Source: Chrysophaeum taylorii (Eukaryota; Sar; Pelagophyceae; Pelagomonadales; Pelagomonadaceae). From it: DNA of 64,000 bases. Below the pieces are notes generated by a model, which ran no database searches, was not told the origin of the DNA, and saw only the letters and a list, made by a program, of their open reading frames with translations. The stretch spans positions 1-64,000 of the forward strand of contig JAQMWT010000491.1 in NCBI GenBank assembly GCA_029834535.1. Direction: 5' to 3'. Position numbers and translations under genes: made by a program. This document shows positions 1 to 64,000 of this stretch, piece after piece; within the stretch, counting starts at the first letter, position 1, and every line of letters begins with the position of its first letter.

Positions 1-254
1 CATCTACGCGCCTCACCAGTTAGATTGAACTCGGTGAGCAGAAAATCGGGATCGAACGCGGTTAAGACAGAAAATTAGCGCATGCCTTGGCGGAGATCCG
101 GTTGCGTGGCGTCGCCTTATTGCGCCCTGTCTCCTTCGACACGCAGGAGCAGCACTTGACGGTGTCAGTGACGGGCTTGTGAGCGTGCGTATGGGTGAGC
201 AGAGAGGGGGGGGTGGTGGTGGGGTCATGGCGAACATAAATTTTACGCTACTCA
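1..254 (-). repeat. worn LTR-element remnants at window edge
   Basis: Positions 1-70 resemble 433-500, the internal 3' edge of R1 next to its LTR. Positions about 115-215 resemble 6541-6640 inside the R2 LTR: the same run of gcgccctgtctc, a gacac block, a GT-rich block and a G-run. These look like pieces of older copies of the same small copia family, placed end to end with R1. No gene is visible here. Confidence 0.5.
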
Positions 255-440
255 TATAGAAGAACAATCAAACTGTGTTACGCTTCAGCAGAGCGTGAGA
301 ACAGTGGTAGTCGTCGAATCGTCTCTTAATCGAGGACAACCGGTGTGAATAACACAGCGTTTTCTCAAAACAAAGGTGGCAAAGTTAAGTAAACTAACCC
401 GAGAACAGGGTGCTAACCCTAGATCGGATTTTCATCTCTA
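255..440 (-). repeat. R1 3' LTR
   Basis: It matches 4674-4866 at many positions, including the gttattcacaccgg block and the tagggttag block near the U3 end. It starts at 440 with TAGAGAT and ends near 255 with a TCTATA version of the terminal repeat. Identity to the 5' LTR is moderate. Confidence 0.65.
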
Positions 441-482
441 CGCCCTCACAGATTGAACGCGGGGAGCGAAATCTGGATCAAA

Positions 483-1166
483 CTAAGGGAAGCGTCTTAC
501 CATCGACAAGAATGTAGAGAGTGTTCTGGACAGAGTCGTACGGTGGAAGAGTAGCTGAAAGAGCAACTTGATGTGATGGTGGGGAGGATGAAGTGGAGTG
601 AACGCCGTAGGCGTTTTTGAGCTTGTGAAATAAGTTGCGTTGAAGGAGCTTCGAAAAATGATCAGCGACCTGGTAGAGAGTAGGACACCAGAGAGGTCTA
701 ATGATCGAGTTAGCTTGGTAGTCACGAATGCGAAATTCTCGTAAGTTGATATGACGAGAAGGAGCACAGACTTTAGGATGATTAGCGACATGTAATGCGC
801 TAGCGTTATCAATAAGCAGGGAATAGCGTGAGCTTGATCACACGAAATCAGATGAGGGTGAGAGGAGAAAAGCTTGTAGAACCATTGACATTCATCGGCG
901 GCTGCGCTGGCGGCGATGAGTTCAGCTTCCATGGTGCTTTTGGCAGTAAGAGTTTGGCGTTTGCTAGACCAAAATACGAGATTGCCAAAGACGAAGATAC
1001 ATGCACCAGAATTGGATCGCAAGCGAGGGTCAGAACGGTCAGCAAAACTTGCATCAGTAAAACAAATAATGGGTGAACGAAGGTGATGCAGTTCAGAATA
1101 GCGGCTGATCAGATGCTGAATAAAGGGGTAATAGGGGGATGTCGGATGAATAGTCGATTGAATCAT
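483..1166 (-). pseudogene. R1 copia RNase H region
   Basis: This open stretch contains the copia RNase H signature: FTDASFADR, then SGACIFVFGNLVFWSSKRQ, then the STMEAELIAAS block followed by ADECQWFYKL. In an intact copia element this domain removes the RNA strand after reverse transcription. It is the 3'-most coding part of R1 and abuts the 3' LTR. Fossil, part of a broken element. Confidence 0.8.
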
Positions 1167-1459
1167 TCGGAGTACCCTTAGCGAAGTAAAACATAAAAGT
1201 GCAGAAGGTGGGTCTGATCAGGGTTGTGCATGCCCTTGCAGCACTTGTTGCACAAAGTGGTGATATCAGGCCGACATGTGACAGACAAGTAAATACTAGT
1301 GGCACAGTAGTGAGGAAAATTTTGGCGTAATACGTCTAAGGTAGGAGCCACGTCTGAGAGAAGTTTACCCGAAGTTTTGAATGAGGATGTCCGAATAGGG
1401 GACGTCCATACTACGTAGGTTGAGCTTATGCTCAGCAAGCATCTTGGTGATCTTCGCTG

Positions 1460-2100
1460 CTACATAGTGAGATGACCAGCGGAGACATTGCAGTGGACAT
1501 CGATACCAAGGGAGGATCTGAGGTTGTCATGCCACGTACCTTTGCCATATTCCTTCTCCAGAGCAGTGCGAAGAGATGTAATTTTGGCGTTGTTGGTACC
1601 AGTGATCAATAGGTCATCGACTGAAACGGATAGTAGAACCCATTTGTTGATAGATCGATCCCATTTGATATAGAGGCAAGTGCCGACTTGTGAGCGTTCG
1701 AACTCATGTTGTCGAAGAAACGAGCCGAGTTTGATGTCCCACAACAAAGCTGACTGTTTGAGGCCATAGAGAGCCCTGACGAGTCGGAGAGCGAGCTTCG
1801 ACTCTGGGTGGTTCTTCTGTATCTGCGGGATAAGATTTTGCGAGACACGTATCGAGGTAAGTCAATCCATACCGGGCGATCGAGTGCCGATTGGATGAAT
1901 GCCTGCGGAATGTCCGCGTGCGCGACCGGGAGTTTGTGCTTCACAGCGATGGCGAGCAATAACCGGTTGGTGGCGAGCATTGCGGTTGGTGAGGATGTGG
2001 CATAAAAGTCAATGCCTACACGTGCCAGAAGACCTCGGGCAACTAGACGAGCTTTGTAGCTGTCTGGGGTGCCATCAGCAAAATACTTTATCTTCAGCAC
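1460..2100 (-). pseudogene. R1 copia reverse transcriptase region
   Basis: The RVT_2-type core is visible. A block with YKARLVARG and the HADIPQAFIQS motif lies in the 1606-2100 frame, and the catalytic-box region SVDDLLITG lies in the 1460-1747 frame. This order and spacing are typical of Ty1/copia pol. The domain would have copied the element's RNA. The region is broken, like the rest of R1. Confidence 0.8.
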
Positions 2101-2274
2101 GAGTTTCGTCGAGATAGACGAACGGCTTGGCGGTAAGGTTCAAGCTAAAGACACCGCTGGAGCACAAGCCTTCAATTTCTTTGCGAATCGAAGCGATATG
2201 CTTTAACTTATCTTCTTCGCTGAGTCCTTTGAGTTCAACAATCTTCGCAGGCTCATAGACGATATCTTCAGCAG

Positions 2275-3420
2275 TCACGAGTTGTAACTCGACGTGATCG
2301 ATATGCTGCAAGTCATAGTCCATGGCTTATGGAGAATATCTTGATTCGGATCACTTTGACTTAGGAAGAGGTGTCCGAGTTCGCCAGAATCATGCATGAA
2401 GGCATGCCTGTGACGAGAAGCTAGGTGGTCGTGCTGATGCGCGGAGATGTCCCACAAAAGAGAGGAACCCATACAACAGAATTCTTGGTTCCATTGACGC
2501 GCATAGTACTCTGCCGGTGACAGTTCGTCATGGCACACATAGTTCTCGAGAACAGAATTGTCGTTGTCCAGGTGGTCAACCAATACAGATGAGTGGTACG
2601 GCTTCCTTGGGAAGTCGACGCACAAGAGTTCTGCGTCGGTTTCTCTCTGCGAGTCCAGTGCGGTGCCGCCCATGATACCATAGTCTTGTGTGGTACTTAC
2701 TAGGAGACATCCTTTCGGGACATCATTAGGCGGCTTAGCATCTTTCGAATGTTGAGAGCAGAGGCGATGCTGGCGGCGTGGCCCTGGTGCAGAGCGCTGA
2801 CACTGATGAGGAACATCAATGTGCTGGACATGTTGGCTGTGGCGTGAGCCGTGGATTGCTCCTGCTGGTATTTCCAGTTGCGACCATACTCTGAGGCGAT
2901 AATGCGTCTGGCGAAGAGTTTCCCATCGTCAACACGTTTCACGATGTAGAGTTGATCCTTAGGGATACGGAATCCACGTTCTTCATTGAGATCTGCTTTG
3001 AGCTTATCGCTCTGGTTGCGATGCACGAGAACTGGAGTAAAACCTGAATCGTCGAGAACAACCTCTAGGCGATCGTTTCGTTTGGGCATCGGAATGCTAC
3101 CATCCGGCGGAGGTGGCCGGTTGATGAACGAAAAATCCTGTTCAGGTGTCGCGTCGCTGACGGGACTTGAATCAGCAGCGGGAGTTGGATCCAGTTCTTT
3201 GTCTTTAAGTTCTTGGAGCTTGGGCTCGTAGACGTTCTCCAGGAAGTGTTTGCCGAACTTGCGGTAGACACCCTTGTGGTAGACGTAACGGCCGTTGAAA
3301 TCTTGTGTGTTCCCTGATGTAGCGTGGTGGTCGGGGTCCTTGTCGTATTCGTCGGTACAGTGGCTTAGGAGAGCGTCAGCGAGATCATTAGATCCGCGCA
3401 GGACGGAGTCCCACGTGTAG
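2275..3420 (-). pseudogene. R1 pol/gag linker, unassigned
   Basis: Minus-strand frames here give non-repetitive peptides, for example 2700-3089 with FRIPKDQLYIVKR followed by DDGKLFARR, and a proline-rich stretch near 3100. It lies between the gag-like start and the reverse transcriptase of R1. I see no integrase HHCC or DDE motif and cannot assign it. Confidence 0.35.
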
Positions 3421-3456
3421 AAGCCCTGTATAAAGTATTGAGTTATGCCTGTTTCA

Positions 3457-3817
3457 CTTCCCTTACCCTGATCGCCGACCGCATGGTTGCGATGGAGGAC
3501 GGTGCCTCATGAATCCTGAGCCTTGCGAGGCATCCGCCCTCCCGGCGTAGGTTGGCACCTATTCGCCTCTCGGGCGGGCCGGTTGGCAGCCGGAACGTTC
3601 GCAGTGGGACGGGGTATGGCCGGGGGCGCAGACGGAAGGTTATCGACGAGTTGGTTGTCAGTCACATCGCGGTCTCCTCGTCGCATGGCGACAAGCATGA
3701 TGATCACTCTCCGCCGACCCACCTTTCGGCGCCCCTCGTCTACAGGCCCGTGATTCCGGACTGGCTCCTGTCGGTCCGGCCTGGCTCCCATGCTCGGGAG
3801 AGGTCTGAAGTTAGTTA
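3457..3817 (+). mobile_element. S1, SINE-like element copy
   Basis: This is one of three near-identical copies of a repeat of about 360-370 bp (others 9727-10096 and 10515-10885). It is flanked by a 15-bp target-site duplication with one mismatch, gttatgcctgtttca (3442-3456) and gttatgcccgtttca (3818-3832). One end is a short (GTTA)n run, the simple-repeat tail expected of a LINE-mobilised SINE, so I read the head at 3457 and the tail at 3817. It is GC-rich with several small stem-loops. I do not see a convincing Pol III A/B box, so the SINE label rests on the duplications and the tail. Confidence 0.75.
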
Positions 3818-3832
3818 GTTATGCCCGTTTCA

Positions 3833-3913
3833 GGCATCAGATGTTCGACGAACAACTGCATGACGCGAAACCGAAAGCATTTGGGGTGTGACTTGCGCGT
3901 TGTCCATTGACTT
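3833..3913. other. R1 internal sequence between two insertions
   Basis: About 80 bp of R1 gag-side sequence is stranded between SINE-like copies S1 and S2. No independent feature is seen. Confidence 0.4.
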
Positions 3914-3927
3914 GAGGACGGCGGTAG

Positions 3928-4310
3928 CAACTAACTAACTTCAGACCTCTCCCGAGCATGGGAGCCAGGCCGGGCCAGCCGGTACGGAATCACAGAGGAA
4001 AATCACGCAGTTGGGGCAGGGCGACGGACGAGGACAGACTTGTTGATGGTGGACCGCCACTGCGCGCGGTCTTGTTCGAGGTCGTGCAAAGCGTCGCAGG
4101 CCGCAAACGTGTTGGTCCACGAACAATCGACCGTCCGTCGCGTTCTGCCCAACCGAGCGAACCCCAGCCCAGCGCGGACTTTCCGGGTGCTAACCGGCCA
4201 GCCCGGGAGGCGAGCAGGCACCGTCTCACTCCGGGACGGCCGGGGCCGCCGCAGGGAGCAAGCGTGTTAGGCGCCGTCCTCCATCGCAACCAACGGTTAG
4301 CGATCGCAGG
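3928..4310 (-). mobile_element. S2, diverged SINE-like copy
   Basis: It shares the (AACT)n tail, the ttcagacctctcccgagcat block and the head block ccgtcctccatcgcaacc with S1, S3 and S4, but its middle differs strongly. It is flanked by a near-perfect 14-bp duplication, gaggacggcggtag (3914-3927) and gaggacggcgctag (4311-4324). It is inserted in the R1 gag-like region with its tail on the left. It is either an old member or a separate subfamily sharing both ends. Confidence 0.65.
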
Positions 4311-4324
4311 GAGGACGGCGCTAG

Positions 4325-4589
4325 ATGGGTCACTAAAGGTGTTAACCTTGGTCTTGGGATCTTGTTGAGCCGGAGTGGGAGGCGGAGCCGCAGCAGCGAC
4401 GGTAGGTGGTGGCAGCATGGCGTTGAGTTGCGCTTGGAGAGCTTGGACGCGAGCATCGTTGTCTTGTTTTTGCGCTAGCATCCCCCTTTGATGCTTTGCC
4501 TCTATGCGAGCTTCTTGGTCTTTCATGGCTTGAGCATGTTCGGTCTTCTGAGTGGCCAACTCTTTTTGAAGTTCTTGGTTGGTTGGCAT
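4325..4589 (-). pseudogene. R1 gag-like N-terminus (coiled coil)
   Basis: An ATG at 4587-4589 opens a frame starting MPTNQELQKELATQKTEH, with long heptad-like runs of E, K, Q and A, then a proline/alanine stretch. It lies about 70 nt downstream of the R1 primer-binding site, the right place for gag. It is cut by the S2 insertion. There is no domain match beyond a coiled-coil-like N-terminus. Confidence 0.55.
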
Positions 4590-4659
4590 TTTGCCTTGGT
4601 TCAGGAACGTCAGGGAGCGATACTCTTCTGGAAATCCTGATACTCTGCTGATACCGGGA

Positions 4660-4673
4660 CTGGGCCCATAACC
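4660..4673 (-). promoter_or_regulatory. R1 primer-binding site (half-tRNA-iMet type)
   Basis: Directly after the 5' LTR the minus strand reads GGTTATGGGCCCAGTCC. This is complementary to the anticodon arm of initiator tRNA-Met (CTGGGCCCATAACC), not to a tRNA 3' end. Drosophila copia uses this same internal site, priming with a 5' tRNA half. Confidence 0.8.
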
Positions 4674-4866
4674 TAGAGAACAGTAATATCAACTGTGATA
4701 CCCTTCAGCAGAATCGAGAGCAGTGGCATTCTGTTCTCGTTTCTGTCTCTACAACGAGAACAGCCGGTGTGAATAACACAGAGTTTTCTTAAATCAAACG
4801 GTGGTAAAGTTTAGGACTAGCCCTAGAATAGGGGGTACTAACCCTAATTCAGATTTTCTATCTCTA
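4674..4866 (-). repeat. R1 5' LTR (possibly shared with R2)
   Basis: It is 193 bp, starts TAGAGATAGAAAATC at 4866 and ends TCTCTA at 4674, giving a 6-bp terminal inverted repeat. R2 internal sequence touches its outer edge directly, so the same LTR may have served as the 3' LTR of R2. That would be a tandem pair sharing one LTR, as ectopic recombination produces. Confidence 0.7.
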
Positions 4867-4879
4867 GTGAGATGAAGTT

Positions 4880-6258
4880 CCGCGCGGGTGGAGACCAGTT
4901 CGCCGGCTTGGATGGCGAGCTGGGCAGTGGCGAAAGCTAGGGCGGCGTCGGTTATGGTGAGTTTGGTGGCTGTGGAGGGCAAAGCGTCGTCCTTGCGAAT
5001 GAGCATGGCCTTGGTTGCGGCCAAGTCGGCGGTTTGGGAGCGGAATGCAACCTGAGTGGTGGCCAACTCGCGTTGGAGCGCAGACGGAGGTGCATTGGAA
5101 CTTTGAGAAAGGAGGTGGAGTGTTGCTTGGGTGGAGACGGGGGAATGGTCGTAGCCTTGTATTTCTTATTCACGCGGGTGGAGATGAAAATCGGGGGGAC
5201 AGCAACTTTCGAAAGGTGATGAAGGTCGGTCAGGATGGTCCGATGGTTGGGCGGCAGTAGCCTGAGCCGCGGAAGGAGCTGGGGTAGGAATGGAAGTGCT
5301 GGGGCCGTCGTGGCCGTAGGTGGCATGGTCTTGTGGGTGGAGATGAAAGTCTCGAGGAGAATGACTCGCGGAAGATGATGGATATCGGACAGGAGAGTCT
5401 GACGGTGGGGCGGCAGGATCTTGAGCCGCGGTGGGGGCTTGGTAAGGGATGGCGGTGCCGGGGCCGTCATGGCCGTAGGTGGCATGATCATCGGGAAGGA
5501 AATGAGTGTTGCTGCGAAGGGGTTGACGAGGATGTTGGGGAACTTGAATAGATGGTGAAGTGGGAGTCGCCGAGAGTGGGGAGTTAGGCTCCAGTGAAGG
5601 AGGTGGAGGCTCCCGTGGGGTTGGTGGAGTGAAGAGATTATTGTTGAGTGGTGGTGGTGGTGGAGTGTTCAACATTGCTGGTGGAATATTCGAACAATGT
5701 GGAGTGTCCTCGTGAATGTGGGGTGTGCCAGGTTGTGGAGTAACCTTGGCGATGCCTGGGTCCGGAGGGAAGGCAGTGGGGTCTGAGACTTTGCCATGGG
5801 GTGTTTGACATCCGGTGGGGTTGTCGGTAGGAGGTGGGTTCTGTTTGTGTTCGGGAACATTTTGAACAGCAGGAGGGGGGGTGACCATCGAAATGATCGG
5901 GTCTTGGGTCGCGACTTCGTGAGAAGTTTGCTTGAGGGGGGTTGCCGTAAGAACAGCTGGTTGAGGAGCTTGTTCAAGTTGCTCGTCTTGATCGAGCTGC
6001 ACGTTTTGATCGAGTTGCTCGTCGTGAGCTGCGCTTGCGGCAACGTATTTTGCGGCGAGCGCAGCATTTTCGGCAGAGTGTTTGGCTCTGAGATTAGCGA
6101 AAACAGTGTCTATCAGTGTCGATCCGCGTGTCGATCCATTTATAGAAATCAGTTTCGAACTGTTGCAAATCAGCTTGGGGCTGGTGCCAGTGAGCTTGTT
6201 GTGTAGCGAACTGCTTCGCTGATTCCAGACTCGGGACTTGTGGGTCGTGAGTCGCCAT
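4880..6258 (-). pseudogene. R2 gag-like proline-rich protein region
   Basis: The ATG at 6256-6258 starts MATHDPQVPSLESAKQFA, shared with R4 at 10926. Downstream frames are rich in P, T, S and Q, with a DEQLxQ heptad run and an internal repeat: DHATYGHDGP and xDFHLHP recur with spacing of roughly 60 residues. The last part (4794-5066 frame) is an alanine-rich helix resembling the R1 gag start. I infer a gag-like role from position after LTR and primer site; no capsid fold is recognised. The region is broken several times. Confidence 0.45.
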
Positions 6259-6479
6259 GTTGTCGGGGTTGCGTTTTGCGCGTTGTTGTTTGCCTTTCAC
6301 ACTTTTCACACTTTGTTCACCAGTAGCAAGCGATGAGACTTGACTACGGTCTTTTTGACTTCAGGAACTTCAGGAGATTGCTCTTACCTGGAAATCCTGG
6401 GTCTTTGTCCGAGACGTTTATCGAGATCGATGTCTTTCGGAGGGACGTTTCTCTACCAGTACCCGACTGAGTCCAAACC

Positions 6480-6668
6480 TAGAGACAGGAAAAATTCACT
6501 GTGCCCCTGGTAGAGAATGATGGCAGTGGTAGTGCCGTCTTTAACGCCCTGTCTCTAACGACACAAAGAGCGGCACGGTGTTCGACACAGTGATTTTATT
6601 GGTTGTTGGGTGTGAGTGTGATTGAGAGGGGGGGGGGTACTAACCCTAAATCAAATTTTCTATCTCTA
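6480..6668 (-). repeat. R2 5' LTR
   Basis: It is 189 bp, bounded by TAGAGA (6668) and TCTCTA (6480), and related to the R1 and R4 LTRs. After it the minus strand reads ggtttggactcag, a worn form of the copia half-tRNA primer site. A consensus splice-donor-like CAGGTAAGAGC lies in the leader near 6370-6390. Confidence 0.7.
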
Positions 6669-7692
6669 CCGACCGAACATGACCGCTACACTCAAGCGTT
6701 ACTTGAGTCGTGCAAACTATTTGAGGCGCGCTCTTCTAGCAACCAAACTAGTGAGGATGCTATGAGACTCACGGATCCAAACGACGTTCATCCATTATTG
6801 GAATATTTGCTTCAAGTCTTTAATGACTCGAAGTATACCTCGCAACGTCGCTTGGATACGCCAGCTTATTGGATCCCTTATATTCCTGGCACTACTTCAT
6901 CACCACCCCCCAAAGTTCTCTTATTGGACACCATCGAGGAATCACAATAAAGCTTATAGAATACTTATTCCCCCTTAGCTACTGCTGCTGGTGATTCTAG
7001 CTTCAATGCACGAAAACTAAGGAATGCAAAAAAACAAAGCTTCATCAATTTAGCCTCGCGATACTTCTTATTATCGCCCGCCTAGTAACTACAACACAGG
7101 TGGGGGCACTAGCTACGATCGTGCCCTATATCCTAGGATCACTGATCTTCGCTCTCGTTCGAGTATGCCTTTAATGGGGCGGGCCTCCTACCAGACTGAG
7201 CGCTCGAGGCACTTATTTCGCAAACTGCCAGACGGGAATCCGAGTCCGTCTGCTGAGGTAAAGACTGTGCAGGATGACATGAAGGCCCTTGACAATGACG
7301 AAGCGGCCACTGTGCATCGTTACATGTCGCCAGTCGACTCTATGTCCGACGCTGTCGAGAACCTTCTCGACAATCCTTCAGAGTCTACTTCGGATTCTCC
7401 CCCAGCTGCTTATGTTCCTACAGCGCCCCCAATGATGCGGAGCAGAGGGGACTGCTGATACGGAAACACTTTCCAGGCATTTCTGACTATCGGTGAAGAT
7501 GATGTGGACAAGCTGCCTAAGCCTTTATTGCAACATATCAGTGCTAAGACCGCGCAAGCTGTAATACGTCGCAACAATCAGGATGACACTTCCAAACCTG
7601 ATAAGAAGAAAGCTGAGGACCAAGAAGAATAGGAGGAGGAGGAAACTGCGCCTCCCAAGTCCATCCCCAAGCTTACTACTGGTCTTATCCTG

Positions 7693-7995
7693 TTGGTTAC
7701 GCCCTCCGAAAAAGGGGAGGTCTTCATTACCAAGTATAGTTTCGGTCGGACGTCCACTCATGTGTGTTACTCCCTTATACTGCAGCTTTATACTGAGTAC
7801 CACTTGCCATCTATGTGCACACCTGGATATGCCGACAGCTGTGCATCTCACCATGTGGTGAATTTCCGTCGGTACGCGGACCCACTCCACATTGTGAAGT
7901 TACCCGATTCGCTGTCGCCCACGATTCAGACTGCTACTAATACACGGGACTTCCACGCTCTGATCACTCGCATTGTGATCCCGACTCTTCTATAA
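7693..7995 (+). pseudogene. R3 protease-like region
   Basis: The stretch reading GYADSCASHHVVNF matches the protease-like block of R6 (YFDSCATISLMS), and both continue with an I-Q-T-A-T segment. Retroelement aspartic proteases carry a D-[ST]-x-A core here. Fossil; no activity is implied. Confidence 0.5.
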
Positions 7996-8519
7996 CCACC
8001 CGGAAGTTGGGTATGTCAAATTGGATGTCTCTATCTATTCACCTACGCGAAATGAGACTCTTGATTAGCTTGCCGCAGTGGAACGAAGATAAGCCTGCCT
8101 TTCATCTCCATTATCGGAAATACAAAGGCAAATCCATCGTTACTAGCGACATCGATGAGAACGAGCGAATTCCTCTTTACAGATTGGAGAACATGCTTCC
8201 CACTCTTCCAGCATGTTCGCTGCAACAAGCTAAAGCACGAGAGATTGAATTAAGATCTTCACAATTCAAGCTTCATCTCTTAAATGGAAAAAGAGAAGCA
8301 AGGGTTTTATGCCAAGCTCCTTGAAAGCGTTATTCTCGTTCCTTTGTACAAGGTATCCTGCCGAGCATGTACAACCAACACCTGCATATTCGCAAGAAGT
8401 TGCCACCGCCTCGATGACGAAAATTTAACCCACGACACCTGCATACTGTTACTTCCGATTCTAGTTCTCGTGCTCCTACCGTGATACTTCTTTGTGCTGG
8501 TCTGTAAACTCCTGCGTTC

Positions 8520-8843
8520 TTGGCATGCGTTACTAATGACTTGCGACTCAACGTAAATGTCAAAGTTATCGTTGAAAGCGGTGAAACCCTTACGCACATG
8601 CTTCGATCTCGCTCTAGGATTTCTATTGATAAATTTACATCTCTTCCCAGATCCCCTACATATCGTCGCAGAGCCTCTGAACTGAAGGAACGATCAAAGT
8701 ACTACACGGAGATCGTAGAGTTGACCGCTCCAAGCATGAATCTTAGTGTGATCAACGGGAGAGCCATGTGGACTCAAATCTTTCCAGATGTCTTCCATAC
8801 ATCAATACCCAGCACATATAGCGCATATAGTCGTACTGGGTGA
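8520..8843 (+). pseudogene. R3 cytosine methyltransferase-like domain
   Basis: The segment TNDLRLNVNVKVIVESGETL aligns with R6 TNDLGLNINVKVVVESDDTL, where the motif I-II region of a C5-methyltransferase is seen. The following YYTEIVELTAPSMN aligns with R6 FYCDIIEITPPCTN (motif IV region). It shows the domain belongs to the family and is not a private feature of R6. Worn fossil. Confidence 0.5.
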
Positions 8844-9698
8844 GTCCGCATGACTACGGCGGAATTGGAGACTCAAATTATGCTATTTACACGGCTCCAC
8901 TCTCAGAAAACTTTGGAGCAGCCCTCGCAAGAAGACACGAACCATGTGTCCTATTTCTTATTGGGCTTCAACACAAACTCTAAACAACCTTTGGCTAGTA
9001 TGACTTCTCCGATTGAGTCAAAGCCTTCGTGTTGTTATACAATGCTTTTGGACGTTTGTTTCCAAAGACAACCACAAAATCTGTGTCCTTTCGCATTACT
9101 GTTTTCGAAAGTAACCAAACTCCACACAGGTTATTTCTAAACAAGTCCTCAACAACACCCATCTACAACATCACAGGCGGTAGACACACCGGTGGCAATA
9201 TCACCGTCACCAACCAAAGCTCCAAATAAAATGCAGCCGAATGCTTTTGGTGAAACTTATACTCTCCAATCGAACGACAGTTCTGTCGAGAAGACTGGTG
9301 TTTTGGAACCGGCAACAGGATTTATTTGTCTCTGCCAAGCCTATCACCACTCCCTTGAAAAGGCCGATACTCGTCGCTTGATTAGCTCCCTTGTCTCTCG
9401 CAGTTGTCGAGTCCTGCAAGATTCTCTTATGCACTATCCCAAACAAGATTATCTCGAGGTTATCGACCGAACTTTTGCTTTGGCTGATTTGCACATGTCT
9501 CAAAGCAGGTACTTGGGCTATATCACCTCCAGTGATAGAAAAATGGGCGCAAAGGTACACCCCGTGTATGCACCCATGCCTACAATCAGAGGATCGGCAA
9601 GCATGCTCGTTTATGAACCTAGAATTGGTCGTCTTCGCCATTATTCCCGCCAAGAATTGGCACGCGCTAATAACTCTACTGCGCATCAACCATCTTTT

Positions 9699-10261
9699 TG
9701 GAGATAGAAAATCCCATTTAGGGTTAACTAACTAACTAACTAACTTCAGACCTCTCCCGAGCATGGGAGCCAGGCCGGACCGACAGGTGCCAGTCCGGAA
9801 TCACGGGCCTGTAGACGAGGAGCGCCGAAAGGTCGGTCGGCGGAGAGTGACCATCAAGCTTGTCGCAATGCGACGAGGAGACCGCGATGTGACTGACAAC
9901 CAACTCGCCGATAACCTTCCGTCTTCGCCCCCCGGCCATACCCCGTCCCACTGCGAACGTTCCGGCTGCCAACCGGCCCGCCCGGGAGGCGAATAGGTGC
10001 CAACCTACGCCGGGAGGGCGGATGCCCTCGCAAGGCTCAGGATTCATGAGGCACCGTCCTCCATCGCAACCGCAGTCGGCGATCAGGGTAAGGGGTATTT
10101 AGGGTTAGCCCCCCCCTTAACCTCACACTCACACTAAACAACCCCAAATCGCTGTGTCGAACACCGTGCTGCTCTTTGTGTCGTTAGAGGACAGGACGAA
10201 AGGCAGCAAGACCACTGCCACCATTCTCTACCAGAGGCACAGTGATTTTTACTGTTCTCTA
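9699..10261 (+). repeat. R4 5' LTR, split by a SINE-like insertion
   Basis: The left part (9699-9726) reads gagatagaaaatc...atttagggtta; the right part (10097-10261) continues to TCTCTA. Removing S3 gives an LTR collinear with 6480-6668 read on the other strand. Then ggtttggacccagtcc follows, the worn copia-type primer site. Confidence 0.7.
9727..10096 (-). mobile_element. S3, SINE-like element copy
   Basis: It is a near-identical copy of S1 in opposite orientation, with its (AACT)n tail at the left. It is flanked by an 11-bp duplication, atttagggtta at 9716-9726 and 10097-10107. The related R2 LTR shows the uninterrupted site (atttagggttagtacccc on the minus strand, near 6636-6652). Confidence 0.85.
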
Positions 10262-10310
10262 GGTTTGGACCCAGTCCGGTACTGGTAGAGAAACGTCCTC
10301 CGAAAGACAT

Positions 10311-10436
10311 CGATCTCGATCAACGTCTCGGACAAAGACTCAGGATTTCCAGGTAAGAGCAATCTCCGAAGTTCGATCTCGATCGACGTCTCGGACAAAG
10401 ACTCAGGATTTCCAGGTAAGAGCAATCTCCTGAAGT
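10311..10436 (+). repeat. 63-bp tandem duplication in R4 leader
   Basis: Two units (10311-10373 and 10374-10436) both read cgatctcgatc(a/g)acgtc...ttccaggtaagagcaatctcc. Each holds a consensus-like splice donor CAG|GTAAGAG. R2 has a single unit, so the duplication is private to R4. Confidence 0.8.
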
Positions 10437-10514
10437 TCCTGAAAGTTTAAAGACCGTAGTAAAGTCTCATCGCGTGCTACTGGTGAACAAGTAAAAACGT
10501 GTGAAAGGCAACCA

Positions 10515-10885
10515 AACTAACTAACTAACTTCAGACCTCTCCCGAGCATGGGAGCCAGGCCGGACCGACAGGTGCCAGTCCGGAATCACGGGCCTGTAGA
10601 CGAGGAGCGCCGAAAGGTCGGTCGGCGGAGAGTGACCATCAAGCTTGTCGCCATGCGACGAAGAGACCGCGATGTGACTGACAACCAACTCGTCGATAAC
10701 CTTCCGTCTTCGCCCCCCGGCCATACCCCGTCCCACTGCGAACGTTCCGGCTGCCAACCGGCCCGCCCGGGAGGCGAATAGGTGCCAACCTACGCCGGGA
10801 GGGCGGATGCCCTCGCAAGGCTCAGGATTCTTGAGGCACCGTCCTCCATCGCAACCGCAGTCGGCGATCAGGGTAAGGGTATATA
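10515..10885 (-). mobile_element. S4, SINE-like element copy
   Basis: A third near-identical copy, tail at left. It is flanked by a perfect 11-bp duplication aaaggcaacca (10504-10514 and 10886-10896). The empty site is preserved in R2 (minus strand, 6281-6300), where gtgaaaggcaaacaac runs straight into the gag leader. Confidence 0.88.
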
Positions 10886-10925
10886 AAAGGCAACCAACAA
10901 CGCGCAAAACGCAACCTCAAAAACG

Positions 10926-11420
10926 ATGGCGACTCACGACCCACAAGTCCCGAGTCTGGAATCAGCGAAGCCATTCGCTACACCACAAGACCCACAAGCT
11001 TTCTGGCAGCCGCCCAAACAGCGCCTAGATGATATTTTAAATCGGATCGCCGCTGATCACGCTGTTCTCAGAGCCAAACACGCTGCCGACTATGCTGCGC
11101 TCGCCGCGAAAATCGAAGCTCAAGACGAGCAACTCGATCAAGACGAGCAACTCGATCAAGACATGCAACTCGATCAAGACGAGCAATTTGAACAAGCTCC
11201 CCAACAAGCTGTTCTTCCGGCAACTCGCCTCAAGCAAAAGCAAACTTCTCACGAAGTCGCGACCCAAGACCCGATCATCTCGATGGTCACCCCCCCTCAT
11301 CCCGACAACCCCACCGGATATCAAACACCCCACGGCAAAGTCTCAGACCCCACTGCCTTCCCTCCGGACCCAGGCATAGCCAAGGTTACTCCACAACCTG
11401 GCACACCCCACATTCACTAG
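10926..11420 (+). pseudogene. R4 gag-like ORF
   Basis: It starts MATHDPQVPSLESAKPFA, the same start as in R2. A helical segment (RIAADHAVLRAKHAADYAA) is followed by repeats of D-E-Q-L-D-Q, then a proline/threonine-rich tail. The position after LTR, primer site and leader suggests gag, but no capsid fold is recognisable. Sequence continues in worn form to 11603 where R5 begins. Confidence 0.5.
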
Positions 11421-11603
11421 GACACTCCACCTTGTTCGAATATCGCACCAGCAATGTTGAACACTCCACCACCACCACCACTAAACATTACTCCCTTCAC
11501 TCCACCAACCCCACCGGAGCCTCCACTTCTTTCACTGGAGCCTAACTCCCCACTATCGGCGACTCCCGCTACACCATCTATTCAAGTTCCCCAACATCCT
11601 CGT

Positions 11604-11936
11604 TGAGGCGGCAACTCCCGCTTCCTAAGGCTTACCCTTCTTCTAGGGCCCCCCTTATCAGGGGCACCCTACTCCGTTCTGATGATGTCAGTTTTCTTTA
11701 TGACATCATCTCCCTTTTCCGTGATATGTGTCACCCTGATTTCTGTGTTTCGATAATATCTTAATCATAAAGCAACAGCCAATCCTCAAGTTGTGAGGAC
11801 CAGGCACGGAGGTTGTTTGTTGTGTGGCGGGAGAACGGCCATCCTCGTCCAGTGACTCCACCAAGGGCACGGACGCGAGCGGCGAGCCAGGATTCGAAGG
11901 CACGCCAGGTAGCCCCTAAATTCTCCTTACGCCACA
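11604..11936 (+). repeat. R5 5' LTR
   Basis: It is 333 bp, starting TGAGGCGG and ending CTTACGCCACA; the R7 and R8 copies start TGTGGCGG, giving a TGTGGCG...CGCCACA terminal repeat. Inside, 11681-11710 forms a perfect 10-bp stem GATGATGTCA/TGACATCATC with a 10-nt loop, conserved in all three gypsy LTRs. Confidence 0.88.
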
Positions 11937-11938
11937 GG

Positions 11939-11961
11939 TGGTGGAGGAATACGAGATTCGA
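11939..11961 (+). promoter_or_regulatory. R5 primer-binding site
   Basis: Two bases after the LTR comes TGGTGGAGGAATACG followed by AGATTCGA. Read as a complement, it ends in CCA and contains a T-loop-like TTCGAATC, as a tRNA 3' end would. The R7 version (46537-46558) differs by about one base. I cannot name the tRNA. Confidence 0.6.
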
Positions 11962-12401
11962 GCGACTATATCGGTCGCAGCGAACGAGTGCATCTTGAAT
12001 TCTCTACACGGTCCGGACAAGCCGTGCGCGCCCTGATCAAGCGCGCCGACAAGGAATTCCAGAAGGACCACTGCCGTGGGAAAGTTCCCCGGCCGGATAC
12101 GTTAGTCGTCGGAAGTGACGACGCGCGATTCGGTGCTAGCCAACGCGCAACCCGGGTACCGCTGCCGCAGGCGAGCGGAGTGAGATCGCAACTCACTGAT
12201 AAGGCATTGACTGCCGGGCAGAGACGAATTCTGCCGCCCACCGGACTGATAGATTTGTCGGTGGAAGACGCACGCAACGACGATATTACGCGTGTCGTGG
12301 ACGAGTAGAAGTCCCAGAGTCGAAGGAACACGAGAACGACGACGACTCAACCATTTTGGACCCGCTCTGATCTCGGCCGACTAGAACGAGCCAGAGCCGA
12401 T
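11962..12401 (+). other. R5 leader
   Basis: It separates the primer site from the gag ATG. A short open frame (up to 12308) encodes RATRVPLPQASGVRSQLT, which is conserved in R7 (46254-46559, minus). It may be an extra N-terminal gag part or a leader peptide. No promoter element could be singled out. Confidence 0.4.
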
Positions 12402-13826
12402 ATGGAAGACAATGATGCTGCCGTCGAGCAGCTACGATATGACGAACCGCCAAGCCGTCAGGATGAGACGAGCGAGGGGAACGATGATGATGATACTGAT
12501 TATGATGATGAGGAAGAAGAGCTGAACTACAACGGCGATGAACTGCCGAGGGCGCCGCCGGCGAGACAACCGGCAGCCCATCCAGAACGTGCGCGAGGTG
12601 ATGAACCACCGAATGTTGCAAAGATTTACAAAGCCCATTTACGCGAGATACGCCGAGAAAATAAGCGCGCACAAGAAATCCTCATCCAGCTGATAGAAGA
12701 AGAGATACGGCGTGAATCGCTACACCGGAAGAAGATAAAAATAATGCAAGAGCAAATGCGGCACGAACACGCTCGATTAGATAAAATACACGAGCAAGTA
12801 CGATGGTTGACCCGCGAGAGGGATAAATTGCGTACGCCGAGTCGCCCGAGGCGAGCGAGCAGCCTTGAGGGAGAATTCCGACCCTCGGAGGTACCGCCGC
12901 CCACGCGAACGCGAGCGAAAGTTAGGAAGCCGCGCGACGACGACGACGAGTCGTCCGAGATGACCGAAACGTCGTTAAACTACGAGCAAGAGCAATCCAA
13001 GTCGAAGGAGCTCACCCAAACCAAAATCCCCACAGAATCGGAGAATCTGACCGAAACGTCGTTAAACTACGGGCCGAAGCCGACAACCGCTTCTGACCCG
13101 GTGTCACCGTTGGTGGCACGATATGATTTGTCGTCAGCTGACACAACCCTCGGTTTTGACGACGCGCCGGAGTTATGTGTGAATCCGATTTACGAGCCCC
13201 GTGCAGCCGATGACGCCCAAAGGAATGGACCCGCCGCTGCTACGCTCGATGCTATGAGTCTACCTCCGGACATTCAAGTGGATGGCACTTCGTCTCCACG
13301 ATCGATCAACGATGCGTCGCAGAGGATTACCTCGAATGATAAGCGCGCACCTGTGTACACACCCATCGAACGTCACGTGCCCTTTGGTGGCCATTTTTTG
13401 ACAGATATGACGTCGGGGACGACGCCTTCCTCTTTTACAGGGCCCCCCGACGAACCGATTGCAGACGTTTTTGCAGATGTCTTGTTCCCTTTGACGATGG
13501 CCGACATTTCGTGTGCCGACATTTTTAGTGACGAGGCGATTGCCGATATTCAAAGCGATGGAGTGGATGATAGGCCGAGTGAAACTGCCGAGAAAATGAA
13601 TACGAAAGCGGAAGAGGCGAAGAATCTTATAACGCATGAACTGCCCTTGGAGCTCAGTGAAAGCCCTGGCGTATTACTCACGAACGAAGAGTTCAAAGAT
13701 TTTCAGCCTGCATATGATGATGGCTATGTGATAAAGAAAGATCCCGAACATACCATGAGGGATGAGTATAGCTGCCGCCCGGAATCGAATTGGATGGGAC
13801 GATCAGCATGGATAAGAGGAAGATGA
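12402..13826 (+). pseudogene. R5 gag, N-terminal coil and variant middle
   Basis: The ATG at 12402 gives a 474-residue frame. Residues about 1-60 are acidic, and about 75-150 form an R/E-rich coiled coil homologous to R7 gag. After about residue 175 it departs from R7: two TETSLNY motifs 29 residues apart are followed by acidic sequence with no visible capsid similarity to R7 or R8. So R5 has a replaced or unrelated gag middle. Later frames (13790-14464 and 14654-15037) return to similarity with R7, including an RS-rich segment. Fossil. Confidence 0.65.
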
Positions 13827-15037
13827 GCGTACCGACGATATGGATACGAGCTCACTGTTTCCTGAGGAAGAAACCGCCAGAGCGGAAAGAAGTGCAATTC
13901 CGACCCCGAGGCACGGATTTATTCGCCAACGGAGATTTAATTTACGTTTGGTCGGAGTTTTGGCAAGAAGACGACGCATGTGTCGATGTTTCGATAGACG
14001 AGACGATTGAGACAGTTCGGATAGGCTTGGGAGCACCAGTCGCCTACAGGGACGATCCAGAGGTAATAGGACCTGCCGTACTGACGCCAGAGAGAGACAA
14101 AGATAACAAGAGCCCCAGTCGAAGTTCGCGCCGGCACAGACGACGCCGATCGCGCGACGACGAATACGACGGAGGCCGACACCAATATAAATTGGGTTTT
14201 TTGAGCGCAACGCTCGCGTTTACGACCCCTTGCGGTCAACAGTTACCATTAGGAGTGATGGTGTACCCGAAGACGGCCACCAGCACCAACGACGCAGCCG
14301 ACGCCCTTGCCGCGGCCGCATTCGAAGATCTTGCTCGCCCGCCGATGGACGAGCCACCCAACGACGTGCTGACCGATCGTCGGTCTTTGGCACAGATTTA
14401 TGAGCAGATGTCGAGCGATGAACTCGAAGATTCGAGCGATGAACTCGAAGCTCCACGGTACTGAGAAGGCGATTCAGATTCTGAAGATGAAGAAGCTACA
14501 CCTTGTGAACCAGTGTCCGCGATAACGTTATTTGACGAGTCGTCCATGGACGACCCACCGTTTATTTTTGACGAGGAAGCCCTCGACGCCATCGGCTTAT
14601 CCTTGGAACCTCCAGGGACGACGTTTGGCGACTGAACTGGCTGTGAGCCAGACATGGATTTCTGCAGTGATACCTCGTGCGCTCATTGGACTGACGAGAC
14701 GATGACCACCGCGAGTGATGCAGACGACGATCTTACGATAGAGTTGACGTCGGGGACGACGCCATCTTTTCCTGCGGACCCCCCCGAAAAGGTTTCGATG
14801 GATCGAGCCACGGACACGCCGCCGGAAGAAAAGGATAGATTTAAGAAGAAGATTAGCAGCGTTCTCGAGTGGGACGAAGACGAGCCGACGTGGAACCTGC
14901 AGGATTGGTGGACGAGAACTCGGAACTTCTTGCTAAAGAAGCCACCAGAACAACCGCTCAGCTACGTACTCGAAGCTGCAGCCGACACGGAACCAATCGC
15001 CGATGATGGTGATGATCAACCGATGACAAATGAATTT
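13790..15037 (+). pseudogene. R5 gag/pol linker (RS-rich and acidic)
   Basis: The frames 13790-14464 and 14654-15037 contain an SRSSRRHRRRRSRDD stretch and an FTTPCGQQLPLG block, then acidic PPEEKDRFKKKISS. All are shared with R7 and R8. R/S-rich segments in gag-type proteins commonly bind RNA; that is inference here. R6 is inserted at the right edge. Confidence 0.55.
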
Positions 15038-15345
15038 AGAAATCTGCTGCCTCTTACCCTTATCCGTCCGTTGAGAACGTGATCTCTTCCTTACCCTTCT
15101 TCTTCCTTTCTACACAATCTAATAGTCCTCTGATTTGTGCCTACGTTCATCGTCATGGTCTAGCGCGTCCCGAGGTATGTAGCACTATACACTTAACCTT
15201 TCTCGTGTAGTGCTAGATGCCGCCTGTCGTGTTCTGAGGATATAGGGAACATAACCTTTCATTCCCCGAATTAACCTTCCAGACGTTCACGATGAGACGG
15301 GATGGTTTCCCAGGTGACTTACCGCTGCTTGCTAAATGCTCTGCA
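15038..15345 (+). repeat. R6 5' LTR
   Basis: It is nearly identical to 33028-33340 and to the R9 LTR (60985-61297, minus). It ends GCTCTGCA. The family's LTR begins TGCAGAG, so the ends form a 7-bp inverted repeat TGCAGAG/CTCTGCA. Confidence 0.88.
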
Positions 15346-15360
15346 GGTTATGGGCCCAGG
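15346..15360 (+). promoter_or_regulatory. R6 primer-binding site (half-tRNA-iMet type)
   Basis: GGTTATGGGCCCAGG starts immediately after the LTR. It is complementary to the anticodon arm of initiator tRNA-Met, the internal primer site known from Drosophila copia. Confidence 0.85.
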
Positions 15361-15867
15361 CGGGTCCCTGAGAAACCATGTGTCAACATGCACGTAACCT
15401 ATGGGTATTGGACTGTCACCGCGCCAGTTCAGCCTCGACATGTGACACGCTTGTCAATATATCGCCATTACCATTGGGCTGTATATAATATCTTTTTTGC
15501 ACACGTGATCGTGTAACCTTGTGTGCACCTGTTCATAGCATCGTATTGTCATGTCAATGTTGATGTGTGTGTAATTGGCTGACCTGTACTCTTGCACACA
15601 TGTTATGGAATATTTTGGGTACGTCCACTCGTACATTCCATGGCAATGCACTTAACAAGCTCCTTGAGAGCACCAAAACTAACCAGCTGCCTGAGTGACT
15701 ACGCTTAGCGACACTACTCTGGACTCACAGCTTGCACAGTCGTCATATAGACACTTTTTTTCCATCGAAAACGATGAGTGTACATAGACACCGATAGACA
15801 GACCCCCGTAGAATGTATAGACAGTGTCAACTGCGTGACTGAACCCACAGGTTCCCCGTCAACTGCT
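15361..15867 (+). other. R6 leader
   Basis: About 500 bp lie between the primer site and the gag ATG with no long open frame. An acceptor-like cccacag|gtt lies at about 15844-15852, just before the gag start. Confidence 0.5.
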
Positions 15868-16563
15868 ATGGCAGAACACGCAGCACGAGCCGCACCCAAG
15901 GCGATCACAGGTGCGGATACATTGAAGCTCGAAGCTCCTGTAGTTGAGTTTCTTAATGAAGGAAACCGATTTCAGCTTCAGAACCGCAAGGTATCCTTGC
16001 AAATCAAGCATATCAAGCAAGTACTACGGTCCAGTCATGCCGATGCTTTCCTCGAGTACGACTCGTATGAAGCATATACTCGGTCATGCAAGGACTACGA
16101 AATCCTCCGGAATCAAATTCTCGATCGCGTTTTCCTGGAATGGAAGACCGATAGGGCTGCTGATCTCCGTTTAGCTGTTGATGAATTGCCCCCTGAGTAT
16201 CAGGAATGGCATTTCACCAACGAAGCTTTCCCCCACCTACCTGATGCAGAAGTAGCTCAGCTAACTACTGTCTGTTACGACTATGAAGTCAAGGCATTAC
16301 GTCCTGAAATCAATGCTCGTTTCTTAGAAGAGGAACGAATCTTAAATCGCGCGCACCCGAAGGCACTAGCTTTCGACACTCGTGTTCGTGCCCCGGTTAC
16401 TATGTTTTCGTTAACTGCAGCTGACTGGCACACTTACCAGAACACGTACGCTACATTCTTGCATACTTACTTCAATCTTGAAAGTGTTGGAAAACCGGCA
16501 CTTGCGGCCTGGCCCGCCATCAATGAGGTATACAACAAAAGTTATTTACCCAACAAGGCTTGA
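15868..16563 (+). pseudogene. R6 gag, first part
   Basis: The ATG at 15868 (MAEHAARAAPKAITG) opens a 231-residue frame with a helical, charge-balanced composition and no zinc finger. It is the first coding part after the leader, so I read it as copia gag. R3 has homologous material further along. A second gag part (16857-17290 frame) contains a block W-x-P-Y-x-x-G-x-x-S-x-P-x-P-K-x-L-L shared with R3. Fossil. Confidence 0.6.
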
Positions 16564-16856
16564 GCTATTATGCTCATCGCCTTTAGTCACTACGAGTCTG
16601 TTACGACTACTGATGTGTCTTATTTGAAACAGCAATTTAACTCTGTTGTTTATAATCCTAACTGGTATGTCCATATGTATTTATCGAAGCTGTCCTAGCA
16701 TTTAGGCAAATCTATTACCAACTTAACCAGGAAGAGACTGGCCTTCAATTCGACTTTGGCACTCTTTGCAGAAAAATCTATGAAGAGATACATCGGCATT
16801 ATGCCGATAATACCAGCAACAGCCGCTACGATCGTGGTTGGGTAGATTGGTGTTAT

Positions 16857-17278
16857 ATGTACGAAACCCGATCTTCATCTCGACCTGTGCCAGAAGCTGA
16901 ACGACTGTGTCACCCTACCAACCCTAGCTACATTTTAGAATACGCATTAGACCTTTACAATGTCGTATCAAATGGGTCGAACAAAAGACGCTTAGAACGC
17001 CCTGTTTCTTGGCAACCCTATGTCGAAGGTTTATCATCTCAACCAAAGCCAAAGTTACTACTTACAAACACTTTGGATTCATCAGACAGAAGTCTGACTC
17101 AAACTGCTAACACACTCGCCTTCATCACTTCGTCCCAACCTGGTACATCTTCCACGTTCAATGCTAGACGCCTGCGTAACTCTCATGATGCTCGCCAGCC
17201 TTTCTCTCGCAGCGATTTATCGTATTATCGTCCTGGTGATTCTTACGTCACTAAGAAAACTGCCGGACAGTCCCATGA
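16857..17278 (+). pseudogene. R6 gag, second part, interrupted by T1
   Basis: The frame shares with R3 (6603-6950) the pattern YILEYALDLYNVV, then RRLERPVSWQPYV and PKPKLLL. Transposon T1 inserts at 17279 and R6 resumes at 22214. Confidence 0.6.
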
Positions 17279-17656
17279 TAGGGTCGGATAAGGAACTCGG
17301 AAGTCCCGCGCCGGGGCCGAAAATCCCCAAGGATTGGCGGGCTTTTTTGTCCGTCGCCAAGTTGACCCAAAATGGTGCCGATTTTATCTTGGAACGAAGT
17401 CCGTAGCTGCCGATTTGGCGAATCTACTTGGGAGTGAGGTATTTTGGCGCCTCGGTGGAGGCGGGGGCCTAGGTGGCTCTACTCTGCACGACGCCATCGG
17501 CTCCAAATACAACAACCGGCGCATCGGGAATGTCCGTAGGCCCAATGAGGGTCGTGTGGGCGTTTAGACGGCGCCTTTTGTTCGCTGGGGCCAGTTCTAG
17601 TGTCCTCGTCTTTCCGTGCGTCCTCGGGAGACCGGCGTCGGGGCCCGCGAACGCAG

Positions 17657-20600
17657 CTATGCGTAGTCGTCGTCGTCGACGTCCATCGCGTCCTCCTCCT
17701 CCTCCTCGTCGTCGTCGTCGTCGTATTCGTTGTCCTCGGACACGAAGCGCCAGGAAGCCGGCTTGGAGCCGTTGAAGAAGGTGGGGCAGTTCGCGAGGAG
17801 CCACCCGCTGAAACCGTCGTCATAGGAAACGAAGATCCAACCCAGCCCGAGTTTCTTGCGACCGTCCTTGGAGTTCTCGTCGGATACCGCCTCGATGGTG
17901 CCGGGCATCCAGTAGCAGCCCGGGTGCCCCGAAAACTCCCAGAGAACCTCGACGCGTGACCCGACCAACGCCACGTCAATCGTCGGTAGCTTCGAGCGGC
18001 CACTCGTTGTCCGCGTCCGCTTCCTCGGATGGCGAAAGGCGCGGCACTCCTCAACCTTGGCCTTGAGCTCGTCAACGTTCAAGTGCCGCCTCGCGTCGAG
18101 TTCGAGACGCTGGGCCGTCGCGGTCCCGAGCACTGGCAGCTGCCGTCGGCGCTCGCCCGGGACTACCGCCTCGGCGACCAACTCGCGGGAGTTGGTCTTG
18201 ATCTGCTCGTAGACGTACTCGAGGTGCGCGGTGAGGAATTCAATGTTGGCCTTGGAACCGGCCGAGCCGATCGTCGGGTCCTTGCCCGAGGTGTAGGACT
18301 TGGGTTTGAGGTCGCCCATGCCCATGCCGACGACGTACCTGTCGATGTTCTCCTTGAGGACCTTCGACCGCGCAGCGTCGCTCGAGATCTGCTTAAGTGC
18401 CGCATCAAGTCGCTTCTTGACCGTCGAGAGCAGGGTCCTCCCGACGAGGGCCTGCTCGTCGACGACAGGCTTGACTTTCATGGCCTCCTGGGCCTTGGCG
18501 TAGTCGTTCACCTGGCGCTCGAGGGCCTTCTCGACGAACGCGGCGGCGCGACGGCGATGGTGCTCCTTCGCCGCCTCCGCGCGCGCGGCAGCCTGCTCCT
18601 TGTGGTTCTGCCGACCACGACGAGCCGCCTCCATCAACATTCCTCGAAAGTCGTCGCCGAGCGTGGCGAGACGTCCTCCACCAACTCGATCGCGCATTCG
18701 AGCCTTCGTCGTCGTTCGACCAGCGACCTCGTCGGCGACGCGTCGCCGGCGCTTGGTCGTAAAACTCGTGGCGGCCCGGTCGAACATGTGGTCCCGTTGG
18801 CACGCGACGACCCCGACGCAGTTCACGACGCTCATGTTGACGTAGGTGGCGTTGTAATACTTCAATACGCCAAACTCGCCTTCGACCTCGTTCGAGTTCC
18901 GCCGCGCGCCGTCGAAGGCCCTCCGGAGCTCCGACGTCTGGTTGACCGCCGCGAGGTCGCCGTCGCCGACGTAGCGCATAGACTACCCCCTCGAACGTGC
19001 GGCGCATGCCGCGGCCCCAGGCCCGGAGCGCGTCGAGCATGGTCTTGGCCTCTGGATCATTGGTGTCAGTCGGAGCGTAGAGCCGCGCCCGAACGGCCGC
19101 GACGTCGCGGATCGTGGACTGGCCGTCGACGGACAGCTTCGCCGACCCGGCCCGCGTCTCGAGGAACTGGGCGTAGGTGGTGATCTCAGTGTCGAAGGCC
19201 TCGTAACCGGCGGTCGCAACGAGTTGTGGATTATCCTGGCAGACTTGGAAGAAGGCATGCACTCGCTCGAGAACGCCCGCCATGTCGAGAACCGACCAAC
19301 CCTCGAGGGCGTCCGATGCGGCGAAAAATCGGAAAGGCACCGTGAGCTTGTCGTCGATGATCGCTCGGGCTCGAATGGCTCCGGCGACCTCCTGCGAGGA
19401 CAAGGTCGAGAAGAGGTTGTTCCTGAGGATGTTCTGCGGCGCGTAGCTCGCGTTCTCGAGGAACTCGACGAGAAACGGGAGGTTGTGGAAGATGACCCAG
19501 GCCGCGTTGGTGCACGCGTCCTGCCGCGTCCCCTTGTCCGTGCGGCCGAGCGTGAGGTAGAGCTCCGACGGGTGCTTCTCCTCGAGGAATGCCCGGAGAG
19601 GGGTCCCGAAGCCCTTCCCGTAGCGATCCACGCCCTCGCCGATACACTTGGACAAGGCATGAATGACCTTGTTCAACTCGCCGGTGAGGCGCAGGTGCTT
19701 CGCCTCCGAGCTCTCGATGCTATCCTTCAGCAGCGTGTCGAGCATCTTGGCCTCCTCGGCGGCGCCGCCGTCGAGCCATGTGTTGCCTGCTCAACAAATT
19801 GCTGGTGGGACGGCACGACGTACCGAGATGTCGCTGGCAGTTCCCGTGAAAGACACGAGTCTTCGCGTCGCGCTCGTCTTGCGTCATCAAATTCCACAGC
19901 TCTTCCCCGATCTCCTTCTGCACCGCCGCGAGGACATGCTCCTGGAGCTCGCGGACCGATGCGATGGCGGCGGAGGCGTTGTCGGTAACGATGGCCCGGC
20001 CGGCGAGATTCTGCACGCCGGCGCTGCCGGCGGCCGGGAGCGCCTCCGCAGCAGCGTCGGCTCCGTAGAGCTCCTGGTAAACTTGATTAACGAGCTGGAG
20101 CGCTCGATTCAGGTCACCAAACCGATCGTTGATCGCCTTGGCCTCGCCAGGCGCGCTCTGGTCGGAGATCTCGCTCGCGCCAAGCGTCCAGTTCTCCGTC
20201 ACGCCGCCGCGTGTGACGCGAAGTTGGGTAGTCGCGATCTCCTTGCCGTCGAGCGGCGACGCGTCCGTCGCCGCGTCGACGACGTCACCGTATCCCACGG
20301 CGAGGGCGACGGCGGCCTCGTGAAGGACACCCATCTCGGAGCGCAGGTCGCGAATGAAGCGTGCGGACGGGAGCTCCATGTCGCGCACTCGCTCCGGGCC
20401 AACGACCGCCTCGACGACCGAGACCAGGACCTCGGGGATTTCCGCAGGCGCAACCCGCGAGGCGAGCAGTTTCATACACAGCACCCTGAGCTTCGAGTCC
20501 CACGGAGTGCCCTTGCCGGATCCCTTGCCGGACGGCTTCCGCGGTACCCACACTTCGGCGTTCTGCTTCTCGAGGACCGCGACCCGCTCCCGCAGCCGCT

Positions 20601-21808
20601 CGATCTCCTCCTCCCGGGCCTGGACGCGGTCCTCGGTAGCCGCGAGCTTTATCTCCATTTGCTTCGCTTCCTGGTTGAGGGCGGCGTAATTGTTCTTGAG
20701 TTGTCGCATGGCCCGAGGGTCCGATTTCTTCAGTCGGTTCCTCTCCCGAAACTCGGCCGCCGCCGCAGCCTGTCTCGCCGCCTCGTTCGACTGGGCCTTG
20801 GTCGCGTTGAGCTCGTCGATGGCTCGCTGCAGCCTCGCGGCATCGCGGTCGCGCTGCTTCTCATTGGAGGCCTGGTGGCGTTCGATGCGGACCTGGAGCC
20901 GTGCCTCCCGACGTGCGGCATCCCGGACCTCGTCCTCGTACTTCCACTTGGCCTCGAGACGCGCCGCGTCTGCCTTGGCGGCCGCCATTTCCGCGGCGAA
21001 GGCGTCGGCGTGGGCTTCTTTCGTCTCGCGTTCGGCGGTGACAGAGCGAGAGTGCTGAGCCGTCTTGGCCGCCGTGAGCTTGTCGACCGTGCTCCGGAGT
21101 TTCGACACCTCCTTCTCGAGCTCCGAGATCCGCACATTCGAGTCCGACGACGACGACAGTGTGGAGATAACCGATGACCCACTCGATCCAAGCGTCGGAT
21201 GCGCTGGCCGTCCGGGTGGTAGTCGCCGAATCGGGGGTGTCGTTCTCCTTGTCGGGCTTGGCCTTGACGTGGGAGAACGGGACGCGGATCTCTCCCTGCT
21301 GAATCGTTTTCACGTCGTATGACTCGACCCGACACACAGTGTTGTTGTAGATTAGGCCCAGGACAACGCCGTTGCCGCCCTGGATGTTGTGCCCCGCCGA
21401 GAAGTCGTGCTCGATGAGGACCTCGTCCCCGCTGCGGATGGTTGTCTTGAGAGTCCTAGTTAGCGACGCGGAGATCCGGGCGAGAACGGCCTTCGTGCCC
21501 TTTGTCGTGTGTAGCTTGCTCGGGGTGAAGTCGTCCCGGCACATTTTCGAGCACACGTAGAACTTGTCGGGCAGCTCGCCCTCGATATTCAGGAGTCGCT
21601 CCAGGTCGAGCGGCTGGCCCCTGGCCGTCTCGTCGGCGTCGAGCCTCGCTACGCAGGACACGCACTCTCCCCTCAAGAGGTTTTTTCGCCGTTGACGTTT
21701 GGCAGCGGGTTTTTTCGACACTTTCGTCAACTCAGCCGGGACCGAAGGGTCCACAGGGGTTACAGAATGACCCGGGGCCGACTCTTTGCTCGTTTCGGCC
21801 GATTCCAT
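17657..21808 (-). CDS. T1 transposase (RNase H-fold DDE type), spliced and/or frame-shifted
   Basis: I start at the ATG 21806-21808 (MESAETSKES), because longer frames begin only with non-ATG codons. In order: a four-cysteine zinc-binding block (CVSC...FYVCSKMC, about residues 30-80) with an SH3/Tudor-like GDEVLIEHDF segment; a long E/A/R coiled coil; a catalytic core with ATDASPLDGKE, then IVTDNASAA and FHGNCQRHLG; then GRTDKGTRQDACTNAAW, FGVLKYYNATYVNMSVVN, and a C-terminal Tudor/Agenet-like fold (VGSRVEVLWEFSGHPGCYW ... VSYDDG) with an acidic tail. Four frames are used. A 37-nt GT-AG intron at 19787-19823 joins RHLG to NTWLDGG cleanly. A 49-nt candidate (about 18938-18986) would restore phase at the next switch. 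The change near 21170 is unexplained (intron or frameshift). Total is about 1,350 residues. Function: binds the ends and moves T1. Confidence 0.7.
19787..19823 (-). other. 37-nt intron in T1 transposase
   Basis: The minus strand reads CTCG|GTACGT ... GAGCAG|GCAACACATGG. Removing it joins the frame 19824-21135 to the frame ending at 18405, giving CQRHLGNTWLDGG at the conserved C-x-x-H-L-x-N region of RNase H-fold transposases. Both splice sites are canonical. Confidence 0.75.
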
Positions 21809-21835
21809 GGGCGGAACGCCGATCTTGTGATTTTG

Positions 21836-21860
21836 CAGGCTATGTTTGAAACATAGCCTG
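21836..21860. promoter_or_regulatory. perfect palindrome upstream of T1 transposase
   Basis: Two 12-bp arms, caggctatgttt and aaacatagcctg, flank a single base, about 28 nt upstream of the transposase ATG. The half-site AACATAG recurs near 22109 and 22157 in the miniature relative. It may be a transposase or regulator binding site. Confidence 0.5.
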
Positions 21861-21938
21861 AGACAATCCACTTTTGAATGAGGGTTTCTCGTTTGGTGTT
21901 CGAAATGTAAGCTAGGGCCTAGTTTTGAGCTTTCTTAT

Positions 21939-22197
21939 TAGGGTCGGATAAGAAAACGAGACTAGCCCGCGCCGCAACGACGGGTCCTACAACGCGTGGG
22001 CTTTTCCCTTTTTTTGCGTGAGGGGACGAAAGGATGCCGACTTCACTATGGGGACTAGTTCCATCGCGACGATCTCGCGGCGTGGCGGCACATACTGCTT
22101 GAGTACAAATGAACATAGCTCAGCGATCCGTTGAGTATGTCTTAGTACAAACTGAAACATAGTTAACGGCTCGTACGAACTTTCTTATCCGACCCTG
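21939..22197 (-). mobile_element. 259-bp miniature (MITE-like) T1 relative nested in T1
   Basis: It has 16-bp inverted repeats agggtcggataagaaa (21940-21955) and the complement at 22181-22196, flanked by a 7-bp duplication TTCTTAT (21932-21938 and 22198-22204). The target lies inside the right terminal repeat of T1. Its first 60 or so bases resemble the left end of T1, so it looks like an internal deletion derivative. It has no coding capacity. Confidence 0.85.
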
Positions 22198-22266
22198 TTC
22201 TTATCCGACCCTACCCATGACCGTCCAATTTACCCCCGCACTTTTGACAGGTCCTCTCGGTCTAAC

Positions 22267-22674
22267 ATGAAATTATTAGATCGAACAAACCACACCTTAA
22301 ACACCCTGCGAGAACAGTGTAGCGAACTCACGAAACATGTGACAGATAATGATACCACGACTCAGCTACAACATAATAGCAACAAGTTATTTGAGACTTT
22401 ATTACAATCAGCTGACATTCTGTCAACGACATCTACTGAGGACAACAGTAGTTTACTTCGTCTAAACGAACAGCTCATGTTTGCAGAAGACATCATTTAT
22501 GATGTAGACGTTCATGTATCCTCGACCGAAAAGTCGTTAAACTACGTGGAGCCACAACACCATACTGTCGTTACTGCTCCCACCCTAACAACAACTCCTC
22601 CTACTACAAACACACAGGGTAATCCTTCCACTACTGTGACTAACCTCCTTACCGCTTCCGCCATCTCGGCTTGA
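22267..22674 (+). pseudogene. R6 gag, last part
   Basis: A helical frame of 135 residues (TLNTLREQCSELTKHV...) carries TEKSLNY (DNA motif 22524-22545), after which the composition turns to T/P-rich linker. It sits just before the protease region, consistent with a gag C-terminus followed by a processing linker. Confidence 0.55.
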
Positions 22675-22686
22675 CCACCAGCATTA

Positions 22687-23586
22687 TTGTCCTCGCTATC
22701 TTCACAGGTCCAATCTGCCCTCAACCTACCATCACAAGCCGAAACCAAAAGGGATGCCGATCATATTTCTCTATCGTCATTTGACGAAAAGCACGGCATG
22801 GCTGATGAGGCTGACGAACCATCACCACCTGTTCAACCGATCATTATTCCAACGAATCTGCTATTGCTGAAGAACTTCTTTACAGCCAGCCTCTCCACTA
22901 CTTGCCCACATTCGGAAAACGCCTTCCTCACCAACTACATGAAGGTAAACAGTGTCCCTCCACATTGCTCTTTTCTATATTTTGACTCTTGTGCTACCAT
23001 CTCATTGATGTCCACCTACGATTTCGCAATACCCAATCATATAATTCCATTGGACTCCAAATACGCGCCGATTGTTATTCAGACGGCAACAGGACAACAA
23101 CGGGCATCACACATGATGTTAACACGCAACATCGTTATTCCCCTACCAGATCATCCACAAGTTGGCTACGTTAAGATCGACTTCGCTTTATGTCTTCAAC
23201 CAGTGCATGACCGACATCTCGCTATCCTGAGCATGCTCGAGTGGAACCAGACGAATCTTACCACCGTGTTCAATGATCGAGCTGAGCCAAAGCTCAGCGC
23301 TGTCACGAGCCGCATAGACAAAGATGTACGTATACCCATACACTATGTAGCAGCTAATTTACCCGCTCTCCCTTGTCTCACTTACAACATCGCGCGCGAC
23401 AAGCGGCTGGAACTTCGCTCCCTTGCATTTCCCCTCAAGCGATACCATGAAAACAGGGATCTACTGGCATACTACAACTACCTACTCCAACGAGTTTTAC
23501 CAGATCGGCCGTGGATTCGCCCTTTGGTTCTCAATCTTAGGAAACAGAACAAATTTGTTCAGCAAAATACGCAGCCATTAACTTGA
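22687..23586 (+). pseudogene. R6 protease region
   Basis: The core FLYFDSCATISLMSTYDF resembles a retroelement aspartic protease active site and is followed by IVIQTATGQQR and RNIVIPLPDH, hydrophobic strand segments expected of this fold. R3 has the equivalent DSCASHH block. It would process the polyprotein. The second half (from about residue 190) leads into the methyltransferase region. Confidence 0.6.
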
Positions 23587-23601
23587 CTACTCTCACGCCC
23601 A

Positions 23602-24702
23602 GTGTTTCTCTCACAAGAGTCCAATCTCCGCAAACCCTCTGTCATGTTACTTTGTTCTGGTTTGTCAACTCCGGTGTTCCTGTCTCAAGCCACTAACGAC
23701 TTAGGCTTAAATATCAATGTAAAAGTTGTTGTTGAGTCTGATGATACGCTTGTTCGTATGTTACGCCACCGTTTTCCTACTGTACTATTATTTGAGTCTC
23801 TCCCCGCCTTTATTAACCATCTTCACCTAATCTCACCAGAGGAAAGGCGCACATTCTATTGTGATATAATTGAGATCACTCCTCCCTGCACAAACAGGAA
23901 TTTACTAAAACAGCAAAAGTCGGAAGACCTACACAGCCTGCTGGACGATTCTCTTTTCGACAGCATGCTGTCTGTCATCAAGTTACTCCAGCCCTTGGTA
24001 CTACTGGCTGAGATGACGCCTCCGCATAAGTACTGTCATCAAGACCACATCACAGTGGCCAACCTTATCTATACTACCCTTGATTACTGTGTCGATGTTG
24101 TTGATAGGTTCCCGACTTACCTCTGTGGCGACTACCAATCTAGAGAAAGGTGGATATGCATCGCACGACGATATTCTACTGGACCAATTAAACTATCATC
24201 GTGGCCCATCCTCCATCCACGCCCCTTCCTAACGATCGTGGATGATCTACAAGCTATTCCCAAGCGCCTTTGGCTACCTAACCACATATCCAAAGACTGG
24301 ATCCGGGTGTTCCCCGATCATCCATATATACCCGTTCCTAAAACGTTTGCACCTTACTCTCGCACAGGTTCTGTTCAGCTTACTATGGCTGACCTTGAAT
24401 CCCTCAATATGTTACTGCTTCGCCTTCACTCACAACAGGCTCACGAGCAACGTACTCATTCTGTTCAATCCGAGTGTACGTATCATCAGTTGTGCTTTAA
24501 ACGCTCCTCTATGGAGCCATTACCCAATGCAACACATCCTATACACGTCAAGTTTTTTACAATCCTCTATAACGTGTTTGCAAGCTTACATACGAACTCA
24601 CCCACTCCTGTGTCCTATTACATAACCGTTTTCGAAACTAACCAACCGTCACACAGGTTATTACTTACAACCTCATCAACATCACACAATCCTACTTCTT
24701 AA
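23602..24702 (+). pseudogene. R6 cytosine-C5 methyltransferase-like domain
   Basis: Motifs of a DNA C5-methyltransferase appear in order within this single 366-residue frame: motif I-like VMLLCSGLSTPVFL (about 14-27), motif II-like KVVVESDDTLVRML, motif IV FYCDIIEITPPCTN with the PPC catalytic cysteine loop, a motif VI-like LVLLAEMTPP, and motif VIII GDYQSRERWICIA matching the QRRER pattern. The rest may be the target-recognition region. It lies between protease and integrase. Such a domain would methylate cytosines in DNA; whether it ever acted on the element or on the host is inference. Alternative: another Rossmann methyltransferase, less likely given the PPC and Q-x-R-E-R pair. Confidence 0.68.
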
Positions 24703-25040
24703 CTGGTGGCCACCATTCCGACGGCGACCTCACCATAGAGAACGCCACCACAAAAGAATTCCACTCCCATTAATGCCTTTGGAAGCACGTACACGTTCAC
24801 TGCTTCCGACATTCCCCGCCACCGGGACAGGTCCATATATCTGGAGCCGTTTATGGGTTACTTGTGGATAGTCCAAGCCCTTCCCAAAGTTGGCTCCGCT
24901 ACCACCTATGGCACCGCCATACAAAACCTCGTGTCCAGGTGCGCTCTCGTGATGCCTGGCTGCCTTACCTACAAGGCCACCGACAACTCTTTCGATTATA
25001 AGGATTCTCATTTTCCTCTGGAAGATCCTTACTACTATTA
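24703..25040 (+). other. R6 segment between methyltransferase and integrase
   Basis: It resembles R3 9170-9500 in block order (a TGG/GGC-rich block, then NAFG-x-TYTF-like sequence). It is cut off by the repeat-rich insert. Confidence 0.45.
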
Positions 25041-25055
25041 GTACTAATCGACATA

Positions 25056-25217
25056 TGTTTGTCTGTTTGTTTGTCTTTGAATGTCGACTGCTAAGAGGGG
25101 GGTGTGTGTGGGGAGCATGAAGGATGTGGGTGTCTGTTTGTTTGTCTGTTTGTTTGTCTTTAAATGTCGACTGCTAAGAGGGGGGTGTGTGTGGGGAGCA
25201 TGAAGGATGTGGGTGGG
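25056..25217. repeat. 83-bp tandem repeat, two units
   Basis: The units differ by only a few bases and share tttgtctgtttgtttgtc and gtgtgtgtggggagcatg blocks. Confidence 0.85.
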
Positions 25218-25861
25218 TTTGTCTGTTTGTCCTTCGATTTAGGGTAAGGATCAGGTAGGCGCGTGAGCCATTCAGGCATTGATCCTCCAAGCCGTCTACG
25301 GCGACCTCGCAGACTGTTTCCACGACCCGCGGCGGCTCTTTCAGCGCGCCATTCTCACGCCCCGTCGAAACGATGTTGTCGATGCTGACAACGCGCGCAT
25401 GACCGCGGCCTTTTTTTCCCGGAGACGAGGCGTCGGAGTTCTTTTCCGCCGACTAGGTTGGGTCGGAAGACGACGCCTAATTCTCAAGAGTCGAGTTTTG
25501 AACTCCCTGACAACCAGCGGCATGCTGACTTTGATCGCGAGCTTAAAGTCTTCGCAACGTCGACCCGTCGCACGGCCGCTGCAACCAGATACATGATCGA
25601 TCGTGTCGTTGTCACCGAGGCTCCTCCAACCTGTATCCCTTAAGGCCCGCCGACGCCAAACGATCACCAAGAGCCAGGGCCAGACGCCCCGCGAGGTCGG
25701 CGTCCTCTTGGCGAAGCCCGTCTTCTGCCACGTCCAGCTCTACGTGGCTCTCTGTCGATCGGCAACCCCGAGGATATCCTCTTCCTGGTCGAAGACTCCA
25801 CCCTACTCCACACGTGCTGCGCAATACCGATAAGCCCCCTCCCAGCGTCTACACGCGCACT

Positions 25862-26228
25862 ATAGGTTAACTTACTGGGACCAGGTGAACTTACTGGAAC
25901 CAGGTGAACTTACTGGGGTTAGAGATTGGGACTAGGTGAACTTAGTGACCAGGTGAACTTACTGAGACCAAGTGTGAACTTACTGGGGCGTTTAGAGTAA
26001 ACTCAAAGCTTAGCGGCGTGTGCGGATCAAAGCAGATTAGATTGGCGGGGGTGAGAGCGACGAGCTCGAAGGAGAGTGGGGTGAGTGGGTGCGGGTTTAC
26101 GCCGAACTTACTGGGGTTAGAGATTGGGTTTACGCCGAATTTACTGGGGTTCGAGATTGGGACTAGGTGAACCTAACGGGAACAGGTGAACTTGCTGGGG
26201 TTAGAGATTGGGACTAGGTGAACTTACT
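25862..26228. repeat. degenerate minisatellite GTGAACTTACTGG
   Basis: At least ten imperfect occurrences of (AGGTG)AACTTACTGG, interspersed with gggttagagattggga. The spacing varies from about 20 to 60 bp. Confidence 0.8.
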
Positions 26229-26229
26229 G

Positions 26230-28202
26230 GCCTGCACTTGTCATCACCTATCTCATAGTCGCTATATAGGGTATCTTCGTGGAAGTGACCGCAAACTCGG
26301 CTCTAAAATCCACTCAGTGCTTGCTCCATTGCCAACCGTCCGAGGGTATGCCAATATTATTTTACTTGACCCTCGCAACGGGAAATTACGCTACCCCACT
26401 CGACCGGAGTTGATTCGTGCTAACAACCACACCAAACAACAGGAATCCTTCCTCTTGTCTCTACGCTATGATCTTTGCTGTGACATGCTCAGCAATGCTC
26501 TGCCTGCCGGTACATACAGCACTCTGTACAAGCACCTTTCGCTCATCGTCGCCGATATTAAATCCCTTATGTTGGACCCTACCTTCCAACATACTGCTGC
26601 CGTGACGAAGAAATCCTATGTATCCAATTTCATGACCGTTGACCAAGCCTCCACCACGTGCAGCACAGATACCTTGTCTTTGGCACAATCTTTTATGCTG
26701 TCTATTTCCAGCAACTGCTTGACCGAAATGTCGTTAAACTATATATCGTCGTCCTACGAAGATACTCTCGCTACTCGTGATAATGAGGACGCACCTCCAA
26801 GTGACCCTGCTGTGCACCAGGATGACGACGCACCGCCTTCCCCTGCCTTAGACACCGAACTCAAGTTCGATGTTCGGCGCAAACGGCATATTCCCGCTCA
26901 TCCAATTCCTCGTAAGTCCCTCGCACACGGATCCACCGAATATCTCAATGCCAAAGAACGTGCTAATCGCTTTCACCGGGTGCATCACCCCGACAACGTC
27001 GCTGCCAAGGCCCCCAACGTACTTGCTCGCCCTGGATTCTCTGCTTCTGACATACCATATCGCGACTTATGCACCGACTGCATCGCACACAACAAGCGCC
27101 ACCCGCACAAGCATTTCAATGCGACCAAGCCTTCTTTTGAGCAAACTCACAAAGCCGGCGAAGTCTGGGCGTGCGACGGCGGCTATGTGACCATCCCATC
27201 CGAATGGGAGGCTTCACACATATCATCGTCTTCAAGGAACTCATTTCGAAATTTCTCTTGGTGTACTTTACACGCACCACCAACGCCACGGAGTTCACTC
27301 AAGCTCTGGATTTTGTGTATGACTTCTGTCGTACACAACTCAATGTGCACATGCGCACCCTCTACTCCGATGCATTCAAGCCTTACTTTAGCCAGCACAT
27401 TACCTCCCCGTACCGCGTCGATAAGGGCATTCAACTCATTGCCTTCCCGCCGTACATGCACCACTTTAACTTTGAAGTTGAGTCTGCCATCGGTTTCATC
27501 GCCTCCGCCTCCTCAACTCGCCTTCGTTCTCTCCTTAATGCTCACTATCGTGGCGCCAAGATCGTGGAACCCGCTATCATGTTCCCATGGGCGGTGATAC
27601 ACACCGTTCAAAGCTATAACCTTCTCCCGAACGCCACGCTCGAGCGCATTCATCATGCTATTCTGAGTCCGCAACAGCTACTCTACAACCAACTCAGCAC
27701 TCCCCAACACGATATGCTCAAGATTTTTGGCGCTGAATGTTACCTCCTATTGGAGCCCCATGAACACCACAAGTGGGAACCGTGCCGCCGCAAATATCTG
27801 TATCTCTGTTGCGCCAACGCGCAAAACCCGCTCGTCTCCCCACGCGTCGACCATCTCGCTGACGTCGTCCTCAACCCTGAAAACGGACAAATTCGTGTTT
27901 CGTCCAAGCTGCAATTCCTCTACATGTTGCAGCATCCTACTCCTGATCCTGAACTAGCTCCTCCGCCACACGCTCCTTCCGCGCCTTTCTCGCTCACACC
28001 CCACACCACTATCAAGACCATGTCATTCAGGGGACAAGGACTCCTCATCCTCAGAGGGGGCACTCCCCACCTCCTTCAGCTCCTCCTTCTTCGTCCCCTA
28101 CTCCGGCCTCTTCTCCCTCTTCTGACGCTATCGCCGACGAATCTGGCTCTATGTCACCGCCGCCCTTGCTTCCTTCTTACAAAGACCTTTTGCACAAGAT
28201 GA
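26230..28202 (+). pseudogene. R6 integrase region
   Basis: It begins with a pre-integrase segment, then TEMSLNY (26721-26742) and a linker. A zinc-binding block follows (RFHRVHHPD ... CTDCIAHNKR), then a catalytic-core start VWACDGGYV and, in the following frame, TLYSDAFKPYF and MHHFNFEVESAIGF in the positions of the second Asp and the Glu. This is the copia integrase layout. After it comes a copia-like tail with LEPHEHHKWEPCRRKYLYLC. The element is broken here. Confidence 0.75.
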
Positions 28203-28442
28203 CCTCATTCTTGTCCCAGGTTCCAAACAGCCTAACACTCGCAAGGCCACTTCTATGAAAACTATCCGAGCCCGGTTACAAGCGTCTACTATTGGTGCTT
28301 ACAAAGCCGCTGGTGGCAAGCTCGCCGATTTCCGCTGGGATCTTCGCCACCACTTTCTTACGTTCAAGTCTCCCGCCCTCTCCGCCCTTCATCTCCGTGG
28401 TGGTATCCTCTGGTCTGCTATCTGCTCAGAGGGGAACATGCG

Positions 28443-30782
28443 TTGTTAGCTCGTCTTCTTCTCCCGTTGCGCACTGACTTACTTGCCCGCTACCCGCACG
28501 TCGATGGTTACTTCGCCCACGCCAAGTGCGCATCCAGCATCCCAGCTGCAACCTTTTTAACTGCTGATGGTTCACCTACGTGCCCTATTCCTCAGCCCCT
28601 TTTATCTGCGTTCACTGAACACGCTGCTGCCTTCGGCACTTCTTCCTTACAATATGCACTTACGTACCTGGCGCCGACCAGCTTTATTGATCACAACTCA
28701 TCCGAGTTTGGCGCTACTTCTGCATCTCTGGCTGACTTGGAGGAATACCTTCTGGTCTCTACAGAGTTTATCACCCAGGTCTTACGTACCGACCCTACTA
28801 TCCATATCCAACTGGAATCTGCCCCTACTACTCCTACTGACGCTGTTTCCGCTTATCCCGAAGTTGCGCACACTGCCTCGACCGCAACGTCGCTAAACTA
28901 TAATTCACCAGCCACTGTTGGTCCTGACGAATATAAGGTCCAAGAAGCGGACGTTTCCATTGACGAATATAAACTTAAGTGCCTCCACGGTTTGTCGCCT
29001 GAAAACAGGCACGCCTACCTCAAGGCCATCGCCAAGGAACTCCACGACATTATCCGCTTTGGCTGCTTCAAACTTTCCTTACCCGACGGTGTCTCTCGTC
29101 CTATTGACAGCAAGATGGTGCTGAAGATTAAAACAGACTCTGCAGGCAAATACGTTAAGCACAAGGCTCGCCTCGTACTACGTGGCTTCCTAGCATCTCT
29201 TGGCGCCGATTTCTTTGGTACCTTCAGCCCCATGGCCACTATGACCGCAATCCGGGTACTACTAGCTATTGCAGCATACAAGCAATTGCCTGTCTACCAT
29301 GCAGACGTCCCGAACGCCTTCGTTCAGTCTGACATTGATGCCAACGTCTATGTTCAGTTACCAGACGGCATCAAGCTTATCGACCCCGATGACGCTAAGT
29401 ACAAGGGCCGACGTCTACCGAAACTGCTGAAGTCACTTTATGGACTTCGGCAATCACCATCCCTTTGGAGATAGACGGCTTCTTCCGTAGCCTTGGTACA
29501 AACGCCTGCATTCGGACTCTTGCCTATATGCTCGAGTATCCGCACATGCTAAGTTCGTCGTATGCAGTCTGTCTGTAGACGACATTGTTATTGTGTCCAA
29601 TGACGACCCTCTTCGTACTGAATTACAGGATGCCCTCCACAAACGGTATGCTGTAGAGCAGTTTGAACCTGTCCATACCCTCCTAGGCATGCGTGTGTGT
29701 CGCACATCTGACGGCTCCATTTCTCTGGATGTGCAAGCCAAGCTGGATGAACTCTTCGCTGATCACCCAGTCTTGCAGCAACTGACCCCGCTTAAATATC
29801 CTATGTCATCGTCCTTCAAGTATAAAGATGGCACTCCCAGCTCTGAAACAGAGTTGTACATCAATTCGCACTTTGCCACCCTCCTTGGCAAGCTGGTGTT
29901 CATGCAAGTTGCCTGCAGACCTGACTTCTCGCAAGCCTTGGGCAGATGTTCGCGTGGTATGCATGCACCCACGTATGTTCACGTCCAAATGCTAGAGCAT
30001 TTGCTTCGCTACCTCAAGAAGCCGGAAAACCGCTCACTTCGCCTCTGGTTCCATCCTAAAGGTAATGCCATTGAAGCTCACCTTCGCACTGTCTCCGCTA
30101 ATCGAATTGATCTATCCACTGTGGTCGACTACCAACCGCAGGATGTATCTACTGGACAGTTTGACCCTTTAGTTGCCATGGTTGACGCTGACAATGCCCC
30201 TTCCTTAGCACAGGAAGATAGGAAATCTACCACCGGGTTTGTCTTCTATCTTTTCAACTGCCTTATTGGTTGGAAAAGCAAACTTCAACCGATTGTCTCC
30301 TGCTCAACTCACGAAGCTGAGTTGATTGCCCTCAGTATTTGTGCTGATGAAGCTGTTTGGCTACGCAAGCTGCTGTTGGAACTCTCCTTTGTCGTCAACC
30401 CCACCTTCTACGTCAACAATGCTAATGGTGAGAACACCGCTGACCCTGTTGACTTCGATGACAATGACAACCCAATTGCTGAAGATATGCGCTTCATCAG
30501 AAGCCTACCTCTTTTGTCAGAAGCCTACCTCTTTTGTCTGACAATGCTGCCGCTGTTCACACCTCTAATAACCCAGATGGGTCCTCTCGATCCAAGGCAC
30601 TGTCGACCAGATGGTTTAAGATCCGTGAGTACATCTCGCTACAGAAAATACGAGTCCATCATGTTCCCGGCAAGCTGAACGTGGCGGATGGTTTTACAAA
30701 GCCACTTGCTGCTGAGTTCTCCACCTTTCGCTCTCTACTCGGTATGCATCATGCCTCTGACGACAATCCTTTACAGGATTGA
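28443..30782 (+). pseudogene. R6 reverse transcriptase and RNase H region
   Basis: The first frame contains TATSLNY (28880-28901), then MVLKIKTD, HKARLVLRGFL and VYHADVPNAFVQSD, the RVT_2 hallmarks, ending near LKSLYGLRQSPSLW. The second frame (from 29593) carries PLKYPMSSSFKYKDG, MVDADNAPSLAQEDRKSTTG, CSTHEAELIALS and HVPGKLNVADGFTKPL, a complete copia RNase H signature. R9 has the same part at 62980-63969. Broken fossil. Confidence 0.88.
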
Positions 30783-30886
30783 AGATGCCTAACCCTAGTG
30801 ACCGCAACGTCGTTAAACTAGCAAACTAGCCCTGGCCCTACCTTCTTTTGCCACATTTTTTTGTACGTGTCGTGTGAGTGTCACTC

Positions 30887-32872
30887 ATGTCTTTTTCTTG
30901 GCACTCCCGTGGCCGTGGCCGTGGCCGTGGCATCTCTCCAGTCGTTCGAAGGACAATTCCACGCTCGCTCTCCACGGCCGAGCCTTCTCCCAAGTTGGTT
31001 CAAAAGCGACAACCCATAACCACTGTCACTCCTACTACCTCCCAGGCTGCTACTGTCTCACCGACACCAGCTGAACCTGTTTTACTACAATCCCTAACAC
31101 TCCAGGATGGCCTCAACATGGATTTTGCCCTGATTGAACGAGGATTCTCTCTTTTTGAGAGCTTCCGTACTCCTGCTACGCCCTTTCTCTCTTCTGTTAT
31201 GCGAGCGGAAATCTCTACGGCACTCAACTCGATATATGAATCTGCTGACTCTTTACTGTTTGTGGAACTTACGACGATCATATCTATGCGCCTACCCATT
31301 ACTACATTTTGGGAAGCTGCTCCTGCTATTACTTCTATTGGCTGCTACAGAGGCCCCAAACGTGAACGTTTCATCCTGTCATCCTACTGTACGCAATGCC
31401 TCAACGATTTGGGGCAGCCTACATTTCTTGCTTCTACCACATATAATTCGAAGTCACAAGCACCTAGTGAACTCCCCACTGAAGTACTGAGTCACCTCAA
31501 CACAGATGACCACAAGAAGAATGGTCATATTCCCATCTCAACTATCACCACTAACATTTGTTGTGCTTGTCACAACACCGATCAGGCGCCCATACAACCT
31601 AACGTATGTGCACGTAATGCTACTTCCTTCCAACCCTCCTGTGATGGGTGCTCAGCTGGTCATATACGCGCAACCATCATACGCACGTATCATTTGCCAA
31701 AGGAGCTACATACTCTCTTGACCAGCAGTCTAACGCAACATTCGTCACTTGCTCATTTAGTCTTATCAGTAACCGATGCAGCCACAGACTCCACTACTCA
31801 ATTACCATTGGCACTGGATCTTCGGCTTATTACTCAGATGCACCTGGAGCATCTTAACTTTCTTGTAACGCTCGAGCGAACACAAGCTCGTAAAACTCAG
31901 GCTATGTTCAAGCCCACCAAATACCACCATGTGATTCATACTGTTATCCAATCGTGGGTACAACACCTTGACGACTACGTATCATCCTCAGACGATACAA
32001 AGCCGCCATCACTCTTGGATGTAATGTTCGGTCCCACCTATACTTCGGCCGAACGTCAAGACTTTCTGCACTTCCTAAACACGAAATACCCCCTACTTGC
32101 ACAGCATGTGTTGACCGAAATGTCATTTAACTACTCACTTCCCTCATCAGAATCTACTCTGGAAATGTCTTCGCCATCGACACACCCTGCTCCTTCTGCC
32201 TCGCCTGATGATGTCGATGCATTGCGTCAACAAGTCGAACAACTCCAGGAAACTCTTCGCCTATATATTCGCAAGGTCAACACCCTCAGCGCTGAGAATC
32301 TATCTCTGCACACAGATCTACAGGCAGCCATTGCTTCAATTACCTCCCTGGAAAACCGGCTCTTTCCTCCTACAGCCAATGCACACGTGTTGCTTGTAAC
32401 ACTGTTCAAGATCACAGAGCTACTGTCTCGCTTAACGCTAACAGCTCATGACCAATATGCCGCCAACCATTCCTCCACGGACGATCACCTCCATCGTCTG
32501 CGTGATAATTTGCTCTCGTGTATTCAAAGCATTCCCTTCGCATGTGAATCGGAAGACCCTTCTATCCTCTCGGATCCGTTCGCTGAGTCCAACTTTTTGG
32601 AAAACCAACTGGACACCCTACAACTTGACTCACTAGTGCCATCCCTACTGAATGCTTTACTTGCACTCACGTTTCGTATGGTACCACACCATTCTACTAT
32701 TGGCGTTCACCGCCTGACAGCAGAAGCTGACGAAGACGATACCGATACTCTCGAACCAGTAACGTCCACCACCTCAGATAGCTTTAACACACTGTCTGTC
32801 GTACCTGTGTTTCGTAATGCTCTGTTCAAAAGCGTCAAGTCGACTCTCAGCTCCACCAAGTCCAAGCCCTAA
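30887..32872 (+). CDS. R6 additional ORF after RNase H, unknown function
   Basis: A single open frame of 661 residues starts at the ATG 30887 (MSFSWHSRGRGRGRG). Features: an RG-repeat N-terminus typical of RNA-binding tails; a Thr/Pro-rich linker; a cysteine-rich block with CTQC, ICCACHN and CDGCSAGH spacing suggesting zinc binding (about 190-265); a helical region; the TEMSFNY motif near residue 410, after which comes a coiled coil (LRQQVEQLQETLRLYI, NTLSAENLSL); and an acidic S/T tail. It lies between RNase H and the 3' LTR, the place of env or accessory genes, but I see no signal peptide or membrane span. R9 carries a shorter, broken homologue. Not recognised. Confidence 0.6.
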   Translation: MSFSWHSRGRGRGRGISPVVRRTIPRSLSTAEPSPKLVQKRQPITTVTPTTSQAATVSPTPAEPVLLQSLTLQDGLNMDFALIERGFSLFESFRTPATPFLSSVMRAEISTALNSIYESADSLLFVELTTIISMRLPITTFWEAAPAITSIGCYRGPKRERFILSSYCTQCLNDLGQPTFLASTTYNSKSQAPSELPTEVLSHLNTDDHKKNGHIPISTITTNICCACHNTDQAPIQPNVCARNATSFQPSCDGCSAGHIRATIIRTYHLPKELHTLLTSSLTQHSSLAHLVLSVTDAATDSTTQLPLALDLRLITQMHLEHLNFLVTLERTQARKTQAMFKPTKYHHVIHTVIQSWVQHLDDYVSSSDDTKPPSLLDVMFGPTYTSAERQDFLHFLNTKYPLLAQHVLTEMSFNYSLPSSESTLEMSSPSTHPAPSASPDDVDALRQQVEQLQETLRLYIRKVNTLSAENLSLHTDLQAAIASITSLENRLFPPTANAHVLLVTLFKITELLSRLTLTAHDQYAANHSSTDDHLHRLRDNLLSCIQSIPFACESEDPSILSDPFAESNFLENQLDTLQLDSLVPSLLNALLALTFRMVPHHSTIGVHRLTAEADEDDTDTLEPVTSTTSDSFNTLSVVPVFRNALFKSVKSTLSSTKSKP

Positions 32873-33020
32873 GACACCCTGTTATACTCTTGATGCCTCT
32901 TATGTGACCTCTGCGACCATCAAGACTGTATTCTCCTTCCTTTTTTTTTTTTTTTTTCTTCTTCATCATCATCTTTCTCAAGAGATGCTCTACAGTCGCA
33001 CCTTGCGCTTAAGACATCTC

Positions 33021-33027
33021 GAGGGGG
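33021..33027 (+). promoter_or_regulatory. R6 polypurine tract
   Basis: GAGGGGG abuts the 3' LTR start TGCAGAG; R9 shows the same on the minus strand (61298-61304). Confidence 0.75.
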
Positions 33028-33340
33028 TGCAGAGAAATCTGCTGCCTCTTACCCTTATCCGTCCGTTGAGAACGTGATCTCTTCCTTACCCTTCTTCTTC
33101 CTTTCTACACAATCTAATAGTCCTCTGATTTGTGCCTACGCTCATCATCATGGTCTAGCGCGCCCCGAGGTATGTAGCACTATACACTTAACCTTTCTCG
33201 TGTAGTTCTAGATGCCGCCTGTCGTGTTCTGAGGATATAGGGAACATAACCTTTCATTCCCCGAATTAACCTTCCAGACGTTCACGATGAGACGGGATGG
33301 TTTCCCAGGTGACTTACCACTGCTTGCTAAATGCTCTGCA
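33028..33340 (+). repeat. R6 3' LTR
   Basis: It is 313 bp, TGCAGAG...CTCTGCA. It differs from the 5' LTR at about 5 positions. Confidence 0.9.
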
Positions 33341-33355
33341 TTCTGGTAAGAGGAA

Positions 33356-34828
33356 ATGAACGAGTTATGGGAGAGGTCCGTTACTTCCGAGAATGGCGAA
33401 GACCAGGATCCCCTACCAGCGCTGATTCCCTCCGAGATTGTCTTGGAGGAAGAGCGGAAGCCGCCAGATAAAGAGGCTGCCGCGAGCGTTACGTCGATGA
33501 CGCCAACAACAGATGATACGAGAGCTCAAGCCGCGGTATCGATGCCCAACCCCGGAGATGAGCGAGTCAGAGCCCGATGTGCTCACACTTCGTTGACGCC
33601 GCGAGACGGCAAGACGATCGAAGATGATTTGGTTACCCTCCGTTGTTTAGATACGGGCACTCTTACGTTTATAGCCTGTCACATCTACAGGAATCGTGAC
33701 GGACCGAAATTCTCGACGACCATCGGTGTCGATGGAATGGCAAATGTTTCTTATATTTGCCGAGAAATGGTCAGAAAGTTGGCCAAAGATCAGCTGATTT
33801 TCGATGAAGGCGAACTTCCGAGTAAGCGCAAGCTGTACGGATCAGGGTTGAATACGACGACGATCTTTCGTTGGATCGCGATTCGGGTCGCCCTCGCCGA
33901 CAACATCGCCGCCCCCATTGTCGCTATTGTAGCCGATACGAACTATCTGTTCCTGTTGGAAGGGCGCGATATACGAGTTTTAGGAGCCGTCGTGGACTAT
34001 CCCAACGATCGGATCTGTTTTTATCGAACCCAAGTCGTCTACGGGCGCAAGAAGATTAAGTTCAAGGATGAACGAATCGATGCACCAATCGTGACCTTTC
34101 GATCTATTTACGGTCGGGATCCGATAACCGTACCGATTTACAATCATCAACACGATGCCTTTCGGAAGAGTCTCGACCTGGTCAAGACTCGAGTTTACGC
34201 TCGTTTGAGCACGATTAAAGATCTCCGAAGCCCGCCGCCGGAACGAACGGTAGCCTTGGCCACGCGGGGACATGCTACGACCAAATTCTCCCCAGCTCCG
34301 GGAGAAGGCGCGCGAGAAGTAGTGGCATACGCTGCGCGCACGTTTCAGATCGAGCCCGGTCGAACTTACAATTTACCGGTTATTTTGTCGAAACCTATGG
34401 AAATGGGACAGGTTTTCGTCGCTACGTTTGCTGAGAACGAGCAGCTGGGAGTTGTCGAAGGAATGTGTTCTTCTTGCGAAGAGCACGACCGGTCCGCTGC
34501 TCGGGTTGCGGTTACTGCCGCGGAAGAAGTGCCGACGGTCGTCACTCAAGGCGAAGTCCTTGCGATTGGCGATATCGTTAGGTACGAAGACGAGTTGAAC
34601 GTCTCTACGATCAACGAACTTACGAAAGAATGTGAAGAAGGATACGACAAGGGGAACCTTTCTTTCACCGTTTCCGTCGCTAGTCATTTCACGCATTGCG
34701 ACGCGTCTCCCCCGCCGATGTTGCTGAGTACGGCGCAGAAGGACGCTACGGCCGCTATGACGGACAAGTCCTCCCTCAAACGACCCGAAGGCGACGACGA
34801 TTTTTGCTCGAAGGTCAGAAGAAGATGA
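33356..34828 (+). pseudogene. R5 protease region
   Basis: A 490-residue frame. An aspartic-protease-like module runs from FSTTIGVDGMANVSYICREM through ATRGHATT. A block LLEGRDIRVLGAVVDYPND sits where retroelement proteases have their I-x-G-R-D strand. The tail contains a CSSCEEHDR block. R7 and R8 carry the same region. The active-site assignment is tentative. Confidence 0.5.
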
Positions 34829-34910
34829 AAAGAAATGCCGCGAGATCACCGAAGCGGAGATCCGCCGCCGATACGAAAAGGTTCAATGGCTTCCGATCAC
34901 TTATCGCAAG

Positions 34911-36047
34911 GTGGTGATGCTGTTCAGTGGAGCCGGAGGCAGTACTTTAGGTCTCCAACGAGCCAACGAAATGTGTGGGACGTCGTTTCGAGTCGTGCTA
35001 GCACTCGATGCGTCGGATACCGCCAACCAGATCCACCATAAGAATTTTCCGAACATTCCTGTGGTGCAGCACACACTGTGTGGTCGCTATGTTACAACCT
35101 TGCGGTTGATCGAATCTTATTTACCCTACGCGGAATGGTCGTCGTCGATGTGTGTCGCGTCGCCACCCTGCGTACACTCCGCTCTGTGCAACTTGACTTC
35201 CAGAGATGTTGGGAAGGGAGTCACCGCTACCCACTGGACGATGAAATTATGCAAGATGGCTGGTTTCTTCATGTGGTTGATAGAGCAGGAGGCCTCGATT
35301 ATTTCTTACGTTGCACGTTTGCACCCTTACGTGTACGTCGTCAATTTTTACGACATAACGCCCAGTTTAATGAGCTGTCGCGTGCGATTGTTGGTTTCCA
35401 GCCATCCGCTCCATTTGCGCGCAGTTCCAAAGACTTGCAGGAATATGCAACAAGAGTTCGCCGCAGCACTTGGCTACGCCGACGAACGACATTTACTTCA
35501 GATGAACAATTTAGGATCATCACGAGCCGCGACAGACGCAGCTTACACCGTTACGCGTGTCCCGCTTCGCGTAGGACCGCACCGTTCCGATTACAGATCT
35601 CTGAATCTGAAAATGACTTCGGAGTTGCTGACGATGCCCCTTGATTTTGATTGGGCCGGCTTCTCCAGGACGACCTCGTTGAAACACTTGGCGTCCGTCG
35701 TGCCACCAGACACGATGACCTTATTAGTACTCGATCTGCACAACTCTGTGACCAAGGATTTTCACCTGAGCGGCGAAGCTTTGCCGTCCGCGTTGAGTCC
35801 TGCAGACCGACCGTTTGATTATTATTTGCAAATTGATGAAACCACCCTTCGTCACGTACAAGTTCCGCTGTTAAACACGCGCACACGTGTCGTAAGATGG
35901 GTGTCGACTGATGATCTCCAAGATCGCACCAAATGGAAACCTCCAGAGGTACCGTTGATTCCGCCTGCAACAGATGAGCCGGGGACGTCTCATGCTTCTT
36001 CTGCTGCCCCCCCGACAACCAAATTTGGACGTTCCGCCAGATCCTGA
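34911..36047 (+). pseudogene. R5 cytosine-C5 methyltransferase-like domain
   Basis: A 378-residue frame opens with motif I MLFSGAGGSTLGLQRA, the F-x-G-x-G loop that binds S-adenosylmethionine. Motif II follows (VVLALDASDTANQIHH), then motif IV with ASPPCVHSA (PPC catalytic loop), a motif VI-like FFMWLIEQ and a motif VIII-like FYDITPSLMSCRVRLLVSS. The following 150 residues may hold target recognition. It lies between protease and reverse transcriptase in all three gypsy copies. In R8 it is in one continuous frame with the protease, showing it is part of pol and not a chance neighbour. Fossil copy. Confidence 0.8.
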
Positions 36048-37938
36048 GCGAGATCGGGAACCGAAGATTAAGAGCGAGCCGAGTGTTCGTGTCAAAGGCG
36101 AGAGGATCAACAAAAGCCACCCGGAAGTGAGACTAAAATATGAGAAAAAGTTCGATGTGCCATGGAAAGATGCGCCGCGCGATGCTGAGGGTGCACCGCT
36201 GCCGCAAACTCCCGAGCATGTCAAGGACAACGAAGCCATGAAAGTTCAAATTCCTACGAAGGAAGAAGTTGACAAGGTTGTTCAGGAGCTGGGAATTCCT
36301 GACAATCCGCACTTAGATGATGAGGCGAAACTGATGCTCCGTCACTGTGTGCAATATTCTTGGGCCTCTTTCGACCCGATTATGAGACTTGTGGACTCGC
36401 CTCCTGTGTCTCTACGATTCAAAGACGCGAATCCGCGACCGATTAAGATGACGCACTACCGATTGACGCCTACGAAGCTCGATTGTCTCCGCAAGCAGAT
36501 CAGCGAGTGGTGCCGGGATGGAGTCGTTCGTCCGGCCAACTCACCTTGGGGCTTTCCTGTGTTGATGCTTCCGAAGAAAGCTGAGATTGGGACGTCAAAC
36601 GCGTTCCGTGCTGCAGTTGACTTACGTCAGCTCAACGATCAATTGGTCAATGACAGTTGGCCGAACATTCGACAAGATGATGCTTTAGCTTTTCTCGCCA
36701 TGCGACGATGGCGGACATGCATTGATATTAGATGGGGATACCACAACCTTCGTCTGGATCCGGCAGCGCAAGACGCTGTCACGATGGTTAGCCCACTTGG
36801 CGCTCATAGTTTCTTGCGATTACCTCTAGGTGTGAAGACGGCCGGAGCTCTTTTCTGCAAGCAAATGGCGAGCGACCTTTCGAAATGGATGTATCGAGAC
36901 TTGGTTGCGTTTGTTGACGATATTATGATGGGATCCGACGATCTTCATCGACATTTACAAGTTTTGATCGAAGTGATGTGTCATTTGGCACAGAGAGGGT
37001 ACAGCGGTCGAACCGCGAAGTTCCACCTTCTCAAGGATGATATAGAATTTCTGGGACACATTTCTACCCCAGAAGGCTTGAAGCCGAATCCGAAGACGCT
37101 GGAAGCACTGCAGAAGATGCCGATTCCAGGTACTTTACCGAATACTTCCCCGAAGACCCAGATACGCTCTTTCATCGGCATGAGTAATTACTGCCGGCGA
37201 TATGTGAAGGGCTACTCGAAGATCGTGGAACCGCTGAGACGATTATGCCTCGAAGGTGTAAAGTTCGAGTGGACGCCCGAGTGTCAGAAAGCTTGGGATA
37301 CGATTATTGAAGCTTTGGTTGATTCCCGTGGAGTCTACCACCCCGATTATGATCTGCCTTTTCAGATCCGATCCGATGCTTCCAAGGATGGACTTGGAGC
37401 ATATCTCTTCCAGATTGTCGAAGTCAAGGACGATGCCGGAAGAGTGACTCGAGAAGAACGAGTGATTGAATACTGGAGCCGAGCTGTGCCGAAGGAGATG
37501 CGCAATTATGAGCCCCGTCGGTTAGAGCTGCTGGCAGTTATACTTTCTCTAGAGCACTTTCGAGCCTACATCGAAGGGCACCGGACTGTTTTGGAGACCG
37601 ATCACCGAAATTTGACGTTTTTACGTAAGGCGACGCACTCGTCTGGGCAGCTTGCTCGTTGGGCGATGCGCCTCGCCAATTTTGACCCTGAACTTGGTTA
37701 CAAGCCGGGAAAGTCACCGGGAATGAGTATCCCTGACTGTCTCTCCCGCAATCCGATAGATCATGTCATCGAGACTGACGAGTTTGGAGAACCTTTGAAC
37801 CACGCTTATTTGGTGTTCCAAGAGCTTCCCCGACCCGTTGATGACCGAGGAGTTCCCGCCTCCGGCTGCCACTTCATAATGTCGTTTACGACCGAACTGC
37901 CGGAAGACGAGGAAGAAGATCCTGAAAGGATCCGATAA
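35974..37938 (+). pseudogene. R5 reverse transcriptase-RNase H
   Basis: Ty3/gypsy reverse transcriptase: AAVDLRQLND, LPLGVKTAGALFCKQM and the catalytic box VAFVDDIMMG, then the connection GHISTPEGLKPNPKT and FIGMSNY. RNase H follows with IRSDASKDGLGAYL, RRLELLAVILSLEHFR and LETDHRNLTFL. A chromodomain-free tail follows. Confidence 0.9.
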
Positions 37939-38282
37939 AATTGGCTACGTCTCACGCTACGAGACAACGTCGGAAGAACCGTGCGCGCGATAGCCACAGG
38001 ATCTTCAAGGACGCAGCCGCTTACAAAGATTATATCGATAAGATACCCGATAATATGACGCTCGCGAGATCGCACGTGAGCAAAATCTGAAGATACTTGC
38101 GAGGATAGCGCTACCGAATGGCCCAAGGTCAGACGCCGCGACGTTCCCGAGCGAACGAACGATACGAAGTCGTTAAAAGACGTTCTTTACCGCATTTCTG
38201 CTGATTTGCACCCGATGATTGTTGCCCCTGCTACGTTGCGCAGGCGCATTATTCGACTCTACCATGACACTCCGGTTAACGG

Positions 38283-38295
38283 TGGTCGTATGGGA
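38283..38295. other. spacer at R5/R7 inverted junction
   Basis: tggtcgtatggga separates the R5 arm end (ccggttaacgg, to 38282) from its inverted counterpart in R7 (ccgttaaccgg, from 38296). The arms are homologous for about 4.9 kb on each side, with scattered differences. Confidence 0.85.
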
Positions 38296-38499
38296 CCGTT
38301 AACCGGAGTGTCATGGTAGAGTCGAATAATGCGCTTGCGCAACGTAGCAGGGGCAACAATCATCGGGTGCAAATCAGCAGAAATGCGGTAAAGAACGCCT
38401 TTAACGACTTCGTATCGTTCGTTCGCTCGGGAACGTCGCGGCGTCTGACCTTGGGCCATTCGGTAGCGAATATCCTCGCAAGTAGCATCAGATTCTTGC

Positions 38500-40590
38500 T
38501 CACGTGCGATTTCGGCAAGCGTCATATTATCGGGTATCTTATCGATATAATCTTTGTAAGCGGCTGCGTCCTTGAAGACCTGTGGCTCATCACGCGCACG
38601 GTTCTTCCGACGTTGTCTCGTAGCGTGAGACGTAGCCAATTTCATCGGATCCTTTTCAGGGTCTTCGTCTTCGTCTTCCGGCAGTTCGGTCGTAACAAAC
38701 GACATTATGAAGTGGCAGCCGGAAGCGGGAATTCCTCGGTCATCAACAGGTCGGGGAAGCTCTTGGAACACCAAATAAGCGTGGTTCAAAGGTTCTCCAA
38801 ACTCGTCAGTCTCGATGACATGATCTATCGGATTGCGGGAGAGACAGTCAGGGATACTCATTCCCGGTGACTTTCCCGGCTTGTAACCAAGTTCAGGGTC
38901 AAAATTGGCGAGGCGCATCGCCCAACGAGCAAGCTGCCCAGACGAGTGCGTCGCCTTGCGTAAAAACGTCGAGTTTCGGTGATCGGTCTCCAAAACAGTC
39001 CGGTGCCCTTCTATGTAGGCTCGAAAGTGCTCTAGAGAAAGTATAACTGCCAGCAGCTCTAACCGACGGGGCTCATAATTGCGCATCTCCTTCGGCACAG
39101 CTCGGCTCCAGTATTCAATCACTCGTTCTTCTCGAGTCACTCTTCCGGCATCGTCCTTGACTTCGACAATCTGGAAGAGATACGCTCCAAGTCCATCCTT
39201 GGAAGCATCGGATCGGATCTGAAAAGGCAGATCATAATCAGGGTGGTAGACTCCTCGGGAATCAACCAAAGCTTCAATAATCGTATCCCAAGCTTTCTGA
39301 CACTCGGGCGTCCATTCGAACTTTACGCCTTCGAGGCATAATCGTCTCAGCGGTTCCACGATCTTCGAGTAGCCCTTCACATATCTCCGGAAGTAATTAC
39401 TCATGCCGATGAAAGAGCGTATTTGGGTCTTCGGGAAAGTATTCGGCAAAGTACCTGGAATCGGCATCTTCTGCAGTGCTTCCAGCGTCTTCGGATTCGG
39501 CTTCAAGCCTTCTGGGGTCGAGATGTGTCCCAGAAATTCTATATCATCCTTGAGAAGGTGGAACTTCGCGGTTCGACCGCTGTACCCTCTCTTTGCCAAA
39601 TGACACATCACTTCGATCAAAACTTGTAAATGTCGATGAAGATCGTCGGATCCCATCATAATATCGTCAACAAACGCAACCAAGTCTCGATACATCCATT
39701 TCGAAAGGTCGCTCGCCATTTGCTTGCAGAAAAGAGCTCCGGCCGTCTTCACACCTAGAGGTAATCGCAAGAAACTATGAGCGCCAAGTGGGCTAACCAT
39801 CGTGACAGCGTCTTGCGCTGCCGGATCCAGACGAAGGTTGTGGTATCCCCATCTAATATCAATGCATGTCCGCCATCGTCGCATAGCGAGAAAAGCTAAA
39901 GCATCATCTTGTCGAATGTTCGGCCAACTGTCATTGACCAATTGATCGTTGAGCTGACGTAAGTCAACTGCAGCACGGAACGCGCTTGACGTTCCAATCT
40001 CAGCTCCTTTCTTCGGAAGCATCAACACAGGAAAGCCCCAAGGTGAGTTGGCCGGACGAATGACTCCATCCCGGCACCACTCGCTGATCTGCCTGCGGAG
40101 ACAATCGAGCGTCAATCGGTAGGGCGTCATCTTAATCGGTCGCGGATTCGCGTCTTTGAATCGTAGAGACACAGGAGGTGAGTCCACAGGTCTCATAATC
40201 GGGTCGAAAAAGGCCCAAGAATATTGCACACAGTGACGGAGCATCAGTTTCGCCTCGTCATCTAAGTGCGGATTGTCCGGAATTCCTAACTCCTGAACAA
40301 CCTTGTCAACTTCTTCCTTCGTGGGAATTTGAACTTTCATGGCTCTGTTATCCTTGACATGCTCAGGAGTTTGCGGTAGCGGTGCACCCTCAGCATCGCG
40401 CGGCGCATCTTTCCATGGCACATCAAACTTTATCTCATATTTTAGCCTCACTTCCGGGTGGCTTTTGTTGATCCTTTCGCCTTTGACACGAACACTCGGC
40501 TCGCTCTTGATCTTCGGTTCCCGATCTCGCTCAGGATCTGGCGGAACGTCCAAATTTGGTTGTCGGGGGGGCTCAGCAGAAGAAGCATGA
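38500..40590 (-). pseudogene. R7 reverse transcriptase-RNase H
   Basis: Same motifs as R5 (AAVDLRQLND, VAFVDDIMMG, IRSDASKDGLGAYL, LETDHRNSTFL), lying in a 1015-residue frame (38259-41306) that also covers the methyltransferase C-terminal half. This again shows methyltransferase and reverse transcriptase joined in one pol reading frame. Confidence 0.9.
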
Positions 40591-41740
40591 GACGTCCCCG
40601 GCTCATCTGTTGCAGGCGGAATCAACGGTACCTCTGGAGGTTTCCATTTGGTGCGATCTTGGAGATCATCAGTCGATACCCATCTTACGACACGTGTGCG
40701 CGTGTTTAACAGCGGAACTTGTACGTGACGAAGGGTGGTTTCATCAATTTGCAAATAATAATCAAACGGTCGGTCTGCAGGACTCAACGCCGACGGCAAA
40801 GCTTCGCCGCTCAAGTGAAAATCCTTGGTCACGGAGTTGTGCAGATCGAGTACTAATAAGGTCATCGTGTCTGGTGGCACGACGGACGCCAAGTGTTTCA
40901 ACGAGGTCGTCCTGGAGAAGCCGGCCCAATCAAAATCAAGGGGCATTGTCAGCAACTCCGAAGTCATTTTCAGATTCAGAGATCTGTAATCGGAACGGTG
41001 CGGTCCTACGCGAAGCGGGACACGCGTAACGGTATAAGCTGCGTCTGTCGCGGCTCGTGATGATCCTAAATTGTTCATCTGAAGTAAATGTCGTTCGTCG
41101 GCGTAGCCAAGCGCGGCGGCGAACTCTTGTTGCATATTCTTGCAAGTCTTTGGAACTGCGCGCAAATGGAGCGGATGGCTGGAAACCAACAATCGCACGC
41201 GACAGCTCATCAAACTGGGCGTTATGTCGTAAAAATTGACGACGTACACGTAAGGGTGCAAACGTGCAACGTAAGAAATAATCGAGGCCCCTGCTCTATC
41301 AACCACATGAAGAAATCAGCCATCTTGCATAATTTCATCGTCCAGTGGGTGGCGGTGACTCCCTTCCCAACATCTCTGGAAGTCAAGTTGCACAGAGCGG
41401 AGTGTACGCAGGGTGGCGACGCGATACACATCGACGACGACCATTCCGCGTAGGGTAAATAAGATTCGATCAACCGTAAGGTTGTAACATAGCGACCACA
41501 TGTGTGCTGCACCACAGGAATATTCGGAAAGTTCTTGTGGTGGATCTGGTTGGCGGTGTCCGACGCATCGAGTGCTAGCACGACTCGAAACGACGTCCCA
41601 CACATTTCGTTGGCTCGTTGGAGACCTAAAGTACTGCCTCCGGCTCCACTGAACAGCATCACCACCTTGCGATAAGTGATTGGAAGCCATTGAACCTTTT
41701 CGTATCGGCGGCGGATCTCGTTTCGGTGATCTCGGGGCAC
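40590..41740 (-). pseudogene. R7 cytosine-C5 methyltransferase-like domain
   Basis: Motifs as in R5: MLFSGAGGSTLGLQ, VVLALDASDT, IASPPCVHSA and TPSLMSCRVRLLVSS. Part shares a continuous frame with the downstream reverse transcriptase. Confidence 0.78.
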
Positions 41741-41846
41741 TTCTTTTCATCTTCTTCCGACCTTCGAGCGAAATCGTCGTCGCCTTCGGGCCGTTTGAGG
41801 GGGGACTTGTCCGCCATAGCGGTCGTAGCGTCCTTCTGCGCCGTGC

Positions 41847-44495
41847 TCAGCAACATCGGCGGGGAGACTCGTCGCCATGCGTCAAATGACTAGCGACGGA
41901 AACGGTGAAAGAAAGGCTCCCTTTGTCGTATCCTTCTTCACATTCTTTCGTAAGTTCGTTGATCGTAGAGACGTTTAACTCATCTTCGTACCGAATAATA
42001 TCGCCAATCGCGAGAACCTCGCCTTGAGTGACGATCGTCGGCACTTCTTCCGCGGCAGTAACCGCAACCCGAGCAGCGGACCGGTCGTGCTCTTCGCAAG
42101 AAGAACACATTCCTTCGACAACTCCCAACTGCTCGTTTTCTGCAAACGTAGCGACTAAAACGTGTCCCATTTCCATAGGCTTCGACAAAATAACCGGTAG
42201 ATTGTAAGTTCGACCGGGCTCGATTTGAAGCGTGCGCTCAGCGTAAGCCACTACTACTCGCGCGGCTTCTCCCGGAGCTGGGGAGAATTTGGTCGTAGCA
42301 TGTCCCCGCGTAGCCAAGGCTACCGTTCGTTCCGGCGGCGGGCTGCGGAGGTCTTTAATCGTGCTCAACCCAGCGTAAACTCGAGTCTTGACTAGGTCCA
42401 GACTCTTCCGACAGGCATCGTGTTGATGATCGTAAATCGGCACGGTTATCGGGTCTCGATCGTAAATAGATCGAAAGGTCACGATGGGTGCATCGACTCG
42501 TTCGTACTTGACTTTAATCTTCTTGCGCCCGTAGACGACTTGGGTTCGATAAAAACAGATCCGATCTTGGGGTAGTCCACGACGGCTCCTAAAACTCGTA
42601 TATCGCGCCCTCCCAACAGGAACAAATAGTTCGTATCGGCCACAATAGCGACAATGGGGGGCGGCGATGTTGTCGGCGAGAGCGACCCGAATCGCGATCC
42701 AACGAAAGATCGTCGTCGTATTCAACCCCGATCCGCACAGCCTGCGCTTAATCGGAAGTTCGCCTTCATCGAAAATCAACTTATCTTTGGCCAACTTTCT
42801 GACCATTTCTCGGCAAATATAAGAAACATCTGCCATTCCATCGACACCGATGGTCGTCGAGAATTTCGGTCCGTCACGATTCCTGTAGATGTGACTGGCC
42901 ATAAACGTAGGAGTACCCGTATCTAAACAACTCTGGGTAACCAAATCATCTTGGATCGTCTTGCCGTCTCGCGGCGTCAAAGCAGTGTGAGCACATTGGG
43001 CTCTGACTCGCTCATCTCCGGGGTTGGGCATCGATACCGCGGCTTGAGCTCTCGTATCATCTGTTGTTGGCGTCATCGACGTAACGCTCGCGGCAGCCTC
43101 TTTATCTGGCGGCTTCCGCTCTTCCTCCATGACAATCTCGGAGGGAATCAGTGCTGGTAGGGGATCCTGATCTTCGTGGTTCTTGGAAGCAAAGGACCTC
43201 TCCCATAACTCATCCATTTCGTCATTCCAGAATGCATCCGTAGATTCATTCGTACTTGGTTGATCATCCTTATCATCGGCGATCGGTTCCGTGTCGGCTG
43301 CGGCTTCGAGTCCGTAGCTGAGCGGTTGTTCTGGTGGCTTCTTTAGCAAGAAGTTCCGAGTTCTCGTCCACCAATCCTGCAGGTTCCACGTTGGATCGTC
43401 TTCGTCTTCATCGAGAACGCCGCTAATCTTCTTCTTAAACCTATCCTTTTCTTCCGGCGGCGTGTCCGTGGCTCGATCCGTCGTAACCGAAACTGTTTCG
43501 GGGGGGTCCGCAGGAAAAGATGGCGTCGTCCCCGACGTCAACTCTATCGTAAGATCGTCGTCTGCATCACTCGCTATGATCATCGTCTCGTCCGTCGAAT
43601 GATCACACGAGCTATCACTGCAGAAATCCTTGTCTGGCTCACAGCCAGTTCGGTCGCCAAAGGTCGTCCCTGGAGGGTCCAAAGATAAACCGATAGCGTC
43701 GAGGGCTTCCTCGTCAAAAACAAACGGTGCGTCGTCCGTGGACGACTCGTCAAGTAACGTTATCGCGGACACTGGTTCACAAGGTGTAGCTTCTTCATCT
43801 TCCGAATCTGAATCGTCTTCCCAGTATCGTGGAGCTTCGAGGTCATCGCTCGACTCTTCGAGTTCATCGCTCGACATATCCTCATAAATCTGTGCCAAAG
43901 ACCGACGACCGGTCAGCACGTCGTTGGGTGGCTCGTCCATCGGCGGGCGAGCAAGATCGTCGAATGCGGCCGCGGCAAGGGCGTCGGCTGCGTCGTCGGT
44001 GCGGGTGTCCGTGTTCGGGTACACCATCACTCCTAATGGTAACTGTTGACCGCAAGGGGTCGTAAACGCGAACGTTGCAGACGAATGTCCCGAGTCTTCC
44101 CGGTAACGACCATCGTCCGAATTTCGATCGCGAGATCTTCGTCGCCGGCGGCGGCGTGAATGTCTGCTAGAGCCCCGGCTTTCTTTCCGTCGGCGCGGGC
44201 GCGAGCTGCTACGCCTCTTGTCGCGGCGTCGGGGGCTCCGGCTATCTCGACGGCCCGGTCGTGTCGAAGACGATCGGCCGTGTCCATCCTTCAAGTGCTT
44301 CACGGAATCCACAACCGTGGTCAGCTGCGTGCCCATATCGTTGAGTCTGCTCTGAATATCGTGAGCGGCGCTCGAACCGAGGGTGGCATTGGAACTGCCG
44401 TCGTCACGCGAATGATTATCTTTCTTTTGTCGGCTCTCCCATCGTCCCCGAGAGATGGGCTTTTTACTGTCTTCGATGTACTTACACATCGCCAC
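41847..44495 (-). pseudogene. R7 gag C-terminus, linker and protease
   Basis: An 882-residue frame: an S/R-rich segment (SSSTRPGRRDSRSPRRRDK), a long acidic linker with FTTPCGQQLPLG and SSDELEESSDDLEAP, then the protease-like region (FSTTIGVDGMADVSYI) and the CSSCEEHDR tail. It is the counterpart of R5 14000-15037 plus 33341-34828 without R6, and so documents the empty site. Confidence 0.65.
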
Positions 44496-44784
44496 ATAAT
44501 AGTCGTCAGGCTCTCGGTTGCAAATGACCCGGTTCCCGTGTTCATCCTTGTCGTGGGTCGTTAAGAAAAACCCACAATCCTTGCATGTGCTCTCGAACCA
44601 CTTTTCGGATTCTCTTCTAGACGCAATGCTTCATATTTCGTCGTTTTATCTTTCGGTCCCGAGGCGAGCGCTCGTCCTCCGCGTCCAGACGGTGGCTTCT
44701 GCGGCTTCCCGCCCGACGGATTCGTTGAATTTCGGCTGTTCTTCTCCGCCATGGCGGTTGCGAAATCGTTCTCGAGCCGTGTAA

Positions 44785-46101
44785 TCAATGACAACGTAGA
44801 CGTAAACGTTTATACGTCGTCGGGTGCCCGCTGCGCATGGTTCGCACGCGGGATTTCAATTCGCTGGACTCCAGTCCACGTATCAAGTAAGAAATGATCT
44901 CCACGTCGTTGAGATCTCGGTTGGCCACAGAGCAGTACGCCATGGCCTCTTTCTGAAATTTGATGCAATAAGTATGCACGTGGCGTTCCCCAGATCGTTT
45001 CGGAACGGTCGCTTGGGTCGTGCCTTGCAGTTTCCGTAGCGATTCCTCTGCCGTCATCGGCAATGGGCAACTCTCCCGGAAATATCTCAAAATCTTGAAG
45101 CAGCACTTCTCATTCAGTCGTCGTAATCGTCGTACCACTGAACCATACTCCTCGTCATCCATATCCCAACGTAAATAAAAAGACGCTGGGTGATCGAGAT
45201 CTTTACACAGGTCTTCGTACTTCTTCAAGTGTTCTCGAAAAATCGGTGCGACTGTGTCGCGCAGGCTCGCGGGCAGCAGGTACCGCAGCTTCTCCATGCT
45301 AAAATGGTCTTCGGCTAACGTACTCATCACCGCGCCCGCATCTAAATCGAACTGGTCCTGATCGCGTCCATCAAGAACAAGTTTAAAAGTTTCGGTCTTT
45401 AATCCGGAGGTCGATCGCCGATCCTTGTTGCGATCGTGTTTGGCTAACGCGCTGGCGAACCGATCCGTGAAAGCCATCAAGAACTCTTGGTTGTCGATTC
45501 TTCCGTCGCCAAGCGTCTCCTCCTTTTCTTCGTAATCGTCGTCTTCATAGCGCGGCTTCCTAGCTTTCGCGCGTGATCGTGTAGTTGGCGGCTCTTCCTC
45601 AGCTCGGGACCCCGGGCTGCTCGCTCGCCTCGATCGACTCGGCGTACGCAACTCGTCCCTTTCTCGGGTCAACGAATTGACTTGATCTTGGAGGTCGTCT
45701 GCTCGAGCGTTGGCCCTCCGCACTTGCTCTCGTAATTCTTCTGCCTCCTTCCGCTGTAGCCGCTCCTTTCGATCGTTTTCTTCTTCTATTTGTTTCAAAA
45801 GTCGTTCCTGCGCGCGTTCGTTCTCTTCGCGTAACGCCCGCAAATGAGCCTCGTAGAACTCATTCATTCCCGTTACATCCGGGGTTCGTGCACGCGTTGA
45901 CGGGGCTGTCGGTCGTCCTCCAGGCCGTCTCTCCGCGGGTTCGCCGTTGTTGTAGTCTAGCTCTTCTTCCTCGTTGTCAGCTTCAGTGTCGTGCTCTTCA
46001 TCATCGTTATCATCGTCATCGTTCCCCTCGCTCGTCTCATCCTGACGGCTTGGCGGTTCGTCATATCGCATCTGCTCGTCGGCAGCATCATCGTCTTCCA
46101 T
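44785..46101 (-). pseudogene. R7 gag (coiled coil and capsid-like)
   Basis: The ATG at 46101 gives 438 residues: acidic N-terminus (1-60), E/R-rich coiled coil (about 75-160), PRR-SRR linker, then a helical capsid-like region (about 205-430; EFLMAFTDRFASAL, LAEDHFSMEKLRYLLPASL, KRSGERHVHTYCIKF) ending near YLIRGLESSELKSRV, the usual end of gypsy capsid. R8 is homologous throughout; R5 only in the first 175 residues. Confidence 0.75.
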
Positions 46102-46536
46102 ATCGGCTCTGGCTCGTTCTAATCGGCCGAGATCAGAGCGGGTCCAAAATGGTTGAGTCGTCGTCGTTCTCGTGCTCCTTCGACTCTGGGACTTCTACTC
46201 GTCCACGACACGCGTAATATCGTCGTCGCGTGGGTCTTCCACCGACCGATCTATCAGTCCGGTGGCGGCAGAATTTGTCTCTGCCCGGCAATCAAGGCCT
46301 CAGTGAGTTGCGATCTCACTCCGCTCGCCTGCGGCAGCGGTACCCGGGTTGCGCGTCGGCTAGAACCGAATCGCGCGTCGTCTCCTCTGACGACTAACGT
46401 ATCCGGCGGGGAACTTCCCCACGGCAGTGGTCCTCCTGGAACTCTTCGTCGGCGCGCTTGATCAGGGCGCGCACGGCTTGTCCGGACCGTGTAGAGAATG
46501 CAAGATGCACTCGTCCGCTGCGACCAATATGGTCGC

Positions 46537-46558
46537 TCGAATCTCATATCCTCCACCA
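46537..46558 (-). promoter_or_regulatory. R7 primer-binding site
   Basis: The minus strand reads TGGTGGAGGATATG then AGATTCGA, two bases after the LTR. It is complementary to a tRNA-like 3' end with CCA and a TTCGAATC T-loop. Confidence 0.6.
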
Positions 46559-46560
46559 CC

Positions 46561-46896
46561 TGTGGCGTAAGGAGAATTTAGGCCTACCTGGCGTGCCTTC
46601 GAATCCTGGCTCGCCGCTCGCGTCCGTGCCCTTGATGGAGTCACTGGACGAGGATGGCCGTTCTCTCGCCACACAACCAAAAACAACTTCCGTGCCTGGT
46701 CCTCACAACTTGAGGATCGGCTGTTGCTTTATGATTAAGATATTATCGAAACACAGAAATCAGGGTGTCACATGTCACGGAAAAGGAAGATGATGTCATA
46801 AAGAAAACTGACATCATCATGACGGAGTAGGGTGCCCCTGATAAGGGGGGGGGCTAGGAGAGGGGTAAGCCTTAGGAGGCGGGAGTTGCCGCCACA
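46561..46896 (-). repeat. R7 5' LTR
   Basis: It is 336 bp, TGTGGCG...CGCCACA, homologous to 11604-11936 and 56903-57234. The GATGATGTCA/TGACATCATC stem-loop is at 46789-46818. Confidence 0.9.
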
Positions 46897-47740
46897 GGTC
46901 CCCTGCCTAATCCTTTGGTTGAAAAAATAGCCCTCTCGAAGTCTAGACGAAGAGATTGCTTGTAACCAAAGCTCGAGAAACTCGATCGTCTTGCCCCAAA
47001 ACGAAGTGACCCAAAACATCTCCGCTGCCGAGACTTGCTAACCAGGACATTTGCTGGGTCTCCAAGTGCCGATCGACGCCTTCTGAGTCGTACTCGAAAG
47101 TGGCCAAGCGGCGTTGGTGGGGCCGGTCGATCTGCACTTGCTTAGGGAAAATCATGGTCAAACGCGCTTGTATGGGGATCGATCCTTCAACAACCTATAC
47201 TACCCACCGCATCGAGCGACGCTGGCAGTCGTGGCGTTGTTTGTCTAAGGCTTCTTGAGGCTCGCAGGTAGCGAAGTCATTTGAATGAACTTTGCGTGGT
47301 GACGTCTGCGTTCCAGTTGTGTCATAACCCTCTGCTGAAGCCTTCCTGTTGAAGGGAGACAGGCCTCGAATTTGGCGTCTAAATAACCGAATATAGCATC
47401 AAACACTGCGACCGGCGTGTTGGCTATGGCACAGCGACTTGCCGCCTCTCTCAACTCGCCTGATTCAAACGCGCGACGACGCGGCGACAGTTGCACGTCC
47501 ACAAGGCGATCTCTCGGCGGGACCCCCGCTGGCAAACCGATGAAGAGCTCTTCGCGCGGATAGACGCAACCGTCTACTATACCCACGGCTGCGTCGGCGA
47601 CTTCGAAACGCTCGCCGCCGACGCCCCGACATCGTAGATGACGCGGACAAGTCGCTCGCGGCAGCAGATGTACGCAGGGACGCGCACTAGCTCAATTACT
47701 CGTGCACCTCGAGTCACCGGGCAGCGTACCGCCTCGCAAG
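46897..47740 (-). other. unassigned spacer with coding-like minus frames
   Basis: No LTR or known transposon sequence is recognised. The minus frames 47577-47750, 47245-47586 (ELFIGLPAGVPPRDRLVDV, FDAIFGYLDAKFEACL) and 46943-47161 give ordinary-looking peptide composition. They may be an eroded host gene or an unrecognised element. No function assigned. Confidence 0.35.
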
Positions 47741-48002
47741 ATTCTTCGACGTACGGCAACCCGCGGAGGGGCACGACCGACAGCCCCGTCAACGCGTGCA
47801 CCCCGAATGTATCGGAATGAACGGATCGCAGAGGCTCATTGCGGGCGTTACGCGAAGAGAACGAACGCGCGCAGGAACGACTTTAAAACAAATAGAAGAA
47901 GAAAGTCGAAACGAGCGGCTACAGCGGAAGGAGGCAGAATAATTACGAGCAAGTGCGGAGGGCCAACGCTCGAGCAGATGACCTCAAGATCAAGTTAATT
48001 CG

Positions 48003-49348
48003 TTGACCCGAGAAAGAGACGAGTTGCGTACGCCGGGTCGATCGAGGCGAGCGAGCAGCCCGGGGTCCCGAGCTGAGGAAGAGCCGCCAACTACACGATC
48101 ACGCGCGAAAGCTAGGAAGCCGCGCTATGAAGACGACGATTACGAAGAAGGAGGAGACGCTTGGCGACGGAAGAATCGACAACCAAGAGTTCTTGATGGC
48201 TTTCACGGATCGGTTCGCCAGTGCATTAGTAAACACGACCGAAACAAGGATCGGCGATCGACCTCCGGATTAAAGACCGAAACTTTTAAACTTGTTCTTG
48301 ATGGACGCGATCAGGACCAGTTCGATTTAGATGCGGGCGCGGTGATGAGCACGCTAGCCGAAGACCATTTTAGCCTGGAGAAGCTGCGGTACCTGCTGCC
48401 CGCGAGCCTGCGCGACACAGTCGCACCAATTTTTCGAGAACACTTAAAGAAGTACGAAGACCTGTGTAAAGATCTCGATCACAGCGTCTTTTATTTACGT
48501 CGGGATATCGACGACGAGGAGTATGGTTCAGTGGTACGACGCTTACGACGACTGAATGAGAAGTACTGCCTCAAGATTTTGAGATATTTCCGAGAGAGTT
48601 GCCCATTGCCGATGACGGCAGAAGAATCGCTACGGAAACTGCAAGGCACGACCCAAGCGACCGTTCCGAAACGATCTGGGGAACGCCACGTGCATACTTG
48701 TTGCATCAAATTTCAGAAAGAGGCCATGGCGTACTGCTCTGTGGCCAACCGAGATCTCAACGACGTGGAGATCATTTCTTACTTGATACGTGGACTGGAG
48801 TCCAGTGAATTGAATCCCGCGTGCGAACCATGCGCAGCGGGCACCCGACGACGTATAAAACGTTTACGTCTACGTTGTCATTGATTACACGGCTCGAGAA
48901 CGATTTCGCAACCGCCATGGCGGAGAAGAACAGCCGAAATTCAACGAATCCGTCGGGCGGGAAGCCGCAGAAGCCACCGTCTGGACGCGGAGGACGAGCG
49001 CTCGCCTCGGGACCGAAAGATAAAACGACGAAATATGAAGCATTGCGTCTAGAAGAGAATCCGAAAAAGTGGTTCGAGAGCACATGCAAGGATTGTGGGT
49101 TTTTCTTAACGACCCACGAAAAGGATGCACACGGGAACCGGGTCATTTGCAACCGAGAGCCTGACGACTATTATGTGGCGATGTGTAAGTACATCGAAGA
49201 CAGTAAAAGCCCATCTCTCGGGGACGATGGGAGAGCCGACAAAAGAAAGATAGTCATTCGCGTGACGACGGCAGTTCCAATGCCACCCTCGGTTCGGGCG
49301 CCGCTCACGATATTCAGAGCAGACTCAACGATATGGGCACGCAGCTGA
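48003..49348 (+). pseudogene. R8 gag (capsid and zinc-binding segment)
   Basis: The capsid part matches R7 (LAEDHFSLEKLRYLLPASL, KKYEDLCKDLDH). Then an RNA-binding candidate WFESTCKDCGFFLTTHEKDA with a later VIC gives a C-x2-C-x5-H-spaced cluster, not the usual CCHC knuckle. Confidence 0.7.
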
Positions 49349-49640
49349 CCACGGTTGTGGATTCCGTGAAGCACTTGAAGGATGGACACGGCCGATCGTC
49401 TTCGACACGACCGGGCCGTCGAGATAGCCGGAGCCCCCGACGCCGCGACAAGAGGCGTAGCAGCTCTCGCGCCCGCGCCGACGGAAAGAAAGCCGGGGCT
49501 CTAGCAGACATTCACGCCGCCGCCGGCGACGAAGATCTCGCGATCGAAATTCGGACGATGGTCGTTACCGGGAAGACTCGGGACATTCGTCTGCAACGTT
49601 CGCGTTTACGACCCCTTGCGGTCAACAGTTACCATTAGGA

Positions 49641-52600
49641 GTGATGGTGTACCCGAACACGGACACCCGCACCGACGACGCAGCCGACGCCCTTGCCGCG
49701 GCCGCATTCGACGATCTTGCTCGCCCGCCGATGGACGAGCCACCCAACGACGTGCTGACCGGTCGTCGGTCTTTGGCACAGATTTATGAGGATATGTCGA
49801 GCGATGAACTCGAAGAGTCGAGCGATGACCTCGAAGCTCCACGATACTGGGAAGACGATTCAGATTCGGAAGATGAAGAAGCGAGACCTTGTGAACCAGT
49901 ATCCGCGATAACGTTACTTGACGAGTTGTCCACCGACGACGCACCGTTTGTTTTTGACGAGGAAGCCCTCGACGCTATCGGTTTATCTTTGGACCCTCCA
50001 GGGACGACTTTTGGCGACCGAACTGGCTGTGAGCCAGACAAGGATTTCTGCAGTGATAGCTCGTGTGATCATTCGACGGACGAGACGATGATCATAGCGA
50101 GTAATGCGGACGACGATCTTACGATAGAGTTGACGTCGGGGACGACGCCATCTTTTCCTGCGGACCCCCCCGAAACAGTTTCGGTTACGACGGATCGAGC
50201 CACGGACACGCCGCCGGAAGAAAAGGATAGGTTTAAGAAAAAGATTAGCGGCGTTCTCGATGAAGACGAAGACGATCCAACGTGGAACCTGCAGGATTGG
50301 TGGACGAGAACTCGGAACTTCTTGCTAAAGAAGCCACCAGAACAACCGCTCAGCTACGGACTCGAAGCCGCCGCCGACACGGAACCGATCGCCGATGATA
50401 AGGATGATCAACCAAGTACGAATGAATCTACGGATGCATTGTGGAATGACGAAATAGATGAGTTATGGGAGAGGTCCTTTGCTTTCAAGAACCACGAAGA
50501 TCAGGATCCCCTACCAGCCCTGATTCCCTCCGAGATTGTCATGGAGGAAGAGCGGAAGCCGCCAGATAAAGAGGCTGCCGCGAGCGTTACGTCGATGACG
50601 CCAACAACAGATGATACGAGAGCTCAAGCCGCGGTATCGATGCCCAACCCCGGAGATGAGCGAGTCAGAGCCCAATGTGCCCACACTGCTTTGACGCCGC
50701 GAGACGGCAAGACGATCCAAGATGATTTGGTTACCCTGAGTTGTTCAGATACGGGTACTCCTACGTTTATGGCCTGTCACATCTACAGGAATCGTGACGG
50801 ACCGAAATTCTCGACGACCATCGGTGTCGATGGAATGGCAGATGTTTCTTATATTTGCCGAGAAATGGTCAGAAAGTTGGCCAAAGATAAGCTGATTTTC
50901 GATGAAGGCGAACTTCCGATTAAGCGCAGGCTGTGCGGATCGCGGTTGAATACAACGACGATCTTTCGTTGGATCGCGATTCGGGTCGCTCTCGCCGACA
51001 ACATCGCCGCCCCCCATTGTCGCTATTGTGGCCGATACGAACTATTTGTTCCTGTTGGGAGGGCGCGATATACGAGTTTTAGGAGCCGTCGTGGACTACC
51101 CCAAGATCGGATCTGTTTTTATCGAACCCAAGTCGTCTACGGGCGCAAGAAGATTAAAGTCAAGTACGAACGAGTCGATGCACCCATCGTGACCTTTCGG
51201 TCTATTTACGATCGAGACCCGATAACCGTGCCGATTTACAATCATCAACACGATGCCTTTCGGAAGAGTCTCGACCTAGTCAAGACTCGAGTTTACGCTA
51301 GGTTGAGCACGATTAATGACCTCCGCAGCCCGCCGCCGGAACGAACGGTAGCCTTGGCTACGCGGGGACATGCTACGACCAAATTCCCCCCAGCTCCGGG
51401 AGAAGCCGCGCGAGTAGTAGTGGCTTACGCTGAGCGCACGCTTCAAATCGAGCCCGGTCGAACTTACAATCTACCGGTTATTTTGTCGAAGCCTATGGAA
51501 ATGGGACACGTTTTAGTCGCTACGTTTGCAGAAAACGAGCAGTTGGGCGTTGTCGAAGGAATGTGTTCTTCTTGCGAAGAGCACGACCGGTCCGCTGCAC
51601 GGGTTGCGGTTACTGCCGCGGAAGAAGTGCCGACGATCGTCACGCAAGGCGAGGTTCTCGCGATTGGCGATATTATTCGGTACGAAGATGAGTTAAACGT
51701 CTCTACGATCAACGAACTTACGAAAGAATGTGAAGAAGGATACGACAAAGGGAGCTTTTCTTTCACCGTTTCCGTCGCTAGTCATTTGGCGCATTGCGAC
51801 GCGTCTCTCCCGCCGATGTTGCTGAGCACGGCGCAGAAGGACGCTACGACCGCTATGGCGGACAAGTCCTCCCTCAAACGGCCCGAAGGCGACGACGATT
51901 TCGCTCGAAGGTCGGAAGAAGATGAAAAGAAGTGCCCCGAGATCACCGAAACAAAGATCCGCCGCCGATACGAAAAGGTTCAATGGCTTCCAATCACTTA
52001 TCGCAAGGTGGTGATGCTGTTCAGTGGAGCCGGAGGCAGTACTTTAGGTCTCCAACGAGCCAACGAAATGTGTGGGACGTCGTTTCGAGTCGTGCTAGCA
52101 CTCGATGCGTCGGACACCGCCAACCAGATCCACCACAAGAACTTTCCGAATATTCCTGTGGTGCAGCACACACAGTGTGGTCGCTATGTTACAACCTTAC
52201 GGTTGATCGAATCTTATTTACCCTACGCGGAATGGTCGTCGTCGATGTGTATCGCGTCGCCACCCTGCGTACACTCCGCTCTGTGCAACTTGACGTCTAG
52301 AGATGATGGGAAGGGAGTCACCGCCACCCACTGGACGATGAAATTATGCAAGATGGCTGGTTTCTTCATGTGGTTGATAGAGCAGGGTTCCTCGGTAATT
52401 TCTTATGTTGCACGTTTGCACCCTTACGTGTCTGTCGTCAATTTTTACGACATAACGCCCAGTTTGATGAGCTGTCGCGTGCGATTGTTGGTTTCCAGCC
52501 ATCCGCTCCATTTGCGCGCAGTTCCAAAGACTTGCAAGAATATGCAACAAGAGTTCGCCGCCGCGCTTGGCTACGCCGACGAACGACATTTACTTCAGAT

Positions 52601-52823
52601 GAACAATTTAGGATCATCACGAGCCGCGACAGACGCAGCTTATACCGTTACGCGTGTCCCGCTTCGCGTAGGACCGCACCGTTCCGATTACAGATCTCTG
52701 AATCTGAAAATGACTTCGGAGTTGCTGACAATGCCCCTTGATTTTGATTGGGCCGGCTTCTCCAGGACGACCTCGTTGAAACACTTGGCGTCCGTCGTGC
52801 CACCAGACACGATGACCTTATAG
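49641..52823 (+). pseudogene. R8 protease-methyltransferase polyprotein segment
   Basis: A single frame of 1,060 residues. Residues 1-370: acidic linker. About 400-560: protease-like region (GVDGMADVSYICREM). About 560-770: linker with CSSCEEHDR. About 790-1060: C5-methyltransferase-like domain with MLFSGAGGSTLGL (about 791), LALDASDT, ASPPCVHSA and TPSLMSCRVRLLVSS. This is the best evidence that the methyltransferase is translated as part of gypsy pol. Confidence 0.82.
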
Positions 52824-52887
52824 TGCTCGATCTGCACAACTCCGTGACCAAGGATTTTCACTTGAGCGGCGAAGCTTTGCCTCGGCG

Positions 52888-54132
52888 TTGGGTCCTGCAG
52901 ACCGACCGTTTGATTATTATTTGCAAATTGATGAAACCACCCTTCGTCACGTACAAGTTCCGCTGTTAAACACGCGCACACGTGTCGTAAGATGGGTATC
53001 AACTGATGATCTCCAAGATCGCACCAAATGGAAACCTCCAGAGGTACCGTTGATTCCGCGTGCAACAGATGAGCCGGGGACGTCTCATGCTTCTTCAGCT
53101 GCTCCCCCCCGACAACCAAATTTGGACGTTCCGCCAGATCCTGAGCGAGATCGGGAACCGAAGATCAAGAGCGAGCCGAGTGTTCGTGTCAAAGGCGAGA
53201 GGATCAACAAAAGCCACCCGGAAGTGAGACTAAAATATGAGAAAAAGCTTGATGTGCCATGGAAAGATGCGCCGCGCGATGCTGAGGGTGCACCGCTACC
53301 GCAAACTCCTGAGCATGTCAAGGATAACAGAGCCATGAAAGTTCAAATTCCTACGAAGGAAGAAGTTGACAAGGTTGTTCAGGAGTTAGGAATTCCTGAC
53401 AATCCGCACTTAGATGATGAGGCGATACTGATGCTCCGTCACTGTGTGCAATATTCTTGGGCCTTTTTCGACCCGATTATGAGACCTGTGGACTCACCTC
53501 CTGTGTCTCTACGATTCAAAGACGCGAATCCGCGACCGATTAAGATGACGCCCTACCGATTGACGCTCGATTGTCTCCGCAAGCAGATCAGCGAGTGGTG
53601 CCGGGATGGAGTCATTCGTCCGGCCAACTCACCTTGGGGCTTGCCTGTGTTGATGCTTCCGAAGAAAGGAGCTGAGATTGGAACGTCAAGCGCGTTCCGT
53701 GCTGCAGTTGACTTACGTCAGCTCAACGATCAATTGGTCAATGACAGTTGGCCGAACATTCGACAAGATGATGCTTTAGCTTTTCTCGCTATGCGACGAT
53801 GGCGGACATGCATTGATATTAGAAGGGGATACCACAACCTTCGTCTGGATCCGGCAGCGCAAGACGCTGTCACGATGGTTAGCCCACTTGGTGCTCATAG
53901 TTTCTTGCGATTACCTCTAGGTGTGAAGACGGCCGGAGCTCTTTTCTGCAAGCAAATGGCGAGCGACCTTTCGAAATGGATGTATCGAGACTTGGTTGCG
54001 TTTGTTGACGATATTATGATGGGATCCGACGATCTTCATCGACATTTACAAGTTTTGATCGAAGTGATGTGTCATTTTGGCAAAGAGAGGGTACAGCGGT
54101 CGAACCGCGAAGTTCCACCTTCTCAAGGATGA
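52888..54132 (+). pseudogene. R8 reverse transcriptase
   Basis: Contains AAVDLRQLND, LPLGVKTAGALF and VAFVDDIMMG of a gypsy reverse transcriptase, preceded by the basic, lysine-rich linker EPKIKSEPSVRVKG. Confidence 0.9.
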
Positions 54133-56032
54133 TATAGAATTTCTGGGACACATCTCGACTCCAGAAGGCCTCAAGCCGAATCCGAAGACGCTGGAAGCAC
54201 TGCAGAAGATGCCGATTCCAGGTACTTTACCGAATACTTTCCCGAAGACCCAAATACGCTCTTTCATCGGCATGAGTAATTACTTCCGGCGATATGTGAA
54301 GGGCTACTCGAAGATCGTGGAACCGCGGAGACGATTATGCCTCGAAGGCGTAAAGTTCGAATGGACGCCCGAGTGTCAGAAAGCTTGGGATACGATTATT
54401 GAAGCTTTGGTTGATTCCCGAGGAGTCTACCACCCTGATTATGAACTGCCTTTTCAGATCCGATCCGATGCTTCCAAGGATGGACTTGGTGCCTATCTCT
54501 TCCAGATTGTCGAAGTCAAGGACGATGCCGGAAGAGCAACTCGAGAAGAACGAGTGATTGAATACTGGAGCCGAGCTGTGCCGAAGGAGATGCGCAATTA
54601 TGAGCCCCGTCGGTTAGAGCTGCTCGCAGTTATACTTTCTCTAGAGCACTTTCGAGCCTACATAGAAGGGCACCGGACTGTTTTGGAGACCGATCACCGA
54701 AACTCGACGTTTTTACGCAAGGCGATGCACTCGTCTGGGCAGCTTGCTCGTTGGGCGATGCACCTCGCCAATTTTGACCCTGAACTTGGTTACAAGCCGG
54801 GAAAGTCACCGGGAATGAGTATCCCTGACTGTCTCTCCCGCAATCCGATAGATCATGTCATCGAGACTGACGAGTTTGGAGAACCTTTGAACCACGCTTG
54901 TTTGGTGTTCCAAGAGCTTCCCCGACCTGTTGATGACCGAGGAATTCCCGCTTCCGGCTGCCACTTCATAATGTCGTTTGTTACGACCGAACTGCCGGAA
55001 GACGAAGACGAAGACCCTGAAAAGGATCCGATGAAATTGGCTACGTCTCACGCTACGAGACAACGTCGGAAGAACCGTGCGCGTGATGAGCCACAGGTCT
55101 TCAAGGACGTAGCCGCTTACAAAGATTATATCGATAAGATACCCGATAATATGACGGTTGCCGAAATCGCACGTGAGCAAGAATCTGATGCTACTTGCGA
55201 GGATATTCGCTACCGAATGGCCCAAGGTCAGACGCCGCGACGTTCCCGAGCGAACGAACGATACGAAGTCGTTAAAGGCGTTCTTTACCGCATTTCTGCT
55301 GATTTGCACCCGATGATTGTTGCCCCTGCTACGTTGCGCAGGCGCATTATTCGACTCTACCATGACACTCCGGTTAACGGTGGTCATATGGGACGTCACA
55401 GTACCGTCCAGGCTATCCAAGAACGATTTTGGTGGCCCCACATGTTGAACGAAGTTGGAGTCTTCATTGCTGAATGTTTAGTTTGCCAGAAAGCTCGTAC
55501 GCCGGAGCCGAAACGAGCCGGACTCTTGCAACAGCCCGTCTACGATGGTGATGGCGCTGTTCTTTGCATGGATTTATTTGGACCCTTGCCCAGCGCTGGT
55601 CCCGAGACGTATCTTCTAGTGTTTTTTGATCCGTTCTCTCATTTCTTGATTCTGGATGTTTTGAACGATAAGACTGCTGAGTCCGTCCTCGAGTCTTTAG
55701 TCATTAACATCCTCCTCAAGGGCTACTTGCCCCAGATGATTCGTACCGACAACGGTAAAGAGTTCGTGAACAAGCTGATGCGCGAGTTTTGCCATCTCTT
55801 CAACACACGATACCAAACTACGATTCCTTATCATGCCCAGTCGAACCCGGCTGAGCGTGTTAACCGATTTTATCAAGGCCTTCCTCCGTGCTTGCCTTCA
55901 GGGCCGGAACATCACGGATTGGCCCGACTTTGCCCATTATATTGCGTTTTGTTACAACCGCAAGTTTATTCCAGGCACGCAGATTTCTCCCTTTATGCTG
56001 CGCCTGAACCGTCAGCCGATGCTGCCTACTGA
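54077..56032 (+). pseudogene. R8 RNase H and integrase
   Basis: RNase H: IRSDASKDGLGAYL and LETDHRNSTFL. Integrase: zinc-binding HDTPVNGGHMGRH ... CLVCQKAR, then catalytic-core blocks CMDLFGPLP, MIRTDNGKEFVN and SNPAERVNR in DDE order. R5 and R7 both stop at the HDTPVNGG block. Confidence 0.88.
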
Positions 56033-56222
56033 CTACACGCTTATGGACTTTGATACACGACTGTTGCCGAAGACTCGCTCTGATGCAGTCGCCGAAACTC
56101 GTGAACGATTGAAGTATTATACGAAGATCGTCCGCGAGGCTCGTGATAAAGCTTTGAAGAAACAACGACTGGCCTACAATGCCGATGATGTCGATGTTGA
56201 ATACAAGGAATGATCGCACGTT

Positions 56223-56927
56223 TTGCTCTACATTCCTTTCCTTCAGAACAAACTTCGACCGGAATGGCGAGGGCTGTTTATTATCAAGGAACGCCTTTCC
56301 CCGGTCACCTATAGGATAGAGTCTCTGGACTCTCCGCCCGAAGAACGACGTATTCATGTTAGTCAGATCACGCCTGTGATGGTACCTCCGATCGTTGATC
56401 AAGCCATCCGCAAACCCGAAGAAACCTTCCGTGATGATTATCAGCACGGTAAGTTTGTTGTTTTCCGGATTCCTGACCGGAAGCGCTCTGATTCGCGCAA
56501 GAAGATTTATGTCGCCGAAGTTTACGAGCCTTACGATTACCAGAATGATCGTGTTGCTCTACATTTCTATTCCGATTTTGGTCCGAACGATGATGTCGCT
56601 TATTTCAAGCCGACCTCTCACCTTTCGCACCGCAAACTCAAGCCCGAGTTCAAGGACGTTGAAGGTCGAAGTTTCACCGACAAGTCCAGAATTTCCTCCA
56701 ACACATCTCCTTGTGTCACGGATTTCGCTCCGCACGAGATTGATGTGTTGATCCCCAGTTTACTTTACGCAGTGGCCGAGTTCCTGAACCGGTCATCACC
56801 CGCGTTTACCAGAAGATTCGTTCACGAAATGCTCGTAAGGCGAAGCCGCGCTCCTCGCGCTAGCACCTCGCTGGGCAGCTCGAATTCTTACCAGGGGAGT
56901 CCTGTGGCGGCAAATCCCGCCTCCTAA
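56223..56927 (+). pseudogene. R8 integrase C-terminus with reader-like tail
   Basis: The first part (LRPEWRGLFIIKERLSPVTYRI) is the SH3-like GPY/F-type region of gypsy integrases. Then GKFVVFRIPDRKR, KIYVAEVYEPY and VALHFYSDFG form a beta-rich segment resembling chromo/Tudor-like readers in spacing; this is a guess from pattern only. Confidence 0.5.
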
Positions 56928-57234
56928 GGCTTACCCCTCTCATAGCCCCCCCCCCTTATCAGGGGCACCCTACTCCGTCATGATGATGTCAGTTTTCTTT
57001 ATGACATCATCTTCCTTCTCCGTGACATGTGACACCCTGATTTCTGTGTTTCGATAATATCTTAATCATAAAGCAACAGCCGATCCTCAAGTTGTGAGGA
57101 CCAGGCACTTTTTTTTGGTTGTGCGGCGAGAGAACGGCCATCCTCGTCCAGTGACTCCATCAAGGGCACGGACGAGAGCGGCGAGCCAGGATTCGAAGGC
57201 ACGCCAGGTAGGCCTAAATTCTCCTTACGCCACA
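56903..57234 (+). repeat. R8 3' LTR
   Basis: It is 332 bp, TGTGGCGG...CTTACGCCACA, preceded by a purine-rich aggggag. The stem-loop GATGATGTCA/TGACATCATC is at 56982-57011. The last gag-pol frame overlaps its first bases. Confidence 0.9.
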
Positions 57235-57900
57235 GGACCGCCCGCTTGATCGTGAAGGGCGAGCAGTTCGACATAGAATTACCGATCGTCGTGAAGAGGG
57301 GTCGAAAGGAGCATCGTCCGCAGAAGAAGCGCCTGATTTGGGAGGTGCAGCAGCGTGACCCCGTGCTCCCAGCGTCCGCGCGATGCCATCGCCTTCGCGC
57401 AGACGAACCTTGACCTCTCTTGAACCCTCTGTTTCAGTCAAAGGCCCTGCCCGCCGGCCACTAATTTCTTGGAGTATGGCTCTCGCTGTTGAGCGGCCGC
57501 TGGCGCATCAAAATGAGCTCGTCCGGGCCTGGCGACGCGGGCGTTGAGTCCTTTGATGTCCAAGGCGACCTCGTCAACTTCTTCGGCGACGTGCGATCAC
57601 GGGAGTGGTGAGTTCGATGTCGATGTCGGCGCGCGTGCGAAATAATTTCCGACAATTGGAATATGGTCGGTGTGGGCATCGTGTACCATTTTTTTTTTCG
57701 GAGGACGGCAACGGTCGTCGGAGCCTATGAACGAGCTCCTGGCGTACTCTGAATAAAAAAATCTCGCGAGATATACAGGTTGTTGTCGTGGCCCGATAGA
57801 TTCTCGTGTCGCGTGTCGGCAAGCGCGAGCATTCACTTGACTCTCGAACGTCGAACCCACGCAATTGGTAGTATGGCGTCGACATTTCCCAGAAAATCAG
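57235..57900. other. non-LTR-element stretch, no gene called
   Basis: A short plus frame after the LTR (LIVKGEQFDIELPIVVKRG, then KEHRPQKKRLIWEVQQRD) looks coding-like but has no start or partner. The rest holds a T-run and no convincing gene. Confidence 0.35.
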
Positions 57901-57907
57901 AGGGACG

Positions 57908-58578
57908 ATGTTTTCTCGCCAGGGGATCGTCGACCTCAAGCATCACCGGCCCGTGAAGGGCGTGTACGTCGCCAAGACGATGAACTTCGTCGCACGGCCG
58001 AACGAAGCCTGGGGCTTCCCGCCGCTCGACCAGTACTGCGTCGAGGAGCTCCTCTGTTCTCGAGATGCTCGTTGCCGACGAGATGCGTCAGACTCCACGC
58101 TTCGACGACGACCTGTCCGTCAACGTGCTTCCGAAGCTGCAGTCTCTCTTGTCTTGAGTCGACAGCTCGCGACAGTGCGCGTCGGCCGTCGATTTCGCGC
58201 GCCCCTGGCATGGCTGGTTCTACTCCAAGACCGCGCTCAGTGACGAGCTGAGTCGGCGCAGCAACCTCTACGTGAGAACGGCCGACGTCGAGGTCCTCTT
58301 CCAGCCGCCAGCCCGCACCTTCCTCGCCGGCCGCTCCATGCCTCGGCATCGAGCTCGCGGCGAACAGTTCATCTGGTTCCGTCGAGCGCCAAAGTCACTG
58401 CACACAGGCTGGTTAACCAGCTCGAGGGCGATATCCCGCGCCCGCTCGTCGACAGTGTCTCGGTCCTTCGAAACGCAACCCTGGCGTGGCTTCGGAGAAC
58501 GCAAGACGGACTTCGCCCCCAGGGGCTCTCGCCTCGTGCCTACAGAAACCCTCATTATTAACAACGACGAAGCCCAAG
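57908..58578 (+). pseudogene. eroded protein-coding fragment, unknown
   Basis: Consecutive plus frames give non-repetitive peptides: MFSRQGIVDLKHHRPVKGVY and TMNFVARPNEAWGFPPLDQY (57908 frame), then EMLVADEMRQTPRFDDDL, then AVDFARPWHGWFYSKTAL and LYVRTADVEVLFQPPAR (58272 frame). The frame changes twice within 300 bp, so it is either an intron-containing gene or a decayed one. I see no splice-site pair that resolves it. No family recognised. Confidence 0.4.
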
Positions 58579-58992
58579 ATGGCGTCTTCCGAGGAACACG
58601 CGGCGAAGGAGGAGGTCGCCGAGGGCGACGTGCTGGAGGATGTCGAAGATGAAGAGGATTCGTCGACAGAGCTGGAGGAGTTGGAGCTCGACGAGCCGTG
58701 TCCGATGGCCCCGATGCAGCTTCGCACTGATAAAATCGTTGCTGAAATGGAGCGTCGACACCTGCACCCCAAGAGATTCCTCTCCGACGGCGTTCGAAGA
58801 CCGACGCAGCTCGAAAACTGCGTCCTTTGTAATCTTCGGTATCGAATGCTTCGCTGGAGGCGCGTGTGGAGCGGTCGCGTTGCTCGACTCGACGTCCATG
58901 GCCTCCGCGGTGGCCTGCCGACATGCTTCGGTTTGCGCCGGCGAAGTTCCGACACACTTATCACGACCACGCGCGGCACACGGGCCGCGTAA
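58579..58992 (+). CDS. short acidic hypothetical protein
   Basis: From the inner ATG at 58579 (MASSEEHAAKEEVAEGD) a frame of 137 residues runs to 58992. The first 45 residues are strongly acidic; then QLRTDKIVAEMERRHLHPKRF resembles the helix pattern of SAP-like DNA-binding motifs. The C-terminal half is arginine-rich and may be out of the true frame. Low certainty that it is a real protein. Confidence 0.3.
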   Translation: MASSEEHAAKEEVAEGDVLEDVEDEEDSSTELEELELDEPCPMAPMQLRTDKIVAEMERRHLHPKRFLSDGVRRPTQLENCVLCNLRYRMLRWRRVWSGRVARLDVHGLRGGLPTCFGLRRRSSDTLITTTRGTRAA

Positions 58993-59035
58993 TCACGGGC
59001 GAAGGGCACACATTGCGGAGTTGGGCTCAGGCATA

Positions 59036-59099
59036 AATCGACCGTTATTAGGGTGAGTTTCGCCCCCAATCGACCGTTATGAGGGTGAGTTTCGCCCCC
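59036..59099. repeat. 32-bp direct repeat, two units, upstream of nuclease-kinase gene
   Basis: aatcgaccgttattagggtg...tttcgccccc at 59036-59067 and again at 59068-59099 with one mismatch. It lies about 100 bp upstream of the ATG at 59196, so it could be part of that promoter. Confidence 0.8.
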
Positions 59100-59195
59100 C
59101 CCTGTGGTACAACTTGTATTTTGCCCCCGCGTGTCACAGAAGCGATGATGTCACAGATGTGATGAGAGGGTTTGTTTTACTGCGGTTTTGGGGTG

Positions 59196-60830
59196 ATGAC
59201 GGCTGTATACGACGACGACGACCTAAGCACTTTCTTCGGCTACCCCAAGGACAACCGCGGGTTATTCGCTGGCTTGGAGGATGTTGCGCAATACGGGGCC
59301 CTCTACCGACACGCTGTCGTGCCCAAGCCTTTAGACCGGGAATGTAAGGAATCCGACGAAGGATCGACGAGAGATCTCTCGCCAGATGAGAAGGAAGACC
59401 GCCGCGTTGGAAACCTGCGGCGCAATGCGATCCCATTTCCCGGGCAACAACCGCCACACGAGACGATCCAAGACGTGCTCGCATCCCGCGCGCTTCCTTG
59501 CCTGCTTGCGACAGCGAATCAGTCGAGCCGTCCAATGTCAGCTGGAGGTGAAGTTCGTCGCCGCAAATTCCCGTCGGAAATCATGGCCTGGGAAACTCAC
59601 ACCGCGAGCGTCCTCGCGCACCAGCCGACTGGTGGGTTGGATTTTCCGATGCTCAACACCTACTCAATGTGCTGGAGCAATAAGCGAGAGCATGGCAATG
59701 AGGCCGTCGAGAGCGCCTACCTATGCAATCATGTGCTTTTGGCGCTTCCTTTCACGTTTGGGCAAGGCCGCGACGCCCAAGGGAGGCCAGACCTCACGAT
59801 CCTGGACGCCACCGACCGCCGCCGCATTCTGGTCTGCGTCGAGGAAAAATCGACCCACAACTTGCGGATTCCGGAGAGTCTCGAATCCATCGTGGCCGCG
59901 TATGAAAACAACGACTGGCGCACGAGGAATCCTATCGGCCAGCTCGCACGACAGATGTCGCTCAACGATTGCGAGTTTGGCGTCATCACCAGTGGCACGC
60001 GGACGTATTTTGTGCGCGCTGCGATTTCGGGCAACGGAGACGATAGTAGGGTCGAATTTCGCGTGAGCCGCCGATGGTATGTCGGCGAGCCGGAGTACCT
60101 TCGCGCGTGGGCGTGGCTCGTTGACGCAGCGAAAACAAGGCCTCAGCTGGGGCCCGACGCGCTGCATTGTAACGGGCGCGGCTGGGCGACACCTGAAGAA
60201 ACCGAGGATGGCGAACCGCATAACACCGATTCGCCGCCGCCGCCGCCGCAAGGAGGACCGGATGACGATCGAGGCGGCGATAATGACAGCCCTACCACTC
60301 GAAAGAAGCAGAAAACAGGTGGTGACGAAAAGCAAGTTGCTGCCAATGTCGGAAGCCCGTGGGAGCGGCGGAACACTCTCGGTGTGCCGGAAGTCGAGGC
60401 CAGCGACGTTGAACTCCTGTGGGACAAGCATCTCGGCTACGGGCGCAACGGAAACGTTATCGAGGCCTGTTGGAATGGGCGCCGCGTTGCCGTTAAACAG
60501 TTCGACCTCGACCACGGCGATGGTCCGCACTTCCAGCAGGAGATTGAGGCGTACGCTGCCTTGCGACGTTTGCAAGGAAAGGCGGTGGCTCGATTGTTGT
60601 TCGTGTCGCGTTCGTGGTGTGGGACGCTGCGTCTGATGGGCATCGAGCTCGGCAAGCAGGTCTTGGGCGACGAACCTAATCTCTCGGCCGAGCTGGCGCG
60701 CGTACACAGCGCTCTCCGGCAAGCTGGCTGGTCTCAGCCGCACGAAGAACGCACGATCGAAAATCACGTCTGGCAAGACGATGGCAAACTCGTGGCGATC
60801 GACTTGGAGCTCCTAGAGCAAAGACCTTAG
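59196..60830 (+). CDS. Crinkler-type REase-kinase fusion protein
   Basis: One intact frame of 544 residues from the ATG 59196 (MTAVYDDDDLSTFFG); the frame extends upstream only through a non-ATG codon. Residues about 130-290: a PD-(D/E)xK nuclease-like domain with GRPDLTILDATDRRRILVCVEEKST, then IGQLARQMSLNDCEFGVITSG. Residues about 330-380: a proline/acidic linker with a basic RKKQKTG stretch, possibly a nuclear signal. Residues about 400-544: a small protein-kinase-like domain with GYGRNGNV, VAVKQFDL, HFQQEIEAYAALR and a C-terminal KLVAIDLELLE. The architecture matches CR-REase-kinase C-terminal modules of Crinkler effectors and related proteins of oomycetes, chytrids and algae. The kinase catalytic loop looks unconventional. 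No signal peptide is seen, so an intracellular role is likely; genome-defence or conflict function is inference. Confidence 0.65.
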   Translation: MTAVYDDDDLSTFFGYPKDNRGLFAGLEDVAQYGALYRHAVVPKPLDRECKESDEGSTRDLSPDEKEDRRVGNLRRNAIPFPGQQPPHETIQDVLASRALPCLLATANQSSRPMSAGGEVRRRKFPSEIMAWETHTASVLAHQPTGGLDFPMLNTYSMCWSNKREHGNEAVESAYLCNHVLLALPFTFGQGRDAQGRPDLTILDATDRRRILVCVEEKSTHNLRIPESLESIVAAYENNDWRTRNPIGQLARQMSLNDCEFGVITSGTRTYFVRAAISGNGDDSRVEFRVSRRWYVGEPEYLRAWAWLVDAAKTRPQLGPDALHCNGRGWATPEETEDGEPHNTDSPPPPPQGGPDDDRGGDNDSPTTRKKQKTGGDEKQVAANVGSPWERRNTLGVPEVEASDVELLWDKHLGYGRNGNVIEACWNGRRVAVKQFDLDHGDGPHFQQEIEAYAALRRLQGKAVARLLFVSRSWCGTLRLMGIELGKQVLGDEPNLSAELARVHSALRQAGWSQPHEERTIENHVWQDDGKLVAIDLELLEQRP

Positions 60831-60984
60831 AGAATGAGGCGTGCGAGTTATTATAAACGGCAGCGCCACTCTCCGTACGTACTGCAAAGGAGTTTTCTCC
60901 TCCTTGGAACGACGAGCCCCAGTGTCCATTTGTAGTTATGATTGAACTAAGGGTGCTCGAATGTATATATACATACGCAAAAGC
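60831..60984. other. 3' flank of the nuclease-kinase gene
   Basis: AT-richer, with a gtatatatac stretch and the small inverted repeat aaggag/ctcctt. No poly(A) signal was identified with confidence. R9 starts at 60985. Confidence 0.4.
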
Positions 60985-61297
60985 TGCAGAGCATTTAGCA
61001 AGCAGTGGTAAGTCACCTGGGAAACCATCCCGTCTCATCGTGAACGTCTGGAAGGTTATTTCGGGGAATGAAAGGTTATGTTCCCTATATCCTCAGAACA
61101 CGACAGGCGGCATCTAGCACTACACGAGAAAGGTTAAGTGTATAGTGCTCCATACCTCGGGACGCGCTAGACCATGATGATGAGCGTAGGCACAAACCAG
61201 AGGACTATTAGATTGTGTAGAAAGGAAGAAGAAGGGTAAGGAAGAGATCACGTTCTCAACGGACGGATAAGGGTAAGAGGCAGCAGGTTTCTCTGCA
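60985..61297 (-). repeat. R9 3' LTR
   Basis: It is 313 bp, TGCAGAG...CTCTGCA on the minus strand, nearly identical to the R6 LTRs. Confidence 0.9.
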
Positions 61298-61611
61298 CCC
61301 CCTCGAGATGTCTTAAGCGCAAGGTGCGACTGTAGAGCATCTCTTGAGAAAGATGATGATGAAGAGAAAAAAAGGAAGGAATACGGTCTTGATGGTCACA
61401 GAGGTCACATACGAAGCATCAAGAGTGTAGAAGGGTCTTAGGACTTGGACTTGGACTTGGTGGAACTGAGAGTCGATTTGACCCTTTTGAACAGAACATT
61501 AAGAAACACAGATGCAACAGACAGTGTGTTAGGATCGTTAATCATCGTCAGCTTCTGCTGTAAGGTGGTGAACACCAATAGCTGAACGATGTATGGGTGG
61601 CGATAGAGAAT

Positions 61612-62843
61612 CTAGTTGAAAGGTGTCCAGTTGGTTTTCCAAAAAAAAAAAAGAAGAACGAAGATAGAAGAGCATTCAGATTCACATGAGAGCGGACGGA
61701 ATGCTCTGCAGCATGAGAGCAACTTGTCACACTTGTCACGTAGATGAAGGAGGTGATCGTCCGGGGAGGAGCAGTTGATAGCATGTTGATCATGAGCGGT
61801 GAGTATTAAGCGAGACAACAGCTCTGTGATCTTGAACAGTGTTACAAGCAACACGTGTGCATTGGCTGTAGGAGGAAAGAGCCGGTTTTCCAGGGAGGTA
61901 ATTGAAGCAATGGCTGCCTGTAGATCTGTGCGCAGAGATAGATTCTCAGCGCTGAGGGTGTTGACCTTGTGAATATATAGGCGAAGAGTTTCCTGGAGTT
62001 GTTCGACTTGTTGACGCAATGCATCGACATCATCAGGCGAGGCAGAAGAAGCAGTGTGTGTCGATGGCGAAGACATTTCCAGAGTAGATTCTGATGAGGG
62101 AAGTGAGTAGTTAAATGACATTTCGGTCAACACATGCTGTGCAAGTAGGGGGTATTTCGTGTTTAGGAAGTGCAGAAAGTCTTGCCGTTCGGCCGAAGTA
62201 TAGGTGGGACCGAACATTACATCCAAGAGTGGTGGCGGCTTTGTATCGTCCAAGGATGATACGTAGTCGTCAAGGTGTTGTACCCACGATTGGATAACAG
62301 TATGAATCACATGGTGGTATTTGGTGGGCTTGAACATAGCCTGAATTTTACGAGCTTGTGTTCGCTCGAGCGTTACAAGAAAGTTAAGATGCTCCAGGTG
62401 CATCTGAGTAATAAGCCGAAGATCCAGTGCGAATGGCAGTTGAGTGGTGGAGTCTGTGGCTGCATCGGTTACTGACAAGACTAACTGAGCAAGTGACGAA
62501 TGTTGCGTTAGACTGCTAGTCAAGAGAGTATGTGGCTCCTTTGGCAAATGATACGTGCGTATGATGGTTGCGCGTATATGACCAGCTGAGCACCCATCAC
62601 AGGAGGGTTGGAAGGAAGTAGTATTACGTGCACATACGTTAGGTTGTATGGGCGCCTGATCGGTGTTGTGACAAGCACAACAAAAGTTAGTGGTGATAGT
62701 TGAGATGGGAATATGACCATTCTTCTTGTGGTCATCTGTGTTAGGGATTGTAGTAAAACAGGTTCAGCTGGTGTCGGTGAGACAGTAGCAGCCTGGGAGG
62801 TAGTAGGAGTGACAGTGGTTATGGGTTGTCGCTTTTGAAACAA
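61612..62843 (-). pseudogene. R9 copy of the R6 additional ORF
   Basis: Carries the same helical region, TEMSFNY motif (DNA 62107-62128) and coiled coil (LRQQVEQLQETLRLYI) as R6 30887-32872, but is shorter overall and broken. It shows the extra ORF belongs to the family. Confidence 0.75.
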
Positions 62844-62979
62844 CTTGGGAGAGATGCCACGGCCACGGGAGTGTCAAGAAAGACATGAACAACAATCGCA
62901 CGCGTACAAAAAATTGTGGCAAAAGAAGGTAAGGCCAGGGCTAGTTTAACGACGTTGCGGTCACTAGAGTTAGGTATCT

Positions 62980-63969
62980 TCAATCCTGTAAAGGATTGTC
63001 GTCAGAGGCATGATGCATACCGAGTAGAGAGCGAAAGGTGGAGAACTCAGCAGCAAGTGGCTTTGTAAAACCATCCGCCACGTTTAGCTTGCCAGGAACA
63101 TGATGGACTCGTATTTTCTGTAGCGAGATATACTCACGGATTTTAAACCATCTGGTCGACAGTGCCTTGGATCGAGAGGTCCCATCTGGGTTATTGGAGG
63201 TGTGAACAGCGGCAGCATTGTCAGAAAAGAGAGGTAGGCTTCTGATGAAGCGCATATCTTCAGCAATTGGGTTGTCATTGTCATCGAAGTCGACAGGGTC
63301 AGCGGTGTTCTCACCATTAGCATTGTTGACGTAGAAGGTGGGGTTGACGACAAAGGAGAGTTCCAACAGCAGCTTGCGTAGCCAAACAGCTTCATCAGCA
63401 CAAATACTGAGGGCAATCAACTCAGCTTCGTGAGTTGAGCAGGAGACAATCGGTTGAAGTTTGCTTTTCCAACCAATAAGGCAGTTGAAAAGATAGAAGA
63501 CAAACCCGGTGGTAGATTTCCTATCTTCCTGTGCTAAGGAAGGGGCATTGTCAGCGTCAACCATGGCAACTAAGGGGTCAAACTGTCCAGTAGATACATC
63601 CTGCGGTTGGTAGTCGACCACAGTGGATAGATCAATTCGATTAGCGGAGACAGTGCGAAGGTGAGCTTCAATGGCATTACCTTTAGGGTGAAACCAGAGG
63701 CGAAGTGAGCGGTTTTCCGGCTTCTTGAGGTAGCGAAGCAAGTGCTCTAGCATTTGGACGTGAACATACGTGGGTGCATGCATACCACGCGAACATCTGC
63801 CCAAGGCTTGCGAGAAGTCAGGTCTGCAGGCAACTTGCATGAACACCAGCTTGCCAAGGAGGGTGGCAAAGTGCGAATTGATGTACAACTCTGTTTCAGA
63901 GCTGGGAGTGCCATCTTTATACTTGAAGGACGATGACATAGGATATTTAAGCGGGGTCGGTTGCTGCAA
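62980..63969 (-). pseudogene. R9 RNase H and reverse transcriptase end
   Basis: A 329-residue frame with PLKYPMSSSFKYKDG, MVDADNAPSLAQEDRKSTTG, STHEAELIALS and HVPGKLNVADGFTKPL. Nearly identical to R6 over the same part, so R9 and R6 are close in age. Confidence 0.88.
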
Positions 63970-64000
63970 GACAGGGTGATCAGCGAAGAGTTCATCCAGC

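Follow-up and report, generated by a model that had tools for sequence, protein, structure and literature searches.

Retrotransposons that carry a silencing enzyme have been reported from two eukaryotic lineages, with cytosine-C5 methyltransferases (MTases) borne by LINE and DIRS elements in the dinoflagellate Symbiodinium and by a Gypsy element in Klebsormidium nitens (PMC5890265). In Symbiodinium, hundreds of retrotransposon-borne DNMTs occur in one genome and are spread over several element classes; the MTase of SymbioDIRS-Dnmt3 lies in frame with the reverse transcriptase (RT), and the dN/dS of the element MTases is like that of RT (PMC5890265). For SymbioDIRS, de Mendoza et al. propose that cDNA is methylated, and in yeast two of the SymbioDIRS domains were able to methylate CG sites de novo (PMC5890265). 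SymbioLINE-Dnmt and the Klebsormidium element, KnitGypsy-Dnmt3, gave no DNA methylation in yeast, a result that the authors call inconclusive, and the same paper gives no significant CG difference between SymbioDIRS-Dnmt3 and DIRS elements without a DNMT (PMC5890265). KnitGypsy-Dnmt3 is of Gypsy type, holds its C5 MTase in the Pol frame and is under purifying selection with Ka/Ks < 0.2 (PMC5890265), and the family described here is alike in these three respects.

The locus lies in a window of 64,000 nucleotides (the whole stretch of DNA analysed), in which the first-pass annotation had placed three gypsy copies, R5, R7 and R8. All three are present where it put them and all carry a C5 MTase domain; by their sequence, they are members of one Ty3/gypsy LTR family with this domain upstream of RT. 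The precedents that it named, Symbiodinium and Klebsormidium, agree with the published account (PMC5890265). The window contains the following features.

33337..38296, plus strand: R5 gypsy copy, lacking both ends and without LTR, 95.3% against R8 50435-55394
33350..34828, plus strand: R5 gag/protease-like frame preceding the MTase, without Pfam match
34869..35828, plus strand: R5 C5-MTase domain, PF00145 25.9 bits for 34869-35990, bacterial profile about 34 bits
34920-34940, plus strand: R5 motif I, LFSGAGG
35157-35183, plus strand: R5 motif IV, ASPPCVHSA, Cys codon 35169-35171
35274-35288, plus strand: R5 motif VI-like WLIEQ
35376-35402, plus strand: R5 motif VIII-like CRVRLLVSS
35607-35639, plus strand: R5 motif IX-like LKMTSELLTMP
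35691-35708, plus strand: R5 motif X-like ASVVPP
35974..37938, plus strand: R5 RT and RNase H in a frame other than that of the MTase, RVT_1 1.8e-12, RT_RNaseH 4.8e-26
38295..46896, minus strand: R7 gypsy copy with 5' LTR, 3' truncated, tail-to-tail with R5
46561..46896, minus strand: R7 5' LTR (TGTGGCG...CGCCACA)
41291..41707, minus strand: R7 MTase N-terminal part with motifs I-IV, tblastn 97.9% to R5, PF00145 22.2 bits
40590..41321, minus strand: R7 MTase C-terminal part, sharing frame 38259-41315 with RT and RNase H
47773..57234, plus strand: R8 gypsy copy, 3' LTR at 56903-57234, no 5' LTR seen
51966..52820, plus strand: R8 MTase residues 1-285, within frame 49461-52823, PF00145 27.6 bits
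52855..53085, plus strand: R8 rest of the domain region, in the next frame, 88% (tblastn) to residues 298-374 of R5
52888..54132, plus strand: R8 reverse transcriptase frame, RVT_1 2.2e-9
54077..56032, plus strand: R8 RNase H and integrase (H2C2, rve)
11604..11936, plus strand: further LTR of the gypsy family, 93.8% to the R7 LTR, leader to about 12508
1425..3206, minus strand: pol fragment of an MTase-bearing copia family, tblastn with L022/L023 pol, 74.6-96.1% by piece

R5 and R7 abut tail-to-tail at an identical element position (window 38240-38350) and form a palindrome. Identity between its arms is 95.9% across 4,961 columns and 97.2% in the inner 1.5 kb; since the arms differ to this extent, the palindrome does not come from a single molecule simply read as a fold-back. 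A different Ty1/copia element, with RVT_2, a weak SH3_retrovirus match and no MTase match, occupies 26218-32872, and a stretch related to it lies on the opposite strand at 60985-64000. A repeat unit at 3460-6651 and 9730-11603 has two copies, separated by 785 bp, and an inverted partner.

The copies differ in how their frames hold the domain. In R5 the whole domain lies within a single frame (34761-36047, plus strand), and in R7 it is split by a frame change, with residues 1-140 at 41707-41291 and residues 132-374 in the minus-strand frame 38259-41315, so that the C-terminal part does share one frame with RT, as had been claimed. The domain of R8 was said to share its frame with the upstream protease; this holds for residues 1-285, which are joined to the gag/protease-like part in a frame of 1,120 amino acids (49461-52823), and the rest lies in the next frame. 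The description of the domain as sitting between protease and RT needs a similar adjustment: its place upstream of RT is borne out, and the protease is a protease-like stretch read by eye, because no Pfam model matches upstream of the MTase.

Several observations identify the domain as a C5 MTase. Parts of all three copies exceed the PF00145 cut-off of 22 bits, with 24.8 and 25.9 bits for two cuts of the R5 frame, 27.6 bits for the MTase piece of R8 (22.6 in the whole frame) and 22.2 bits for the N-terminal piece of R7; the RT frame of R7, searched alone, has no PF00145 match. The PPC loop coincides with the cysteine of motif IV in the alignment with the bacterial family, and thus both the profile match and the position of the loop speak for the identification. 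On a profile built from protein P0008 and 28 bacterial relatives (29 sequences), the three MTase frames scored 36.6, 33.9 and 30.6 bits among the 171 stop-to-stop frames of at least 100 amino acids in the window, the next frame scoring 3.2; none of 2,000 shuffled versions of the R5 domain went beyond 4.6 bits, the score of the best, and the host enzymes DNMT5 and DNMT2 gave 36.8 and 29.5 bits on the same profile. Motif I, the ASPPCVHSA of motif IV and the motif VIII-like CRVRLLVSS were located in R5 as first read; the ENV of motif VI is absent as such and reads Glu-Gln.

The anatomy of the domain was examined in an alignment (A1) of 15 stop-free gypsy copies, hand-picked from 110 genome matches. 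PF00145 was found in all 15 (E <= 0.01), and among five long frames it exceeded its cut-off in R8 (22.6 bits) and L019 (25.3) and fell just below it in L015 (19.9), L017 (20.3) and L021 (20.9). In hhalign, A1 matched the 29 bacterial MTases over motifs I-IV with Prob 97.1 and E 5e-11, the PPC cysteine lying on motif IV, and a global alignment to the bacterial family extended over 273 columns with Prob 96.5. Cys101, Arg171 and Arg173 are identical in 15 of 15 gypsy copies, and the two arginines, the R-x-R of motif VIII, are also invariant across R5, R8 and 23 bacterial rows (22 of the 28 loci plus P0008) of a MAFFT-fitted alignment. Glu139, followed by Gln in the motif VI-like position, is likewise the same in all 15, and is placed on ENV by one alignment and opposite a gap in another. 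Motifs IX-X are colinear in the HMM and MAFFT alignments, the HMM stretch having negative bits; for the half after motif IV, 10 of 200 column-shuffled controls were as good, and for the motif IX-X piece alone, which was picked after inspection, 1 of 200. By sequence, then, motifs I-IV including the catalytic PPC are secure and motifs IX-X are weak. A structure model from the single sequence had a pLDDT of 32.7, and the model resembles C5 MTases only with bacterial MTases in its alignment, for which reason we regard the fold as consistent, non-independent support.

Relatives of the domain are distant. Matches to PHROG methyltransferase families had E values of 3e-6 to 7e-8, TIGR00675 gave 18 bits with a cut-off of 100.65, and among solved structures the nearest by sequence are DNMT2 chains, at weak E values of 0.07-0.08. 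In collections that contain few eukaryote genomes or none, a protein search with R5 returned none at E <= 0.001 among 7,631 candidates; when A1 was used as a profile (7,992 scored), one protein was returned at E 0.11, P0008, a PF00145 protein with bacterial relatives; and in a scan of viral contigs, one stretch fitted the pattern and none was confirmed. In a tree holding no DNMT1/3/6 rows, the gypsy MTase grouped with DNMT2 (82/61) on very long branches, and in a tree without DNMT2 the gypsy and copia MTases were flagged as long branches that meet. Because the branches are extremely long and DNMT1/3/6 rows are absent, we set these trees aside for the question of origin.

The initial picture of a gypsy family with an MTase in pol thus stands, and what it missed is the number of copies in the genome, the selection on them and a second family of copia type. 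At least 110 matches to the R5 domain, some partial and all 78-100% identical, were scored in the genome from 1,104 first-look candidates, so that the count is a lower bound; the matched stretch is free of stops in 86 of the 110 and contains stops in 24. The element measures about 10.3 kb, with LTRs of 335-336 bp that begin and end TGTGGCG...CGCCACA. On contig C5, two copies are open over 3,063 and 3,067 amino acids; in each, the MTase-bearing half joins the MTase to RVT_1, RNase H, H2C2 and rve within a single frame, and PF00145 scores of 19.9 and 20.3 bits place the MTase there just below the cut-off. Pfam matches confirm the order RT - RNase H - integrase in pol; the gag/protease-like third of the frames gave no match to a Pfam domain. 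A TGG-type sequence directly follows the LTR at the position of a tRNA primer site, and an exact search for the tRNA end read from it gave no match.

The LTR pairs are 98.2% (C5 544105-554379), 100% (C5 520043-530330) and 99.7% (C477 577-8899) identical. Of these three copies with both LTRs, the one on C477 has a 5-bp target duplication, GCACA; the flanks of the two C5 copies, inspected for a duplication of their own, do not match, and because such flanks are absent the identity of their LTRs may reflect recombination. The 5' flank of one C5 copy has AGGAG as its last letters and the 3' flank of the other has it as its first, a hint that the two have recombined. The C477 copy (L019) looks like a deletion derivative, since its frame of 2,393 amino acids keeps MTase and RT, and matches to RNase H and integrase are absent. 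Matches to the gypsy family share contigs with light-harvesting genes (C351, C390, C268, C96 and C552), and the family therefore belongs to the algal genome. The contig pairs C10/C297 and C25/C521 have near-identical coordinates of repeat matches, which suggests duplicated haplotigs and means that the copy counts may be slightly inflated.

The gypsy copies form two clades, between which the MTase protein is still 78-82% identical. Across the 63 non-independent pairs (7 x 9) between the clades, MTase dN/dS had a mean of 0.094 (0.076-0.132) at a mean dS of about 1.4, which is near saturation. In one pair, L017/L028, with the stretches of L028 positioned by alignment with L017, dN/dS was 0.061 in the RT stretch (479 codons), 0.085 in the RNase H/integrase stretch (456 codons) and 0.320 in the gag/protease-like part (1,174 codons). 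The lowest MTase dN of this pair (0.035) falls in codons 101-150, the block that starts at the catalytic Cys; dS was computable in six of the eight windows. Within clades, MTase dN/dS rises to 0.256 and 0.124, as decaying copies would lead one to expect. Judged from these ratios, the gypsy MTase domain is under purifying selection.

A second element family of the genome carries another C5 MTase. RVT_2 in the frames of L022-L024 identifies it as Ty1/copia: L023 has MTase at 349-475, rve at 1016-1110 and RVT_2 from 1686 in one frame; L022 has rve at 523-617 and RVT_2 at 1193-1434, with the MTase in a neighbouring frame; and L024 has MTase at 355-492 and RVT_2 at 1686-1848, rve not being listed. 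The rve matches upstream of RVT_2 in L022 and L023 are weak (E 0.005-0.006, below cut-off). When 104 of 668 candidate regions of the genome were scored, 113 matches were obtained, some of which are pieces of one copy; a search of the window for the MTase of this family gave no match. PF00145 is found in all six aligned copies, picked out of 11 fetched loci, with a best E of 4e-10, and hhalign against the 29 bacterial MTases gave Prob 92.3 and E 6e-7. This MTase keeps TLPCQ and ENV, with motif I reduced, and its dN/dS is 0.145-0.215 across a deep split and 0.21-0.71 among closer copies. A profile search with it found none at E <= 1 among 7,999 scored sequences from collections with few or no eukaryote genomes. 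Compared directly, the gypsy and copia MTase profiles gave Prob 0.4%, and the domain stands before RT in gypsy and before integrase in copia. With no direct profile link and different places in pol, separate acquisitions are likely, and on this sequence evidence the copia MTase is probably a second one.

The host has MTases of its own. A DNMT2-like gene has 1g55 as its best match (E 3.9e-39), and a DNMT5-like gene matches a chain of 7r76 at E 1.8e-124; this chain was deposited as Rad8, and we take it to be Cryptococcus Dnmt5. One SRA domain was found in the host genome. The PF00145 list for the genome has 57 entries, of which two are these host genes, 50 lie over copia-family places (49 by the list of copia-family matches and one by a separate search) and five are others (C395:19786, C23:3967, C216:62478, C683:59821 and C670:66519); the list comes from 123 of 474 candidates and is non-exhaustive, since the gypsy family is missing from it altogether. 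On the plastid-like contig C697, rbcL has 7yk5 as its best solved match, and this and the next-best matches are presumably diatom enzymes. Together, rbcL and the light-harvesting genes point to a red-plastid alga as the source of these sequences, and the dinoflagellate spliced leader, searched as an exact pattern, was absent. The light-harvesting gene family is large, with 84 PF00504 matches and close-set copies on single contigs (C88, C539, C390 and C533).

No methylation footprint was seen in the gypsy copies, which were examined for CpG depletion and for an excess of CpG transitions and have neither. CpG observed/expected is 1.10-1.36 in gypsy loci, compared with 1.26-1.46 in eight loci of host genes, and in 23 copies singleton transitions at CpG number 0.065 per site versus 0.081 at other C and 0.100 at other G. 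CpG observed/expected in the copia loci L022-L026 is lower, at 0.99-1.11.

We favour, with moderate confidence, an explanation in which the gypsy family acquired and retained a C5 MTase, the packaged enzyme methylates the cDNA of the element, and the copia MTase is a second acquisition. A C5 MTase would have entered the gypsy polyprotein between the gag/protease-like part and RT before the split into two clades. As part of Gag-Pol, the enzyme would be packaged together with RT, and its natural substrate in the particle would be nascent element cDNA, methylated at cytosines. Incoming copies could thereby bear a host-like mark, and the host DNMT5/SRA system could maintain that mark after insertion. 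Such persistence is conceivable because the host has a DNMT5, an enzyme of maintenance type in Cryptococcus, where it is described as having maintenance activity and no de novo activity (PMC9246332). Since selection has kept the MTase domain, both element families may have the capacity to place epigenetic marks on the DNA of the element or of the host.

The main rival is RNA methylation, or more broadly a C5-MTase fold kept for a non-DNA role, be it methylation of the element RNA or of its tRNA primer or nucleic-acid binding within Gag-Pol, and we give it a real but minor share of the probability. DNMT2 methylates tRNA, and the DNMT2 chains that are the closest solved relatives of the gypsy domain, though weak ones, would suit this role, as would the altered ENV and GNxV, the gypsy copies without a CpG footprint and the inconclusive inactivity of SymbioLINE-Dnmt and KnitGypsy-Dnmt3 on DNA in yeast (PMC5890265). 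It fits less well with a catalytic Cys that is the same in 15 of 15 copies and begins the block of lowest dN in the compared pair, or with the CG methylation by SymbioDIRS-Dnmt3 domains in yeast (PMC5890265). Alternatively, the retrotransposon MTases could be the de novo source of methylation, insertions seeding marks that a maintenance-only host DNMT5 copies. This we consider unlikely: the two host genes against 50 copia places in the PF00145 list, the SRA domain and the behaviour of Cryptococcus DNMT5 (PMC9246332) argue for it, but that list missed the gypsy family entirely, the search for DNMT1-RFD ran without a positive control, the maintenance-only character of the host DNMT5 is carried over by analogy from the Cryptococcus enzyme, and the gypsy copies have no footprint. 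A bolder version, which is more doubtful still, would have gypsy and copia independently capture non-DNMT3 C5 MTases, at about 100 copies or more each, with the parasites seeding the methylation landscape and a DNMT5/SRA host only maintaining it.

The domain might also be a passenger, captured a single time, amplified with the element and unused. Stops in the matched domain in 24 of the 110 matches, and the within-clade ratios of the gypsy family together with those of the closer copia copies, which are as in decaying insertions, are what a passenger would leave; a protein 78-82% identical at a dS of about 1.4, with dN/dS near that of RT, makes the idea very improbable. Least credible of all is that the domain is no MTase and that motif I and PPC are a chance resemblance. 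Only some 50-90 residues fit the profiles well, and TIGR00675 stays far below its cut-off, but the separation of the three MTase frames from every other frame and from the shuffles (at the level of motifs I-IV), the presence of PF00145 in all 15 chosen copies and the PHROG matches leave this reading next to no room.

Set against known systems, the family differs from KnitGypsy-Dnmt3 in several ways. The MTase of that element is of the DNMT3 class in its authors' tree (PMC5890265), whereas LFSGAGG and ASPPC here, judged by eye from the motifs, look bacterial or DNMT2-like and unlike DNMT3. The repeats of KnitGypsy-Dnmt3 are arranged as in DIRS and K. nitens has fewer copies than Symbiodinium (PMC5890265), whereas the present family has ordinary LTRs and at least 110 matches, and the host lineages differ. 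The Symbiodinium classes are DIRS and LINE, in place of Ty3/gypsy and Ty1/copia, and Copia elements there have no DNMT domain according to the same paper (PMC5890265). DIRS elements with a Dam-like N6-adenine methyltransferase also hold a DNA methylase in pol, of an unrelated enzyme class (PMC5890265). The best sequence match, over motifs I-IV, is to bacterial and phage C5 MTases (the P0008 family, PHROG 116/363 and, weakly, TIGR00675), from which the gypsy domain differs by a shorter motif VIII-IX stretch, the altered ENV and GNxV, and its fusion into a retroviral-type polyprotein.

What is new here is another lineage and perhaps the first copia element with a C5 MTase; our search of the open-licence literature found no described copia element of this kind. 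An earlier copia case is possible, as a 2025 paper (PMC12344493) mentions DNMT3 in 'LTR Copia and DIRS' elements, citing the 2018 paper, which itself calls the streptophyte element Gypsy and denies a DNMT to the Copia elements of Symbiodinium (PMC5890265). In general terms, Gypsy and DIRS elements encoding Dam and Dcm have been noted in stramenopiles among others (PMC6338049). The present case matters for its compact genome of 70.8 Mb, which combines intact, apparently recent copies with a host methylation toolkit that is simple as far as seen. With a further lineage and two LTR element types added to those already described, the carriage of a silencing enzyme by retrotransposons looks like a recurrent strategy.
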